DNA from: Nitrospira sp.
GTDB taxonomy: Bacteria; Nitrospirota; Nitrospiria; Nitrospirales; Nitrospiraceae
NCBI GenBank assembly: GCA_018242725.1
Contig: JAFEBI010000008.1
Location: 92,311-156,310 of the forward strand
Length of the DNA stretch: 64,000 bases
Reading direction: 5' to 3'
Of this stretch, positions 1 through 64,000 are shown piece after piece (position 1 is the stretch's first letter; every line of letters begins with the position of its first letter). A model generated the notes under the pieces. The model was not told where the DNA came from, searched no databases, and saw nothing but the letters and a program-made list of their open reading frames with translations. Both the position numbers and the translations under genes were made by a program.

Positions 1-2046
1 CGCTGGATCAAGCAGAACCTGCCTGGTGCGAAGGTCAGCGGCGGGATCAGCAATATCTCCTTTTCATTCCGAGGCAACAACGTCGTTCGCGAGGCGATGC
101 ATGCGGCATTTCTCTATCATGCCATCAAGGCCGGGTTGGATATGGGCATCGTCAATGCCGGCCAGCTGGCCGTGTATGAGGAGATTCCCAAAGACCTGCT
201 CGAGCTTGTCGAGGACGTGCTGCTCAATCGTCGGCCGGATGCAACCGAGCGGCTGGTGACATTTGCCGAGACGGTTAAGGCGAAAGGCAAGGCTGCGGTC
301 AAGGACGACGAATGGCGCAAGGGGACGGTTGAGGAGCGGCTGTCCCATGCTCTCGTTAAGGGCATCACGGACTTTATCGACAAGGACACAGAAGAGGCGC
401 GCCAGAAATATGCCAAACCGATTGAAGTGATCGAAGGGCCGTTGATGGCCGGCATGAATGTGGTCGGCGATCTGTTCGGGTCAGGCAAGATGTTCCTGCC
501 TCAAGTCGTGAAGAGCGCGCGTGTCATGAAGAAGGCCGTGGCCTATCTCATGCCCTTTATGGAGGAAGAAAAGAAGCGATCCGGGAATTTCCAATCACAG
601 GGCAAAGTGTTGCTGGCGACAGTCAAGGGCGATGTGCACGACATCGGTAAAAATATCGTTGGTGTTGTGTTGGGTTGTAACAATTACGAAGTCATCGATC
701 TTGGGGTGATGGTGTCCTGTGAGAAGATTCTTGCCGCGGCACGTGAGAACAAAGCTGACATCATCGGCTTGAGTGGGCTGATTACACCCTCGCTCGACGA
801 GATGGTTCATGTGGCGAAGGAGATGACTCGGGAAGGGTTCGAGGTGCCGCTTTTGATCGGCGGTGCGACAACCAGTAAGGCTCATACCGCAGTGAAAATT
901 GCGCCCTCGTATGCGCCAGGCGTTGTCCATGTATTGGACGCCTCACGTGCAGTCGGTGTCGTGGGAAGTCTGGTGAGCCAAACACAACGGCAAGGGTTCG
1001 TGAAACAAGTCAGGGACGACTACGAGCGAATGCGACAAGCGCACCAGGGTCGTGGCACCAAACCACTGCTCTCGATCGCTCAGTCCCGTACTAATCGGCT
1101 TCTCTCAGACTGGGATAAGACCGATATTCCAACACCGTCCGCATCGGGAGTGCGAACTATTGAAGACCAATCGTTGGTCGAACTGATGTCATATATTGAC
1201 TGGTCGCCGTTTTTTCACACCTGGGAATTGAAAGGACGCTATCCAACGATCTTCGAAGATCCGACCGTCGGGCCAAGAGCTAAGGAGCTCTACGACGATG
1301 CGCGGCGGCTCCTCGATGAGATCATCAAGAAACGACAGCTCACCGCCAAGGGAGTCTATGGCTTCTTTGCGGCTGCATCGGTCGGGGACGACATCGAATT
1401 GTATGCGGATGCTTCTCGGAAGCTCGTGCTTACGACGGTCCATCATTTGCGACAGCAATCGGAGAAGCCGACCGGGCAGCCAAATCTCTCGCTCGCCGAT
1501 TATGTGGCGCCAAAGGATTCAACTCGACAGGACTACGTTGGGGCGTTTGCCGTGACAGCCGGTATCGGGCTGGATGATCTCTGTAAACAGTTTGATCGCG
1601 ATCATGACGACTATAATTCCATCATGGCCAAGGCCCTTGCGGACCGGTTGGCTGAAGCGTTCGCCGAATCTCTCCATAAGTGGGTCAGAGAAGAATGGGG
1701 GTATGGAAAAACGGAACAATTGACGAATGAGGAGTTGATCCGTGAAAAATATCGAGGGATCCGTCCGGCGCCTGGCTATCCGGCTTGCCCGGACCATACA
1801 GAAAAACGGTTGTTGTTCGATTTGCTCCAAGTGGAGAAACACGCGGGGATTACATTGACGGACAGCTATGCCATGTGGCCGGCGGCATCGGTCAGCGGAT
1901 TCTACTTTGCCCATCCGGATGCCAAGTACTTTTCCGTGGGCAAGATCGGGAAAGACCAAGTTGAAGACTACGCCTGTCGCAAAGGAATGGATATTCGTAC
2001 CGTCGAACGCTGGCTCTCACCGAATCTGAATTACGAGCCTGAGTAA
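1..2046 (+). CDS. metH: Cobalamin-dependent methionine synthase, C-terminal part (5' end outside window)
   Basis: Transfers a methyl group from methyltetrahydrofolate through cobalamin to homocysteine, giving methionine in the cytosol. The reading frame is open from base 1, so the homocysteine-binding and most of the pterin-binding domains lie outside. Of the 681 residues seen, the first ~60 are the end of the pterin domain. A helical cap follows. The cobalamin-binding motif DVHDIGKN is at about residues 211-218, with His213 the expected lower cobalt ligand. The reactivation (AdoMet-binding) domain fills roughly 380-681 and shows the [12 protein letters not shown] signature near 588-599. The domain order is that of full-length MetH and nothing looks broken. 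The next gene is convergent, so this is the end of its transcript. Confidence 0.97.
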
Positions 2047-2124
2047 AGAGAAGCGTATGTGTCCACAGCTCTGTCACTGGTAGCCCTCACTCGGAAATCG
2101 TGCACCTCGTCAGGGAGAGGAGTC

Positions 2125-4179
2125 TCACAGTTTCACCGTCAGCCACCCCATCACGCGGGTGCCGAGGAGGTCGCCTAAAGGGTGTTCACGGTGTGTGTCA
2201 TTGAGTGCGTTGAACACGGACAGTGCGACTTCGGCATCGCGTAGATAGCCGGCTGCGGATTGCTGTTGCCAGAACCGATAGCCGAGCCGAAGATTGAGTA
2301 GGTTATAGTTGCTGACCTGAGGATTGATGAAGGGCACACCGAACGGCGCTAAGAGGGTAAGCGTTTGGGCAACCGGGTAGGTGGCTTGTCCAACATAATG
2401 GTACGATACATCAGCCGAGACCCCCGTAGACCAGATGCCTCTGAGGCCAACGTTAGCTTTGTGATGGGGTGCGCCTCGGCGCACGGTACCGAGAAATGTG
2501 TGATCAAAGAGCTCGTAGCTGTAGTTAGCATAACCGGACAGCCACGTCGTCGCAAGCACTTCAATTCCTACTTCCATCCCATAAATATTGGCGTGGCCTT
2601 GATCGTTGACGAACGTGGCTTGAGTCGCGGAGACGTTGCGATTGCCGATCAAATCGGAGAGGTGATTGAAAAAGAGATCGCCCCGTGTGCGCAATCGATG
2701 TTGGAACCACCAACCTTGATATCCAATCTCACCTGAAATGATCTGCTCGGGGGCGAGGTTCGCTGAACCACGCACAGGGATTACAGTCGTGAAGGTGGTG
2801 GGCGATGGTGGCGCTAACTCAGTTGGAATCGTCGTTTTCGCACGCTGATCGAGGGAGGTTTCGATCAGGGTCGGTGGGCGATACGCAACAGAGGCAGAGG
2901 CTCTGAACGAATGGTTTGGTGAGAGCTGGTAAATGACAGCCAGGCGAGGACTGACTGTGGGATTGATAAAGGTATCCAGGTCGTAACGTCCGCCAGCCAC
3001 CACGGAAATGCTTGGTGTGATTTGCCATTCATCTTGCACAAAGAGGCCAAGCCGATCCTCCCGAGATAACCCAGAGCTGATGTTGCTTGACAGGCTGAGG
3101 TGCCGATAGTTGAACCCATAGGTGAATTGATGCGACCCTCCCAATTTGATCATATGCTGCAGATCAAGGTTGTAGGTGTCGGCGACGGTCGAGGACAGTG
3201 ACTGTCCGTTTCGGTCAGTAATGGTGAGAAAATTCGCGATGAGGGGGTTGGCGTTTGGAATAGAGGCACTGGAGAGCCTGGACCACCAGGTTCGAATCGA
3301 AAAGGTGCTCCAGTCAAGTCCAGCACTGACGTAGGCCTGTGTCAAATCGGTACGAGTTGAAACCGTTTCGCCGACCTGTCCATCATAACGATTGGTATCG
3401 ACGACGCCGCCTGATAGGTGCAGGGTACTGTTCCCGGACAACGCATACTGGGTGGTGACATTGAGCTTATGCGACCGAAAGGCGAGGGCGTCTTCATCCC
3501 GCCATTGTTGGTTCTGGTCACGTCCGGCAGAGACGCGCACTCCTAGATTGCCCATCGTGGCAGCTGCCACTGCGGAGCTTGTGATCGTGCCCAATTCACC
3601 TCCCCCGAACTGAAGGGTCGCGCCCCTCATCTCCTCCGGTGATTTGGTAATAATGTTCACAACGCCGTCGAAGGCATTGAACCCGTAGAGGGCCGAGGCC
3701 GGGCCCTTCAGCACCTCAATGCGCTTGATTTCTGGCAAGGTCACAGGCAGTGCTTTCCAGTACACTGTTCCTTGCAAATCCACATAGATCGACCGTCCGT
3801 CTACGAGGACCAACAACTTATTGGCCATCGGCTGATTGTTTCCTCGGATACTGACGTTGAAGTCGGCACCGCTCATCTGCATGACTTCAAGGCCTGGAAC
3901 GCGACGGAGGATGGTAGGCACATCCGTTGCCCCCGAGAGCCGAATATCCTCGTCGGTAATCACGTAGACGTTCGATGGCGCTTCAGAGATCGGTTGTTCG
4001 TGACGACTGGCGATGCTAACGGTTTCTTCTTTCAGGTAGAGGGCTTCTTCTTGGAGTTGCCGTTCCGTCGCTGAAGAGGATCGAGGGATTGAGAGCGACG
4101 GTTCAGCCCAGGCCTGCGGCGGAACGATCATCAACCAAACAATCGTCGCAATCGTTCTTCCCCAATGGTTGGTCATCAT
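2125..4179 (-). CDS. TonB-dependent outer-membrane receptor (copy 1)
   Basis: Outer-membrane beta-barrel that takes up a ligand using TonB energy; the ligand is unknown. I chose the ATG at 4179 because a signal peptide (ATIVWLMIVPPQAWA) follows directly; a longer GTG start at 4254 is possible. After the signal comes an N-terminal stretch with a TonB-box-like segment (EETVSIAS), then a plug domain (SNVYVITDEDI, RIEVLKGPASALYGFNAFDGVVNIIT) and a barrel ending in GWLTVKL. The length of 684 aa is normal. It is a paralogue of the receptor at 9277-11400, sharing the N-terminal EEALYLKEETVSIAS block. It lies divergent from a sigma-54 regulator, and the shared upstream region holds a TGWATC-type palindrome, which points to common control. 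Confidence 0.93.
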   Translation of the reverse strand: MMTNHWGRTIATIVWLMIVPPQAWAEPSLSIPRSSSATERQLQEEALYLKEETVSIASRHEQPISEAPSNVYVITDEDIRLSGATDVPTILRRVPGLEVMQMSGADFNVSIRGNNQPMANKLLVLVDGRSIYVDLQGTVYWKALPVTLPEIKRIEVLKGPASALYGFNAFDGVVNIITKSPEEMRGATLQFGGGELGTITSSAVAAATMGNLGVRVSAGRDQNQQWRDEDALAFRSHKLNVTTQYALSGNSTLHLSGGVVDTNRYDGQVGETVSTRTDLTQAYVSAGLDWSTFSIRTWWSRLSSASIPNANPLIANFLTITDRNGQSLSSTVADTYNLDLQHMIKLGGSHQFTYGFNYRHLSLSSNISSGLSREDRLGLFVQDEWQITPSISVVAGGRYDLDTFINPTVSPRLAVIYQLSPNHSFRASASVAYRPPTLIETSLDQRAKTTIPTELAPPSPTTFTTVIPVRGSANLAPEQIISGEIGYQGWWFQHRLRTRGDLFFNHLSDLIGNRNVSATQATFVNDQGHANIYGMEVGIEVLATTWLSGYANYSYELFDHTFLGTVRRGAPHHKANVGLRGIWSTGVSADVSYHYVGQATYPVAQTLTLLAPFGVPFINPQVSNYNLLNLRLGYRFWQQQSAAGYLRDAEVALSVFNALNDTHREHPLGDLLGTRVMGWLTVKL

Positions 4180-4412
4180 GGTCAACGGTCTCAGGCTGTG
4201 TTCGTTCTCCAACTCGTGTAGGTCGCGGGCGGGATCCGATCGCGAGCAGTACACGGAGGAAGAGAAAGCAGTGTGATAATGAATTGGAGGAAACCGTCTT
4301 CGTGTGTCATTGTCACAAAGGGGGCCTGTCGTAATTGAACTTCACTGAGAATGCAAGTGCCGGCGACGAAAAGTTTTTCTGCTTTCTCGATCACGGAGTA
4401 CATCAGCTCAAG

Positions 4413-4447
4413 TGAATCCGATTAGATACAGAATCCTTTTGTAGACA
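4413..4447. promoter_or_regulatory. Two overlapping TGWATC-N6-GATWCA palindromes
   Basis: The first site is TGAATC-cgatta-GATACA at 4413-4430. A degenerate second site, AGAATC-cttttg-TAGACA, overlaps it by one base at 4430-4447. They lie between the divergent TonB receptor and sigma-54 regulator genes. Similar pairs occur at 18161, 24359, 32847 and 45171. The binding protein is unknown. Confidence 0.45.
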
Positions 4448-4681
4448 TATGCCGTTCAACCGGCCGTCTTTGAAGCTGTCTTGAGGGACAGGTTCACTAT
4501 TCCCCGGTGGTTTGATCTCTTCTGAACAGACCGAACAACGAGGCGCGGAATATGCTTTTGGATGATGGAATCGAGGTAAGCGAACGGGCGGACTCTATCT
4601 TGGCGTTATCGGAGGCCGCCTTTTACCTCCGACAGATCTCTATTACAATGGCTCGGCGCGAAACCGAACAAGGGGTATTGT

Positions 4682-6082
4682 GTGCAGTTACGAGTCCTAG
4701 TGGTCGATGACGATCAAGACATTTTAAATGCGATCCAGAAACGCTTGATCTGGATGGGCCACGAGGTGCTGACGGCCGACGACGGCGAGCAGGCGCTGAA
4801 ACTGGCGATCGAGGATCAGCCGGATCTGATGCTCTTGGATATCGAGCTGCCGGGCTTGAGCGGACTGGATGTCTTGAAGCAGCTGGCCGAGAGGCGTTCG
4901 AACGTTCCTTCGCAATTCACACCGGAGGTGGTCGTGATTACCGCCTTCGGGACGATCGATCGCGCCGTTGAGGCCATCCGGCTAGGGGCCTGTGATTTTC
5001 TGACGAAGCCGTTTGAGCCGGATCATCTGTCCGCGGTAATTGAGAAGGCCAGGGGTCAGATGGCTCTCACCAGGCAGATTGGACTGCTGCAAGCCGAAGT
5101 CGAGGGTCGATATGAACATGTGATTGGGCAAAGTCCGCGCATGGTTGAGCTTCTCAATACGGCAAGGCGAGCGGCGGGTACATCGGCTACTGTGCTGCTG
5201 TTGGGTGAAACCGGGACAGGGAAAGAAGTGATGGCTCGGGCGTTGCACCGGTGGAGCCCGCGTGCTTCGAAGCCTTTTGTCGTCGTGAATTGCGCGGCAT
5301 TACCCGAGAGTCTGTTGGAAAACGAGTTATTCGGTCATGAAAAAGGGGCCTACACCGGAGCGGTGAAGCGCGAGCCAGGGAAAATCGAATCGGCGGAAGG
5401 CGGTACCGTATTTCTCGATGAGATCGGTGACATGCCGGCCGGACTACAAACTCGACTGCTCCGCCTCCTCCAGGATCAGGAGTTTTACCGGGTCGGCGGG
5501 ACGCAGCCAATTCGTACGGAGGTGCGGTTTATCGCGGCCACCAACAAAGATCTCAAAGAGGCTATTCAGGATGGAGTATTTCGAGAAGACCTCTTCTATC
5601 GACTGAACGTGATTTCGCTCACGGTCCCTCCCTTACGGAAACGGACGGATGATGTGCCCGCATTGGTCAAACATTTTATCCGACTCCATGGAGCGAAAAT
5701 GGCCCATCGTTCGTTCAAGGTGAGCTCGGACGCGTTGGAGGTGATTCGGGGCTATCATTGGCCCGGCAATGTGCGCGAGTTGGAGAATGTGTTGGTCCGG
5801 GCCATTACACTCTGTTCCGACGATAGTATTGAACCGGAGCATCTTGGGATCATGCTGCCTCGCAGGTTGCCGGTGGATGTGAAGTTTTCTGACGGCGAGA
5901 CGCTGAATTACCATGCGGTCATGGAGGGGTACAGTCGGAAAGTTCTTGAAGAAGCGTTACGACGCGCAGGATGGAACCAGACGAAGGCCGCCGAGATGTT
6001 GGGACTCCAGCGCACCTATCTCACGAGACTACTCAGGCAACGGGGGGTATCCGTCAAGCCTCCTTCCCTAACAGAAAATTGA
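4682..6082 (+). CDS. NtrC-family sigma-54-dependent response regulator (copy 1)
   Basis: Phosphorylation-controlled activator of sigma-54 promoters. GTG start with an AAGGGG ribosome site just upstream. The receiver domain (residues 1-125) has Asp53 in LLDIELPG, acidic residues at 9-10 and the LTKPFE lysine. The AAA+ domain has Walker A GETGTGKE (175-182), the sigma-54 contact loop GAYTGA (222-227) and Walker B GTVFLDEIGD. A Fis-type helix-turn-helix (NQTKAAEMLGLQRTYLTRLL) closes the protein. An extra loop of about 10 residues sits in the receiver between helix 3 and strand 4. It faces the kinase at 6202-7986 tail to tail and is a paralogue of the regulator at 19173. The likely partner is that kinase and likely targets are the nearby sigma-54 promoters (inference). 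Confidence 0.95.
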   Translation: MQLRVLVVDDDQDILNAIQKRLIWMGHEVLTADDGEQALKLAIEDQPDLMLLDIELPGLSGLDVLKQLAERRSNVPSQFTPEVVVITAFGTIDRAVEAIRLGACDFLTKPFEPDHLSAVIEKARGQMALTRQIGLLQAEVEGRYEHVIGQSPRMVELLNTARRAAGTSATVLLLGETGTGKEVMARALHRWSPRASKPFVVVNCAALPESLLENELFGHEKGAYTGAVKREPGKIESAEGGTVFLDEIGDMPAGLQTRLLRLLQDQEFYRVGGTQPIRTEVRFIAATNKDLKEAIQDGVFREDLFYRLNVISLTVPPLRKRTDDVPALVKHFIRLHGAKMAHRSFKVSSDALEVIRGYHWPGNVRELENVLVRAITLCSDDSIEPEHLGIMLPRRLPVDVKFSDGETLNYHAVMEGYSRKVLEEALRRAGWNQTKAAEMLGLQRTYLTRLLRQRGVSVKPPSLTEN

Positions 6083-6087
6083 AAAGT

Positions 6088-6174
6088 CAGCCAGCGGCAT
6101 TATAAAGCGTGAAGCGTGTCTTGTTTCTGAGGAAGACTCGCTACGGTTCGCTCGCCTCAACGCGTCGCTGGCTG
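6088..6174. terminator. Possible long-range stem between convergent genes
   Basis: CAGCCAGCG at 6088-6096 is complementary to CGCTGGCTG at 6166-6174, a perfect 9-bp stem around a 69-base loop. It sits between the convergent regulator and kinase genes. It could be a bidirectional terminator or a small dispersed repeat. There is no T-tract, so termination is uncertain. Confidence 0.3.
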
Positions 6175-6201
6175 GCCTTACCCATAGCGGTAGGTAGCGG
6201 G

Positions 6202-7986
6202 CTAGATCCTCTGATGAACAGGAAGTCGTGAGGCGATGGGATCTGTGTAGGTGAGACGTGCCGGTGTCATAGCCTGCAACGTGAAGTAAAAGCAGCTGCC
6301 TCGGCCAGGCACGGTCTCCACTGCGAGTTGGCTCTGATGGAGTTCGACTAACAGCTTGGCAATGGCCAACCCGAGTCCTGTTCCCTTGGTTTTTTTGTGT
6401 GTTGTGGGTGCACGATAAAATGGCTGAAAGACCTTGTCGATATCGTCTGGTGCGATGCCGGGTCCGACATCACGTACGGAGATCAGAATGTTGCCGCTTG
6501 ATAGCCTCGTGACGTTGAGATCCACGACGGTATCCATCGGTGAGAATTTGACCGCGTTATGCAAAAGATTGAGGAGAATCTGTCTGAGTTTCTCAGGGTC
6601 GGCCGAGACCCGAGGTAGATCGGTCGGGAGCGAGATGACAATCTTCACGGAGTGTTCTGTCGTGAAGGGATGAAGGTCCTCGATGGTTTTGGCGATCACG
6701 CTCGCAAGTTCAACCGGTTCCAGACGCAGAGTTGTTTGCCCCATCTCAATTTGAGAGAGATCCAGTAATTCTTCAATCAGGAGCCGAAGCCGCGAGAGGT
6801 TGGCTTCTACGCGCAAAAGCGATGCTCGCTGATCAGCGGTGACTGCTCCGTCAATCCCATCCCGTAAGTTTGCAAGGTGGACCTTCATGGAGGTCAGCGG
6901 GGTCCGGAGTTCGTGCGAGGCGGTCGAGACGAAAATCGATTTGCGCCGGTCCAGTTCTTGGAGCTTGGCGTTTGCAGCCGCCAGCTCCTGGGTACGGATC
7001 TTGACCCGCTCCTCTAAGGTTTGGGCGAGCTCGCGCAATTCATGCTCCCGCGTCTGCAATGTCGTCGCCATGGAGTTGAAGACACGCGTCAGGGTTCCAA
7101 TTTCATCCTGAGCATGTATCACGAGTGGCGGTGGCGTCTCTCCGGCGCCAAGTTTCATGGCTGCGGACGTCAGTGCTTGGAGGGGGACCGTCATACGGCG
7201 TGCCAGCAGAACCGTAATACAGATTCCGCCGATCAATGTGTTCACTGTAATAAGCACGGCTTGCCATAACAACCGGCGTAGGTTCTGTTGAAGATCAGAC
7301 GTGGAAAGGCCGATCTCTACCAGCGAAGGAGATTTCGAGGTCAGTTTCTGTGTTTGCTCTAGCCTGCTCGGGCGTTCCGCAAGGGTGAGTTCGAGGGCAG
7401 GATCCCATAAACCGGTATGAGATTGACGAGGAACCTGGACCAACAGGTCGTAAAATATCGGGAGCTCATACCCTCCTAAGAGGCTGAGCAATTCAGACGG
7501 TGAAAAGTCGATGGTTGAACGAAGCACCGGACCGGTGCTGTTTAGCCGGATCCCGTTGATGATCGGCTCAACCGTCTCAGCCATGGATTGGGAGACCAGT
7601 TTCGTGACGGAAAACTGCCGTCGGCCTGTTGAGGGGGTGGAGAACTGTTGCTGCCATTCGGCTTTCCCGTAGCCGGTGTGGAGGTCTCCGCTGGGGGAGA
7701 GAATGGCGACATAGGTCACAGGACTGACCGCGAGAATCTCCTGCGCGAGTTCCTCGAGACGATAGGTGTCTCCGGCGAGGATGCTCACGCGCCCCATACC
7801 GGCCAGGTGTTGCGCGAGCAACGTTCCGCTCTGCACGAGACTCTCGGTCGCTGATCGCACTTGCTGTCGGGAAAAAAGCCATCCCAGAAAGAGACAGGCC
7901 ACGATGAGAATCGCTGCTGTGCTGAGAACGAGCTTGGTTCTGACGCCGACTGAAATGCCTGTGCCGAGGAATCGCTCGTACGTCAT
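6202..7986 (-). CDS. Membrane sensor histidine kinase (copy 1)
   Basis: Inner-membrane sensor that autophosphorylates and passes phosphate to a regulator. TM1 is at about residues 18-38, a periplasmic sensor at 40-240, TM2 at 241-262, then HAMP (262-314), a short coiled coil, a HisKA domain with His358 in STASHELRTPLTS, and an HATPase domain with the N, G1 (DVGPGIAPDD) and G2 (GTGLGLAIAK) boxes. ATG start with a GGAG ribosome site. It lies 52 bases downstream of the binding-protein gene in the same orientation, so both probably share the sigma-54 promoter at 9139-9154. The likely partner is the regulator at 4682-6082. Its periplasmic domain may contact the binding protein (inference). Confidence 0.94.
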   Translation of the reverse strand: MTYERFLGTGISVGVRTKLVLSTAAILIVACLFLGWLFSRQQVRSATESLVQSGTLLAQHLAGMGRVSILAGDTYRLEELAQEILAVSPVTYVAILSPSGDLHTGYGKAEWQQQFSTPSTGRRQFSVTKLVSQSMAETVEPIINGIRLNSTGPVLRSTIDFSPSELLSLLGGYELPIFYDLLVQVPRQSHTGLWDPALELTLAERPSRLEQTQKLTSKSPSLVEIGLSTSDLQQNLRRLLWQAVLITVNTLIGGICITVLLARRMTVPLQALTSAAMKLGAGETPPPLVIHAQDEIGTLTRVFNSMATTLQTREHELRELAQTLEERVKIRTQELAAANAKLQELDRRKSIFVSTASHELRTPLTSMKVHLANLRDGIDGAVTADQRASLLRVEANLSRLRLLIEELLDLSQIEMGQTTLRLEPVELASVIAKTIEDLHPFTTEHSVKIVISLPTDLPRVSADPEKLRQILLNLLHNAVKFSPMDTVVDLNVTRLSSGNILISVRDVGPGIAPDDIDKVFQPFYRAPTTHKKTKGTGLGLAIAKLLVELHQSQLAVETVPGRGSCFYFTLQAMTPARLTYTDPIASRLPVHQRI

Positions 7987-8038
7987 GGTCGGACTCCACT
8001 ATGAATGACTGCCGACGGCCTCAGGTCTGATCAGTCGG

Positions 8039-9064
8039 CTAAGGAATCGGATCCGAGGGGGCTGATTCTCGAGCCACCGGTCCTGGCCCACTAAAGATAT
8101 GGCCGGCGATACGGATCACGTCTGGCGAGAGTCTCAGGCCAAGATATTCGGCGGTATTCAGGTTCAACGCCAACTGAGGATGCTCGGGCTCGTGAAGGGT
8201 GCCGGCTGGTTTTAAGGGATCGTTGAGCTGTGTGCGTGCCATCCGGGCTGCCTGTTGTCCCACGGCCCAAGGATCTACCACGAGCGCTCCAAGCGCCCCC
8301 TGCTGAACCAAAGTCGAAGAAAAAGTAAAAAGCGCGACTTTTGCATCGATAGTCGATTCCAAGAGGAAGGGGATCGATGATTCTGAAATGACTGTTTGAT
8401 CTTGAAGCAGCCACAAGGCGTCGATCTTTGGAAGGAGTATCCGAATGGCAGGTGCCAAGTCTTCTGAGCTACGGACAGCGACGGGCACAAGTTCGAATCC
8501 ATCCTGTTTGGCGAGACGATGCGCATTCCGAATGAAGTCGCCGCTCTGCGTCTCATCGTAAAGCACGCCGATCCGCCGTCGATCCGGTAGGATGGAACGA
8601 ATTGCCGTGAGCTGGGTTGCCGGTGAGGTCCTGACGGCGATGCCGGTCATGTTGGAAGTGGGCAGTCCGTGGCTTTCAGGATTCAGGACCATGCAAAAGA
8701 TGACCGGCGTGTCGAAAATCTCCAATTTTGCGGCTAGGGCCGCCTTGAGGCCGACCGCAAACACCAGAGTAGGAGGCGAGGCGCGAAAGGCCCTGCCGAT
8801 TTCTCGCCCTTGTGCGAGGTGACCGTCGATATTGTATTCATGGACCTGCATGGTTGAAGGAAGGCCGGCCCGAAATCCCAGAATAGCTTGCTCGTAGTAG
8901 GAGAGATCGGATGACTTGAGAATGGCGATCTCTCCCGCGCTCGCGGCAGAGATCGGACTCATGACTAAGACACAGACGACCAGCCACCAGCATCGCTCGA
9001 GGAAAACCTGCTGCAGATAGGACGGTGTCGATCTCATCACAGATGCTCTCTTAAATATCGTCAT
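8039..9064 (-). CDS. Periplasmic ABC_sub_bind-type binding protein (copy 1)
   Basis: Two-lobed periplasmic binding protein of the ABC_sub_bind (TrpX/DUF534-like) family. The ATG at 9064 gives a signal peptide (CWWLVVCVLVMSPISAASA) and has GAGG upstream; an ATG at 9037 is also possible. The mature part opens with EIAILKSSDLSYYEQAILGF and contains family-typical stretches such as GLKAALAAKLE and RRIGVLYDE. No permease or ATPase gene is present in the window, and the next gene is a membrane kinase, so it more likely serves as a sensor input than a transporter part. It is a paralogue of the protein at 23015-23983, which has the same kinase neighbour. Confidence 0.9.
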   Translation of the reverse strand: MTIFKRASVMRSTPSYLQQVFLERCWWLVVCVLVMSPISAASAGEIAILKSSDLSYYEQAILGFRAGLPSTMQVHEYNIDGHLAQGREIGRAFRASPPTLVFAVGLKAALAAKLEIFDTPVIFCMVLNPESHGLPTSNMTGIAVRTSPATQLTAIRSILPDRRRIGVLYDETQSGDFIRNAHRLAKQDGFELVPVAVRSSEDLAPAIRILLPKIDALWLLQDQTVISESSIPFLLESTIDAKVALFTFSSTLVQQGALGALVVDPWAVGQQAARMARTQLNDPLKPAGTLHEPEHPQLALNLNTAEYLGLRLSPDVIRIAGHIFSGPGPVARESAPSDPIP

Positions 9065-9138
9065 ATTCTCAAGCCTCAGTACAGGTTGCAAGAGGCAGGA
9101 TCCCCTAGTGATGAGCTCCAAAGAGACCTAAATTATCA

Positions 9139-9154
9139 AGCAAATTTTAGGCCA
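9139..9154 (-). promoter_or_regulatory. Sigma-54 (-24/-12) promoter of the binding protein/kinase operon
   Basis: On the minus strand the bases read TGGCCTAAAATTTGCT. GG and GC are separated by exactly 10 bases and TTGCT is at -12, close to the consensus TGGCACG-N4-TTGCW. Transcription would start near 9128, about 64 bases before the chosen ATG at 9064. The sigma-54 activator gene next door makes this site meaningful. Confidence 0.75.
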
Positions 9155-9276
9155 TAGGTTCCGCCTCTGGATGGTCCATTCGTCACTACCTAGGTGGTCT
9201 GGTATCATCTGTCTCAAATCTTTGAGCAGTTTCTTTCTGTTTGCGTCTTTCGTCGAGACTCGTTGGCATATTCTTC

Positions 9277-11400
9277 TCATAGTTTCACTGTGAGCCATCC
9301 CAGGACTCTGGTTCCGAGTAAGTCTCCTAGGGGATGCTCTCGGTGGTTGTCATTCAGCGCATTGAACACAGAGAGGGCAAGCTCCGCCTCGCGGACGTAG
9401 TCGGCGGTCTGTTGTCGCCATAGAGTGTATCCAAGTCGGAGATTCAATAAGTTGTAACTAGGGACGTGTTCGTGGGGAAGAACCGTTCCAGTTGGGAACA
9501 AGGGGCCAAGGTTCGTGAAGAGTTCCGACAAGGGATAGGCTGCGGCACTGACATGGTGGTAAAGGATTTCACCGGTAAACGGACTCCGGTTGATACGGAG
9601 CCCGGCATTGACCTTGTAATGGGGAGACCCTCGACGAGCGGACCCGGTTGAGCTTTGCCCAACTTCCTGGTTCGCATAATTCGCAAAGCCAGAGAACCAG
9701 GACGTGAAGAGGACCTCCAGACCGGCTTCCCCTCCGTAGATATCAGCCACGCCCCCGTTCACGGGGCTTATGGGATTTGAAGAGTTGCCGGTAAAGGTTT
9801 GAAAGGCGATGAGGTCGGAAATGTGGTTATAGAACCCCGTTAGTCTGGTTCGCAACCGGTGGTCCCACCACCAGCCTTGATATCCCAATTCATACGAGAT
9901 GATCTGTTCGGGTTTTACGCTGCCTGAGCCTAGTGTGGTGATTCTCGTTGGTGGCATTCCAGGAGGCGTTAAGAGCGTGACCAGCTGTTGTCCAACATCG
10001 AAGGTGGTTGGAGGTCGATAGGCGACCGAGCCGGAGAGTCGGAATGCATGGTTCGGAGTCATATGGTAGATGATCGCACCACGAGGAGACAGAGCCGCTG
10101 CAACATGAGTATCAAGATCGTAGCGAAGCCCCACGTTTACTTCCAGGGAAGGCAGCACCTGCCAGTCTCCTTGAGCATAGAACCCAAGTCGATTTTCGAC
10201 TGTCCTGCTGTGGAGATAGTTCCAAGATGCGACGATGTGACGAAAGTTGGTTCCAATATTCAACTTGAGGGCCTCAAGCGGATTGAATCTGTATCGCGTT
10301 TCGAGATCGTAGGAATTAAACGATGCATCTTCGCCTGTTCGTCCAAATTGGTCGGTTAATGCAAGGAGCGGAGCGAGAGCAGGAGAGAGTGTATCGGTGG
10401 TTTTGAAAAAAAGACTATTCCACCAGCCACGAATGAGCAGGCCGCTCTGCTCATAGCGGAGCAGAGCATGGGCCTGAGAGGGATAAGTATTGGAGTTGGT
10501 GACAGCTGTCACAAGCCCGTTGTAAGGGCTTGATCGACTCATACCGGCTTCGGCTCGTATTCGCCCACGATTGGTCAGCTGGTATTCTGCCATCCCCCCG
10601 ATTCGTTGATTGTTGAGGGCCGGCGCACTCGAATCCAACCACCGCTGATTCTGTTCGTGCCCGCCTGAGAGTCGGTAGCCCCAGTTGCCGACGGTTCCAG
10701 CGTGGACGCCAGTGGTGAGGATTGTTCCAAGTCCACCACCCGCGACTTGCAACGTGCTTCCGCGCATTTCTTCCGGCGATTTCGTGATCATATTTACCAC
10801 GCCATCGAATGCATTGAAGCCATAGAGAGCCGATGCCGGTCCCTTGAGGACCTCGATCCGTTTGATCTCTGTCAATGCAACAGGAAGCAGCTTCCACAAG
10901 ACTTGACCGGATTGATCGATGTAGATAGAGCGGCCATCGACAAGAATGAGAAGCTTGTTGGCCAGCACCTGATTGTTGCCGCGTACGCTGACATTGAAAT
11001 CAACCGCACTGGTTTGCATCACGTCGATGCCCGGGACTTGCCGCAGCAGGGTGGGAATGTCTGTGGCTCCTGAGCTCTTGATGTCCTCATCGGTGATGAC
11101 ATACACGTCGGATGGGGCTTTAGAAATCGGTTGTTCGTAGCGGCTCGCAATGCTGACGGTCTCCTCTTTCAGGTAGAGAGCTTCTTCCCGAATCTGCTGC
11201 GCTGTCGACGAAGAAGCCCTGAGGAGAGGGAGTGACGAATCAGCCCAGATGCCGAGAGGAGCGGACAACCAGCAAACAATAACAATAAAGATTTGTCCAA
11301 TTCTCAGAATCAGCCAAACGTGTGTGTCGGTGTAGAATCGATGATGGGCTGGTATGTGTAGTATCTTGCATGATCGGATACAAGAACACGGACTGGCCAT
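9277..11400 (-). CDS. TonB-dependent outer-membrane receptor (copy 2)
   Basis: Second TonB-energised outer-membrane receptor with unknown ligand. The start is uncertain: TTG at 11439 or ATG at 11400, both giving a long N-terminus before the hydrophobic signal segment (IFIVIVCWLSAPLGIWA). The TonB-box region (EEALYLKEETVSIAS), plug (SDVYVITDEDI, RIEVLKGPASALYGFNAFDGVVNMIT) and barrel ending in GWLTVKL match copy 1 closely, so the two arose by duplication and then diverged mainly in the barrel. It lies upstream of the binding-protein gene in the same orientation, but the sigma-54 promoter at 9139-9154 sits between them, so they are probably separate transcripts. Confidence 0.92.
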   Translation of the reverse strand: MASPCSCIRSCKILHIPAHHRFYTDTHVWLILRIGQIFIVIVCWLSAPLGIWADSSLPLLRASSSTAQQIREEALYLKEETVSIASRYEQPISKAPSDVYVITDEDIKSSGATDIPTLLRQVPGIDVMQTSAVDFNVSVRGNNQVLANKLLILVDGRSIYIDQSGQVLWKLLPVALTEIKRIEVLKGPASALYGFNAFDGVVNMITKSPEEMRGSTLQVAGGGLGTILTTGVHAGTVGNWGYRLSGGHEQNQRWLDSSAPALNNQRIGGMAEYQLTNRGRIRAEAGMSRSSPYNGLVTAVTNSNTYPSQAHALLRYEQSGLLIRGWWNSLFFKTTDTLSPALAPLLALTDQFGRTGEDASFNSYDLETRYRFNPLEALKLNIGTNFRHIVASWNYLHSRTVENRLGFYAQGDWQVLPSLEVNVGLRYDLDTHVAAALSPRGAIIYHMTPNHAFRLSGSVAYRPPTTFDVGQQLVTLLTPPGMPPTRITTLGSGSVKPEQIISYELGYQGWWWDHRLRTRLTGFYNHISDLIAFQTFTGNSSNPISPVNGGVADIYGGEAGLEVLFTSWFSGFANYANQEVGQSSTGSARRGSPHYKVNAGLRINRSPFTGEILYHHVSAAAYPLSELFTNLGPLFPTGTVLPHEHVPSYNLLNLRLGYTLWRQQTADYVREAELALSVFNALNDNHREHPLGDLLGTRVLGWLTVKL

Positions 11401-11668
11401 GAGGTAGGCGAATCTACGACACAGCTCCGTACATATCAATACTTCTAAACGGGAAGTATGTGCTTATCCTAATAATGAGGTATCGAGGCTTGAGCTGTTG
11501 CGGTGTATTGCGTGAATCATTGTACGTGAGGCGACCTGTGACCGGCCGGGGACGCCCTGCGCCATCGAAGGGCTTCTCTCATTTCAGATTAAGTCGTTTC
11601 ACGAGTTGAGCTGCACGCTTCGTGAGCGGGGGATAGTGTTGCGGTCACGTCTTAGCAACAATAGGCGC

Positions 11669-12175
11669 TCAGATGGCGGTGAGCAGGTCGTTGTCCATGG
11701 GTTCTAAGGCCGTGCGCAGCGCGTTGATCAAGAGGCGATACCGCTCTTCCGCCCAGGCATTGAAAGTCTCTGCGTCGGAAAACACGAGATCCCACGCCTT
11801 GGCTGCATCGAACAGCACAAGCTGTTTGGGCTTCGCGTGTCCTTGGAATAGGACCACCAGGACAGCCGAGTTTCCGGTCAAGCTGATATCGGTGAAAAGG
11901 TGGACTGTGGCGGTGGAGGACAGCGTGACGTCCCGCGAGGCTGCTTCAACGATCGGTTGATAGAGGCGTTGCAGAAATTGCCTGGTCAGTTCATGAGGGG
12001 TAGCCGGTGTCAAGAGATGGGGATTAGGTTTTTCTCCAAAAAGGTTTTCCGTGAGATAGGTGGCCGCTTCCCAGGTCGGCATGGCGCCTGATGTCACTAA
12101 AGCTTCGCAGAGGTAGGCGAGCCAGTTTCGGCTACGAGGACGTTTTCGAACGACCGTCAACTTTTTTGCCATCAT
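11669..12175 (-). CDS. Unrecognised 168-aa protein
   Basis: I do not recognise a family. ATG start with an AAGGA ribosome site 6 bases upstream. The N-terminus is basic (KKLTVVRKRPRSRN), there is no signal peptide or membrane segment, and the rest mixes helices with a strand-rich middle (TVHLFTDISLTGNSAVLVVLF). The C-terminal ~40 residues are predicted helical by eye. It is probably cytosolic. The neighbour in the same orientation is an HD-GYP regulator 140 bases upstream, but no functional link is visible. A 5-bp inverted repeat, ATCAC-gatt-GTGAT, lies about 35 bases upstream of the start and could be an operator. Confidence 0.7.
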   Translation of the reverse strand: MMAKKLTVVRKRPRSRNWLAYLCEALVTSGAMPTWEAATYLTENLFGEKPNPHLLTPATPHELTRQFLQRLYQPIVEAASRDVTLSSTATVHLFTDISLTGNSAVLVVLFQGHAKPKQLVLFDAAKAWDLVFSDAETFNAWAEERYRLLINALRTALEPMDNDLLTAI

Positions 12176-12314
12176 CGATCATCCTTCGAGACATGTAAGC
12201 GGGTTATCACGATTGTGATCAGAGTACCGGTGAGTAAAAAAGTATATCGATAGTGCCAAGGGTGGTCAACGAATTGCAGTGAATCGTGCAAACGGGGTTG
12301 CGTGCGGGAAGCGT

Positions 12315-13457
12315 TTAGGCGTCGGTGGGCGGTGTCGGATCCGTACGGTCGGCGTACTGATCATGGATACGCGTGAGTTCGTCCGTGGAGGCGATAAAGG
12401 TGTCAAGGAGTTCTGGATCGAAGTGCACGCTCCGGTGTTTGCGCATGAGGTCGATGGCATGGCTCAGCTCAAACGCCGGCTTATAGACACGTTGGGTCGT
12501 GAGTGCGTCAAAGGCGTCGGCTATTGCTGCAATCCGACCCTCAATGGGAATGGTTTCGCCCTTTAAGCCTCGTGGATACCCTGTTCCGTCGAATCGTTCA
12601 TGGTGGGTGTAGGCGATCACTGCCGCGACTTTGAGCAGTTCGGCGTCAGACCCGCTCAGAATGCGATACCCGATCTCCGCATGTTGTGCGATGACCCCAA
12701 ACTCTTCCTCGGTAAACTTGCCTGGTTTCAAAAGCACATGATCCGGTGTGCCGATTTTACCGATGTCATGCATCGGACTGGCGGTACGGATCAAATCGCA
12801 TCGCTCCGGCGAGAGACCGGCTTTTCGGGCGAGCAGTTCACAGTAATGGCTCATGCGTTGCACATGCTTGGCCGTCGCGTTGTCGCGGAACTCGGCGGCA
12901 ATGGCCAGCCGTTGTATCGTTTCTTCTCGCGACAAACGCAGCTCTTTTTCCGTGCGCTCGAGCCACTCCAAGGCCTGCTGCAGCGCGAGTGTTCTGGTTC
13001 GGACGATGTCCTCGAGATTTTCCCGATGATAACGGTTTTCCAATTCGAGCCGGCGTCGTCGCAGCGCGTTGGCGACATCGATCAAGACTTCGTTGGATTC
13101 AAACGGCTTCACGATATATCCAAAGGCGCCCACGTCGAGAGCGGCATTCGCCAGAACGGAACTATCGAGACCGGTCACCATGATGGCTGCCGTATGCGGG
13201 TGTGCCGTGAGTGTATGTCGGACGAGGTCCATGCCGGATTCGCCGGGCATATTGACATCGCACAACATCAAGGCATAAGGCTGGGCAGCCAGCTTCTGTC
13301 TGGCTTCTCGCGCATCGGCTGCCCCTTCGACTGTGTAGCCATGGGAGTGCAGGAGATAGGCGAGCAGACGACGGATCGGCTCCTCATCGTCGACGACGAG
13401 AATAAGACGATTATCGAGCAGAGCGTGGTGTGTTGTCTGGTCCAGGAGGACTGTCAT
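12315..13457 (-). CDS. Response regulator with HD-GYP phosphodiesterase domain
   Basis: Predicted cyclic-di-GMP phosphodiesterase controlled by a receiver domain, cytosolic. Receiver at residues ~15-130 with the phospho-accepting Asp in LMLCDVNMPGESG and IVKPFE near its end. A coiled linker (130-185) follows, then the HD-GYP domain with HDIGKIGTPDHVLLKPG, QHAEIGYRIL, the second histidine pair in YTHHERFDGTGYP, and RIAAIADAFDAL. All metal-binding motifs of an active enzyme appear present. ATG start with no clear ribosome site. No kinase is adjacent, so its phosphate donor is unknown. Confidence 0.94.
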   Translation of the reverse strand: MTVLLDQTTHHALLDNRLILVVDDEEPIRRLLAYLLHSHGYTVEGAADAREARQKLAAQPYALMLCDVNMPGESGMDLVRHTLTAHPHTAAIMVTGLDSSVLANAALDVGAFGYIVKPFESNEVLIDVANALRRRRLELENRYHRENLEDIVRTRTLALQQALEWLERTEKELRLSREETIQRLAIAAEFRDNATAKHVQRMSHYCELLARKAGLSPERCDLIRTASPMHDIGKIGTPDHVLLKPGKFTEEEFGVIAQHAEIGYRILSGSDAELLKVAAVIAYTHHERFDGTGYPRGLKGETIPIEGRIAAIADAFDALTTQRVYKPAFELSHAIDLMRKHRSVHFDPELLDTFIASTDELTRIHDQYADRTDPTPPTDA

Positions 13458-13916
13458 GGATCGAGTTTTACTGGTTTTGTAAAGGTTGAGGATTGCCGTG
13501 TTAATTCTCTATCGGTGTATTTGTTGCCAACTTAAATCGTCGGCATTGTGTTGGCAAAATAAGATACATTATGTGGTCGAATGCTTGAGACTTGTCGCGA
13601 ACCAGACTGTTCCGTTCAGTCAGTTTGTGATGAATCGTACAATCGAAAGATCTACCTATCTGGATTGGAGTTTGGGCTGGCCAGGTACTCCAGCATCGTA
13701 CGCAGTCTGTAGAATGCTTCTACTTCTACGTCAAGCGATTGTACAGAATTCACCAATTTTATCGAGAGGTTTTGAATAAATGACATAGGTCTTCCCGTCG
13801 AACCGCAGTCACAGTTCGATCGAGTTCTTTGTAGAGGAAGAGGAGGATGAAGATGGTTTGCGCTTTCGTAGGGGCTTCACTATAATCCGGTCCCTATCTT
13901 GACGAAGGGATAAGGT
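13458..13916. other. Intergenic region upstream of rph
   Basis: A 459-base gap between divergent genes. Its only open frame (13486-13779) has no family signature or ribosome site and looks spurious. I see only the rph promoter near its right end. Confidence 0.5.
13858..13886 (+). promoter_or_regulatory. Sigma-70-type promoter for rph-rdgB
   Basis: TTGCGC at 13858-13863, a 17-base spacer, and a perfect TATAAT at 13881-13886. Transcription would start about 24 bases before the rph ATG, and an AAGGGATAAGG ribosome site follows. Confidence 0.65.
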
Positions 13917-14660
13917 ATGAGTGGCACTTCAGGGGTAGTACGTTTCGATGGGCGTCGGCGGGACCAGATCCGCCTCGTCAATGTGACGCGAAACTTTACC
14001 AAACATGCGGAAGGATCGGTTCTGATCGAAATGGGAGACACCAAGGTGATCTGTACCGCCTCGGTCGAAGAGAAGGTTCCCCCATTTCTCAAAGGAAAAG
14101 GCAGCGGCTGGGTGACTGCGGAGTATGCGATGTTGCCGCGCGCGACGCATGAACGATCGCCTCGAGAGGCCGTGAAGGGGAAGCAGGGCGGCAGAACACT
14201 TGAGATTCAGCGGTTGGTCGGACGCGCTCTTCGGTCCGTCACCGATTTGTCTCAATTGGGTGAACGGTCTATTTGGATCGATTGTGATGTGATTCAAGCC
14301 GACGGTGGAACCAGGACGGCCTCGATTACCGGAGCGTTTCTTGCGCTGGCCGATGCCTGTACTGCACTGAAGAAAAAAGAACTTATCAAGAAGTTGCCGT
14401 TGACGGATTACTTGGCAGCCATTAGTGTTGGAAAAGTCGGTGGAGAGGTGATGGTCGATCTTGCCTACAGCGAGGACTCCATGGCGGAAGTGGACATGAA
14501 CGTGGTCATGACCGGTCGTGGGCGGTATGTCGAAGTGCAGGGTACCGCAGAACGGACGCCGTTTGCGAAACAGGATATGGATGAATTCTTGGCGCTGAGC
14601 TGGCAAGCCATTCAGCGGCTCACGACCATTCAGCAAGAGTTGATTGGTGCCCTTGACTAA
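13917..14660 (+). CDS. rph: Ribonuclease PH
   Basis: Phosphate-dependent 3'-5' exoribonuclease that trims tRNA 3' ends in the cytosol. At 247 aa it has the normal length. Family signatures are [15 protein letters not shown] at the N-terminus, [21 protein letters not shown], the [21 protein letters not shown] block, the active-site region [27 protein letters not shown], and the [29 protein letters not shown] region (not quoted in one run in the protein). It is preceded by a good promoter and overlaps the start of rdgB, so the two are translationally coupled, a common pairing in bacteria. Confidence 0.96.
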
Positions 14661-15282
14661 GGGATCAGTCAAAGAGCTTGTTCTCGCAACCCGGAACCCT
14701 GATAAAGGACGAGAGCTTGCGGCGCTGCTCGGAGGGTTAGGAATCCACATCCGCACATTGACGGAGTTTCCCGCTGTGCCGGAAGTGGAAGAGGATGGTG
14801 AGACGTGCGAAGCCAATGCCATCAAAAAAGCCAGGGAAGTGGCCCGTTCAACCGGTCTTCCGTCCGTGGCCGATGACACTGGTCTGGAGGTTGATGCACT
14901 TGGAGGCCGACCCGGCGTGTACGCCGCTCGTTATGCGGGAGAACATGCTACCTACACGGACAATTGTCGCAAGCTTTTACGTGAGCTTGAGGGGGTACCG
15001 AAGCAGGCACGGCGCGCACGGTTTCTGACGGTTGCCGCGATAGCATTTCCTGGTGGCGACATTCATGTCACTCAGGGGAGTCTCGAAGGTGTCATAGCCG
15101 AACATCCGATCGGGGACCGAGGGTTTGGATATGATCCGGTGTTTTTGGTCCAGGAATATGAAAAATCACTCGCCCAGTTGACGATTGAGGAGAAGAATTG
15201 TATTAGTCATCGAGCCAAAGCGTTTGCCCAGGTGCGAGCCTGGTTGGAAGGACAGTTATCAAACGCCGATTGCATGGACTAA
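14647..15282 (+). CDS. rdgB: XTP/dITP diphosphatase (Ham1/RdgB)
   Basis: Removes non-canonical purine nucleoside triphosphates (dITP, XTP) by releasing pyrophosphate. I place the start at the GTG at 14647 with AAGAG about 8 bases upstream; TTG codons at 14644 and 14653 are alternatives. Family motifs are [13 protein letters not shown] near the N-terminus, [41 protein letters not shown], the [11 protein letters not shown] substrate loop, and ISHRAKAF at the C-terminus. The start overlaps the last codons of rph, so the pair is one operon. Confidence 0.95.
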
Positions 15283-15348
15283 TGGTTGATGGTATTGAAG
15301 CAGAAGCATAGCCGATGAAAAACGAGATCTCGGGCATGACAAATCTGT

Positions 15349-15426
<78 letters not shown>

Positions 15427-15493
15427 TAATATCAATCGCTTCGATTGTCTTTCCGCTTTCCTCATCCCCTTGAATTCCGGTTCTTGTCACGGT

Positions 15494-16063
15494 TCAATCG
15501 GAAATAGCCTCTAAGGCAACGGTCTGATCTCCAGTCCGTCTAACCTCTGCCTCACTCTTTCCAAAACTTGCGACTCCTTCTACTGCAGATTTCAGATGCG
15601 AGGGGTCCAAGTGTGCGTACCGAGCCACCAGATTAACCCCACTATGACGAAGCAGGGCAGCAATCGTGCTGGGGGTTTGGCCGCTCATGGCCAACCGGCT
15701 AGCAAATGTATGGCGCAACGTGTGCCAGATCACGCCTTCAAGGCCAGCCCGTTTGACGGCTGGCAGATAGATGCGTCCGTAGAAATTATCCATGTTCAGA
15801 TGGGTCTGTAGATTCTGACTTGGAAAGACCCACTTCGAACGTTGCTAAGAATCTAAGTTTCTGAGAATTGCGATGCTTTCCTCAGTCAGGGGAACATACT
15901 GAACAGTCCCGCTTTTGGTTTCTCCGAGAGTGAGGAAGCCATGTTCCATGTCGACATCGGTCCACCGCAGGCGAAACTGTTCGGACTTTTGCATTCCGGT
16001 CAGGATGGCCAATCGAACCCACGGCGCATAGGTCGGACCAATGGCCTTGCACAGCTGCGCCTT
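15494..16063 (-). pseudogene. Tyrosine recombinase (integrase) remnant with internal stop
   Basis: C-terminal catalytic half of a phage-type integrase. The frame is continuous from about 16063 to 15494 except for an in-frame TAG at 15845-15847. Before the stop it reads WVRLAILTGMQKSEQFRLRW; the first catalytic Arg of the family (expected right after TGM) is Gln. After the stop the frame continues QRSKWVFPSQNLQTHLNMDNFYGRI, quoted here as adjacent short segments, then the box HTLRHTFASRLA, HSGV and YAHLD with the nucleophile Tyr. It has lost its N-terminal DNA-binding half and is fused to an IS3 OrfA. A degraded integration gene next to tRNA-Pro. Confidence 0.85.
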
Positions 16064-16351
16064 TGCAAAGTACGCGGGGGCTTTTTTTAAGATGTTGCGC
16101 TCCATGCGAGCTTCGGCGAGTTCACCCTTGAGCCGAGAAACCTCGGCTTCCAGCTCCGTCACAGGCCGTCGGGTCTCTCCCAGTGTCGCGAGTTGGCCAC
16201 GCCGGGCTTGAAATACCCAGTTCGCCAGTGTCTTATCCGACATCGCCAGTCGTCTCGCCGCCTCGGGAATCGTTAATACCTGGTCCTGCACCAACTGCAC
16301 GGCTTGCTCTCGGAACTCCTTCGTATACTTCTGTCGTGGGACTCGTTCCAT
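16064..16351 (-). pseudogene. IS3-family OrfA fragment fused in frame to the integrase remnant
   Basis: The first ~95 residues of the frame starting at 16351 are an IS3-type OrfA: a helix-turn-helix (KYTKEFREQAVQLV, IPEAARRLAMSDKTLANWV) and a leucine-zipper-like tail (ELEAEVSRLKGELAEARMERN) ending in ILKKAPAYFAK. The frame then runs straight into integrase sequence with no orfB. It is thus a scar in which an IS insertion and deletion replaced the integrase N-terminus. The chimera may still be translated, but neither activity is expected. Confidence 0.75.
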
Positions 16352-16429
16352 CGCACATCTCCAGCCCTCAGAGATTGTAGATTGAAGGCGTCCACGTTTT
16401 CGAGCCTAGCTCAGATAGGCGCTGCACTA

Positions 16430-16525
16430 GAAAGCCTCTCGGTGAAAGCTTTCATCATTCGGTTGGTTGAAGAGCATTGGACGGAACTTGAAAAGAAGGG
16501 GCTGCTTTCGAAGAGTGGTCGGTAA
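16430..16525 (+). pseudogene. Short C-terminal gene remnant
   Basis: An open frame ending at 16525 encodes a helical tail (SLSVKAFIIRLVEEHWTELE) just before the next small gene, whose ATG lies 2 bases after the stop. The 5' part of the frame runs into IS3 sequence on the other strand, so the original start is gone. Family unknown. Confidence 0.3.
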
Positions 16526-16527
16526 AT

Positions 16528-16764
16528 ATGACTCAAGCCGTCACCTATAAAGGCTATACCATTCAACCCGCCCCTCGGCAGCTCGTCGATACCGGCCAGT
16601 GGGAACTCAACGTCTTTATCTCGTGGGCAACTGAAGACGGTGAGGAGAGCCGACTTTTTGTAAAAACTGGTCGGTTTGCCACAGAGGCCGAAGCCAGTGT
16701 CCAGTGCATCACGTATGGTCAGCAAATCGTCGATGGGAAGGTCCCTGGCTCAACCGTGCAATAA
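16528..16764 (+). CDS. Small unrecognised protein, 78 aa
   Basis: I cannot name the family with certainty. The sequence begins MTQAVTYKGYTIQPAPRQL and has a compact beta-rich pattern (WELNVFISWATEDGEESRLF) followed by a helix (FATEAEASVQCITYGQQIVDG). No signal peptide or membrane segment is visible, so it is likely cytosolic. Its ATG is 2 bases after the stop of the upstream remnant, suggesting it was translationally coupled to a gene now destroyed. It sits in the tRNA-Pro island with other small unknown genes. Confidence 0.6.
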   Translation: MTQAVTYKGYTIQPAPRQLVDTGQWELNVFISWATEDGEESRLFVKTGRFATEAEASVQCITYGQQIVDGKVPGSTVQ

Positions 16765-16944
16765 CGCAACGACCATACGGAGCATAACCGGACACACCGA
16801 AATGTGTCAGACGGTCATCGCCACCTCCTGCAGTGTCTGATTCTCGTGCCCCCTCTTTCGATGTACTGCTTTCAGATCTAGTCGGAATCACCATCCCTGA
16901 TACGGTTATTCAAGACACGATGCATTCACTACAGGAGGGATGCG

Positions 16945-17193
16945 ATGACGACCTGTACACGATGCCACGGATTGATGCTGGAAGAGCATAGGATCGATAT
17001 GGACGGGGGAGACGGCGAGGCGTGGAGCTTCAGTTGGTGCTGCTGTAGTTGTGGTTATCAGAATGAGGCGCTCCTACAACAACCCCTTCACCAACAGGTC
17101 AAGCCGGTAGTGGTCAGCCCTCACACCGTGATGGCGCAAGAGGCCTTTGGGGTGCCCTGGGAATCAGGGGAGATTAAGCCCCTTGCAGCATAA
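16945..17193 (+). CDS. Small zinc-ribbon-like protein, 82 aa
   Basis: Function unknown. A very good ribosome site (AGGAGGG) precedes the ATG. A CxxC pair near the N-terminus (CTRCHG) and a cysteine cluster at residues ~32-36 (CCCSCGY) could bind one zinc ion, as in small zinc-ribbon proteins. The C-terminus is polar with no clear fold. The gene is free-standing in the decayed tRNA-Pro island. Confidence 0.6.
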   Translation: MTTCTRCHGLMLEEHRIDMDGGDGEAWSFSWCCCSCGYQNEALLQQPLHQQVKPVVVSPHTVMAQEAFGVPWESGEIKPLAA

Positions 17194-17234
17194 ATGGTCA
17201 GCTTACCAGTGAGTACCTTCTTATGGAGACATTT

Positions 17235-17543
17235 ATGGATAGTAAACGACGTGGAAGTGATCTGATCAAAGTCCAGATCATACAGGGCCTGCTGGAACAG
17301 CAATTCGTCGAGGTGAAGTTTAATCCGCATCCGAGACCCACCTTTTCCTTTCACGATGGTGTCCGCAAGGCGTCCTGGCTCCTGGTCCTGAACCCAGAGT
17401 TTTTGATTGATCAGAGCATGTCTCTTGAAGCGTTGCGGGGATTCATCGAAGAGAAAGTCCTCAAAAAGGTCCAAGCGAATCCTGGTAAGCGGATTCAGGT
17501 TTCAAAATATTGGGACATCACCGTCGAGGAGAAAATTCTTTGA
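17235..17543 (+). CDS. Unrecognised 102-aa protein
   Basis: No family recognised. I prefer the ATG at 17235 because GGAG lies 6 bases upstream; an in-frame ATG at 17223 is the longer option. The sequence alternates strands and helices (SDLIKVQIIQGLLEQQFVEV; ASWLLVLNPEFLIDQ; LEALRGFIEEKVLKKV) with no membrane segment. It lies 41 bases after the zinc-ribbon-like gene in the same orientation, possibly in one transcript. Probably island cargo. Confidence 0.5.
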   Translation: MDSKRRGSDLIKVQIIQGLLEQQFVEVKFNPHPRPTFSFHDGVRKASWLLVLNPEFLIDQSMSLEALRGFIEEKVLKKVQANPGKRIQVSKYWDITVEEKIL

Positions 17544-18209
17544 TAGCGTTCTGCAATCAGATATTCTTCTAGGATCTTCTTGGGTGACCCACACGGTGGT
17601 GCAGCTGCCTTGAGGTGGGCTCTCTTTATACTTGGAACTTGAAACCGCCCTGTAATTGAGTTGTCGGCGCTCTCGACTTGAAATTCTCCGGAAATCAAGC
17701 GGCCCACAATTTTGTAATACTCGGTTTGATTCGTCCGTGATCACCGCAGAAAGGCATCGGGTCTACATACACGCCTGCCTCTTTGAAGGCTGTTGAGAGC
17801 TTGTTTGGCCTCCCGACTTGTCGACCGCCAGCTTTTAACTTGCTGGGCTGAAATTGCATAAATAGAATCTCCTCTTTTCTCCTCATAGGATAGGTCAGAT
17901 CAACACCAGGTTGGATAGTCCTCGATAGGGCCCCTCTGAATATCAGGCGAAGGCGGATCCTGGCGGTTCAACAGCAGGGGGGAAAATCTTAACGGAACTG
18001 TCCGTGAAAACGGGGTAGAATCCGTACACGGATGTACTCGCTCTGCGTGTGCTCACGTACCACGATGACGAAGCATTTTTTGGCCAAACTCCGTCTTCTA
18101 AAAAGAGGGATGAAAACTCAATGGGTTACTGTATGCGTTAATGATGAGACTGCCCGATACTGTATCAGAATAGATTCTGTGCTGAATCGAATAATAGCTA
18201 AGTCTGTAT
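17544..18209. other. Gene-poor stretch in the tRNA-Pro island
   Basis: About 670 bases with no convincing gene apart from one possible 54-aa frame (17695-17859). The right end holds the three tandem palindromes starting at 18161. Confidence 0.4.
17695..17859 (-). CDS. Possible small protein, 54 aa
   Basis: ATG at 17859 with GAGGAG about 9 bases upstream. The basic N-terminal part (PSKLKAGGRQVGRPNKLS) resembles AT-hook-like or small DNA-binding leaders, but the rest is unremarkable. It may be the remains of a longer gene. Family unknown. Confidence 0.3.
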   Translation of the reverse strand: MQFQPSKLKAGGRQVGRPNKLSTAFKEAGVYVDPMPFCGDHGRIKPSITKLWAA

Positions 18210-18222
18210 TTATTGATAGGCT
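18161..18222. promoter_or_regulatory. Three tandem TGWATC-type half-palindromes, 22-bp period
   Basis: TGTATC-agaata-GATTCT starts at 18161, TGAATC-gaataa-TAGCTA at 18183 and TGTATT-tattga-TAGGCT at 18205. The spacing is exactly 22 bases twice, about two helix turns. The last copy overlaps the end of the IS630 transposase frame. Confidence 0.4.
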
Positions 18223-19036
18223 CTGACGATTTCATCGAGAGAAGCGGTGTCGTGGTATTCCCGGCGTTTTTTGAGAGCGGCGAAGTCATGCTCAATCGGG
18301 TTGAAGTCGGGGGAGTATGACGACAAGAAGAGTCGCGTGGCCCCGGTGGCGGCGATGAGCGGTGCGGTCATTGGCGATGTATGAAAGGTCGCCTTATCCA
18401 GTATGACGAGGTGCTGGGTGTTGAGGCGCAGGCACAGCTGTGTCTGCAGCCAGGTGTTGAAGCCCACCGTATCGCACGTGCCCTCGAAGAGTAGTGGCTC
18501 CGCAAGTCGTCCGTCCATACGAGCCGCAATCAACGAGGTCCGTGGCCGTCGATGCTCGGAAACCTGACCGTCCACACGGTAACCCTTCAGGACGTACCCA
18601 TACCGTCGCGCCGGCGAAGAAGCAAACCAGCATGCATCGATATAGACGGATCGTTTGCCACGGCGGATAAACCGTTCTCGTAGGCGCAGGAACCGTTTCG
18701 GTTGCTGCGGATCACGTTCGGCGTACCCCATCCTTTTTTATGGGTCACAGCGAGGTTGTGGGGTGCATTCCAGATGCAATGCCGAGACACCTCGAAATGC
18801 CGCGCCCATTCCGCTTGTGTGCGATCGGGATGAGCGGCCACATGACGGTGCAAGTGCTCCCAATCCAGCTTGCGAGGACCGCGAGGGCCTGGACGTTTGT
18901 AGACGATGCTGCCAGGCTAGAGCCAGCGGTATACGCTGGCCTCACCCACCTTGAACCGCCACGCCGCTTCGGCGTTGCTGCCACCACCCCGTACAAAATC
19001 CACTACCTGTTGACGCAAATCGACTGAACATCTCAT
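18210..19036 (-). pseudogene. IS630-family transposase, broken by a stop and a frameshift
   Basis: DDE transposase of the IS630 type. The frame starts at ATG 19036 (MRCSVDLRQQVVDFV), with helix-turn-helix regions (NAEAAWRFKVGEASVYRWL; QAEWARHFEVSRHCIWNA). It is interrupted by an in-frame TAG after VYRWL, and by a shift at a run of six A (18734-18739). The second half, from 18731, holds the catalytic Asp in VYIDACWF, the second Asp in LVILDKATFH and the Glu in YSPDFNPIEHDFA. A run of seven A would restore one frame, so a single-base loss is likely. With the TAG as well, it should be inactive. Confidence 0.88.
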
Positions 19037-19172
19037 GCCCCAGCATCGCCCAAGGCGATCTTTGTGTCTATCAGTCAGTGTGGGCTTGGCGATAGATGCA
19101 GCACTTGTTCAACCTTCCGCGAGGAGACGCTATGCTGGGAGGAAGGCCCTGTCAAGAGTACAGGCTCCTTTC

Positions 19173-20624
19173 TTAGTCCAAGGACGCGGAGGGCGGTTTC
19201 GCCGGAATCTGTTTCTGTCTGAGAAGTTTAGTTAAGTAGGTTCGCTGCAGTCCCAGCTCGGTGGCTGCTTTCGTTTGGTTCCAGCCGTTCCTCCTGAGCG
19301 CATTCTCAATGAGTTTCTGGCTATAGGCGTCCATACTCTCGTGGTAGGAGAAAAACACGATGTCGGTCGATGGTTTCTGATTCAGCGAGGATGAAGCGTC
19401 CGTCTCGAGCGGTACGGTCATTAAGGAAAGATGCTCCGGGCCGATGGTGTCACCAGGACAGAGAACGAGGGCACGGGTGAGTACGTTCTCGAGCTCACGT
19501 ACGTTTCCAGGCCAGGAATACGTGTGCAACATCTGCAAGGCTGAGTCGCTGAGCGTACAGCGCCGATTGAGTCCAAGCTTTCCAGGTTGTGTGAGGAAAT
19601 GGTCGGCAAGCGCCGGTAGATCATCCAGACGATCGCGCAGAGGGGGTAAGTTGAGGGTAATCACCGCAAGACGGAAATACAAATCCTCTCGGAATGTGCC
19701 TTGACGAATTGCCTGCTGGAGATTCTTGTTGGTTGCCGCGATGAACCTCACGTCAGCCCGCACTTCCTGAGTGCCGCCGACTCGGTAGAATGTTCGGTCG
19801 TTCAGCACTCGCAGGAGATGACTTTGCATGGTGAGTGGCATATCGCCGATTTCGTCGAGAAATACGGTGCCTCCCTCGGCGATTTCGATTTTCCCTGGTT
19901 CTCGTTTAATGGCTCCGGTGAAGGCCCCTTTTTCGTGGCCGAACAGCTCATTTTCCAACAAGTTGTCAGGGAAGGCTGCGCAATTCACTGCGACGAAGGG
20001 TTTGCTGGATCGTGGGCTCCACCGATGGATTGCCCGTGCGATGACCTCTTTCCCTGTGCCCGTTTCACCGAGTAATAGAACTGTGACGGGTGAAGAGGCC
20101 GCTTGCTTGGCGACAGCGAGCTGCGCAGTCATGTGCGCATTGCTGGTGATTGCAGGTTGGAACTGATTCTCAACCTCCTTTCGTAGAGTGGCGACATGAC
20201 GGTGAAGCGTTACGGTATCGAGTGCTTTGTTGATGACGACGGTTAAGTGGTCAGAGGTGAACGGCTTGGGGACGAAATCAAAGGCACCCAACTGCATGGC
20301 TTGCACCGCGCGTTCAATCGTTCCGTACGCGGTCAGCATCACGATGAGGGGAGTCGTATAGGTTGCTGAGATTGGATGGGCCTCCTCATCCGGAGGATCG
20401 ATACGTACGGATGTTTGACTGACGTGTTTCAAGACGTCAAGCCCCGATAGTAACGGAAGCTCCAAATCCAACAAGACAAGGTCAGGCTGCTCCTCTTGGA
20501 TCAATCGGAGCGCTTCTTGCCCATTCGTTGCCGTCACCGGTTCATGGCCCATCCATGTGACGCGATTTTCCAAGCTAAGGAGGATATCGTGATCGTCATC
20601 GACAATGAGGATTTTCGCACGCAT
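19173..20624 (-). CDS. NtrC-family sigma-54-dependent response regulator (copy 2)
   Basis: Paralogue of the regulator at 4682-6082. The ATG at 20624 has AAAGGAG upstream. The receiver has Asp53 in LLDLELPLLSG and the VPKPFT lysine, again with an extra loop of roughly 15-20 residues between helix 3 and strand 4 (near EEAHPISATYTT). The AAA+ domain shows GETGTGKE, the GAFTGA sigma-54 loop and GTVFLDEIGD. The Fis-type helix-turn-helix (NQTKAAT, LQRTYLTKLLRQK) is at the C-terminus. It is the last gene of the operon binding protein - kinase - regulator, 16 bases after the kinase stop, and probably activates the operon's own promoter (inference). Confidence 0.95.
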   Translation of the reverse strand: MRAKILIVDDDHDILLSLENRVTWMGHEPVTATNGQEALRLIQEEQPDLVLLDLELPLLSGLDVLKHVSQTSVRIDPPDEEAHPISATYTTPLIVMLTAYGTIERAVQAMQLGAFDFVPKPFTSDHLTVVINKALDTVTLHRHVATLRKEVENQFQPAITSNAHMTAQLAVAKQAASSPVTVLLLGETGTGKEVIARAIHRWSPRSSKPFVAVNCAAFPDNLLENELFGHEKGAFTGAIKREPGKIEIAEGGTVFLDEIGDMPLTMQSHLLRVLNDRTFYRVGGTQEVRADVRFIAATNKNLQQAIRQGTFREDLYFRLAVITLNLPPLRDRLDDLPALADHFLTQPGKLGLNRRCTLSDSALQMLHTYSWPGNVRELENVLTRALVLCPGDTIGPEHLSLMTVPLETDASSSLNQKPSTDIVFFSYHESMDAYSQKLIENALRRNGWNQTKAATELGLQRTYLTKLLRQKQIPAKPPSASLD

Positions 20625-20640
20625 CAGAGGGGACTCCTTT

Positions 20641-23004
20641 CTAGAAAGACATGTGTCCAGGCTGAGTACACTCAGCTGACACGGACTTATTTGGGTTCGA
20701 TGTGGCCTGCTCCTGTGACTCGCACGCCGGGAGGGCAATGTAGAATTGAGACCCTGCCCCAGGCTGACTCTCGACCCAGATCCGGCCATGGTGCATCGTC
20801 ACATATGTCTTGGTGATCCAAAGTCCAAGTTGAGCACCTTGTGATGAGGGCATCGTCGACGGCACCTTGGAGAACTCTTCAAAGATATTGGGGAGGTGCC
20901 TCTCATCGATGCCGCAACCGGTATCAGCTACACAAACCTGAACGATGTCTGGTGATGAGGCACAAGGTTCAACGCATACACGACCACCGGGCGGAGTAAA
21001 CTTGATGGCATTGCCGATCAGATTCACGAAGATCTGTTCCAGTTTGTCGCGATCCCCCAGAACCGGCGGTAGGGATTCGACGGGGACAACTACCAGCGAA
21101 ACATTCTTTTCTGAAGCCACCGTCTGCAAGCTGTCTACGGCAATCGTGGCGATGTGGTGGAGACAGACCGTTTCCAAGTGCAAATCGACTCGTTCAGTGT
21201 CCAGCCGTGACCAGTCAAGCAACTGAGCGATGATTCTGCTGAGTCGTGCGACATTATGCTGGACCCGCGTGAGATAGGTTCGTTGCAGATCAGTCAAGGG
21301 GCCGGTGACGCCGTCCAGCATGTTTTCCGCAAAACTCCGAATCGCGGTCATGGGTGTCCGCAGCTCATGGGAAACGACGGAAAGAAACTTCGATCGACGC
21401 CGATCATGTTCCTGAAGTTGGGTATTGGCCTGAGAGAGTTCCTCGGTACGCTGTCCGATACGCTCTTCCAGATGCTGAGTCAGCTCGGCCAGATCAGCAT
21501 AAGCCGTGGCATTGTCAATGGCTGCCGCGACATGGCCGGCGATAGTCAGTAAGATGTGGAGATCTTCTTCACCACATTGATAAGTATCACGACCTCCTGC
21601 TAGAAAACCGAGAATCTTGGCTTGGCTCTGAAGCGGTACGATGACAAGCGATTTTGTGCCGGAACGCCGTAACAGATCAAGGAGCGGCGGATAGAAACGT
21701 GGAGCTATAGTTTCTATGTCTTGAATCAGGAATGGCTTGCGGTCAAAGAGGAGATCGGCGGTGATGCTTGCCTCATGGACAGGGATATGCACTTGACGCG
21801 CGGCTTTAGCAATTGCGGGGGAAACTCCGAAGACTTGGGCAACGGAGCAGCAATTTGTCTCTGGGTGGTAGAGGAGAACCGCCATCTTTGAAAATCTGAG
21901 ATTTTCCGAAAGGAGCTGGAGCACCGTCTCAATCAGCAGTTCCATGTCCATGACACTGGTGCTTGCAATGGCGGTGCTGGCCTGATGGACGGCGGTCAAT
22001 TGCCTGACTTGCTGTCGTATGGTGTCGATATTCCTGGTAATTGCCTGGTTGCGGTCACGCAAGGACTGCGTCATGAAGTTGAATGCATGGGTGAGCTGTC
22101 CGACTTCATCACGATGTGAGGAGATAGGCAAGCCTGTAGTGTCCTCCCCTTCCGCAAGTTTGCGAGTGGCTGCTGCAAGACTGCGCAGCGGGGTCGTAAT
22201 GCGGGAGGTCAGCAAGTAGATGATGAGGATGCCGGTTGCAATGATAAAGATGGTCAGGATGAGGACGTTGCGCACAATAAGCGCCAATGCCGTCTTCGCT
22301 TGGCCATCCGTGATCCCGATACGGACAATACCCACCACCGAGGATTGTGTGGTGGGTGATGGAGTCCTCCGTCTGTCCTCAAGCTCGATAGATGGTGAGG
22401 ATAAGGGAGTGACATCTCGCAAGATCGGCATGGTGAAATCAAAGAGCGTTTCTTCCCGAATCAGGAAGGGGAGGAACCAGTCGGAGGATGTCTGTTGAGG
22501 AATCAATCTCTTCTGGTCTGACGACCACACAAGGCGTGTGATCAATGGAGTCGTCAGTGGAATATGAGTCAATGAGTCAGACGGTCTGTTGTCCGGGTAG
22601 ATCGGTGCTGGAGAGGCGGAAAATGAGTTGCGACCAGCATCCCGTATGCGCTTGCTTTGTCTGCTGAGCAGACGGCCGTCTGCTCCCGTGATGATGACGT
22701 ACACCACGTGGTCGATCGCCATCAGGCTCTGCAGAAATTGATCAAGGGTGCTGCGGTCTTCTAAGACGATCCCGGCCACTCGAAAATGATCATTGCGTAT
22801 GGTCGTAGTGAGGAGAATGGTCCCCATCTCTTCCAAACTCGCGGTCATTGCCTGGTGCCTGGTCTCAAGAAAATACCAGCTTAATGTCGAGCAGGTCATG
22901 ATGAGGATCAGGCTGAATAATAATACAAACTTGATACGGAGACCGAACGTACGGTGTGGCCGTGGCGGAGACGATTCGTGCTGGCCTTGGTGAGTGGGGT
23001 ACAT
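20641..23004 (-). CDS. Membrane sensor histidine kinase with GAF-like domain (copy 2)
   Basis: Sensor kinase of the second module, 787 aa from the ATG at 23004. TM1 lies near residues 22-43 (FVLLFSLILIMTCSTLSWYF). A periplasmic region of ~200 residues follows, then TM2 (VRNVLILTIFIIATGILIIY), HAMP, a GAF-like domain (STAIASTSVMDMELLIETVL to VAAAIDNATAYADL), a coiled coil, HisKA (SVVSHELRTPMTAIR) and HATPase (NLIGNAIKFTPPGGRV, ADTGCGIDE). Compared with copy 1 it has gained the GAF-like domain and has a divergent sensor. It begins 10 bases after the binding-protein stop and ends 16 bases before the regulator start. Confidence 0.94.
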   Translation of the reverse strand: MYPTHQGQHESSPPRPHRTFGLRIKFVLLFSLILIMTCSTLSWYFLETRHQAMTASLEEMGTILLTTTIRNDHFRVAGIVLEDRSTLDQFLQSLMAIDHVVYVIITGADGRLLSRQSKRIRDAGRNSFSASPAPIYPDNRPSDSLTHIPLTTPLITRLVWSSDQKRLIPQQTSSDWFLPFLIREETLFDFTMPILRDVTPLSSPSIELEDRRRTPSPTTQSSVVGIVRIGITDGQAKTALALIVRNVLILTIFIIATGILIIYLLTSRITTPLRSLAAATRKLAEGEDTTGLPISSHRDEVGQLTHAFNFMTQSLRDRNQAITRNIDTIRQQVRQLTAVHQASTAIASTSVMDMELLIETVLQLLSENLRFSKMAVLLYHPETNCCSVAQVFGVSPAIAKAARQVHIPVHEASITADLLFDRKPFLIQDIETIAPRFYPPLLDLLRRSGTKSLVIVPLQSQAKILGFLAGGRDTYQCGEEDLHILLTIAGHVAAAIDNATAYADLAELTQHLEERIGQRTEELSQANTQLQEHDRRRSKFLSVVSHELRTPMTAIRSFAENMLDGVTGPLTDLQRTYLTRVQHNVARLSRIIAQLLDWSRLDTERVDLHLETVCLHHIATIAVDSLQTVASEKNVSLVVVPVESLPPVLGDRDKLEQIFVNLIGNAIKFTPPGGRVCVEPCASSPDIVQVCVADTGCGIDERHLPNIFEEFSKVPSTMPSSQGAQLGLWITKTYVTMHHGRIWVESQPGAGSQFYIALPACESQEQATSNPNKSVSAECTQPGHMSF

Positions 23005-23014
23005 GAGGGATCGC

Positions 23015-23983
23015 TCAATAGGTTTCGTCGATGAGATGCTCAACGTCCTTCGGGATCGTGATGCCCAAATAGCGAGCCGTCTTGAGATTGACGCTGATGC
23101 GGACGCGCTGAACCGATACCGGTTTGAGCGTCATCATCGGTTCGCCGTTTAGAATGCGTTTTGCTAAGCGACCGGTCTCGCGGCCGACTTCACCGTAGTC
23201 CACCGATAAGCTGAGCAATGCGCCCAGACGTGTGAATTCCGTCGAGAAGGCGATTACGGGAACGTGACGAGCTATTGCTGATTCAAGAATAAATCGAACG
23301 GACTCATCGGTCAGGACGGTCGGATCTGGAACGAGCCACAGTGCGTCTGATTCGGATAATAGCGTTCGTAGTTGCTGCGGGATGTCTTTCTCGTTCGTGA
23401 CGGGAAATCCTTGCATCTGAAAGTCGTGGACAGGACCGCGCAGCTCGGCCTCTTTGAGTTTGTTCAAGGTTTTCTCGGGGTCATAGAGCATGCCGATGCG
23501 ATGCAGTGCAGGAAAAAACGAGCGCATCATTTTGAACTGACGATCTGATGGAATCTCCAGCAGCACGCCCGTCATATTGCCCGCAGTGAGGTGATGTTTG
23601 ATCGGGTCGAGAATCATCATATAGAGGATCGGAATATGATCGATTTCAAGTTTGGCCGCCAAGGCGGCCTTCAATCCTACGGCCACGACTAACGAAGACT
23701 CCGATGTACGGATGCGCTTTGCCAGCTGCTTGCCTCTCTCCAGGTCGCCGAGCAGATCATACTCGGCAAATATGGCAGATCCTGGCGATGTGGCCTTGAA
23801 CCCGTCAATCGCCTCGTTATAGGCCTTGAGATCGGATGACTTCAGAATGGTAATCTCAAGCCCGGCAGCCTCAAGATATGACGAGGGCATCCATAGTAGG
23901 GACGCAAACACGAGCGCCGTCCGCAACCTGAATCGGACAGGGAATGAGAGTTCTGTTCGGTTTGGGCTGGCCGTACTCGTCAT
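23015..23983 (-). CDS. Periplasmic ABC_sub_bind-type binding protein (copy 2)
   Basis: Paralogue of the protein at 8039-9064; both mature parts start with E-I-x-I-L-K-S-S-D-L and contain GLKAALAAKLE. The ATG at 23983 is followed by a basic region and a hydrophobic signal segment (TALVFASLLWMPSSYLEAA); a TTG at 24025 would add 14 residues. No transporter genes lie nearby. It is the first gene of an operon with a membrane kinase and a sigma-54 regulator, and a sigma-54 promoter is found about 250 bases upstream. The likely role is ligand recognition for the kinase (inference). Confidence 0.9.
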   Translation of the reverse strand: MTSTASPNRTELSFPVRFRLRTALVFASLLWMPSSYLEAAGLEITILKSSDLKAYNEAIDGFKATSPGSAIFAEYDLLGDLERGKQLAKRIRTSESSLVVAVGLKAALAAKLEIDHIPILYMMILDPIKHHLTAGNMTGVLLEIPSDRQFKMMRSFFPALHRIGMLYDPEKTLNKLKEAELRGPVHDFQMQGFPVTNEKDIPQQLRTLLSESDALWLVPDPTVLTDESVRFILESAIARHVPVIAFSTEFTRLGALLSLSVDYGEVGRETGRLAKRILNGEPMMTLKPVSVQRVRISVNLKTARYLGITIPKDVEHLIDETY

Positions 23984-24245
23984 GGTGGCGTGAGCAGGGT
24001 GGATCTCCGCACGCGCGGTACACAACGGATCGGGTGACTACGTCGACTCATAGAAGCTGATCACGTTGTGTCCACGACTCAACACATCTCGGTGTGCCGC
24101 TGTCTGTAGGACAGATCGTTCTCACCGCAGCGGAGCTGCTCCGTTTGCAAGGGCGGCTGCTGGTCGGTCTCGTCACCGTTGCCTGGATCAGTCCCTTCTC
24201 GGTGCTTGGTGCCGCAGAAGGTATTGTCCTCTGTTATGGACATAG

Positions 24246-24261
24246 AGCAATCGTTATGCCG
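24246..24261 (-). promoter_or_regulatory. Sigma-54 (-24/-12) promoter of module 2
   Basis: The minus strand reads CGGCATAACGATTGCT: GGCA at -24 and TTGCT at -12, with GG and GC 10 bases apart. It points to the binding-protein gene, leaving a leader of about 250 bases. The same class of promoter precedes the paralogous gene at 9064. Confidence 0.6.
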
Positions 24262-24358
24262 TCGGCATATGAGCAACTGGTTGGGACGGAAGCACACATA
24301 TTCATGTAGATTCTTAATGGGTTGTCGGAATTGTGATACTGGGTAAACCGCTACGCGG

Positions 24359-24397
24359 TGTATCATAATAGATCCATGCTGAATCCAAAATGATTCA
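24359..24397. promoter_or_regulatory. Pair of TGWATC-N6-GATWCA palindromes
   Basis: TGTATC-ataata-GATCCA (24359-24376) and TGAATC-caaaat-GATTCA (24380-24397), 21 bases apart. The second extends to a perfect 8-bp-arm palindrome (GCTGAATC / GATTCAGC). It lies between the module 2 operon and the DUF928 gene. Confidence 0.5.
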
Positions 24398-24433
24398 GCT
24401 GGTGAAGTTTACCGGATATATGACTAGTGCGTC

Positions 24434-25189
24434 TCATCTTGCTTTCGTGTGAATGGAGCTGAGGTCCCAGTCGGCCACGCCGTTGAGGCCGACTTGTCTC
24501 AAAAGCGCGGCGCGGAGTCGTCGAAGTGAAGGGTCCGTTGGGTCCTTCTCGATCAGTGAGCACACACAGCCCATCGCATCGTACCAGAGTCCGATGGTGG
24601 CATTCGTCCGAACACTATCCTGGTCACAGGTCATCTTGGGTGTGATGGTCACGATGCATTCGCTGAATTCGCATCGTTCGATCATCCCCCCGGCGACGAT
24701 ATCCGAGGCATGGGATGCGGAATCCGGGCTGGCCGACACAAACCAGCGGTATTGAACATTCTCTTCCAGCGTCAAGCCCAAGGTCTTGAGGTCGATGGTG
24801 TGCACCCCGGCGACCGGTGGCGTGGAAAGAGGCCCTTCGTAAATCGGGCGGACTTTTCGATCATCCGTGATAGTGAATTTCAATGGATAGGAGGTTGGTT
24901 TTGACAGAAACCAATTGAGGGTCGGGGTTTGTTTCACAGTCAGCCCGATATGGTCTGGTACCAGTGCCACGATTTCTGCGTCAGTTGTGTCTCTTCCGCG
25001 CAACGCGCCGCCCACTCGGGCACGGAGAAAGACATTCTTTGGTGGAGCATAGACCGGCAGCCGTAAGTCCTCTTGTTGTCCTGTCGTTGGCGTTGGCGGC
25101 TGTTCCGACGCAGCCACTCCCGTGGCTGAGGTGATGAGGCTCAGGGCCAGAGCAATTCCAATGAGCGTAGAGGGACGGCGGAGATTCAT
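24434..25189 (-). CDS. DUF928-domain protein
   Basis: Exported protein of unknown function, 251 aa. A signal peptide (LIGIALALSLITSATGVAA) precedes a domain with the DUF928 pattern: YAPPKNVFLRARVGGALRG, IVALVPDHIGLTVKQTPTLN, WFLSKP, and YRWFVS. In cyanobacteria such genes are commonly found beside CHAT and filamentous-haemagglutinin-type genes, which is exactly the context here. It is the last gene of the TPS/CHAT operon, 47 bases after the CHAT gene. Cysteines in ERCEFSEC and MTCDQD, MGCVCSL could form disulfides in the periplasm. Confidence 0.8.
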   Translation of the reverse strand: MNLRRPSTLIGIALALSLITSATGVAASEQPPTPTTGQQEDLRLPVYAPPKNVFLRARVGGALRGRDTTDAEIVALVPDHIGLTVKQTPTLNWFLSKPTSYPLKFTITDDRKVRPIYEGPLSTPPVAGVHTIDLKTLGLTLEENVQYRWFVSASPDSASHASDIVAGGMIERCEFSECIVTITPKMTCDQDSVRTNATIGLWYDAMGCVCSLIEKDPTDPSLRRLRAALLRQVGLNGVADWDLSSIHTKAR

Positions 25190-25236
25190 GACGGCTCCTT
25201 TCCAGCTTCAATCGAGTAATGGTGCACAACCTTCGA

Positions 25237-27570
25237 TTAAAGCCAATTATTCATTAATAAGAACGGCGACCAGTAAGCCGGATGGCCATAGATCCGGTCG
25301 TGCAAGAGTTTCTGTTGGGCACGTTGGAGCGCGACGGCTTTGGAAAGAGCGGGATCGCGCAGTTGTCGATAAAATTCTCCGATCAGGGTTGCCGAGGCTT
25401 CATCGTTGATGAACCACAGTGTGGCGAGTGCACTGCGGGCACCGGCCTTCAATGCCACACCGGCCAACCCGAGCGCCGCACGGTCATCGCCGATACCAGT
25501 TTGACAGGCGCTCAAAGTCAACAGTTCGAGCGGCTCTTCTCTGAACCGAAAGAGGCCGATCAGTTGGTCAAGGGTCTGCATCGTCAGTTTTCCGTCGAAG
25601 GTCAATAGATACGAATCGTTCACGTCGGTCGAGAATTTGCCGTGGGTCGCAATATGGAGACCTCCATACTTTCCTTCACGCAATTCCCGTTCCAGCCTGG
25701 ATGTTTGAAAGGCGCTGTTCAGGAGTTGGTCGCTTTTGTAGAGCTGTTGAATGGATTCAACCTCGTTTGCCACAAACGGGAGGGCAGGGAAGCCTTGGAC
25801 AGCGGTGGTAAGGCCGGCAGTGAGAAAGCGGAGTTTGTCGCGATTGAGCGGACGCGGATCGGTCAATGTCAGACCAGGCGTCATGGCCAGCGCGAATTTG
25901 CTGACCAGAAAGGAATTCCCGTCGTGAAGCGCGGCCAACGGAATCGTCCGCAGGGCGCTGTCTGGAACAATGACCAGTGTCGAGATGTTCAGGTGCAACA
26001 GGTCGGTCTCGAGAGGACGGATCAGCCAGTCATAGAGTTGTTGGGCATGCGGCAGGTATTCACGGGTAGTGCGTTTTTCCACCAATCGACGAAAGGCTCG
26101 AATTTCTTGAGTCAATTGATCTGCAGATACCGGGACCGAGATGCGTTTCAAGCCCGAGGGGAGGCTCATGAGCAATTCCAGTCGGGAATTGAACATGATG
26201 GGATAGACGACGGCCGTATCCGCTGATAAGTGGTCGAATGTCGTCAACTTCGAACGAACGGCATCGACACACGCATCCTTGAAATAATCCCGCAGCTCGA
26301 CGGTCTTGTATGTTTCGATTGCATCTCGGGCGGTGCGTAGGTCGATATCGACCGCGTTGATCTCGTCGGTCAACGCGGCGCGTTGCAACAATAAGTCGGC
26401 CAGCTCAAAAAACAGCGGTTTTAAGGTATCTTGCTCACCGACAACACCATCGGAAGCAGCCTGTGTCAGCTCAGCGCGAATCGGTTGTAGTGTCAGCGTC
26501 GCTTGCTGGTAGGAGGCGATCGCCTGGTCAAGTTGTCCCACTGCAGTCAGCTGACGGCCAAGCTGCCATTGCCAGCGATAGAGCGATTCCGGCGCATCCA
26601 CCGATTGCGCGGCGAAGAGCGCTCGCCTGGTGAGTTGTAACGCTTCATCCATACGGAATGATGTTTCATACAGATGCCCAAGGTACCCCAGAGCATAGGA
26701 GAGGGTCCGTTTGTCGCCCAGGCGCTCTGCAATCATGGCGGCTTCCTGGAGCACGCCAGCCGTACGTAACAAGAGCGCATCATGTTCTTGAGGGAGGTGA
26801 GACAGCAATCGCTGGTAGGTCACCGCGATTCCGATCAGGCTGAGGGCTGTCTGTCTGGATGGAGGCGTTACCTCTTGTAATTGTTCTAGTGCGGCGTCGA
26901 GGGTTAGGCGGCTATTGGTCGCCTGCTTGAGTCGCAACCATGCCCGCGCGGCGTTCGTGCGGGCTGTTGCCGCGAGGAGAGGAAGGCGGGCGCTCTGTGC
27001 ATGGGTGACGCTTTCCTGAAAGGTATCGAGGGCTTTCTGATCCTGCTGCTGGAGGACAAGGAGGATGCCGAGATCGTTCAATGTGGTTGCAAGGAGCGGC
27101 GAAGAATTCTGCCTGTGCGCGAGGGCCGACGCCTGTTGGAGAAAATCCGATGCCTGTGGTAGTTGCCGCATCGTCAAATAGGTCCGTCCCAAGTGCCCGA
27201 GGATGGAGGCTTCCACAAGGGGATCACCGCTCTTCTGTGCCAGCCCCAGGGCAAGTTCCAGAGACTGTAGAGCTTGTTTGGATTGTCCTAATCCCAAGGA
27301 GGCTTGAGATGAGAGGACCAGGGCCTCGACCTGTGCTGGGGTATTGCCGGAACGTTTGTAGAGTTCTGCTGCCTTTTTCCAATGAGATAAGGCGGTACTG
27401 AGCGCGCCTCTTTCAAAGGCCAGAGCGCCTTCTTTCATCGACGAGCCGGCAAGGGAGGACACGTCATGGGATTCCGATTGTGTCGCAGTGAGCAAGGGAA
27501 TCGCCATCAAGAACAAGCAGCACATGGTGCGTCGGATGGAAGGACGAAACAATTGCATAGGTGTCAACAT
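25237..27570 (-). CDS. TPR-CHAT caspase-like protease, exported
   Basis: 777 aa from the ATG at 27570, which has AGAGG 5 bases upstream. A signal peptide (CCLFLMAIPLLTATQS) leads into TPR repeats over roughly residues 40-420 and a C-terminal CHAT domain (~500-777). The caspase-like dyad is His643 in LHIATHGKF and Cys689 in LTLSACQTG, followed by LGLAGVALKAGARSALATLW, the typical end of CHAT domains. Cleavage after a specific residue is known for some CHAT enzymes; the substrate here is unknown. It lies 11 bases after the TpsB gene, so the exoprotein or its transporter is a possible substrate or partner (inference). Confidence 0.9.
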   Translation of the reverse strand: MLTPMQLFRPSIRRTMCCLFLMAIPLLTATQSESHDVSSLAGSSMKEGALAFERGALSTALSHWKKAAELYKRSGNTPAQVEALVLSSQASLGLGQSKQALQSLELALGLAQKSGDPLVEASILGHLGRTYLTMRQLPQASDFLQQASALAHRQNSSPLLATTLNDLGILLVLQQQDQKALDTFQESVTHAQSARLPLLAATARTNAARAWLRLKQATNSRLTLDAALEQLQEVTPPSRQTALSLIGIAVTYQRLLSHLPQEHDALLLRTAGVLQEAAMIAERLGDKRTLSYALGYLGHLYETSFRMDEALQLTRRALFAAQSVDAPESLYRWQWQLGRQLTAVGQLDQAIASYQQATLTLQPIRAELTQAASDGVVGEQDTLKPLFFELADLLLQRAALTDEINAVDIDLRTARDAIETYKTVELRDYFKDACVDAVRSKLTTFDHLSADTAVVYPIMFNSRLELLMSLPSGLKRISVPVSADQLTQEIRAFRRLVEKRTTREYLPHAQQLYDWLIRPLETDLLHLNISTLVIVPDSALRTIPLAALHDGNSFLVSKFALAMTPGLTLTDPRPLNRDKLRFLTAGLTTAVQGFPALPFVANEVESIQQLYKSDQLLNSAFQTSRLERELREGKYGGLHIATHGKFSTDVNDSYLLTFDGKLTMQTLDQLIGLFRFREEPLELLTLSACQTGIGDDRAALGLAGVALKAGARSALATLWFINDEASATLIGEFYRQLRDPALSKAVALQRAQQKLLHDRIYGHPAYWSPFLLMNNWL

Positions 27571-27581
27571 GGAACCTCTTG

Positions 27582-29396
27582 TCAAAAGACCTGGACGACT
27601 GCCTGAAGATGGATGCCATGATCCTGGAGGTTGCCGGCGGGATGCGGGACATGATTGAGCGGCACACCCCAATAGAGTTCAAACCGTGCCCGGTCTTTCG
27701 GTAGGACCGTCCAACGGAGCCCCAACCCCACACTGGCCAAGGTTTGCGGATCGTCGGTTTTTCCCTTGGCCTGCCAGGTTTGGCCGACGTCGACGAATTG
27801 CGCGAACTGCAAGAGAGGCTCACCGCTGGCATAGCGGAGTAATGGAAAGCGAGACTCAACGGAGAAGAGAAAGCCATTGTCCCGAATCAGCGTATTCTCC
27901 CGGTACCCGCGCACGCTGAATCGCCCGCCGAGGGGAATTTGTTCCAATGGAAAGAGTCGATCGTTAGCAAGTTGTAAGTTGAGCTGCCCCAGGAGCTGCA
28001 TGCCCCACCAGTCGTCAAATCGCCTGATCCCCTGGAGTTGTCCCAGCCAGGAAAAGAAGCGTCCATCGGGTAGTGGTAACCCGTTTAATGAGACGCCAGT
28101 ATTGGTGGTGGCATTCAAGACATCCAGACCTACGGAAAAACGGGAGCGAGCCGCGATCACCGACGTCGAGGTGCGATGCACATATTCCTGTACAAAGCGG
28201 AGGGCACTCACGGCGCTGACTCCGGTGTTCGATGAGCCATTGATGAATGGCGAAGGTGAGCCAGGACTGTCAAAAATCGACGTCACTTTGTTATAGAGCC
28301 GCTCGCCGGTAATGGCGATGGCTAGTTCATCGGTGAGGGTTCGATAAATCGGATGGCGGATCGTGAACCCGATGATTTCCGATGTAGAGTTGAGGCCTAG
28401 GGCACGGAATTGACTCTCAACCACCACAAATTCGTTGCGACGGTAGGAGGCCGTAAATGTTGTATCGTAGCGATTGATTGGTATCGTGTACGATACATCG
28501 ATGACCGGGTGGACCCCGCGTGAACCACCGTAGGTGATGCTTAACGGATCGCCATGTCCGGTCACGTTTTGGTGAGCGACCGTCAGCAAACCCCGCTCAG
28601 CTCCGACTGCCGGTGTCTGATAGTTGCTGAACTCCGCCCACATCTTCCAGGGGCTTTGCTCCTTGACGTTGACGTGGAGAATACTCTGCCCTCGTTGATC
28701 GCCGGGACGTAATTCCGCATTGATCCGTTCGATGCGGGGATCTTGTTGGAGTAATTGCAATCGTGTTTGAAGCGGCTCCATCTGCAACGGGGGACCGGCA
28801 CCGAGTGCCAGGCGGTCGCTGAGAGTGCTTCGTCTGAACCAGCTGGTTCCTTCGATATCGATCCGCGACAGGGCGCCTTCGATGATCTGAATCTGAATCA
28901 CGTCGTCGACCACGTCTTGATCGGGAATAACGGCGCCGGAGGTGATGTAGCCCTTGTTGACATACAAAAGCGTGAGTGCCAGTCGCAGCCGTTCCAAATC
29001 CTCAGTAGTGAGGACCTGATTGTGGTAGGGCTTCGTGATGGCTTCAATTTCCGCATTAGAAAAGACGGTATTCCCTGTTACCTGTATGGATTTGACCAAG
29101 ACGTGGATCTGGCCAAGATGAGGCTGTGTTTCGCCGTCCGGTGGAGTAGTTGGCACTGATGGAAGTACCGGGTTTGGTGGAGGCATCGTAGACGGGGCGA
29201 ATTTTTTCTTGAGTGGACCGGAGGGCTCTCCGGATCGGAGGGTTGGGTCAAAGACCGGAGGGAGGACCTGTGCACCTACCGGAGCGGATGGCGTCATGAT
29301 CGTCATAACGAAACTTCCGTACAGCAAGGCAGAGACGAGATGACGACGTCGATCGCGGCGCGCCAAACCGACTAAGCTGACCCTCATGAGGGACAT
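27582..29396 (-). CDS. TpsB-type outer-membrane transporter (ShlB/FhaC/HecB family)
   Basis: Two-partner (type Vb) secretion pore in the Omp85 superfamily, 604 aa. After the signal peptide and a Pro-rich linker comes a POTRA domain (HVLVKSIQVTGNTVFSNAEIE; LTLLYVNKGYITSGAVIPDQ), then a 16-strand-type barrel with the VRGYRE motif in GGRFSVRGYRENTLIRD and a C-terminal Phe (VVQVF). All parts needed for function seem present. It overlaps the end of the TpsA gene by 13 bases, so the two are translationally coupled, and it should export that protein. Confidence 0.94.
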   Translation of the reverse strand: MSLMRVSLVGLARRDRRRHLVSALLYGSFVMTIMTPSAPVGAQVLPPVFDPTLRSGEPSGPLKKKFAPSTMPPPNPVLPSVPTTPPDGETQPHLGQIHVLVKSIQVTGNTVFSNAEIEAITKPYHNQVLTTEDLERLRLALTLLYVNKGYITSGAVIPDQDVVDDVIQIQIIEGALSRIDIEGTSWFRRSTLSDRLALGAGPPLQMEPLQTRLQLLQQDPRIERINAELRPGDQRGQSILHVNVKEQSPWKMWAEFSNYQTPAVGAERGLLTVAHQNVTGHGDPLSITYGGSRGVHPVIDVSYTIPINRYDTTFTASYRRNEFVVVESQFRALGLNSTSEIIGFTIRHPIYRTLTDELAIAITGERLYNKVTSIFDSPGSPSPFINGSSNTGVSAVSALRFVQEYVHRTSTSVIAARSRFSVGLDVLNATTNTGVSLNGLPLPDGRFFSWLGQLQGIRRFDDWWGMQLLGQLNLQLANDRLFPLEQIPLGGRFSVRGYRENTLIRDNGFLFSVESRFPLLRYASGEPLLQFAQFVDVGQTWQAKGKTDDPQTLASVGLGLRWTVLPKDRARFELYWGVPLNHVPHPAGNLQDHGIHLQAVVQVF

Positions 29397-32116
29397 CCCG
29401 TAGCCCTTGGCGCGAATGTCCGAACTAAGAATCCAGACGGGGTCAGCCGTCGGAGTGAGAATATGGGAGGCTTATTCTTTTGCCCGGCCATTACTGGTAA
29501 AGAATCAACATTCTGATTCCATGCCATGGGTCTGGAGGCATGCGCGGTGTCCTCTCTGGTCCAATGCTCCACTGAAACCGGACTACTGAGCCATCCACTC
29601 GGTTCGCTTGGAAGCGCATCTCGTCCGGCAAGAAGAAATGTGCTCTGTTCACCGCCGGCTAAGGCGACACAACGATTTTGCAATAGGACTTGAGGCGGGC
29701 TTGTCTTCGACACGAGCTGACCAACTGTGCCACTGAGATTCGACGTGGGGGATTGAATCGTTATCCGTCCATTAAGTCCGAATGGTGTTGAGGCATCGAT
29801 TCGGCTCGATTGATCCGCAATGAACACAGGTGTGGTGATTGAGATATCTCCGCCAGTGCCTCGATTTGCCTGTGCGAGAACCTCGCTGTTCTGGAGTAGG
29901 ACAACTTTTGGGTCAATGGTGATGTTGCCTCCATTGCCGCCCCCATTGAGAGCCGATGTGCTGATTTCTCCATCGACGACTCGGACAAGGTCAATTGCCT
30001 GTATATTGATATTGCCACCATTGAGTTGATTCGATTGTGTCGTAATCAAACCTCGTTCCACATCGAGCTGCTTGCCGGCATTGATCTCAATATTGCCAGC
30101 GATTCCTGACCCAGTGCTGCTAGAGGATACAGTTGCCCCATCCTTGATCGTGACGGATTGTCCGGCCCTGAGCGCGATGTTGCCGCCGGATCCAGTGCTA
30201 GCTGAGGAGGATGTAATGGTTGAATCTCTACTGATGGTAATATCATTGGCCCTCACCAATATGTTGCCGGCATTGCCAGAACCACTGGTACTGGCCGTAA
30301 TCGAAGCGTTATTATGTAAAGTTAACTGATCCGTCGCGGTTAAAGTGATTGAGCCGCCTCTCGCTGATGGAGCAATCCCAAAGGTTGATGCTGAGAGCGT
30401 GCCCCCGTTCTGGAGGGTGACTGAACTGGCGTTTACTGCAATATTTCCAGCCGCGCCTGTACCTTGAGTTCTGCTATATACACCACTTCCTGGCCCATCA
30501 ATTAATAGTAATAGCGTAGAGTCGATTAAGCTCTGGGGGCCACGGATGCTGATAGTTCCACTAGGGCCTGAGCTAGAGGTCGTAGCATCGGCGGAAAGTT
30601 TACCCCCATCTGCAAGTCGAACCTCCCTTGCAGTAATGATTAGGTCTGCTGCAGCTGCAGTTCCAGTTGTGCCTGTTTCAATCTCAGACTGTCCATCAAG
30701 CTTGAGTGAGTTACTTAGGATAATATCCGTGCTTCTGGCGGCTTGAGTGGAGAAGTTGTCGCCATCAATCCTGGATCCATCGTGCAATTCAAGATTGTTT
30801 GCAACGATCTTGATGCTGCCAATTGTTCCGGTGCCACCACTGGCGGAGGTAAAAATAACAGACTTGTCAAGAAGACGAACATCTCCGTGCGACGTGATTA
30901 TTTCAATGTTGCTCGTGTTTCCCGACCCTTGACTTGTTTGTGAGGTGATCGAGGAGCCTTCCCTTAAGTAAACATTGCCTTGGTTACTTCTTAGCGCAAT
31001 GTTTCCAGCATGCCCGGCGGCACGTTCTGAGAACGACTCAATGCTCGCCTGAGAATCCATCACAATGTCCCCTGAAGATTCGAGGGTAATGTGCCCGGCA
31101 TTTGCTGTTGTTGTGGTAAAAGTTATGATTCCAGCGTTCTTTAGCTGAGTGGAGTCTGAAGTGAGCAAGATATCCCCAGTATTTGAGCCGATTAATGAGT
31201 TTTCAACAATTAACCGACCCCCACGAATGCGAATTGCTCCTCCTCCGTTACCTCTAGTGTCGATAGCCGATCCTTGAGAGATTCGAATCGTACCGAGCGT
31301 TTCAGGTGACATGTGTGCAGAATTTGCCAATATTCCTTCAGAAACTTCCCCTTGTGAAGCCACGCTGGTTATAAGAACTTGTTTGCCTGGCGTTGAGGAG
31401 TTCGGTGGATCAGCAATATTCCCTAGTCTGCCAGATTCGATAGTGATGTTCCCGCCAACCAAGGTAATTGATTGTCCAGGTGGGGCTTCCAGATTGCTTC
31501 CCTGCAGAAAAATAGCTGCGGGGGTTGGGTTAAGGAATCCGAATGCGGCAACAGGCGCGCTACTAAGAACGTTTGGTATCCCAGGACTGACGTGAAAGAT
31601 TCCTGACGCCCCGTTAGTTTGGGAAAGTCGTAGGTAGTCAGCTGTGGTAAATGCAACGGAACCGCTTACAGTTAAAGTTGCATTAGGCCCGAAAATGATA
31701 CCGGCTGGGTTCAAGAGAAACAAATTGGCTCCAGGATAGCTCGTAGTATTGATGGTGCCAAAGATATACGAAGGGTTTCCGCCGGTTACTCGACCTAAAA
31801 TGTTATCCGTGCCGATGGATGGCGTCGTGTTCAAAAACTGAGCTGTATCTCTATGTCCTACGCTGAATTGATCAAAGCTATGAAAAAGATTGGGTCCAGT
31901 CCCGTTGTCGGACCTGGTTCCTCCGGTAATCTGGATAGTGTGTCCCTGGGTCGTCGTCCTAGTTCCAAGATCACCGGCACCGCTCGTATGAGCGATGGCG
32001 GTGACCACTTGGGACTGCGCCAATACAACCTCAAATGATAGCCATACAAAACAGAAGAAAAAAATGGCGGCAAGAGTTCTTGCATCAGGTAAAGAACGAA
32101 TGGGCATAACACGCAT
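29384..32116 (-). CDS. TpsA exoprotein with haemagglutinin-type secretion domain
   Basis: Secreted beta-helix protein of about 910 aa. I chose the ATG at 32116 with AGAGG upstream; ATG 32107 is also possible. A long signal peptide (TLAAIFFFCFVWLSFEVVLA) is followed by the TPS domain, with HSFDQFSVGHRDTAQFLN, the NILGRVTGG stretch and the NPAGI-type motif in LFLLNPAGIIFGPNATL. Repeated beta-helix rungs follow (many GNI, GGNI and SGT segments up to residue ~830). The C-terminus has a few cysteines (LQNRCVALAG). Target and role outside the cell are unknown; adhesion is common in the family. Confidence 0.92.
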   Translation of the reverse strand: MRVMPIRSLPDARTLAAIFFFCFVWLSFEVVLAQSQVVTAIAHTSGAGDLGTRTTTQGHTIQITGGTRSDNGTGPNLFHSFDQFSVGHRDTAQFLNTTPSIGTDNILGRVTGGNPSYIFGTINTTSYPGANLFLLNPAGIIFGPNATLTVSGSVAFTTADYLRLSQTNGASGIFHVSPGIPNVLSSAPVAAFGFLNPTPAAIFLQGSNLEAPPGQSITLVGGNITIESGRLGNIADPPNSSTPGKQVLITSVASQGEVSEGILANSAHMSPETLGTIRISQGSAIDTRGNGGGAIRIRGGRLIVENSLIGSNTGDILLTSDSTQLKNAGIITFTTTTANAGHITLESSGDIVMDSQASIESFSERAAGHAGNIALRSNQGNVYLREGSSITSQTSQGSGNTSNIEIITSHGDVRLLDKSVIFTSASGGTGTIGSIKIVANNLELHDGSRIDGDNFSTQAARSTDIILSNSLKLDGQSEIETGTTGTAAAADLIITAREVRLADGGKLSADATTSSSGPSGTISIRGPQSLIDSTLLLLIDGPGSGVYSRTQGTGAAGNIAVNASSVTLQNGGTLSASTFGIAPSARGGSITLTATDQLTLHNNASITASTSGSGNAGNILVRANDITISRDSTITSSSASTGSGGNIALRAGQSVTIKDGATVSSSSTGSGIAGNIEINAGKQLDVERGLITTQSNQLNGGNINIQAIDLVRVVDGEISTSALNGGGNGGNITIDPKVVLLQNSEVLAQANRGTGGDISITTPVFIADQSSRIDASTPFGLNGRITIQSPTSNLSGTVGQLVSKTSPPQVLLQNRCVALAGGEQSTFLLAGRDALPSEPSGWLSSPVSVEHWTREDTAHASRPMAWNQNVDSLPVMAGQKNKPPIFSLRRLTPSGFLVRTFAPRATGCPS

Positions 32117-32152
32117 CCCAACCTCTGTCGTGGGTAGCCTGATGGCCGGCAA

Positions 32153-32329
32153 TTACTTTTTGCAAACGCAGCCTGGCGGTTGATCCACATTGCAGGTGCT
32201 TCCATCGTAAGAACACCTTGTTTCTGGCCCAAACCCAAATTTGGCACAGCCCCCGAGAGAAACGCTGAACAGTAATAAAATGGTAAAATAAGTAACAACC
32301 TGAACCGACTTACGTTTCTGATTCATCAT
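32153..32329 (-). CDS. Small lipoprotein, 58 aa, first gene of the TPS operon
   Basis: The frame starts MMNQKRKSVQVV with GGAGG 7 bases upstream. A hydrophobic stretch ends in a lipobox (SVSLGGC), so the mature protein would be a lipid-anchored peptide of about 30 residues. It contains four further cysteines (TRCSYDGSTCN, PGCVCKK), probably forming two disulfides. It ends 36 bases before the TpsA start and follows the operon promoter. I recognise no family. Its position suggests a role with the exoprotein or its secretion (inference). Confidence 0.75.
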   Translation of the reverse strand: MMNQKRKSVQVVTYFTILLLFSVSLGGCAKFGFGPETRCSYDGSTCNVDQPPGCVCKK

Positions 32330-32481
32330 CTCATGCCTCCTTCATTGTGGATTGAAAATACAGCTGCCATCGTCGTTTCCTTTATCGATCATGTTACACA
32401 TGGCCGACTTAATAGTAAGTGCATAGAGTAGATGTAACTCTATTCGTGCGATATGTCCCGACTGCTACGCAGCGGGTCTCT

Positions 32482-32508
32482 AGTATAGATTCTTCTAATC
32501 TATGTCAA
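32482..32508 (-). promoter_or_regulatory. Promoter of the TPS/CHAT operon with an operator-like dyad
   Basis: On the minus strand TTGACA and TATACT are 15 bases apart. Between and overlapping them is a perfect dyad, ATAGATT-agaag-AATCTAT. Transcription would start near 32475, leaving a leader of about 145 bases before the lipoprotein gene. The short spacer plus the dyad suggests the promoter needs or is blocked by a bound regulator (inference). Confidence 0.55.
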
Positions 32509-32846
32509 GGCGCAACATTCTCGACATCGTTCTCATTCCTGGGCAAAAATCTCGTCTGTAGCTAGTGTCCCTCTGCCAGGGAGTAGCCATTGTAGTTTTG
32601 CTCTCAGAACGTTCTGTTTAACGACATCGGGTACGATGCATTCGGGCAATCGTGGCTTGAAGCATCGCCTAATCTTGTCTGCTCATCAGCCTTCTTGCCA
32701 AGTGGCTCAAGCAAGGTGCAGGCCACCGGCAAGGTCTTGAGCGATTGTCTGTGTCTAATGAATGAAATACGTAGAGTCTATGGGCGGTTACAGATCTGCG
32801 AACTAGGGACGAGAGCAATGTCACGAATGAAAAAAGAAGATCGAGG

Positions 32847-32888
32847 TGAATCAAAATGGATTCAGTGCTCTGTATCCAAAAGGATTCA
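32847..32888. promoter_or_regulatory. Pair of TGWATC-N6-GATWCA palindromes
   Basis: TGAATC-aaaatg-GATTCA (32847-32864) and TGTATC-caaaag-GATTCA (32871-32888), 24 bases apart, in non-coding DNA left of tRNA-Arg. Confidence 0.5.
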
Positions 32889-32998
32889 TATTATTTGCTC
32901 AATGTTGAAGAATGCCGGAATCGCCGATTTTTGATTTCACGATTGCGACACTGAGCCTCAACGAACCTTCGACGGGCAGGGGTGGACACTGCCACTGC

Positions 32999-33163
32999 AT
33001 GAAGATCGTCGGCCATAAATCTGAGAAGATGTGGAAGCGGTACAATTCAATTGCGGAGCGAGACTTGACTCAAGCAGTCAAAAAGGTTCACAAATATCTC
33101 CAGGAGAACATGCCGGGAACGCTAGCCGGGGGTTCCGGAACATACCAAACTGTAAGCCGTTGA
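32999..33163 (+). pseudogene. C-terminal integrase remnant
   Basis: The frame MKIVGHKSEKMWKRYNSIAE, followed by RDLTQAVKKVHKYLQEN, matches the end of a tyrosine recombinase: the GHKS..M..RYN stretch carries the last catalytic His and the nucleophile Tyr. Everything N-terminal is missing. It lies 10 bases before tRNA-Arg and marks an older integration event at or near this tRNA. Confidence 0.7.
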
Positions 33164-33173
33164 AAAGTAACGG

Positions 33174-34409
<1,236 letters not shown>

Positions 34410-35355
34410 GGTGACACTCTCCTTTGGTTAGTGTCCTTTGTTGTGTTAGTTTTTCTGTCTGCTCCTGTCGGCCTTTCTGGCTCAATCTCGCCTTCCCCCT
34501 GTCGTGTTGGTGCGGTACGGTTTTCTGTGTTGATTGATGAGACCGTCGTTCGCGCAAGGCTCGTTGCCGTTCCCGAAGCGAACACGGGCTCTCACCCTGT
34601 ACGCCACGCCATAAAGGACAGAACCGTTGACGTGGATCATGTTGAATGAATAACCCGCCGCAGTCCTTCGCTGCGCAGCGTTGCATCCGCTGTCCCGTGA
34701 CCGCCACAGCGAGTTGATAGTAAATTACGTCGATAAGGGAGCGAAACGAAAACCCTAGCTGAAGACTGGGCCCGACATCTGAAAGAACAGGACCGATGCC
34801 TGCTAGGTTACGATTGATAAGATAACTGACGATGTCGCGCGCTAGAGCAAATGGCCAAGGCTCAGGACGTTCAGCTCCAAGCGTAAAAGGTAATCGGCGA
34901 ATCTTTGCGCCCTCGGCAAAGCGGATAGTGACGAGTGGGCTACCCAATTTAGCCAGCTCGGTTTGCAGTCCTCCCTCATCGGCATCCTGGACCAGTCGCC
35001 ATAGATTCATGATTAGGTGGACGGTCAAAGCATGCTGCCTTACCCAGGGCAACGGATCTCCGTATCGTTGCGGTTCCTCGGCACCCTGTGAAGCCAACTC
35101 AAAATAGCCCAAAAGGCCATAACACCCGACGAAGCGAAGCACCTCCTCATCTGTTCCGGCATACAACTTCGCCAGCACGTTTGGGAGTTCAATGTGTGTT
35201 ATTGGCGCATACTGTTGTCCGGGGGATTTTCCTGATGCAGCTTCGATGATGCCGTTGCGGATGCGATAGGTATCCTCGACAGGCCAAAGACCCGAGAACC
35301 CTTTCCTTCTCGCATCCGAAACCCTGGACCATTCGTCAGGATGTATGGCGTTCAT

Positions 35356-35398
35356 CATAACGATTGAATAACGGTATCTTTGGTGGACTATCGTTATG
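35356..35398. promoter_or_regulatory. Inverted repeat between integrase operon and excisionase-like gene
   Basis: CATAACGAT (35356-35364) and ATCGTTATG (35390-35398) form a perfect 9-bp inverted repeat, with a further ATAACGGTAT half-site between them from 35368. It covers the start of the minus-strand gene and lies 73 bases before the plus-strand excisionase-like gene, a fitting place for an operator. Confidence 0.5.
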
Positions 35399-35470
35399 CC
35401 TAAATATAAAAATGGCGTCACGTAGATGTCAATAGCGTTGTCTAGATCAACTAAAACTATGGAGGAGTAA

Positions 35471-35695
35471 ATGAGTGCGATCATTAAAGCCAGCGAGCGG
35501 TATATTCGAGTGCCTGAATTTGTGAGCCGGACGGGGCTGGCTCCAGCCACTGTGCGCAAGAAAATTGCCCGGCGAGAAATTTCCTACCACAAAGTCGGAA
35601 GGTGTGTGGTGATTCCGGAAAGTGAAGTGGTGCGCGTGTTGGGCAAACGGCGCGAGGCGGTTTCGCTCACGCCGGAAGAAGATGGTGCGGCGTGA
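35471..35695 (+). CDS. Excisionase-like helix-turn-helix protein
   Basis: 74 aa with an excellent GGAGGAG ribosome site. The fold pattern is that of the MerR-like excisionase family (HTH_17): RYIRVPEFVSRTGLAPATVRKKIARREISYHKVGRCVVIPESEVVRVL, given here only as its key landmarks VPEFVSRTGLAPATVRKKI and YHKVGRCVVIPE. Such proteins bend DNA for element excision or act as small regulators. It is divergent from the integrase operon. Confidence 0.8.
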   Translation: MSAIIKASERYIRVPEFVSRTGLAPATVRKKIARREISYHKVGRCVVIPESEVVRVLGKRREAVSLTPEEDGAA

Positions 35696-35705
35696 GAGTA
35701 GAGCT

Positions 35706-36200
35706 ATGTCTACGCGACTGAAGCCAGTGCCGAAAGTGGTGAGGGAGGGACAGGATCCTCTATCGTCCGATGAGGGAGACTTTGAAATTGAATGCACCAT
35801 CAATCGGCCACCGTTGGTTCCTGATGGTAACTATGAACTCGCCTTCATACGGGTGGATCGAAAGAAGAATCTCTGGGGACGAATGAAGCTCTTTCTCCAC
35901 TTTAAGATTATGAATCCTGGTGAACATTTTGGGAAGGTCCTCTTCATGGCCGTCAATATTCCCCCAAATGGCAACTTCTCGATCAGCTCCAAGTTTCTCC
36001 AGCAGTGGGTTATTGCTGCCGGATTTCATCCGGGCCGGCGGGATCGGCTCTCAACGAGGGTTTTTCGCGGAAAGGTCTTCTTTGGCGCTGTGCGGACCGT
36101 TACGCAGTATGTCCACAGCTCAAAAAAGATGATGGATCGCGATCCGGAATCTTTCTACTCAGTTGTCGATCACTTGATCGAAAGGCGGACGGGGCTGTGA
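35706..36200 (+). CDS. Unknown element protein, 164 aa
   Basis: Start at ATG 35706, 8 bases after the excisionase-like gene, so probably in one transcript. The core (LVPDGNYELAFIRVDRKK, LFLHFKIMNPGEHFGKVLFM, FLQQWVIAAGFHPGRRDR) has the look of a beta-barrel with a layout similar to phage DUF669-type proteins, but I am not sure of the family. No signal peptide or membrane segment. Possibly a nucleic-acid-binding protein of the mobile element (inference). Confidence 0.6.
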   Translation: MSTRLKPVPKVVREGQDPLSSDEGDFEIECTINRPPLVPDGNYELAFIRVDRKKNLWGRMKLFLHFKIMNPGEHFGKVLFMAVNIPPNGNFSISSKFLQQWVIAAGFHPGRRDRLSTRVFRGKVFFGAVRTVTQYVHSSKKMMDRDPESFYSVVDHLIERRTGL

Positions 36201-36586
36201 TGCACGAACGAGGGAAAGAAGTGCCATCAACAGGGAACTCTTACTCCTACTCAGACTCGTACTCTTACCGGTACCTATCACCTCTACCACTATCTGTACC
36301 CATACTCATACCACCCAGCCATACACCAAAAACGGCGCAGGGAGCTCGTTTTCGAGCTTCGCTTGGCAAAGCTTTGAACGGGGTTGGACCCGTTCAAACT
36401 TCAGCAGAAAGGGCTGCTGGAGATATCACGCTGGTTCATGCATCACCCTCCCGGCAGGCTCTCACGGGCTTGCCGGGGACCAGCCATGATGTCTTTGATG
36501 TCATCACGAACAAGTGTTCAACTGTTGTTCACGAGGTGTTCAACGCAGTGAGCATTAGTGCTGACAGGGGTGAAATGTGGGGATGA
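36200..36586 (+). CDS. Possible low-complexity protein, 128 aa
   Basis: The ATG overlaps the stop of the previous gene (TGATG), which would couple translation. The N-terminus is unusual: NSYSYSDSYSYRYLSPLPL, encoded by a hexamer repeat of the TACTCN type (about 36241-36315). The rest shows no fold I recognise. It may be non-coding DNA with repeats rather than a gene. Confidence 0.25.
   Translation: MHERGKEVPSTGNSYSYSDSYSYRYLSPLPLSVPILIPPSHTPKTAQGARFRASLGKALNGVGPVQTSAERAAGDITLVHASPSRQALTGLPGTSHDVFDVITNKCSTVVHEVFNAVSISADRGEMWG
36373..36398. repeat. Perfect 10-bp hairpin
   Basis: TTTGAACGGG (36373-36382), a 6-base loop, and CCCGTTCAAA (36389-36398). No T-tract follows, so it is not a typical terminator. 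It lies just after the hexamer-repeat region. Confidence 0.55.
36514..36544. repeat. Direct repeat GTGTTCAAC, 22 bases apart
   Basis: Two perfect copies at 36514-36522 and 36536-36544, with a similar TTGTTCAC between them. The spacing of two helix turns fits a protein-binding array. The role is unknown. Confidence 0.35.
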
Positions 36587-36989
36587 ATGAAAGTCTCGGA
36601 TTCAGAAAGCTCGAAAGCGGTCGAAGAAGTCGGCGATAGATTTTCCCAAGAGTTCCTTCGTCGTCACTTCGGCTGCGAGGAATCAGGTTAGCATCAGTAG
36701 GTAAGCCTGGATGTTATCCAGAGGATGCCTCTACGAGAGACAGTGTATCTCACGCGAAAGCGTGTTGCAGACAGTTGGTGATGGTGGTCTCAGGGTGAAC
36801 AAAAAGGGTAGTGTGCGTGCTGTTCCTTCACGTGCACCAGAGGAGAGCCGCAGATCTTAGCCTAAGCGGTTTAGCTGTGGTTCCCGCTCGCATTGAATCT
36901 GGATTCGTGACGGAGTGTTAGGCGAACGACATGCTTCGTATTCGGGAGTCACTTACAGGAGAGCGAAAAGGTCTGAAGGGGGAAGGGGG

Positions 36990-37139
36990 ATGAAATCTTT
37001 ACAGGTTCAAAGTGTAGACCGACTGTCTTCCCTCACGAAATGTCGCCGCGAAATTGGAAAAGAAAAAGTTGCAGATTTATTGGGAAATGTCAGTAACTCC
37101 CAGAAAAATCTCGAGGAGAAAGGTAGTCAGGCGAACTGA
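36990..37139 (+). CDS. Possible small protein, 49 aa
   Basis: ATG preceded closely by GGAAGGGGG. The protein is helical and charged (CRREIGKEKVADLLGNVSNS). No family recognised and the frame is short, so it may be spurious. Confidence 0.25.
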   Translation: MKSLQVQSVDRLSSLTKCRREIGKEKVADLLGNVSNSQKNLEEKGSQAN

Positions 37140-37167
37140 ACGAATGTACCTTGAGGGTTCTGTGTGA

Positions 37168-37190
37168 GTATGTAACTGTTAGTTACATAC
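37168..37190. repeat. Perfect inverted repeat GTATGTAAC-N5-GTTACATAC
   Basis: 9-bp arms and a 5-base centre (TGTTA). It lies about 470 bases upstream of the effector/TPR pair in otherwise empty DNA. It could be an operator or a small hairpin. Confidence 0.5.
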
Positions 37191-37662
37191 GACATACAGA
37201 TTGTTGAAAGACCCGGCACGCCCTAGCTAACCCGATAACAACTCGCCACCGCTCTTTTAAGGCGTTCTACACTGACGAGATCGATGCTGTTTCATGCCGG
37301 ATAGTTTTAGAGATACACCTGTAACCCACGCGAATAGTGGTGTTCCCGTGGTTCATCACGGTGGCGCGGAATGATGTTTGTTTCCAGACCTGATCCGGCC
37401 TTACAACACAATCGGCTCGACCTCATCGAGCGACACCTGATCCTGCCGCCGATCATGGAGTCCCATCGCTGGGGTGTGTGCATGGTCTGATCGGAGAGTT
37501 GCCCAGTATGGCCTCAGGTCATCGGGATAATACGCCCTGGCATTACCCCTTGACGGAGTCACTGAATGGGATGAGAATATCATTCGTTGGTTTTACTTAT
37601 ACCTCCCGAGCGCCTGAAGAAGAGGAGCACGAACAGCGCTACGCAGTTGCTGTCAAGGGACC

Positions 37663-38232
37663 ATGATAAACAAGAAAAAGATCTTCCTGGCCTCCTCGTC
37701 GGAATTGGCGGACGATCGGCGTCAATTTGAAATCTTTCTCAACCGGAAAAACAAGTCTTGGGTGAACCAAGGGGTCTTTTTGGAACTCGTGCTCTGGGAG
37801 GATTTTCTTGACGCAGTATCTCAGACTCGGCTGCAAGATGAGTACAATCAAACCATTCGTGATTGTGATCTCTTCGTCATGCTGTTCTTTACCAAGGTGG
37901 GCACGTACACCGAGGAAGAGTTCGAGACCGCTTTCGGGCAGTTCAAGACGACCAACAAGCCCTTTATCTTCACGTATTTCAAGGACGCGCCGATTTCAAC
38001 CGGGGCGTTGGACGATGCGGTGCTCTCGCTTCTTCAGTTCAAGAAGAAGCTGAGTACGCTTGGGCATTTCTACACCGTCTACAAGAATGTCGAAGACTTG
38101 CAACTTAAATTCGACCAACAGTTGGACAAATTAGTTGCCACCGGCTTTATCGAGTTCAAGCGAGATGCAGGCGAGGCATCTGCCCCAACAATCCACATCA
38201 GCGACAGCAAGAATGTCGTGGCGGGCAGTTAA
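37663..38232 (+). CDS. TIR/DUF4062-like effector, C-terminus truncated by a stop
   Basis: 189 aa. The domain starts KKIFLASSSELADDRRQFEIF and continues with LELVLWEDFLDA, QDEYNQTIRDCDLFVMLFFT and TYTEEEFETAFGQF, a Rossmann-like pattern close to DUF4062 and TIR-type domains. A NAD-cleaving role is possible but not shown. The C-terminus ends DSKNVVAGS at TAA 38230. The same frame continues after the stop with INTDGGDVIVGGNTTRKT to a TAG at 38287-38289, 5 bases before the next gene. This lost tail aligns without gaps with the start of the next protein, so the stop looks like a nonsense mutation or a read-through point. Confidence 0.75.
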   Translation: MINKKKIFLASSSELADDRRQFEIFLNRKNKSWVNQGVFLELVLWEDFLDAVSQTRLQDEYNQTIRDCDLFVMLFFTKVGTYTEEEFETAFGQFKTTNKPFIFTYFKDAPISTGALDDAVLSLLQFKKKLSTLGHFYTVYKNVEDLQLKFDQQLDKLVATGFIEFKRDAGEASAPTIHISDSKNVVAGS

Positions 38233-38294
38233 ATCAATACTGACGGAGGCGATGTTATCGTCGGTGGTAACACAACAAGAAAGACCTAGGGCTC

Positions 38295-40235
38295 ATGCCT
38301 GAGACACAACTCGACAACGTCCAGAATGCCATTGTGAACTCCACGGTCACCACCGCGGGCGGCGATGTTTTGGTGAACGGACACAAAGTTACCAACTATT
38401 ACTATTCCGCTCAATATCAAGAGCTCAAAAAGCACGCCGATGAACTAGACACTCGATTTGCGAAGACCCAGCAGAAGATCGAACAATACCCCGACGATGA
38501 AGATTTCAAGGCCGAGCTGCTGACCATCAGCGAAATGCGGAATGAGATTCACAAGAAACTCGACGATTTCAAACAAGAGGTCATCCGCCTTGCCGAAACC
38601 TTCACCAAACTGCCCATTAACACCGAGCGGTTGAAGTTGGCCCAACAGCACTTTGAGGTAGGTGAGTATGCAGCCGCCAGGGCCGTCTTGGATGCTGAAC
38701 AGATGAGTACCGAGCTCGGTGCCCTCCTGCGGCGAGACGAGGAACTGCAACAGCAGCAGGCAGAAGTCCAGAACCTCCGCATGGACAAGGCGCATGAATT
38801 TTTCATCCTGGCGCGACTGACCGCCATCGACTTCACGAGGCTGGACCGCTTTGAACGGACCCGCGACTACTTTGAGCAATCCCTCAAGGCAGCGCATACG
38901 TCCGAGAATACGTTTGCCTATGCGTATTTCCTACAAAAGCACAATCAATTCAATGCCGCTGTACCCTGGTATACGGAAGCGCTGACGATCTATCGCCGCT
39001 TGGCGGAGGCCAATGCCCAGACGTATTTGCCGTATGTGGCCACGACGCTCAATAACCTTGGCGTTTTGCAGGAGGCTAGGAACGAAATGTCCGCGGCGCA
39101 GGTGGCCTATGAGGAAGCGCTGACGATCTATCGCCGCTTGGCGGAGGCCAATGCCCAGACTTATTTGCCGTATGTGGCCACGACGCTCAACAACCTGGCC
39201 TCTTTGCAAGCAGACACGAACGAAATGTCCGCGGCGCAGGCGGCCTATGAGGAAGCCCTGACGATCCATCGCCGCATGGCGGAGGCCAATCCTCAAACGT
39301 ATCTGCCCGAAGTCGCGATGACGCTCAATAACCTTGGCGTTTTGCAGGAGGCTAGGAACGAATTGTCCGCGGCGCAGGCGGCCTATGAGGAAGCCCTGAC
39401 GATCCGTCGTCGCTTGGCGGAGGCCAATCCCCAAACGTATTTGCCGTATGTGGCCACGACGCTCAATAACCTTGGCGTTTTGCAGAGGGCCAGGAACGAA
39501 ATGTCCGCGGCGCAGGCGGCCTATGAGGAAGCCCTGACGATCCATCGCCGCATGGCGGAGGCCAATCCCCAAACGTATCTGCCGGATGTGGCCAAGACGC
39601 TCAATAACCTTGGCGTTTTGCAGAAGGCTAGGAACGAAATGTCCGCGGCGCAGGCGGCTTATGAGGAAGCCCTGACGATCCGTCGTCGCTTGGTGGAGGC
39701 CAATCCCCAGAAGTATCTGCCCGATATGGCCGGGACCCTCAACAACCTAGCCAATTTGCAAGCAGCCAGGAACGAAGTGTCCGCGGCGCAGGCGGCCTAT
39801 AAGGAAGCCCTGACGATCTATCGCCGCATGGCGGAGACCAATCCCCAGACGTATCTGCCCGATGTCGCGATGACGCTCAACAACCTGGGCCTTTTGCAAG
39901 CAGCCACGAACGAATTGTCTGCGGCGCAGGCGGCCTATGAGGATGCTCTGACGATCTATCGTCGCTTGGCGGAGACCAATCCCCAGACGTATCTGCCCTA
40001 TGTCGCGATGACGGCGAGTAACCTGAGCCGCTTCTATAGGCAAGCGCTGTTGGACCAAAAGCGATCACTAGACTACGTCCGTGAGACGCTCACTGCCGCC
40101 CTCCCATTCGTGGAGGTGTTACCTGCTGCGGAACAATACACTCGCCGCGCGTTACAAGTCGTCGAGGCGTGGGGGCTTGATACAAAGACGTTTCTTGAAG
40201 AAACGATTCAGTCGATAGAAGCCAACACCCCATAG
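38295..40235 (+). CDS. TPR-repeat protein with N-terminal beta motif
   Basis: 646 aa, no signal peptide or membrane segment. Residues ~8-35 hold the motif NAIVNSTVTTAGGDVLVNGH, which matches the tail encoded after the stop of the upstream gene. A coiled coil follows (~40-160, QELKKHADELDTRFAKTQQK), then a TPR solenoid with eight 46-residue repeats (ALTIYRRLAEANAQTYLPYV, ATTLNNLGVLQEARNEMSAA). No nucleotide-binding NACHT or NB-ARC domain is seen, unlike most receptors with such motifs. With the upstream gene it forms a two-gene module, likely island cargo, in which the TPR part could sense a ligand (inference). Confidence 0.85.
   Translation: MPETQLDNVQNAIVNSTVTTAGGDVLVNGHKVTNYYYSAQYQELKKHADELDTRFAKTQQKIEQYPDDEDFKAELLTISEMRNEIHKKLDDFKQEVIRLAETFTKLPINTERLKLAQQHFEVGEYAAARAVLDAEQMSTELGALLRRDEELQQQQAEVQNLRMDKAHEFFILARLTAIDFTRLDRFERTRDYFEQSLKAAHTSENTFAYAYFLQKHNQFNAAVPWYTEALTIYRRLAEANAQTYLPYVATTLNNLGVLQEARNEMSAAQVAYEEALTIYRRLAEANAQTYLPYVATTLNNLASLQADTNEMSAAQAAYEEALTIHRRMAEANPQTYLPEVAMTLNNLGVLQEARNELSAAQAAYEEALTIRRRLAEANPQTYLPYVATTLNNLGVLQRARNEMSAAQAAYEEALTIHRRMAEANPQTYLPDVAKTLNNLGVLQKARNEMSAAQAAYEEALTIRRRLVEANPQKYLPDMAGTLNNLANLQAARNEVSAAQAAYKEALTIYRRMAETNPQTYLPDVAMTLNNLGLLQAATNELSAAQAAYEDALTIYRRLAETNPQTYLPYVAMTASNLSRFYRQALLDQKRSLDYVRETLTAALPFVEVLPAAEQYTRRALQVVEAWGLDTKTFLEETIQSIEANTP
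38979..40022 (+). repeat. 138-bp tandem repeats inside the TPR gene
   Basis: Copies start at 38979, 39117, 39255, 39393, 39531, 39669, 39807 and 39945, exactly 138 bases (46 codons) apart. They are highly alike at the DNA level, for example the segment encoding NEMSAAQ. Such near-identity suggests recent duplication or gene conversion. Confidence 0.85.
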
Positions 40236-40593
40236 CCTCGCCATGTATTTTCTTTTGAGAAGGATCGCAATCGAGTGTTAGTTCACCAAGCAATACGTCG
40301 GTTATATTGAAGGTAGACAGACCAAGGGCACCTCGGATACGCTCATGTGAAGATGGGTACGAAGCCAGCCAGCCGTAAATACACAAAGCAGTATCGTTGT
40401 ATGGGTCGATCCTTCTCCACTCACTGAGAGTGGGTACGGAATACCAGGCAATCCAATACAGAGGTGGTTGCGATCAGAGGTCGAATGGTATCGAATGCGG
40501 GCATACCTTGGCACAAACAATCCAACTTCATCATGCTGACAGAGGAATACCATTGACCTTGCTGACAGCATGTTTCAACCCACTGCCGTATTG

Positions 40594-40637
40594 GTGACGG
40601 TTCTGGTTACGGTTCAGTCACGGTTTGGGTCACGATT
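40594..40637 (+). repeat. Four direct repeats of GTNACGGTT
   Basis: GTGACGGTT (40594), GTTACGGTT (40606), GTCACGGTT (40617) and GTCACGATT (40629), 11-12 bases apart. The same GTCACGGT core is found at the integrase start codon (34405) and at the end of the integrase remnant (15486). They could be arm-type integrase sites. Confidence 0.45.
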
Positions 40638-40752
40638 ACACATCTAAGCCAATCGTACATAGCCATCATCCGAAACGGCGGTTCACTCATCCTGACGAGG
40701 CGATTCTCTCACTCCATCACTTTCCATCTCTGCCCGTCTCAATAGTTTCATT

Positions 40753-40801
40753 AGCCCTTTTAAGGCGAGGGCCCTGTGTTCGAGTCCCAGCCGGCTCACC
40801 A
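40753..40801 (+). other. tRNA-Lys 3' fragment, probable attachment-site relic
   Basis: The bases run from the anticodon stem and loop CTTTTAA (anticodon TTT) through the variable loop and T-arm (CTGTG-TTCGAGT-CCCAG) to CCGGCTCACCA. The 5' half of a tRNA is absent. Crossing over in the anticodon region is typical of tRNA-targeting integrases, so this is likely one end of an island inserted in a tRNA-Lys gene outside the window. One T-stem pair is mismatched. Confidence 0.65.
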
Positions 40802-41066
40802 CTATGGACAAAAGGAAGAACTTTCAAAACACACTTCAGACTCTTTGCGCTTTCGTAGTCATACTACTCCGTGCTTACAAACGCTACTTGCGATCGTGAG
40901 TAGCGAAGTCGTTTTGCCGTGCTTTTGACGTATCCTTCAGCCGGTCCCAAAACAAATCTTTCTGGATTTCAGATTGGCGGATCAATTGTAACTCTCGTGC
41001 TCTGGCCAATCTGCTTTTCGGGTTGCTTGCGGCCCCAGTGTTTTCCATTGGCATAGGTAATACATC

Positions 41067-41879
41067 TTACAAATTGATTGGAACGGGCTTCAGAAGAGGT
41101 ATCGATTCAGGAGACAAAGCGACCCAAATTCCCAAAAGGATAAAAATGACTGCAGTAGCAACAGAAAGGTTATGACTCCAAGGCAGTACTTTTTCTGCAA
41201 ACATAATCAACGTCAGCAACCCCATCCAAATTATTCCAACTACCCCTGTTATGAACAGAAGTGCCATCAACGCCCAGCAACATCCCACACAAATGATTCC
41301 ATGCGACACCCCCATGCGAAGGCTGCCGGAGTAACCGTTTTTCCACTTGCGGGTAAAATAACTGAGGGGAGACCGGCAACTGGACAAACAGGCTTGCTTG
41401 AGCGGCGATATCTGGTAGACGCCGGTTAGAAACAAACTGGTGCTGAGAAGACTCGTTTCAGACGGAGTCCAACCAATCCCCCGGCTCCATAATTCTCGAA
41501 GAGCTCCATCACATATGAACGCCGCCGTTCCATATATCACCCACGCGATTCCATATCCCGTTATAAAACAGGCCATCCTGATAGCTTGCTCCCTCAGACC
41601 GACCCGACAATTGGCGAGAAGACTGGCATAGACTCTGACGTACACGATCTCCGTCGGCAGCATCATGGCCGTGAGCATGATCACCCAGCCCATCATGTAT
41701 AGGGGGAAATAAGCGAGTTGGGGGCCATGTCCATGACCCATGTCCGTCTGAAATATGAGGTGGATCCAGGCCAATAGGCCTGCTACCACTAAGCCTACGG
41801 ACCAGACCGTTGAAACGTCGACATGACGGGAAGGGTTCCGGTTTCCGACATGCTCCAAGGTCTTTGATAGAGCGTTCAT
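41067..41879 (-). CDS. DUF2182 polytopic membrane protein
   Basis: 270 aa with about six transmembrane helices. Family hallmarks are MMGWVIMLTAMMLPTEIV, YQISPLKQACLSSCRSPL, MGVSHGIICVGCCWALMALL and FAEKVLPW. The conserved cysteines and the His-rich loop (MGHGHGP) suggest metal binding in the inner membrane, which is how the family is often described; no transport activity is known to me. It overlaps the DUF1326 stop by 4 bases (ATGA), so the two are coupled and likely act together. Confidence 0.88.
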   Translation of the reverse strand: MNALSKTLEHVGNRNPSRHVDVSTVWSVGLVVAGLLAWIHLIFQTDMGHGHGPQLAYFPLYMMGWVIMLTAMMLPTEIVYVRVYASLLANCRVGLREQAIRMACFITGYGIAWVIYGTAAFICDGALRELWSRGIGWTPSETSLLSTSLFLTGVYQISPLKQACLSSCRSPLSYFTRKWKNGYSGSLRMGVSHGIICVGCCWALMALLFITGVVGIIWMGLLTLIMFAEKVLPWSHNLSVATAVIFILLGIWVALSPESIPLLKPVPINL

Positions 41880-42544
41880 GATGCGTCAGGGCCTTTCCAT
41901 TCAAATGCAATGTGCTTGCTGCTTTGCCCTTTCGGAATGTCCTGGAAGAACCCAAAGGCTCGCCAATACCCTTGAATGCTTTTGCCCCACGTGGCGATCT
42001 TCCCGCTTGGACCAACCTCGCTGCCCGGCAGATTAATGGTCTGCACCCGTTTGTTAGGGTCTGCTGTCGGGCCCGTGAGTGCCTCACCCTGCCCCCGAAG
42101 AACATTCGGGATTTCAACCCGCCAGTTTTGAAGTGAGTCATCGACCTCCATGAATATCTCGGCAACTTCGATGCCCTTAAACTCTCGGATCAGAGGAACA
42201 ACATTCCCCATCCAGCCACCAGCCTTGCCCGTGAAGATCATTTGGAGCGCCTCTCTTTGCTTATGATCGGCGGTGGCATCGATAAACATGCCGATATCGA
42301 AGTCGCCGCTGGCCCAGAGATTTCCTTTTAAACCGCCCACAATGACGACTTTCAATCCGGCGAGATTGGTCTGGCCGTAGTGACCGGTTTTGATTTTATA
42401 TCCAAAAATGACATCGCATACATTCCCGGTCGGAGCCTGTGCAAACGTACAGGGACATGGAACGTTGCAAGAACACACATCGATCCAATCGCCCGATACT
42501 TGCCAATCGGGGACGGTATTGGCATGATCAACTGTGGGTTTCAT
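41876..42544 (-). CDS. DUF1326-domain protein
   Basis: 222 aa, perfect AAAGGAGGT ribosome site. The DUF1326 signature is clear: WQVSGDWIDVCSCNVPCPC near the N-terminus with four clustered cysteines, NVCDVIFGYKIKTGHYG, and LREFKG-like segments around residue 120. The cysteine cluster may bind a metal. No signal peptide is visible. First gene of a two-gene operon with DUF2182, divergent from a TetR regulator with nested inverted repeats between them, so it is probably repressed by that regulator. Confidence 0.87.
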   Translation of the reverse strand: MKPTVDHANTVPDWQVSGDWIDVCSCNVPCPCTFAQAPTGNVCDVIFGYKIKTGHYGQTNLAGLKVVIVGGLKGNLWASGDFDIGMFIDATADHKQREALQMIFTGKAGGWMGNVVPLIREFKGIEVAEIFMEVDDSLQNWRVEIPNVLRGQGEALTGPTADPNKRVQTINLPGSEVGPSGKIATWGKSIQGYWRAFGFFQDIPKGQSSKHIAFEWKGPDAS

Positions 42545-42561
42545 GTGACCTCCTTTAAATT

Positions 42562-42630
42562 ATGTACCAATCCGAATATAATTGACCATTCACTTTTTTA
42601 TGTCAATAATTATTATGCGAACTGGTACAT
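42562..42630. promoter_or_regulatory. Nested inverted repeats between DUF1326 and tetR-type genes
   Basis: Outer arms ATGTACCA (42562-42569) and TGGTACAT (42623-42630); inner arms ATTGAC (42581-42586) and GTCAAT (42602-42607). The two dyads share almost the same centre. A likely operator for the adjacent TetR-family protein. Confidence 0.55.
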
Positions 42631-42658
42631 TAAGCGTTGCTACCCGACCTGAGTGGCC

Positions 42659-43297
42659 ATGAGAACAAAGTTCAGCCCAATGGCAGCACCGCAGATGTCA
42701 AAGAAGAGAAGGGGCAGACCACCGACCTATGACTCTGATATGGCGTTAACTGCGGCTCTTGATCTGTTCTGGTCGAAGGGATTTGCTGAAACCAGCCTGG
42801 ACGACATCAGCGCGGCCACTGGGATGACGAGGCCAAGCATCTATGCGGCGTTTGGCGACAAAAAGGCGCTCTACCGTAAAGCCCTCGAGAAGTTCACTGG
42901 GAACTTTCTGGGAAGGCTCGAGCCCATTCTATTTGCGGGCTTATCTCTTGAAGAAGATCTGATCAACTTCTATTCAGCCGCCGCACAGACATACACGTCC
43001 AACTCCAACATGGCGCATGGATGTCCTGTGCTGTGCACGGCGCCGACAGCGGCGGGCCTCAATGCTGATGTTCAATCCGATCTGAAACACGCTCTGGATA
43101 AAATAGATGAAATTCTTTCACGGCGCTTTACACAAGCCAGAAAACAGGGACAATTGAGGCAGACAGCCAAACCCACGGTTCTTGCGCAGATGGCAGGCGC
43201 CTTATTGAATAGTCTTTCCACCCGCATCAGAGCGGGGCAAGCTGTGAACGTTGCTTCTTTCATTAGGGACACCGTAAAGGAAATGCTAAAGAAGTGA
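42659..43297 (+). CDS. TetR/AcrR-family transcriptional regulator
   Basis: About 212 aa; I prefer the ATG at 42659 although a GTG at 42653 is in frame. The N-terminal helix-turn-helix is typical: GRPPTYDSDMALTAALDLFW, KGFAETSLDDISAATGMTRP, SIYAAFGDKKALYRKAL. The C-terminal helical domain carries CPVLCTAPTA, so cysteines may take part in sensing. It is divergent from the DUF1326-DUF2182 operon and probably controls it and itself. Confidence 0.92.
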   Translation: MRTKFSPMAAPQMSKKRRGRPPTYDSDMALTAALDLFWSKGFAETSLDDISAATGMTRPSIYAAFGDKKALYRKALEKFTGNFLGRLEPILFAGLSLEEDLINFYSAAAQTYTSNSNMAHGCPVLCTAPTAAGLNADVQSDLKHALDKIDEILSRRFTQARKQGQLRQTAKPTVLAQMAGALLNSLSTRIRAGQAVNVASFIRDTVKEMLKK

Positions 43298-43458
43298 CAT
43301 TCGTCTTTGGACCAATGAATGTCAACGATGCGAGGTTGACGGAAACAAGGGCTTGTAATATTAAGATTAGAGAGGTTTTGAAATGTCTGGTTATATCCAA
43401 GGATTAATGGTACGTGGGAGCGGAATGCTTGGAGGACGGACAACGTCTCTTAATGTTG

Positions 43459-43794
43459 CTAGATGGTAGGGATTACTTTATTACTGGGAAAATGCTGCTG
43501 TCCCCATACTACTAGAGCCCTCAATACTGGCTTGAGGCCCTCGCCCTTTTCTGTCAAAACATATTCATAGCGTGTTGGGTTTTGCTGGTAAGCCTGCCGG
43601 GTAACAATGCGAGACCTCTCCAACTGTTTCAATCGATCGGCAAGGATGTTTGATGCGATTCGCTCCGAAGAATCCATGAATTCCTGATAACGTTTTTTGC
43701 CCAGGGCCAGATCTCGAACAAGCACCAGCGTCCACTTATCCCCAAGGATATCAAGCGAATTCGTGATCGGGCAGGATGATCGCTTAAATTTCAT
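43459..43794 (-). CDS. HxlR-family transcriptional regulator
   Basis: 111 aa winged-helix protein. Signatures are a Cys near the N-terminus (SSCPITNSLDILGDKWTLVL), RYQEFMDSSERIASNILADRL, the recognition helix region LKQLERSRIV and the wing YEYVLTEKGEGL. Some family members sense aldehydes or oxidants through the N-terminal Cys; the signal here is unknown. It is divergent from a tautomerase-like gene, with a 10-bp inverted repeat between them. Confidence 0.92.
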   Translation of the reverse strand: MKFKRSSCPITNSLDILGDKWTLVLVRDLALGKKRYQEFMDSSERIASNILADRLKQLERSRIVTRQAYQQNPTRYEYVLTEKGEGLKPVLRALVVWGQQHFPSNKVIPTI

Positions 43795-43879
43795 TTTGTC
43801 ATTCCTCGCGCGGTCGATCAGTTATCCTCACCCGTGCCCCTGTTGATTGCATAGTTATATCCGTAATTCTAATACAGCT

Positions 43880-43928
43880 ACTTGCATATTGCAATTAACT
43901 TGGCTAGAGTAACTTGTGATATGCAAGT
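43880..43928. promoter_or_regulatory. 10-bp inverted repeat between hxlR-type and tautomerase genes
   Basis: ACTTGCATAT (43880-43889) and ATATGCAAGT (43919-43928) are perfect complements, with a small TTGCA-tat-TGCAA dyad overlapping the left arm. A plausible operator for the HxlR protein. Confidence 0.55.
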
Positions 43929-44069
43929 GATATTATATTAAGGTAATTCCGCGTTCCGACATGAAAGGAGGACTGGCCGAATGATCATGAGCCAAAGCGT
44001 CCTGTAACTTTACGATCCAGACAAGCTCAACGCAGCATCAATGACCGAACCTATGAGGAGGAACACGAT

Positions 44070-44549
44070 ATGCCGTTATGGAAGGTTTATCATCCTGTCG
44101 GAGCGTTCTCGGCTGACGATAAAAAGAACCTCGCCAAGAAGGTGACGGATGTGTATGCGCAGATCCCGATCCCTAAATTCTATGTGGTGTTCATTTTTGA
44201 AGAGTTCGCGAAGGACTCCTGCTTTGTCGGTGGTGAACCAAATAACAAATTTGTCCGCTTCAAGATCGACCATATTGCTCGGACATTACCGGGATCAGTC
44301 CTTCGAGAGTGGTGGATCAGGACCCTCGATACGGTTATTGCTCCCTACGTCAAGGACAAGGGATATGATTGGGAGATTTCTGTGGATGAAACCCCGGTCG
44401 ATCTGTGGTCTCTTCAAGGTGAGATTGCCCCGCCTTTTGAATCTGTCGCTGAGAAGCGGTGGGTGAAGGAAAATAAGGCTAGTCCCTACACATTAGCAGA
44501 AAAGATTCCTGCCAATCTCATCCTCGCTCCTGGCATAGCGGATCGGTAG
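44070..44549 (+). CDS. Tautomerase-like protein (cis-CaaD type)
   Basis: 159 aa with an AGGAGG ribosome site. Pro2 would become the catalytic N-terminal proline after Met removal (MPLWKVYHP). The fold repeats a beta-alpha-beta unit (FSADDKKNLAKKVTDVYAQI; GSVLREWWIRTLDTVIAPYV), as in the fused tautomerase_3 proteins. Some relatives dehalogenate cis-3-chloroacrylate, but the substrate here is unknown. A short open frame just upstream (from 43981) has its own ribosome site but stops after 8 codons and may be a gene relic. Likely controlled by the divergent HxlR protein. Confidence 0.8.
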   Translation: MPLWKVYHPVGAFSADDKKNLAKKVTDVYAQIPIPKFYVVFIFEEFAKDSCFVGGEPNNKFVRFKIDHIARTLPGSVLREWWIRTLDTVIAPYVKDKGYDWEISVDETPVDLWSLQGEIAPPFESVAEKRWVKENKASPYTLAEKIPANLILAPGIADR

Positions 44550-45413
44550 GTTAGCTGGCGACGCGAGCCAGGCTTTGTACCCAAGAGAGATGACGACCAC
44601 CATGAACAGTCATCTTTCTTGGGACAATTTCTATCTACAAAGGTTTGCCTCTTGTTGATAGAGACCGCAGCACAGTCGCAGCGGGTATGCTTGGTGCATA
44701 ATCCCACGATACAACGCCAAATCTAAAAGTAAGATCTATCAATGATTTGGTACCCGATATTTCAATTAACCTCGTGCATATGATCTTTGACCTGCCCGAG
44801 CTAATTTGGTCCAGGGTGACTGTTAAACTGGATCGCAATCCTACGCCAGGTTGAAGGGCGTTCCATCCACTCAGATCCAGCGGAGGCTGCAGCGTTAAAA
44901 CTATTGCACCATGAGACACCAAATGCGGGAGGCCCACCGATGTTGGACAGAGTGGAACGAAAGATTATGCAGAGTTTGCTACCAAGAGAAGACCGAAACA
45001 CGCGAACACATGACTTCCTGGCGAGCGCATCTCTACCTCAATCAACTTGATAAGTTGTTCACTCCCATCTGGCGTAACCATCTCTACGGGATTCTCATAA
45101 AGACCATCATAAATGGGAAGGGGGCCACGTCATCATCCATGAGTCCGAAATTATTTCGTACCCACCGAACTGAATCTCTTTCGATTCACCTCTGTATCTC
45201 TTTTGATTCAGTCCTTACCACTCGATACGGACATCTCTGTATCAACTTAGAACAGTGATACGTATATCTATGTGACATTACTGTTGTTGCGAATATATAT
45301 ATTTAGAGCTTCTCTCAAGCATCATTCTTGCTTTGTGTAAATATATATAACAGCTTATCCCAAGATAACGGGGCAGCTTTCGTTGGCAATTCCACCTGTC
45401 GGGGAGAATGATC
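44550..45413. other. Non-coding stretch with palindrome cluster
   Basis: No convincing gene in about 860 bases. The right half contains the TGWATC-type cluster at 45171-45255. Confidence 0.45.
45171..45255. promoter_or_regulatory. Cluster of TGWATC-N6-GATWCA palindromes
   Basis: TGAATC-tctttc-GATTCA (45171-45188) and TGTATC-tcttttt-type second site with GATTCA (45193-45210), exactly 22 bases apart. A half-site GATACG lies at 45224, and TGTATC-aactta-GAACAG at 45238-45255. Located about 160-240 bases upstream of the neprosin-type gene. Confidence 0.5.
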
Positions 45414-46673
45414 ATGCCCGAAAAGTCAGAAACACCAAAAGGCCTTACATTACATCGCGCATTTCGTGACGCGTTGGCCAACGCTCGTTTTGAGAGCTAT
45501 CGGAAGGATTCAAGTGTTCGAGTTGCCACGGAGGAAGAATTCGAACGGATGCGCCGACACTTGCAAGCTCTGCACGAAGGTGTCGAGATCCAACATAGTT
45601 TTGTCGATGCAGCCGGGCACGTCTTTGATTGCGTGCCGGTTTCGCAGCAGCCATCGCTAAAAGGACAGAGCCAAAGAGGTCCATTACCGGAAGCGCCTTC
45701 GCTACCGGATGTCACCGGGGAAAAGACAGCTCCCTCTTCTGCTAAAACGAAAAGTGTTGCAGCGCAGAACGATCAGGTTGATCGGTACGGCAATGCGATG
45801 CGCTGCCCGCCAGGATGCGTGCCGATACGGCGCGTCACGCTTGGAGAATTAGCGCGTTTTGGCACGCTTGCAGATTTCTTCCGAAAACGTCCACCTCTCA
45901 ACCCAAGTGCACCGTCGTCAGATATCAGCCAGAATCATCGTTATGCCTACACACAGCAAGACGTGAATAACCTGGGGGCTCACAACTTCCTGAACGTGTG
46001 GTCGCCGAGTGTTGGAACACATCAGATATTTTCATTGTCTCAGCACTGGTACTCCGCTGGAAGCGGGAGTAGTCACCAGACTCTCGAAGTTGGTTGGCAA
46101 GTTTATCCCGGTAAATATGGTCACAACCAACCGGTTCTATTTATCTATTGGACCGCCGACAACTATGTTTCGACCGGTGCCTACAATCTCGACGGTCCGG
46201 GCTTCGTGCAAACAAATCCAGCCTGGACCATAGGCGGTGCACTTTCACCAGTCAGCGCGGATGGAGGGGCACAATATGAAGTCGAGGTCGCGGTCTATTT
46301 ATTTGGCGGCAACTGGTGGTTATATCTTGGCGGCATCACCGCTGACAAGGCAGTCGGCTATTTCCCAGCTTCAATTTATGCCGGTGGTGCCATGGCCAGC
46401 AATGCAACGTCGATCCTGTTCGGAGGGGAAACGGTGTGCGACGATACTGGACCGTGGCCTCCCATGGGCTCTGGGCAAATGGCGAGCGCGGGCTGGACGC
46501 ATGCGGCCTACCACCGCGACATCTTTTTTTTCCCAACAGCTGGCGGTGCGCAATACGCAGCACTAACTGGCCATACGCCTTCGCCCGCGTGCTACACCCA
46601 GGCGGTCGGCAACGCGCTGGCTCCCTGGAACATCTACTTTTTTTACGGCGGCGCCGGCGCCGGCGACTGCTGA
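45414..46673 (+). CDS. Neprosin-family (DUF239) glutamic peptidase
   Basis: 419 aa from the ATG at 45414 (GGGGAG 7 bases upstream). Residues 1-170 look like a propeptide. The neprosin domain follows: HQTLEVGWQVYP (Glu225), VLFIYWTADNYVSTGAYNL, GFVQTNPAWTIGGALSPVS, QYEVEVAVYLFGGNWWLYLG, VGYFPASIY, and ILFGGETV (Glu339) with PPMGSGQM. The two glutamates match the positions of the catalytic pair in plant neprosin, which cleaves after proline. No signal peptide is visible, so export is unclear. It starts a three-gene cluster. Confidence 0.85.
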   Translation: MPEKSETPKGLTLHRAFRDALANARFESYRKDSSVRVATEEEFERMRRHLQALHEGVEIQHSFVDAAGHVFDCVPVSQQPSLKGQSQRGPLPEAPSLPDVTGEKTAPSSAKTKSVAAQNDQVDRYGNAMRCPPGCVPIRRVTLGELARFGTLADFFRKRPPLNPSAPSSDISQNHRYAYTQQDVNNLGAHNFLNVWSPSVGTHQIFSLSQHWYSAGSGSSHQTLEVGWQVYPGKYGHNQPVLFIYWTADNYVSTGAYNLDGPGFVQTNPAWTIGGALSPVSADGGAQYEVEVAVYLFGGNWWLYLGGITADKAVGYFPASIYAGGAMASNATSILFGGETVCDDTGPWPPMGSGQMASAGWTHAAYHRDIFFFPTAGGAQYAALTGHTPSPACYTQAVGNALAPWNIYFFYGGAGAGDC

Positions 46674-46697
46674 CATCAGGCAGGAAAGGATAGCGAC

Positions 46698-49600
46698 ATG
46701 GCTCGAAATCCACGCTCTCGGGCAGCAACGTCCCAAAACGTCAACGCACGTCCAACAACTAATGATACTGGAGTTAAATACGACATTGCACGCCAGCGAA
46801 TTCCGGCCACCGCTGATCCGCTCGCCTTTGGAGAAGGCAAGATTGGCGCTGACCTAACGCAACTTAGGATCGCCAATACTGCGGTATTGTTTGCTGGCAT
46901 GCAGGAAGTTGGTGTCAGTCTCTCAATAGTAGGCAAGATTTTGGCAGTACGGCCGGCGCCGGCTCAGCTCATCGCGACTTTGGTACAACCGGACGGCAGC
47001 GTGGGGCGACAACTGCAAGTGCAGTTTGACCCCACGACATTAGGCAAGCAAGGCACCCCCGAAACGGTGCTGACGGATGATAGTGGTGCTTTTCACCTAC
47101 CGTTGCCAGCCGGTGCGGCATTCGAGAATGGCGGCTCGCTTAGTATTATAGTTCATGGTGGTGCAGCAACAGTGCCGGTACAAATTCCGTTCAGCCAGAT
47201 TGCGGGCAACGGCCTAGCGGGCCAGGTAGCACTGCGGCAGTTTATGTCTCCGCTACCGGTCTCGATTCTTGCTTCGCTCCTCGCTGTGGCACCGCCACCA
47301 CGTGCAGATCAGCCTCCGCCCATTCCTGACAATCCGCTGCAACTACCGATCGTGCGCATTGGTGACGATGAGGACTGCCTATTAAAGTTCGGTCTCAACC
47401 AGTCGATCGATCGCTTCCCTTACGGCGTGTTCTTCCGTCTTGTTGAGCCACGCGCCAGTATCGGCCATAAGGTGCTTCGTTGGCCTTTCCCAGGGGCTAA
47501 CGGTTTCACTTTCCTGCCGACATATACGACCGCCGCAACGGGTGCCGGCGCCGATCCGAATGTTGTGACTACCTATGTTGATCGCGTGCCTGTCGACCAG
47601 CCATTGAGCGTCGATGGCTTTCGCGATCGGCTTATGGGGTTGGAGGCCAATGGCATAATCTCCTCTGATGAGACTGTACCCATGGCAGGCACGCTTGGTT
47701 TGGGCTATGTGCTAACCATGTCGCAGCGTTGGACCTTCAAGGGTCTAGCTTTGGGTGATCTTGTCTATTCTCTGCCCATGGCGCCAGGCGAGCAACAGCA
47801 GGTAGCGATTTTCGAGCGACGCGATACCAACGCGGTGTTCGAAAGCGAGAGTTTCTCTGAGGAACAGGCGCTCCTCCAGCAGGCTAGTGCTGACACTTCC
47901 ACTACGGCAACGTTCGGATCGGCCTTCAATGAAGTGATCAATGGTCGTTCCAGCTTTCAGGTCGATAGTTCGACATCTTCTGTCGGTGGCAGCTTTTTCG
48001 GCTTGATCAGTGGGGGATCTGGTAGTTCGTCGTCGAGTGGAACCTCATCTCAATCGCTGGAAGGACAGCGCAATATCACCCAGAACGCTGCCCAGGCGAC
48101 ACATAGCGCTGCGCAGAACAGTAGCTACGCGCGTCGCAGCGCCAACCGGACCGGCATGCGACTCGCCTCAGCCAGCGAATCCCAATCGCTGACCACAAAA
48201 ACTATCACCAATCACAATCATACACGTGCGCTGACCATGCAGTATTGGGAGGTGCTGCGTATGTATGACGTCACTACGGCCATCGACGGACTGACGTTAA
48301 CGGTACTTATCCCGCTACAGGTCGTGCGCTTCCTGCCACCTGGACAGCCGCTGACATTGGACAGCTCAGTGCTAGTTGACACCCGCTTCAAAGTGTTGCA
48401 GCGCTATCGCTCGCTCATCAAGCACGCCGATGTGGTAGGGAGGCATCTGCCGCGCAAGTTTCAGTACGGCCTGAAGCTATTGCGCCAGTTTGCCAGCGAT
48501 CCTACCGCTACGGTTGAACCCTTCGGCGGTGCCGCCGAAGATGTCATTCGCCTGTCACTCGGGGGCAGCTTCCTGCCTTGTGAAGACATCTTTGTCAATG
48601 CGGTAACGGATCGTGGTACCCGTATTGGACCCGTGCGGCTCGCGCAGCAACCTACCAGCCAAATTCCACAAGACCAGTTTGCAAGCCAGACGGAACTGGA
48701 GCAATGGCTAATTGGCCAACGCCAGTCTGCCAGCATCCATGCAACCGGCGCATTCGCCATCCCGAAGTCGATGAACCGCAACTCGATTATTGGCTTTGAA
48801 ATTAGCCGTCGTTTCCGTCAGCTTTCTTATACGCTCATCTCACCCGCCCAAGCGCAACTCAACACGCTGAATGGGATATTCAACATTACCAACGCACAGA
48901 TCGGGTCGGTACTCGGCGATCTAGTCAGGGGTGGGGCCGCTAATCTCAGGCAGACTGTGATGCTGGATGCTGGTTACCTCGAACGGCTACTAGGCGGCCC
49001 GATGCTGGGTTCGTTCAACGCGCGCATCGTCGAGCTGGCGCCAGACGGGAGCGAGATCACTGGCGAGAATTACGCCAATTCGAGTCTCTCGGGCATCGAA
49101 CTCCCACAGGATCCCTATCCTGTGCCAGCGCTGCAGCTCGCGCCGGCATTACGTTACCAGGAAATTTTAGAGATCGAGCAGATGGCGCAGCACGTGGTTT
49201 TGAACACACTGCGCTACAGCCAAGCCGTTTGGGCTTCAATGAGCGCAGGCGAGCGCGCCATCCTCCTGGAAAGTTACACGATTGGTGTGCCTACTGGAGG
49301 CGTACCGGATGCTAGCCAGATGGTCCCATTGCTCAACTGTGTTGAAAATCGCGTAGTGGGCTTCTTTGGCAATTCGATGATCATGCCGTTCATTATTCCC
49401 AAGGCATTAGCGATGGCAGCCAATGGTCCTGACGGGCAGCAAGTTGATCCGGCCACCATCTCGAACTCACTGCTTGCGTATCATCAAGCCGCGTTCACAC
49501 CACCGCGTTCTACGTTGGCGCTACCAACACGTGGCGTGCTCGGCGAGGCGGTTCTCGGCCATTGCTCGTCTGCTGAAAAAATTGATCTCACTCGCTTCTG

Positions 49601-50258
49601 GAACTGGCAAGACTCACCATCGGATACAGCACCGACGATTTCTCCAGTAACGCTGCCGACCGGCTCACCGTCATTGGTCTCCGGCGTAACTGCGCCAAAC
49701 TCGTTGACTCAATTGCCGTCCTTGATTAACAACGTATTAACCGCACCTGCGCCCGATACTGCCCTTCTGCAACGGCTTAGCCAGGATGCAGCTGCACAGA
49801 AGGACTTCGACTCGTCGCTGACCGGTGCCGCCCAACTGTCGGGTTTGATTAACAATGCTCAGAACGTCTCCAATGCCGCCCGCGCGGATGCGCTGAAGGT
49901 GTCTAAGGAGCTGCAGAGCCAAGTGATCGCGACTGTGGGCAACATCGTCGGAGGCATATACGGCGGTAACCCAGAGGCCGGATCCAAAGCCGCAGCGGCC
50001 GCCAATGGTCGCGACACGGGGTCGACTCCAAGTGGTAATTCACAGCCCGGCACGTCCGGCGGCCGTCCAGCGGGTGGCGGCAGTCCAGGAGGCAGCACTG
50101 GCTCCTCAGGTGGTGGGACAACTGGTGGCAACACGGGAGGATCCACAGGAAGTGGTTCTACCAATGGTGGTTCGGCAGGAGGTAATTCAACGGGAGGTGG
50201 AGGGTCGCCAAGCCCGGCTCCCACACCTGCTCCCTCTGGAGGCCCTGTGCCTGCATGA
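46698..50258 (+). CDS. Large unrecognised protein, 1186 aa
   Basis: No family recognised. A good AGGAAAGGA ribosome site lies 24 bases after the neprosin gene. Residues ~70-170 resemble a transthyretin-like beta-sandwich (LIATLVQPDGSVGRQLQVQF; TVLTDDSGAFHLPLPAG). The middle contains a Ser/Gly-rich insert (GGSGSSSSSGTSSQS), and the region after it is mostly alpha/beta. The last ~100 residues are Gly/Ser/Thr/Pro-rich (GSTGSSGGGTTGGNTGGS), a flexible or surface-exposed tail. No signal peptide or membrane helix. The composition is unlike its genomic neighbours, suggesting transfer. Possible substrate or partner of the neprosin-type protease (inference). Confidence 0.8.
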   Translation: MARNPRSRAATSQNVNARPTTNDTGVKYDIARQRIPATADPLAFGEGKIGADLTQLRIANTAVLFAGMQEVGVSLSIVGKILAVRPAPAQLIATLVQPDGSVGRQLQVQFDPTTLGKQGTPETVLTDDSGAFHLPLPAGAAFENGGSLSIIVHGGAATVPVQIPFSQIAGNGLAGQVALRQFMSPLPVSILASLLAVAPPPRADQPPPIPDNPLQLPIVRIGDDEDCLLKFGLNQSIDRFPYGVFFRLVEPRASIGHKVLRWPFPGANGFTFLPTYTTAATGAGADPNVVTTYVDRVPVDQPLSVDGFRDRLMGLEANGIISSDETVPMAGTLGLGYVLTMSQRWTFKGLALGDLVYSLPMAPGEQQQVAIFERRDTNAVFESESFSEEQALLQQASADTSTTATFGSAFNEVINGRSSFQVDSSTSSVGGSFFGLISGGSGSSSSSGTSSQSLEGQRNITQNAAQATHSAAQNSSYARRSANRTGMRLASASESQSLTTKTITNHNHTRALTMQYWEVLRMYDVTTAIDGLTLTVLIPLQVVRFLPPGQPLTLDSSVLVDTRFKVLQRYRSLIKHADVVGRHLPRKFQYGLKLLRQFASDPTATVEPFGGAAEDVIRLSLGGSFLPCEDIFVNAVTDRGTRIGPVRLAQQPTSQIPQDQFASQTELEQWLIGQRQSASIHATGAFAIPKSMNRNSIIGFEISRRFRQLSYTLISPAQAQLNTLNGIFNITNAQIGSVLGDLVRGGAANLRQTVMLDAGYLERLLGGPMLGSFNARIVELAPDGSEITGENYANSSLSGIELPQDPYPVPALQLAPALRYQEILEIEQMAQHVVLNTLRYSQAVWASMSAGERAILLESYTIGVPTGGVPDASQMVPLLNCVENRVVGFFGNSMIMPFIIPKALAMAANGPDGQQVDPATISNSLLAYHQAAFTPPRSTLALPTRGVLGEAVLGHCSSAEKIDLTRFWNWQDSPSDTAPTISPVTLPTGSPSLVSGVTAPNSLTQLPSLINNVLTAPAPDTALLQRLSQDAAAQKDFDSSLTGAAQLSGLINNAQNVSNAARADALKVSKELQSQVIATVGNIVGGIYGGNPEAGSKAAAAANGRDTGSTPSGNSQPGTSGGRPAGGGSPGGSTGSSGGGTTGGNTGGSTGSGSTNGGSAGGNSTGGGGSPSPAPTPAPSGGPVPA

Positions 50259-50297
50259 AGGTAAGTCCTTACACAAGTTTAGTAAACGAGGTGAGAC

Positions 50298-51560
50298 ATG
50301 GGAGAGCTTTCTACAGTATTTGGCGCTGAAATGCCAATCTCGCCGCTATCGGGCGAGCGACCCCGCCCGACGCAGCCAGGTACGACCGTTCCACCGGAGG
50401 CGATGTCTAGCGGAAGCGTTTCTACCGCTATCGCTGGCCAGCCGTCGATTGGTCCTGTAACTCCGCCCGACGGCCCAGGACCTACCCCCACACCAGGGCC
50501 TTCCGGCAGCGGTGGTGGTAGTGGCCCGCCGCCAGCGCCTTCGCCTGGGGGCAGCGGTGGCAGTCCGCCCACCCCTGGTAGTGGTGGCGTTCAGACCACC
50601 ACCCAGGATCAGTTCACCAATACGGCCGCCAGCACATTCTTGGATCTTATTCGGAACGCCTCGTCACCTCAAGCGCTGGAGGCACAGAACATCATCCTGC
50701 GGCGCATCGCCTTGCAGGGTGATGTGGTCAATTCACGGGTGCCACCGCCGCGAAACATCACTGAGATCGGCGGCTATATCAATTTGCTCACTACCTACAG
50801 CGAATACGAAATGCGCTCCCAAGTGCTTGCCGGTATTCTCGGAGTGGCGGGGCCAAATCCATCACTTGGCTGGGCAGCCACATCGACTGCTATCGGCTTC
50901 CGCCCAATGCTCAATGATCGGGCGAGCGGCCCTGCTCAGGCGAGTATTCCGGTGACAGTGATGGTACGCACCGACTTCTACGCCGCCCTTCAGACAGCAC
51001 TGCAGCAACTGCATGATCGTGGCTGCCTGCTACCACTTCTTTCCGGCCCGATTACTTTGCCATCTGCAGGCGGCCCAAGTACTCAGTTGGTCAATCCTCT
51101 CGAATATCTCGGTCGAGTCCTTCGGATCGTGCCTAATGTGGCGTTGGTTGACCCAGCCACGGACCCGCTGGCGCTGGTTCGAGCGAACGGCAGCTCCACC
51201 AGCTTTGCGGTGGCCGCACGTAGCCTGACGACCGGGTCTGTAGTTGTGTCGCTTGCCGATTACGACGCGCTGCAGACAGCAGGCTCTGTACTCGCCAGCG
51301 TCCCCTTAACACAGGCGCCGATGGTGATGCTTGGTCCCATTCTTGGTGCCGCAGGGTTTGCTCTGGCCGGCGCCGTCCCAACTGTTGGTGCTTCCGCCAG
51401 CAGCAGCTGGGGGCAGTTCACTAATATTGGCGGCTTGATTTCGGGTGAAACTCGACTAGGGGACGAATTGGCACTCTTGCACGATCGAGCTGCGATCGCT
51501 GCGAGCGCCTTTGCTGGCATGCAGAACTGGCGTTGGACCGGCACCAGCTTCGCACCATGA
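50298..51560 (+). CDS. Unrecognised protein with Pro/Gly-rich linker, 420 aa
   Basis: Third gene of the cluster, 39 bases after the previous one, with a GAGGTGAG ribosome site. Residues ~1-105 are disordered and Pro/Gly-rich (PGPTPTPGPSGSGGGSG). The folded remainder is alpha-helical with small residues (QFTNTAASTFLDLIRNASS; GGYINLLTTYSEYEMRSQVL) and ends in WRWTGTSFAP. No family recognised. The similar low-complexity linkers in this protein and the 1186-aa one suggest that they act together. An IS3 element begins about 50 bases downstream. Confidence 0.75.
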   Translation: MGELSTVFGAEMPISPLSGERPRPTQPGTTVPPEAMSSGSVSTAIAGQPSIGPVTPPDGPGPTPTPGPSGSGGGSGPPPAPSPGGSGGSPPTPGSGGVQTTTQDQFTNTAASTFLDLIRNASSPQALEAQNIILRRIALQGDVVNSRVPPPRNITEIGGYINLLTTYSEYEMRSQVLAGILGVAGPNPSLGWAATSTAIGFRPMLNDRASGPAQASIPVTVMVRTDFYAALQTALQQLHDRGCLLPLLSGPITLPSAGGPSTQLVNPLEYLGRVLRIVPNVALVDPATDPLALVRANGSSTSFAVAARSLTTGSVVVSLADYDALQTAGSVLASVPLTQAPMVMLGPILGAAGFALAGAVPTVGASASSSWGQFTNIGGLISGETRLGDELALLHDRAAIAASAFAGMQNWRWTGTSFAP

Positions 51561-51622
51561 GGTAGGCACTTATTGGGCTAACGGGAGGGACGGCAGCGAT
51601 GGAGTGTAGTGCTCCCCTAAAA

Positions 51623-52330
51623 TCAAGCCACCTGGGTTGATTGTTGGGCACGGTATTGGATCGGACTTCGGTACCCGAGGGCTTGATGTGGCCGCCCGTG
51701 GTTGTACCAGTGCATCCAGTCCCGAATGATTCCCCGTGCCTCCTCAAATGTCTGGAACGTGTACTACCAGACACATTCCTCCTTGAGACTGCGAAAGAAG
51801 CGTTCAATGATCCCGTTCTGCTGCGGGGTGTAGGGTGTGATGAATTCCTGTTGCAGTCGATAGTCTCGACAGGCTTGCCGAAACTGCCGACTCTGGAAGA
51901 TCAGCCTGTTGTCGCTATGCAGGACAGGTGCTCCTGTCGGTCGGAGTGTCCCAAATCGGTGAAGACATGCACCTTCGAGTGCCCGTTCTGCCTCTTTTGC
52001 CCGACTGCGTAACGCCAACTCATAGCCAATTATCTCTCGATCATGACAGTCGATGACCGCCGCCAAATGTGCCCAGCCGTCTCGCCCACAGGCAATGTGC
52101 GTGACATCCATCGCCCACCGTTCGTTACTGCGACTCGCCTGACTCGTCCAGCCGTGCACGCGAGGGCGTGGTGTGGAGATGCGTTGCTGGACAAACCACC
52201 CATTCTGCTTCAGGACACGATAGACCGCTTTGCGATTCGCCACAATGCCTTCCTGAACCTGCAGCAGCGTCCACAGCCGTCGATATCCAAAGGGTAGGGT
52301 TTCAAGGTCTCCCGTAAGATGTCGTTATCC
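51623..52330 (-). pseudogene. IS3 OrfB transposase with premature stop
   Basis: The integrase-core transposase frame runs from the PFGYRRLWTLLQ segment through the catalytic Asp (RWAMDVTHIACG), Asp (VLHSDNRLIFQ) and Glu (TPQQNGIIERFFRSLKEECVW). A TAG at 51764-51766 follows, where related proteins have Gln. The frame then continues YTFQTFEEARGIIRDWMHWY to a TGA at 51623. It is likely inactive, although all three catalytic residues are before the stop. Confidence 0.8.
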
Positions 52331-52557
52331 AGTACGAGCTCGCCAATCTTCTGCTTCAACTTCTTGATCTGTGCATCCTTGACGACCTCCTCGTCCTTGG
52401 GTCGATTCCGGAGCGCGTTCTCCCCACTGAGCAAAAACTTCTCCCGCCAGTCTTCCGCCTCGGCCACAGATGTCTCGCCTTTGAGAATACTGACCACGAG
52501 CGTCACGCGACGCTTAGCCGTCCACCGTTCAATAGGGTCTACTGATTCGGATGCCAT
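52210..52557 (-). CDS. IS3 OrfA
   Basis: Small helix-turn-helix protein of an IS3-type element, starting MASESVDPIERWTAKRRVTL. The helix-turn-helix region is VVSILKGETSVAEAEDWREKF and the leucine-zipper-like tail is KDAQIKKLKQKIGELVLDND. In the full element a frameshift joins it to OrfB. The last ~25 residues of the frame are OrfB sequence read in the wrong phase, as expected for overlapping IS3 genes. Confidence 0.75.
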   Translation of the reverse strand: MASESVDPIERWTAKRRVTLVVSILKGETSVAEAEDWREKFLLSGENALRNRPKDEEVVKDAQIKKLKQKIGELVLDNDILRETLKPYPLDIDGCGRCCRFRKALWRIAKRSIVS

Positions 52558-52619
52558 AGCCACCTCCTTGGTCCGCTCAAGACCATGTTGTGAAGGTGGT
52601 CTCAATTTCAAGGAGAGCA

Positions 52620-52728
52620 GGATACTGTGGTGGTTCAGGAGTTTGTCCACGGTGCGATCGGAGTGGCTTGCCTCGGTGAGGTCGGTCGCGAAGGTGTGCC
52701 GCCAATCGGTCCATCGTGGGTTCGTCAC
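52620..52728 (-). pseudogene. Tyrosine recombinase remnant cut by IS3
   Basis: The frame WTDWRHTFATDLTEASHSDR with TVDKLLNHHS matches the HxxR box and following helix of a site-specific recombinase; the rest of the gene is gone. The IS3 right end follows directly. This marks an older integration event at the right edge of the neprosin island. Confidence 0.6.
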
Positions 52729-53034
52729 GCCTGCCGTCTTGCTGGACGGCCACTTTGAGTATCCATCGATTATTATGACGTGAGTATCGCACGGAACGTT
52801 TTAATTACCGCACCGGTGGTCACCAAGTGTTTTCCGCTTCTTCTTGTAGGTAGAATCCCCTTTCATGCCGCATAGCTGACTGTCTGCTTTTTCGGGACAT
52901 CGTCAACGATGTTGAACCACCTATTATCTATTATAGCTACCAGACTAAAGAAGGTGTTTCGCTAGTAGACATTCGAAGGGCTCGTCCCCTATAGTTTTCT
53001 TCTCACTGCTATTTATTCAAGAGGTTGGTTCGGT
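52729..53034. other. Intergenic region left of the DUF748 gene
   Basis: About 300 bases with no gene that I can support. Part may be further integrase debris. No clear promoter seen. Confidence 0.4.
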
Positions 53035-55989
53035 ATGCGTCGGCTGCTTCGTCCACGTGTTGTCATCGGCACGGTAGTTAGTCTCATTGCGGTTTATGCG
53101 CTCTTCGGATTCGTGCTGCTTCCCTATCTGATCAAGTCGTACGTCGTCCCCACCGTCTCGGAGCAAATCAAGCATCCTGTTGTGCTTCGGGAGGCTGGTT
53201 TCAATCCTTTTGTGCTGTCACTTCGTCTCAATGGGTTGGAAGTACAGGAGCCGAACGGGACGCCGATGCTCGGATTCGAGGAATTGTTCGTGAATCTGAG
53301 TGCAGCCTCGCTGTTCTTACAAAAGGTGGCGTTCGATGAGATTCATCTCACGATGCCGTACGTGGCAGCCAGGGTCAATTCGGAGGGCAAGCTGAATCTG
53401 ATGTCGCTGGTTCCACCCGAGGATGAAAAGGCCCAACCATCTCCTCAACCGGCCGGTGAACTCAAGAAACGGATGCCGGTGCAGATTGATCTTTTGGATA
53501 TCGGGAAAGGAATTATCGAGTATCGAGATGATTCGAAGCCGAGGCCGGTGGTGATCGATGTCGTGCCGTTCGGGATCGTGCTACGAAACTTCAGTACGGT
53601 TCAGGTCGAGGGAAGTGAGAACGCCTATGATGCCTTTACGGCGGAGATCGGGAAAAATGGAAAGATTTCTTGGGAGGGGAACATATTTCTGGAGCCGGTG
53701 GAATCCGACGGCCAGCTGAATATATCAGGGATCAGGCTTAAGGTGTTATATCAAGCCGTCCAGGAGCGGTTTCAGTTCGATGTGAGTGAGGGTGTCCTCG
53801 GCCTCTCAGCCTCCTATCATTTCGATCTTCGCGGCCAGACTCCTCAGGTTATGGTGAAGAATGGAAAGGTTTCGATTGACGATTTGACTATTGTGGAACG
53901 AGATGGCATTGATCCGGTTGTGACCGTGCCGACGTTTAACGTGGAGGGGATTCAACTGGATCTGCAACAACAGACCATTGAGGTCGCCAAGGTCCATTCA
54001 GCCGATGCCCGGTTTGATGCCTGGATGGCACCGAACGGTGTGCTTAATTATCAAACACTATTTTTGCCTGTGGGTGGAGAGGGAAAGACGGAGCCACCAT
54101 CGCCTGTGAAGGCCACGTCAGAGAAGTCAGCCAAACCTTGGGCGATCACGGTCGACGAAATCGGTCTGAAGAACTACAGTGCGTCGTATGAGGATCGGAC
54201 GCTCCCCAAGCCTGCCCATGTGGATGTCGACAGGATGAACATGACCGTGAAGGATGTGCAGATTCCATTCAAGAAGCCGCTACCGGTCGATCTGTCGCTG
54301 AAGCTGAATGAGACCGGTGCGATCGGTGTGAAGGGAACGGTGACGGTCGAGCCGTTGAAGGCCGACGCAAATCTTCAGTTGGAGCACATCGAAATCCGTC
54401 CCTTTCAGCCCTATCTCGATCGGTTCCTCAACGCAGACGTGCGGGACGGTGCGATTGATCTTGATGGAGCGATGCATTTTTCCAAGGAACATGCGAACGA
54501 GCCCATGTTGCGGTTTCAGGGGAATCTAGGGGTCGGTCAGCTGGCGATCGCGGAGCGAAACGTCCTCACCGATGCCGTGGCGTGGAAAGCGTTGAATTTC
54601 AATCGCGTCGTACTGGACGTCGAGCCAACGGCGGTGAAGATCGCAGAAATCGTCTGGCAGGAGCCAAACGCACAGATTGTAATCGATAGCGACGGGAAAC
54701 TGAATCTCTCGCGGCTAGCCGCCTCGTCTCCTCCGACTGATCAGGCACCGATTCAGAAAGAGTCTGGAGGTGAAAAGCTTCAAGCTAAGCCAGAGGAGCC
54801 CGTGCCTGTCACCATTGATCAGGTCAAACTAGTGAAGTTGGCTGCGACGTTTGAGGATCAGTCGATTGAACCAAGGGTCAAGGTCGGTCTCACGGATTTC
54901 GGTGGGACCATCAAAGGATTGTCCTCCAGGCAGATCAAGAAAGCAGACGTCAATCTGGCTGGGAAAGTCGGACGAACAGCCCCGTTTAAGATCGTTGGAA
55001 AGATCAACCCCTTAAGCGAGGATGCCTTCACGGATTTGGTCATCACGCTGGCCGGTATGGACCTGAGACCAGGCGGTCCATACAGCGGCAGGTACGTAGG
55101 GTACGAGTTATCAAAAGGGAAGTTGTCACTCGACCTGAAGTACAAGGTGTCACAAAAAATATTGGAAGCCGAAAACCTGGTCCATGTCGATCAACTCACG
55201 TTTGGGGAGAAGACCAATAGTCCTGACGCCATCTCGCTGCCCGTCCCGCTGGTCGTGGGATTGTTGAAGGATCGCAAAGGCCAGATTGAGATCGATATGC
55301 CGATTCGGGGTAACCTCAACGACCCGGATTTCAAGTACGGGAAGGTCGTGCTATCAACCTTGTTCAATCTTTTGACTAAAGTGGTTGCGTCGCCGTTTTC
55401 ATTAATGGGCAAGTTAGTGCCTGGTGGGGGGGAGAATGAGGAAGGTCTACAGTTCATCGAGTTTCAGCCAGGCAGCGCATCCCTGAGCGACGAGGACATG
55501 AAGAAGCTTGAAGCCTTGGAGACGGCGCTCGATGAGCGAGCCGGACTCCGCTTGGATGTCAAAGGAACGTTCGATACGACGGTGGACCGGGCGGCTCTTC
55601 AAGCGATGAAACTCCACGATCAACTCTTTGAAATGAGCGGGAAGCCTCGAAAAATGATGGGCTCCGATGGTGACGCACTCTCCCCCAAAGATGAGCAACG
55701 ACTGGTGGAAAAACTGTATGCAAAACTTCCTCCGCCCGATCCGGCCACCACGTCGGCGAAAGCTTCCCAGCCGACCATCGAAGAGATGAAACTGCGAGTG
55801 GCCGCAGCTATCGCGATTTCTGATGCGGAGTTAGCGGCGTTGGCTCGACAACGCGCTGAGGTGGTTCGCAACCTGCTGCTGGAAAGTGGGAGGCTTACCG
55901 AATCGCGAGTGACTCTGGTGGATTCGGGAGCTGCAGAATCTGGTCATGAGAAGGTGCGTACTCAATTGGCACTCGCCGCCGGTTCCTAA
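53035..55989 (+). CDS. DUF748 (AsmA-like) envelope protein
   Basis: 984 aa. One N-terminal transmembrane helix (VVIGTVVSLIAVYALFGFVL) anchors a large periplasmic part in the inner membrane. DUF748 pattern: a strand-rich N-terminus (GFNPFVLSLRLNGLEVQEP; LFVNLSAASLFLQKVAFDEI), repeated AsmA-like segments and the C-terminal core GRYVGYELSKGKLSLDLKY. The last ~150 residues resemble an OmpA-like alpha/beta domain (LQFIEFQPGSASLSDEDM; LALAAGS at the end). Related AsmA-like proteins are thought to bridge the periplasm for lipid transport; the role here is inferred only. Confidence 0.9.
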   Translation: MRRLLRPRVVIGTVVSLIAVYALFGFVLLPYLIKSYVVPTVSEQIKHPVVLREAGFNPFVLSLRLNGLEVQEPNGTPMLGFEELFVNLSAASLFLQKVAFDEIHLTMPYVAARVNSEGKLNLMSLVPPEDEKAQPSPQPAGELKKRMPVQIDLLDIGKGIIEYRDDSKPRPVVIDVVPFGIVLRNFSTVQVEGSENAYDAFTAEIGKNGKISWEGNIFLEPVESDGQLNISGIRLKVLYQAVQERFQFDVSEGVLGLSASYHFDLRGQTPQVMVKNGKVSIDDLTIVERDGIDPVVTVPTFNVEGIQLDLQQQTIEVAKVHSADARFDAWMAPNGVLNYQTLFLPVGGEGKTEPPSPVKATSEKSAKPWAITVDEIGLKNYSASYEDRTLPKPAHVDVDRMNMTVKDVQIPFKKPLPVDLSLKLNETGAIGVKGTVTVEPLKADANLQLEHIEIRPFQPYLDRFLNADVRDGAIDLDGAMHFSKEHANEPMLRFQGNLGVGQLAIAERNVLTDAVAWKALNFNRVVLDVEPTAVKIAEIVWQEPNAQIVIDSDGKLNLSRLAASSPPTDQAPIQKESGGEKLQAKPEEPVPVTIDQVKLVKLAATFEDQSIEPRVKVGLTDFGGTIKGLSSRQIKKADVNLAGKVGRTAPFKIVGKINPLSEDAFTDLVITLAGMDLRPGGPYSGRYVGYELSKGKLSLDLKYKVSQKILEAENLVHVDQLTFGEKTNSPDAISLPVPLVVGLLKDRKGQIEIDMPIRGNLNDPDFKYGKVVLSTLFNLLTKVVASPFSLMGKLVPGGGENEEGLQFIEFQPGSASLSDEDMKKLEALETALDERAGLRLDVKGTFDTTVDRAALQAMKLHDQLFEMSGKPRKMMGSDGDALSPKDEQRLVEKLYAKLPPPDPATTSAKASQPTIEEMKLRVAAAIAISDAELAALARQRAEVVRNLLLESGRLTESRVTLVDSGAAESGHEKVRTQLALAAGS

Positions 55990-56038
55990 AACAAGTTTTC
56001 AGCGTGAGACAAGCGCGGCTGATACTGGAGCACCGCAG

Positions 56039-56401
56039 CTACTTTGCGCTGCATCGCATACGCGTTCCATGGAGGAGAGAAAGCTCAATTTCTGAAGCGC
56101 TGAGTTCAGTCGGGAAGAGGACTCCTGAAATCTTGCACGCGTTGATGCTGGCTCCGTCTAAGTTGGCCTTACTTAAGTCCACGCCACGCAGGTCGGATTG
56201 TCGGAAATAGCAATCGCTGAAATCCAGCCCATCGGCATCCAGCCCTCGAAGATCAAGTCCCCGTAGGTCGCATCCTCGGAGATCGCATTTGTCCCCTGCG
56301 GCTTTCTTGACATTGAATTCTTTGATGCAGCCTTCACGGAGCATCAAATACATTGGATCTTTTGATATGCGGAGCTTTGTGCGCGCGGAATCCGAGTCCA
56401 T
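56039..56401 (-). CDS. Pentapeptide-repeat protein
   Basis: 120 aa from the ATG at 56401, with GGAG upstream; the frame upstream of that is probably not translated. After a helical start come about ten pentapeptide repeats (DKCDLRGCDLRGLDLRGLD, ADGLDFSDCYFRQSDLRG, VDLSKANLDGAS), forming a right-handed quadrilateral beta-helix. Some pentapeptide proteins mimic DNA and protect gyrase, but this one is too short and generic to assign a role. It faces the DUF748 gene tail to tail. Confidence 0.8.
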   Translation of the reverse strand: MDSDSARTKLRISKDPMYLMLREGCIKEFNVKKAAGDKCDLRGCDLRGLDLRGLDADGLDFSDCYFRQSDLRGVDLSKANLDGASINACKISGVLFPTELSASEIELSLLHGTRMRCSAK

Positions 56402-56623
56402 GGTTCTACTCCATTCACGGGTACTCAGGAGCCATATCGGTTGGGATTCAAGAAACTTGAGTGTGGGGAGAGAACCGATGCCGCATGTAGGATAGTCGCA
56501 GTGAGGACGGGAGACGGTCCCTCTCACAGCCTCTTGAACTCGCCCAATCTGACACAGTATGGTAACGAGACACGGTCGAGCGAGGCGTTATTTCATGACG
56601 ATACGAGTTTAAGGAGGTGTCAT

Positions 56624-57259
56624 ATGGCGATTCGATTGGGCGATGACGCGCCGAATTTTACGGCGGAAACGACAGAGGGGACGATTAATTTTCATGAATG
56701 GTTGGGGAACGGGTGGGGCATCCTGTTTTCTCATCCCAAAGACTACACTCCCGTATGTACGACAGAGTTAGGCACGGTTGCCAAGATCTCTCCGGAATTC
56801 AAAAAACGAGGGGTCAAGGTTATTGCCGTGAGTGTGGATCCGATGGACTCTCATAAGGGGTGGATCAACGATATCAACGAGACGCAAAAGACGACGATGA
56901 ACTATCCCATCATTGCTGATCCGGATAAGAAGGTCGCGACGCTTTATGACATGATTCACCCGAATGCGATCGATAACATGACGGTGCGGTCGGTCTTCAT
57001 CATCGGCCCGGATAAGAAGGTGAAGCTGACATTGACCTACCCGGCCTCCTGTGGTCGGAACTTCGATGAGCTATTGCGCGTCATTGATTCATTGCAACTC
57101 ACGTCGAAGTATAAAGTGGCCACTCCGGCGAATTGGAAGGATGGCGAAGATTGCATCATTACTCCCGCAGTAGGTGATGCAGAAGCGCAACAGTTGTTTC
57201 CAAAAGGATTCAAGACGGTGAAGCCGTATCTTCGCTACACGCCTCAGCCAAATCGATAG
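56624..57259 (+). CDS. 1-Cys peroxiredoxin (Prx6-type)
   Basis: Reduces peroxides in the cytosol. 211 aa from the ATG at 56624, preceded by a perfect AAGGAGGTG ribosome site. The peroxidatic Cys45 lies in HPKDYTPVCTTELG with Thr42, and the supporting Arg is in VRSVFIIGPDKKVK. The C-terminal arm (TPANWKDGEDCIITPAVGDA; FPKGFKTVKPYLRYTPQP) is the Prx6-type extension. There is no typical resolving Cys; Cys in EDC is at the Prx6 C-terminal position. Free-standing gene. Confidence 0.95.
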   Translation: MAIRLGDDAPNFTAETTEGTINFHEWLGNGWGILFSHPKDYTPVCTTELGTVAKISPEFKKRGVKVIAVSVDPMDSHKGWINDINETQKTTMNYPIIADPDKKVATLYDMIHPNAIDNMTVRSVFIIGPDKKVKLTLTYPASCGRNFDELLRVIDSLQLTSKYKVATPANWKDGEDCIITPAVGDAEAQQLFPKGFKTVKPYLRYTPQPNR

Positions 57260-57280
57260 TTTTTTGTTGATCACCGCAAG

Positions 57281-57324
57281 AAACGCCAGGTAGAGGGGGG
57301 ACGAACTACTTCTATCTGGCGTTT
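57281..57324 (+). terminator. Hairpin after the peroxiredoxin gene
   Basis: AAACGCCAG (57281-57289) pairs with CTGGCGTTT (57316-57324), with a few more pairs inside and a loop of about 16-26 bases. It starts 22 bases after the stop codon. A short T-rich end makes termination plausible. Confidence 0.45.
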
Positions 57325-57600
57325 ACTTATCAATAGGTTATCTTCTCGAGTTTCTTTCTCTTGCAGACAGAAATCTTCTCCGTATCAATCTCTTCTTTCT
57401 TTTGAGTTGTAGATGTTTTCACGCGCCACGGCATGGGGTACGAGGATTGCTTTACCAGGAGGCCGAATTCTAGGACATGACTGACGCGGTCGTTTAGCTC
57501 CGTGAGCGGAACGAACTGAAACTTGTTCTTATATCGAGCATGGTGAGGTGTGCAGAGTATGTCAGATGAGTATCGTCGCTGTTCATTTTCGCTATGTGTT

Positions 57601-57628
57601 TTGACAAGCAGAACTACTGATGTATAGT
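57601..57628 (+). promoter_or_regulatory. Sigma-70-type promoter for the porin gene
   Basis: Perfect TTGACA (57601-57606), a 16-base spacer and TATAGT (57623-57628). Transcription from about 57635 leaves a leader of about 145 bases. Confidence 0.55.
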
Positions 57629-57779
57629 CGACACAGCTGAGCTACATACGAAAAGTTTCTTGCTTTGTTTCGCTGGCTTAGGCATATTCGGCGCTAATTT
57701 CCTACGGGGAAAGAGGTTTTACTCGTAGTGGCAGGTGGGCGGTGGTGGTTTCTTATTACTCACAAGGGAGGGCATCAGT

Positions 57780-59090
57780 ATGAAGGGACATCATGTGAGG
57801 CGGTGGAAACAATTTGTAGTTGCTGGAGCCATGGCGGCACTGGTGGCTGGAATGGGATCCACGTTGCCCAGTGCCTTTGCTGGTGGCATGATCAAGGCGG
57901 ATGAAGACAAGTGGATCTCGATTGGGATGGGAATCAGGACTAGTTTTAACGCACAAGAGGGTGCTTCCCCAGCCGGGCACTATAGTAATGATTTTACGGT
58001 CAACAATGCTCGTATCTATATCAACGGGCAGATTCACAAGTATGTCAAGTTCGAGTTCAATACTGATTGCTTCAACTGCCAGGTTGGTGGAGGTGCCGGG
58101 GCATTTGGCAATGCTTCTCTGACCAGTACGTCTCAGAATTTTTCAGGCAACTCCTCAATCGGTTTGCTCGATGCCATCGGGAAGTTTGAGTTCAATGAGA
58201 TGGTCAACCTCTGGGTCGGGCGGATGTTGCTGCCGAGTGAACGTGGCGAGTTGAATGGTCCCTTTTATCATGCGACCTTCGATGGTTTCAGGACACCGTT
58301 CTTTCCTGCTGATGCCAGCACCAATTTCAATGGTGTGAGTGCACTCGGTGGTGGAGCTGGTCTCTACGGCCGTGATAATGCCGCTACCTTCTGGGGGAAA
58401 GTTCATCCAGGTGGCACGCATCTCTTGTATGTGGTCAGTGTCTCGCAGGGGTTGCGCGGTGGCCCCAATACCGGCAGCAGTCTCATGTATACAGGGCGTT
58501 TGCAGTGGAACTTCTTGAACGATGAGCCGAGTCCCGGTTATTACACGGCAGGGACGTATTATGGAACGGCCGGAGATATTGCGGCGATCGGTGCAAGCGT
58601 TCAACATCAAAAGGATGGGGCCGGGAATACCGCCACTGGGAATGTGTCTGATTTTACCGGGGCCTCGGTCGATGTGCTGATTGAAAAGGTCCTGCCGAAC
58701 AACATGGGCGTATTCACGTTCAACGGAGAATTTAAGCGCCATTGGGCCAACTATGGAGCGGGTGCGTTCACGAACGTTGGTGGTTTTAATAGCTGTTTCT
58801 GCACGTTCAACGGTGATTCTTGGACGGTCTATGGCTTATACCTGATTCCACAGGAGGTTGGCATCGGACGGTTCCAGCCCTATGTCCGGTTCACGAGTGT
58901 CGATCCACGATACAGCGCGATGCGGCAAGAGTATGAATATGGTGTGAACTACATCATTTCTGGTCACAATGCCCGCATCTCCGCGTACGGACGATACGGT
59001 GATTTAGAGACTAAGTTGAACAATTACGGGCCAAGTGCGGGTGGGAACAAGGTGGATTCTTTCCACGTCGCCTTGCAACTGCAGTACTAG
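57780..59090 (+). CDS. Phosphate-selective-porin-like outer-membrane porin
   Basis: 436 aa from the ATG at 57780 with an AGGGAGG ribosome site. A signal peptide (FVVAGAMAALVAGMGSTLPSAFA) is followed by a barrel pattern: WISIGMGIRTSFNAQEG, NNARIYINGQIHKYVKFEFN, MVNLWVGRMLLPSERGELNG and a last strand VDSFHVALQLQY ending in an aromatic residue. This fits the OprO/P-like porin superfamily. The loops are Gly/Asn-rich and contain cysteines (CFNC; CFC). Substrate unknown. A strong promoter and terminator suggest an abundant protein. Confidence 0.85.
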   Translation: MKGHHVRRWKQFVVAGAMAALVAGMGSTLPSAFAGGMIKADEDKWISIGMGIRTSFNAQEGASPAGHYSNDFTVNNARIYINGQIHKYVKFEFNTDCFNCQVGGGAGAFGNASLTSTSQNFSGNSSIGLLDAIGKFEFNEMVNLWVGRMLLPSERGELNGPFYHATFDGFRTPFFPADASTNFNGVSALGGGAGLYGRDNAATFWGKVHPGGTHLLYVVSVSQGLRGGPNTGSSLMYTGRLQWNFLNDEPSPGYYTAGTYYGTAGDIAAIGASVQHQKDGAGNTATGNVSDFTGASVDVLIEKVLPNNMGVFTFNGEFKRHWANYGAGAFTNVGGFNSCFCTFNGDSWTVYGLYLIPQEVGIGRFQPYVRFTSVDPRYSAMRQEYEYGVNYIISGHNARISAYGRYGDLETKLNNYGPSAGGNKVDSFHVALQLQY

Positions 59091-59126
59091 TCACTGTAGC
59101 GTAACCTAGAACGGTTGGTTTGAGAT

Positions 59127-59161
59127 AAGGGCTGGAATCCAAGTACTGGGTTCCAGCCCTT
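59127..59161 (+). terminator. Strong hairpin terminator after the porin gene
   Basis: AAGGGCTGGAA (59127-59137) and TTCCAGCCCTT (59151-59161) form a perfect 11-bp stem with a 13-base loop, followed by TGTTGTT. It lies between convergent genes and may serve both. Confidence 0.8.
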
Positions 59162-59210
59162 GTTGTTCCTCCCTCATGATCGAGTCTGCCGTGTAATTTT
59201 TGCGAAGCTG

Positions 59211-61385
59211 CTAGACGAGCACCAATCCGGTAGCTCTGATCTGTTTCCAAGCCAGAGACGTGAGAAACCGATTATAGCTTGATGCTGTTCCAGGAAACCC
59301 GTTACCTACGTCGTGGATGTGTGGATAGGTCTGAGATGGCTGTTGTGGAGTCGCATTCGAGATCAATTGCGTCAGCCATTGGACTTGCGAAGTCGGGAGC
59401 ATGAGGATCTGGTCATGCTGAGGCCCTCGGAGGATGAGTCGTGAGCGCTTCCCGACTGACTCACTGGTCACGGTCCCTCCCAACCAAGCCAGCCGCCTTT
59501 CTCTGGGCGTTCTCTCATCGATACGTTGCTTTTTGAGCAGGCCTGTGAGCCATCCGGAAGAAACCGTAGGGCGCGGAACCTTCTCATCGAACCAGAAACG
59601 GACATCGAGATCGAGCCCACGCCGTTCGAGGTAGTTGAGGAGCGATCGTCGAAGTCCTTCCCCGAGCCAGGCTGGTGTTTCACCGCAACGGTCTTCGTGC
59701 TGAAGGTCATTTTCTGCAAACCCTTGGAACGTGGGTCCAAGGATGCGGAGACCATGTGCAACGGGATCCAGACCGACCGGGCTGTGTGCGGTCACCGTGA
59801 ACCGGTGCCAAAAGGCCGATTGAATCAGATCGGCTGCGATCAACTGACGGATGCGCTCGAGTGAATCGATGGTTTCTTGAATGGTTTCTGATGGACAGCC
59901 GTACATCAGATAGGCATGGATCAGGATGCCGGCTTCTCGAAATCCTGCGGCAACCAGCGCAGTCTGATCGACGGTAATCCCTTTCTTCATTTCGTCCAGC
60001 AGGCGGTCCGAAGCGGCTTCGAGTCCAGCGGTAACGGCAATACACCCGGATGCAGCCAGGAGTCGGCAGAGGTCCGGCGAGAAGGCTGGTTCAAATCGGA
60101 TATTACCCCACCAGCGGATGGTGATTCGTCGTTCCAGAAGTCCCAAGGCCAGCGCTTTGAGCGCTGCGGGCGGGGCTGCCTCATCCACGAAATGAAAGCC
60201 TCGGCATCCTGTTTCGGCAACGAGCTGCTCGATCTGTTGAATGAGCCGTTCCGTCGGTGTCATTTCATAGCGACTGATGTAGTTCAATCCCACATCGCAA
60301 AACGTGCATTGTTTCCAATAACACCCGTGTGCCACGGTAAGTTTGTTCCAATGTCCCTCCGACCACAGACGATGCATAGGGTTCGTGCTATCGAGAATGG
60401 TCAGGTAGCGATCCAGCGTTAAGCCTCGGTAGGTCGGACATCCGACGTCATCCATCGAGAAATCAGTGAGAGATGGATCATCCGCATACACTACACGATT
60501 GTGTTCGCGATACAGCGTTCGGCACAACGCGTGGCGCTGGCGCAGTCCTGAGAGATGTTCAATCAGAGAGAGGAGTGGCCGTTCACCATTGTCCAGCGTG
60601 ATGAAGTCCACATAGTCAAACACGCGAGGATCCGCCACTCGACGAAGCTCCGTGTTCACGTAGCCGCCGCCGATGACGATCGGGAGGTTTGGATACTGCT
60701 CTTTGATCGACTGTGCGATGAGGAATGCACCATAGAGATTGCCAGGAAAGGGGATGGACAGACCGACGAGCGTCGGTCGAGTCCGTTTGAAATGATCCCA
60801 GAAGAGATCAAGTAGCCACTCATCTATCAGGCTCCGTGGCTCCGCCAGCGAGGAGGCAATTTGATCAAATGATGATGCGCTGCGCCCAATATGCTCGGCA
60901 TAGCGACTCAAACCGAAGTGTGGAGTAATAGTGGCTTGTACGAGATCGGCGAGGTCTTCGAGAAAGAACGTGGCCCATTGTTTGGCTCGGTCGGTGACCG
61001 CCACGGAGCGGGGAAATGTCCGCCGACCCCGAAATCGTGGTCCTTGGGGAAGCACGCCGGGTTGCATCAAGCGACCGGCGAAGTCTGGACTCTGGCCTTG
61101 CAAGAATGCAATGACCGGTCCGATCAGTTCCAGGTACCGATGCTCGGCCTGCATCATACGGAGGGCTTCCGTCGGCAAGGAGCTCCTGTTGCGATGCAAT
61201 TGTTTGAACACGGATCGTAGGCCGTCGGCACTGAAAAGACGGAGGACCATTTCAATACCAAGGTCAGCCTGTTCCGCCAGGATTCCACGGGACTGAAGAA
61301 ATCCTGTCAGGTACGTGATAGATGGATAGGGAGTGTTCAGCTGGGTTAATGGAGGGATGACCAACAGCACACGTTGGGGTGTCAT
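59211..61385 (-). CDS. B12-binding-type radical SAM protein
   Basis: 724 aa. The N-terminal ~250 residues have the cobalamin-binding-domain pattern (RVLLVIPPLTQLNTPYPSIT; PTLVGLSIPFPGNLYGA; PIVIGGGYVNTE). The radical SAM domain carries the cluster motif GCYWKQCTFCD, in which the first two cysteines are four residues apart rather than three, plus HFVDEAAPP and GLEAASDRLLDEMKKGI. The C-terminal ~200 residues are unassigned. No substrate can be inferred from the neighbours. ATG start at 61385. Confidence 0.88.
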   Translation of the reverse strand: MTPQRVLLVIPPLTQLNTPYPSITYLTGFLQSRGILAEQADLGIEMVLRLFSADGLRSVFKQLHRNRSSLPTEALRMMQAEHRYLELIGPVIAFLQGQSPDFAGRLMQPGVLPQGPRFRGRRTFPRSVAVTDRAKQWATFFLEDLADLVQATITPHFGLSRYAEHIGRSASSFDQIASSLAEPRSLIDEWLLDLFWDHFKRTRPTLVGLSIPFPGNLYGAFLIAQSIKEQYPNLPIVIGGGYVNTELRRVADPRVFDYVDFITLDNGERPLLSLIEHLSGLRQRHALCRTLYREHNRVVYADDPSLTDFSMDDVGCPTYRGLTLDRYLTILDSTNPMHRLWSEGHWNKLTVAHGCYWKQCTFCDVGLNYISRYEMTPTERLIQQIEQLVAETGCRGFHFVDEAAPPAALKALALGLLERRITIRWWGNIRFEPAFSPDLCRLLAASGCIAVTAGLEAASDRLLDEMKKGITVDQTALVAAGFREAGILIHAYLMYGCPSETIQETIDSLERIRQLIAADLIQSAFWHRFTVTAHSPVGLDPVAHGLRILGPTFQGFAENDLQHEDRCGETPAWLGEGLRRSLLNYLERRGLDLDVRFWFDEKVPRPTVSSGWLTGLLKKQRIDERTPRERRLAWLGGTVTSESVGKRSRLILRGPQHDQILMLPTSQVQWLTQLISNATPQQPSQTYPHIHDVGNGFPGTASSYNRFLTSLAWKQIRATGLVLV

Positions 61386-61517
61386 GAGCCCGACATAGCA
61401 CAGTAACGGAGAAAAATGCTACGTCCAACGGAAGATGACCAGATGAGGAATAGGTATGTGCTGCCTCGGCGCTGACCTGTCCCGCCGCGTCGCTCGAAAG
61501 GAAAGAGTGACGTAGCG

Positions 61518-61871
61518 CTATTTTGTGAGGTCGAGGATGCTGCCGAGTAAGGAATTGCCGGTCTTGATGGTCTGAAGATTGGCTTCAAAGCTACGCTGAG
61601 CCAGCATCTGTTGGACGGTTTCTTCACCGAGGTCCACATTCGAGAGTTCAACCGGGAATTGAGCACCCCCTGTGTCTCGTAGAACCGTTGGACCCGATGC
61701 ATTGTCTTTCTGAACAATGGGAAGGACACCTCCGGTCTGGACTTCGACGAACTCTGTTCTAGATTTCTTGAATCCATCGGTATTGAGGTTGGCGACATTG
61801 TTCGCGACGACGTCGATCTGTTTCCCGAAGGCAGCCAGGCCCGAGAGTGCGGTGTGTATGGCGGATATCAT
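61518..61871 (-). CDS. Flagellar basal-body rod-like protein (FlgC-type)
   Basis: 117 aa from the ATG at 61871, with GGGAGG 7 bases upstream. The N-terminal rod motif is clear (AIHTALSGLAAFGKQIDVVA, NNVANLNTDGFKKSRTEF), and the C-terminal rod motif too (VDLGEETVQQMLAQRSFEAN, LQTIKTGNSLLGSILDLTK). It is shorter than usual FlgC. No other flagellar gene lies in the window. It could be a solitary relic, or serve a rod-like structure of another kind. Confidence 0.8.
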   Translation of the reverse strand: MISAIHTALSGLAAFGKQIDVVANNVANLNTDGFKKSRTEFVEVQTGGVLPIVQKDNASGPTVLRDTGGAQFPVELSNVDLGEETVQQMLAQRSFEANLQTIKTGNSLLGSILDLTK

Positions 61872-62081
61872 AGACACCTCCCTTGGAGATTCTAGTATGC
61901 CCTGTCGTAGGCCTTATCGGAGTGTGAGAGAAGAACTTTACTCGAAGACGAAAGCAATTGTGTAATCGGTCTCAACTAGTAACAACCAACACGGTGGTCC
62001 AGAGATGACAGCTATTGAAGCTTTAGATGATCTCCGGCTCTGCCGATAGGATGGAAGCTCAAAGGTCTCTCAGGCATACCT

Positions 62082-64000
62082 ATGATGTATCCGATGGATC
62101 GTGCTCCCTTGGACTCCGGAAACGGACCACTCAACTTCCTGACCGGCGATGATGCCGGCTTCTTTTTGGAGGCGGTTCCTGAGGCCATTTTCTTTCTGGA
62201 CCGTGACAATCGCATTGTGTTGCTGAATGGAGTGGCACGGCAATTGGTCGGACAAACACGCACGGCGATCGGGATAGGGTTTCACGACCTGATGGGCTGT
62301 GTGACAGCGGGGGAGAGCAGTACAGCAGAATGCCCGCTCACTCGAATGCGAAGTACCGGAGAACTCGTCGTGATTCCTTCTCATATCTGGACTCGGGAGG
62401 ATGAGACTCAATTTGAGCTATCACTCTCGTTCTGGCCTCGATTACAGCAGGGAGTCATTGTCGGGGGCGTCGTGATCGTTCGTGACTTGACTAATGCGAT
62501 GGAAGTTCAGCGAGATGTGCAACGAGCGGCACGACTGGCCGAGGATGCCCCCAACCCCATTGTGGAGTTTGATGCGACGGGTGCCATGCTCTATGCCAAC
62601 ACGGGTATGTTGAACTTGATGGGACGGTGTGGGCTGCTTGAGGCCGGGATAGAAGTGATGTTTCCCGCAGATCTTCCGGCGATACTTCGGGAATGTCTCA
62701 TGACTGATGTGTCATTGCCTCGAGTTGAACATGTTGTGGGGGACCGGGTCATTGCGTGGTCGTTTTATCCCCTTCGAGATCTTGAACTGATCCGAGCGTA
62801 TGGGCTTGATATTACCTCGGATGTTGCGTTGCGTCGTGCAAAGGAAGCCGCGGAGGAGTCGGCACGGGCGAAGGGGATCTTTCTTGCAACCATGAGCCAT
62901 GAGTTGCGGACTCCCATGAATGGTGTGCTGGGCTGCACGCAACTGCTTCAAGACACCTCGTTAACCGATCAGCAACGGGAGCTTATCGAGACGATGCATC
63001 GCTCCGCGGAAGCGTTACTGACATTGGTCAACGATATTCTAGACTTCTCAAAAATTGAGGCCGGGAAGATGACCTTGGAGGTGGCCGATGTCAATCTCCG
63101 AGGCCTCATTCGCGATGTCACCACCTTAACGGAGGGCTTAGCCGCGCACAAAGGTCTGACTGTTTCTGTGGAGATTGAATCAGGCGTGCCAGAGGAGTTC
63201 CGTGGTGATCCAGTCAGGTTAAGGCAGATCCTGTTTAATCTTGTCGGGAATGCGATTAAGTTTACACAACAGGGAGGCGTCACGATTGCGGTCGCGGTGA
63301 AGCCCAAGTTGTCTGAGAACACAGATACGGTGGTGTTGCAATGGAGTGTCTGTGATACGGGCATCGGGTTGACGTCGGAACAACAGGCTCAGCTGTTTAA
63401 AGCCTATGTTCAGGCCGAGGCGTCCACCGCAAGGCGATTCGGCGGAACCGGACTTGGTCTGATGATTTGTCGCCAGCTTGTCGAGTTGATGGGAGGAACC
63501 ATCTCAGTCTCCAGTCAGTTCGGCAAGGGCAGCACCTTTCGCTATACCACCAATCTACTTCCAGCGATTCTTCGGGAGCCCAATGTATCAGCAGTAGGAA
63601 TGGATCAAGCGGTTTTCAGTGAGCAGAAGATTCCGAAGCGGGTGTTGGTCGCGGATGACAACGAAATCAATCAAGTCGTCGCCTGCAAGTTCTTGCAAAA
63701 GTTGGGCTGTCAGGTTGAAGTGGCGCGTACCGGACGAGAAGCAGTGGAGGCGATTACCCGAACCACATACGATATTGTTTTGATGGATTGTGAGATGCCT
63801 GAAATGGATGGGTATGAAGCGACACGCGAAATTCGTCGTCGTGAGGAAGGGGCACTCAATCATCTCCCCATCATGGCGCTCACCGGTCATGCCTCAGACG
63901 AAGGTGCGCAAAAGTGTTGCCAGGCTGGTATGGACAAGGTGATGACGAAGCCACTGACATTACCCGCCCTACGGGCAGGTCTTCAGGAATTATTACGGCA
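62082..64000 (+). CDS. Hybrid histidine kinase, 3' end outside window
   Basis: The frame opens after a TGA at 62028 and runs off the window. The ATG at 62082 (MMYPMDRAPLD) with AGG 7 bases upstream is the best start; no membrane segment is seen, so it is cytosolic. Two PAS-like domains (EAVPEAIFFLDRDNRIVLLN; DAPNPIVEFDATGAMLYAN) are followed by HisKA with His273 (LATMSHELRTPMNGVLG), HATPase (NLVGNAIKFTQQGG, DTGIGLT, GGTGLGLMICRQLVE) and a receiver with Asp569 (IVLMDCEMPEMDGYEA) and MTKPLTLP. Whether further domains follow is unknown. Its output partner is not in the window. Confidence 0.92.
   Translation, partial: MMYPMDRAPLDSGNGPLNFLTGDDAGFFLEAVPEAIFFLDRDNRIVLLNGVARQLVGQTRTAIGIGFHDLMGCVTAGESSTAECPLTRMRSTGELVVIPSHIWTREDETQFELSLSFWPRLQQGVIVGGVVIVRDLTNAMEVQRDVQRAARLAEDAPNPIVEFDATGAMLYANTGMLNLMGRCGLLEAGIEVMFPADLPAILRECLMTDVSLPRVEHVVGDRVIAWSFYPLRDLELIRAYGLDITSDVALRRAKEAAEESARAKGIFLATMSHELRTPMNGVLGCTQLLQDTSLTDQQRELIETMHRSAEALLTLVNDILDFSKIEAGKMTLEVADVNLRGLIRDVTTLTEGLAAHKGLTVSVEIESGVPEEFRGDPVRLRQILFNLVGNAIKFTQQGGVTIAVAVKPKLSENTDTVVLQWSVCDTGIGLTSEQQAQLFKAYVQAEASTARRFGGTGLGLMICRQLVELMGGTISVSSQFGKGSTFRYTTNLLPAILREPNVSAVGMDQAVFSEQKIPKRVLVADDNEINQVVACKFLQKLGCQVEVARTGREAVEAITRTTYDIVLMDCEMPEMDGYEATREIRRREEGALNHLPIMALTGHASDEGAQKCCQAGMDKVMTKPLTLPALRAGLQELLR

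Follow-up and report, generated by a model that had tools for sequence, protein, structure and literature searches.

Among two-partner secretion (TPS, type Vb) systems, the closest described parallels to the locus reported here are TpsA proteins whose C-termini are either held back by the cell or cut by a protease. CdrA of Pseudomonas aeruginosa is held at the surface by its periplasmic C-terminus and is released when LapG, a dedicated periplasmic protease, cuts this tail, according to two publications (PMC5422565; PMC7484184). HMW1 and HxuA are reported to have C-termini locked in TpsB through a disulfide, and the account of them mentions neither an operon-encoded protease nor a GRxxLP motif (PMC5422565). 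According to the same source, a 2017 review, the genes of maturation proteases seem to lie outside TPS operons (PMC5422565). FhaB of Bordetella is likewise matured by a dedicated protease, SphB1, a subtilisin autotransporter whose gene lies outside the TPS locus. On the protease side, two relatives are compared. Csx29 (Craspase) combines TPR repeats with a pseudo-caspase/caspase CHAT architecture, is the RNA-activated partner of Cas7-11 and has Csx30 as its substrate. Separase, which is eukaryotic and has cohesin as its substrate, cleaves after Arg, with D2151 binding the P1 Arg; at the position of this Asp, Csx29 carries K670. PorU, a clan CD enzyme, joins the C-termini of type IX cargo proteins to a surface acceptor. 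The parts considered below (TPS, CHAT and periplasmic proteolysis of TpsA) are known, and we found the combination of an operon-borne CHAT gene with a two-Cys, Arg-containing tag undescribed in the literature as far as it was covered. Our search returned nothing that combines a CHAT domain with two-partner secretion, and a single passing mention of DUF928; an earlier description is possible.

The window, the whole 64,000-nt stretch of Nitrospira sp. DNA that was analysed, carries five ORFs of interest, all on the minus strand. TpsA, TpsB, CHAT and DUF928 genes form a tight operon in which every product has an export signal, with a small gene for a predicted lipoprotein ahead of them.

32153..32329, minus strand: 58-aa Cys-rich predicted lipoprotein at the operon head, lineage-specific (lipobox LGG-C28)
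29384..32116, minus strand: TpsA exoprotein, 910 aa from the ATG at 32116 (PF05860 TPS domain, 2.4e-33)
29387..29674, minus strand: conserved TpsA tail, comprising C816, SxFxxAGR832-D-x-L-P-x-x-P, a linker, SLRRLTP and C908 (from comparison of C-termini)
29621..29623, minus strand: Arg832, putative P1 position for cleavage by CHAT (from Arg conservation in tails)
27582..29396, minus strand: TpsB outer-membrane transporter, 604 aa (POTRA_2 4e-22, ShlB 2e-28)
25237..27570, minus strand: predicted exported TPR-CHAT protease, 777 aa from the ATG at 27570 (PF12770, E 4.6e-56, plus TPRs)
25642..25644, minus strand: codon of catalytic His643 (His639 in P0002, whose start is 4 aa further on), invariant in homologues
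25504..25506, minus strand: codon of catalytic Cys689 (Cys685 in P0002), invariant in homologues
24434..25189, minus strand: DUF928 protein, 251 aa, exported (PF06051, E 1.4e-29)

The TpsA frame is open from a TTG at 32152 (29384-32152), with the ATG at 32116 the likelier start. TpsA has a signal and a TPS domain, found by TIGR01901 (6e-20) as well as by PF05860, and its gene adjoins that of a TpsB with POTRA_2 and a ShlB-type barrel, the arrangement of a two-partner (type Vb) system; judged by its TPS domain, TpsA is built for export through TpsB. The initial annotation had described overlapping TpsA and TpsB genes followed 11 bases later by CHAT, and this layout was borne out: the two reading frames share 13 nt, and the CHAT ATG at 27570, with AAGAGG just upstream, lies 11 nt past the TpsB stop. 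Because the gene starts at this ATG, the annotated numbering of His643 and Cys689 is right. The signal peptide ascribed to the CHAT protein is also well founded: 35/39 and 82/89 homologues have a hydrophobic segment at the N-terminus. DUF928 follows CHAT after 47 nt and scores 103.7 bits with PF06051 against a curated cut-off of 26; 102 of 106 DUF928 homologues have an N-terminal hydrophobic segment. Promoter and terminator scans of the locus gave signal no greater than in shuffled sequence.

The Cys-rich lipoprotein that the initial annotation placed at the head of the operon has a recognizable lipobox, LGG-C28, and four further cysteines, but it does not belong to the conserved part of the locus. 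No homologue was found in about 40 related loci, and a search of 79 genomes of the genus gave no convincing match besides the ORF itself, none in the 78 others. The ORF is private to the window's genome (1/79 congeners) and therefore falls outside the conserved system; we rejected it as a core component and regard it, from its distribution, as probably accessory.

Comparison of TpsA C-termini revealed a conserved tail, present in nearly all intact TpsA proteins encoded beside an exported CHAT. It consists of a Cys, 10-25 aa, the core S-x-F-x-x-x-G-R-(G/D)-x-L-P-x-x-P, a linker of 50-90 aa, and a second Cys within the last 25 residues. In the window's TpsA the sole mature cysteines are C816 and C908, which flank Arg832. 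Both tail cysteines occur in 32/32 TpsA proteins of the window's family and in 64/67 from Cyanobacteria, and exactly two cysteines lie outside the signal region in 18 of these 32 and 59 of these 67, respectively. The proposed P1 residue is Arg in all 32 tails of the window's family. It is not universally so, as 7/67 cyanobacterial tails deviate (60 with Arg, three with Lys, and one each with Ala, Gln, Ser and Glu). No model in Pfam or NCBIfam covers the tail, which is new and absent from these public family models.

The tail tracks CHAT in two distant groups of bacteria. Among 150 TPS-domain genes listed for the window's family, 94 of the 108 with a tail lie within 12 kb of a CHAT gene, compared with 7 of the 42 without one (Fisher p 4e-16, a value unadjusted for kinship that overstates independence because the genomes are related). 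The untailed set includes very long FHA-like TpsA proteins found in the same genomes as CHAT and distant from it. As for the seven untailed TpsA near CHAT, one (G002) has a divergent tail (FIVVEHEGLP) and another (G129) is fragmented. One complete genome, G012, is an exception in that it has a tailed TpsA and CHAT only at a distance. In Cyanobacteria, the tail occurs in 42/146 genomes and an exported CHAT (threshold E 1e-60) in 42/146, and the two lists of genomes are identical; eight other cyanobacterial genomes with a TPS domain over the cut-off have neither. A search of 72,556 plasmids gave 22 records with a tail match, all 22 cyanobacterial. This near-confinement of exported CHAT proteins to places with a tail-bearing TpsA suggests, on the pattern of sequences across genomes, that they are dedicated to processing the tail.

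Tailed TpsA genes also occur away from CHAT. The window's own genome has one exported CHAT of the operon kind together with an orphan tailed TpsA gene elsewhere (G000:C32, L163:7592-10459), and eight cyanobacteria have 12-55 tails per genome, which argues that CHAT could act in trans.

The initial annotation held that the CHAT protein keeps both catalytic residues, and the wider comparison agrees: all 38 full-length homologues in the window's family, and 55/55 sequences of a second alignment, carry the His/Cys dyad unchanged, while in a 39th homologue (L038) the CHAT domain is split by a frame break. The PF12770 match, this dyad and the caspase-like fold of a structural model (pLDDT 87) mark the protein as a predicted clan CD peptidase. 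A PDB sequence search with the CHAT domain gave DdvA alone, as a weak match, and relationships emerged from fold comparison. The best match of the model is Csx29 (Z 30.6), which it resembles in architecture as well; the window's CHAT differs in being exported and TPS-linked. Separase is a further match, through its protease domain, at Z 24.4 and an rmsd of 3.3 across 309 residues. If the catalytic Cys of separase is C2110, an ungapped LW(x3)D segment places D2151 at W+8, which is Ala723 in P0002, and an invariant Asp719 (P0002) lies at W+4. With C2110 taken as that Cys, the P1-Arg-binding Asp of separase is apparently not conserved in CHAT, and the comparison with the separase S1 residue gave no proof of Arg specificity. 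We rejected a role in anti-phage defence: PADLOC gave the CHAT protein (P0002) a generic TPR match only and the other operon proteins nothing. We noticed no cas gene among those of the operon.

Conserved co-occurrence of DUF928, CHAT and TPS genes in relatives had been set beforehand as a check on which the initial annotation would stand or fall. It was found strongly, and it lies far beyond chance. DUF928 occurs in 85/147 genomes of the window's family, and in a sample of 40 DUF928 loci from this family the order TpsA-TpsB-CHAT-DUF928 is strict in about 39, where the contig reaches. A second paralogous clade (L033, L035, L036, L038, L039) has DUF928 inverted and about 2 kb from CHAT, and in L033 the gene between them encodes a CHASE2-guanylate/adenylate cyclase. 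Plasmid-borne relatives of CHAT and TpsB are mostly cyanobacterial, with TpsB relatives also on plasmids of Escherichia, Cronobacter and Rhizobium. Across 90 cyanobacterial loci (plasmid regions plus 80 chromosomal loci gathered via CHAT, many on contigs that end early), the neighbours of the exported CHAT include TpsA in 56, DUF928 in 54, CHASE2 in 50 and TpsB in 21, and one CHASE2 protein (L084) bears an extra CHAT domain of its own. DUF928 is present in 48 of the 146 cyanobacterial genomes, comprising 41 of the 42 with CHAT and seven without it; these seven make it the looser partner. Since several CHAT-tail modules also lack DUF928, we rejected it as an obligate partner of CHAT; more probably, it belongs with CHASE2 sensors.

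A structural model of the DUF928 protein (AlphaFold, pLDDT 80.5) points the same way. It has an Ig-like sandwich at about residues 73-172 followed by TPR-like helices at 190-239, and its best fold match is MtxA (4z29; Z 9.2 over 153 residues, with the next matches at about 6). In magnetotactic bacteria, the gene that comes after mtxA encodes a CHASE2-adenylate cyclase, as the part of the source considered here reports (PMC4439547), and this neighbourhood mirrors the DUF928-CHASE2 pairs. The two proteins share the Ig-like plus TPR two-domain fold but only 12% identity, and that part of the source describes no TPS association for MtxA (PMC4439547). On the strength of the model, DUF928 is probably an MtxA-like Ig+TPR protein, often encoded beside CHASE2, that would serve as a sensing arm.

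Taken together, we think it reasonably likely that this type Vb secretion module brings along a maturation protease of its own, which would process TpsA tails at or near Arg832. TpsA would thread N-first through TpsB, and its two-Cys tail, with a disulfide between C816 and C908, would stay behind in the periplasm and act there as an anchor or plug of the kind described for HMW1 and HxuA. A periplasmic CHAT, using its TPR arm as substrate receptor, would then cleave this tail within or close to GR(G/D)xLP, after the Arg, and so switch TpsA from an anchored to a released or mature state, as LapG does for CdrA. The proposed cut lies between the cysteines, so that a disulfide joining them would keep TpsA attached even after cleavage. 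Processing could occur both in cis and in trans, one CHAT serving several TpsA proteins, and DUF928, often beside a CHASE2 sensor, may report or gate the anchored or released state as an optional arm. LapG belongs to another protease family than CHAT and cuts CdrA at TAAG, whereas here the putative site is the GR(G/D)xLP motif between two cysteines; a LapG-type TAAG site was sought and is not in the window's TpsA (P0004), and [TPA]AAG occurs in 1/99 tails. That CHAT and the tail are functionally paired is the part of this proposal in which we have good confidence. The exact bond at the proposed Arg site is less certain, because conservation of the separase P1-Arg pocket could not be shown, and we put it at a little under an even chance.

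The tail might instead be a mere periplasmic disulfide anchor or TpsB-docking plug. CHAT would then be a watchdog with targets elsewhere, such as an envelope-stress or death protease that responds to a stalled TpsA or to an attack on TpsB, and the two would co-occur because CHAT reads the tail without cutting it there. The two cysteines per mature TpsA in most cases do resemble the HMW1/HxuA anchor, inducible effectors are known among the relatives of CHAT (Csx29 and the gasdermin-linked proteases), and a TPR arm suits a receptor. A pure anchor, however, needs no Arg motif, and the core with its Arg is far better conserved than the sequence around it: between the two phyla, identity is 45% in the core and 31% in the TPS domain, against 13% immediately upstream and 7% within the linker. 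Fusions, moreover, put CHAT directly behind the tail. In two cyanobacterial genomes of different species, a single protein of 1,626 aa, encoded near TpsB, joins TpsA, the tail and TPR-CHAT; it retains the first Cys and GRGGLPPNP and lacks the terminal Cys. We consider this alternative unlikely. The initial annotation's suggestion that CHAT acts on the C-terminus of TpsA gains independent support from the CHAT-tracking tail and from these fusions, while cleavage itself is what we infer.

A second alternative makes CHAT a sortase-like transpeptidase that, in the manner of PorU, would cut the tail and attach TpsA by its C-terminus to an acceptor at the surface. Its clan CD fold and invariant dyad would suit such a reaction, and a C-terminal tag on many unlinked cargo proteins is typical of sorting systems, but neither the window's-family nor the cyanobacterial loci showed a gene of an acceptor pathway conserved within the module, and we regard this as improbable. 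Shared ancestry alone, with one tailed TpsA lineage travelling as a block with CHAT and DUF928 and CHAT not acting on the tail, would account for the synteny and relatedness of the loci but is very improbable, as orphan TpsA distant from CHAT keep the tail almost only in CHAT genomes, short TpsA (425-475 aa) with very different bodies, in TpsB-TpsA-CHAT operons without DUF928, retain it including the R(D/E) pair at the core, and the linker around the motif is unconserved.

Maturation of tailed TpsA by an operon-encoded CHAT, the reading we prefer, describes a widespread type of operon, in two phyla, with a putative maturation protease gene inside a TPS operon. Its C-terminal tag, covered by no family model, names the probable substrates of CHAT, dozens per genome in filamentous cyanobacteria, and DUF928 gains a predicted fold and a likely partner in CHASE2. 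A bolder extension, to which we give a small chance, is that one exported CHAT is a general type Vb C-terminal sorting enzyme. In each cell it would recognize dozens of unlinked TpsA by their two-Cys GRxxLP tail, cut this tail and possibly ligate the C-terminus so formed onto an acceptor at the surface, with DUF928/CHASE2 sensing in control; TPS would then have its own counterpart to the PorU or exosortase of other secretion routes. If tail processing by CHAT is real, a large class of exported CHAT proteins would acquire a substrate and a place of action, the separase/Csx29 lineage would extend to the envelope, and the release of cyanobacterial and environmental adhesins would become testable by one point mutation.

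The TpsA protein, its conserved C-terminal tail and the CHAT domain are fused into a single protein in two cyanobacterial genomes. Two CHASE2 proteins found with DUF928 differ in the further domain that they carry, which is a cyclase domain at L033, a locus from the window's family, but a CHAT domain at the cyanobacterial locus L084.

L186:5366-10246, TpsA-tail-CHAT fusion, one polypeptide, cyanobacterial genome
L187:5373-10253, TpsA-tail-CHAT fusion, one polypeptide, second cyanobacterial genome
L084:659-3016, CHASE2 sensor protein with its own CHAT domain, close to DUF928

Immediately upstream of the TPS operon lie a tRNA-Arg gene and an integrase-like gene (window 33174-34409); the 3' end of the latter overlaps the tRNA-Arg, and this overlap is likely an integration site.

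Elsewhere in the window are two similar sets (4682-9121 and 19173-24025), each comprising a substrate-binding protein, a histidine kinase and a sigma-54-type regulator, with TonB-dependent-receptor-like genes adjoining the first. Neprosin, a peptidase family, is also represented.

Window 45408-46673, + strand, member of the Neprosin family (PF03080, 2.5e-55) that also carries a Neprosin activation peptide

The two large proteins that follow (46698-50258 and 50298-51560) matched no Pfam family. At 37663-40235 (+), a 189-aa protein, assigned as DUF4062/TIR-like from matches below threshold, precedes a 646-aa TPR-repeat protein whose repeats are nearly identical to one another. The two genes look like a conflict-type pair.
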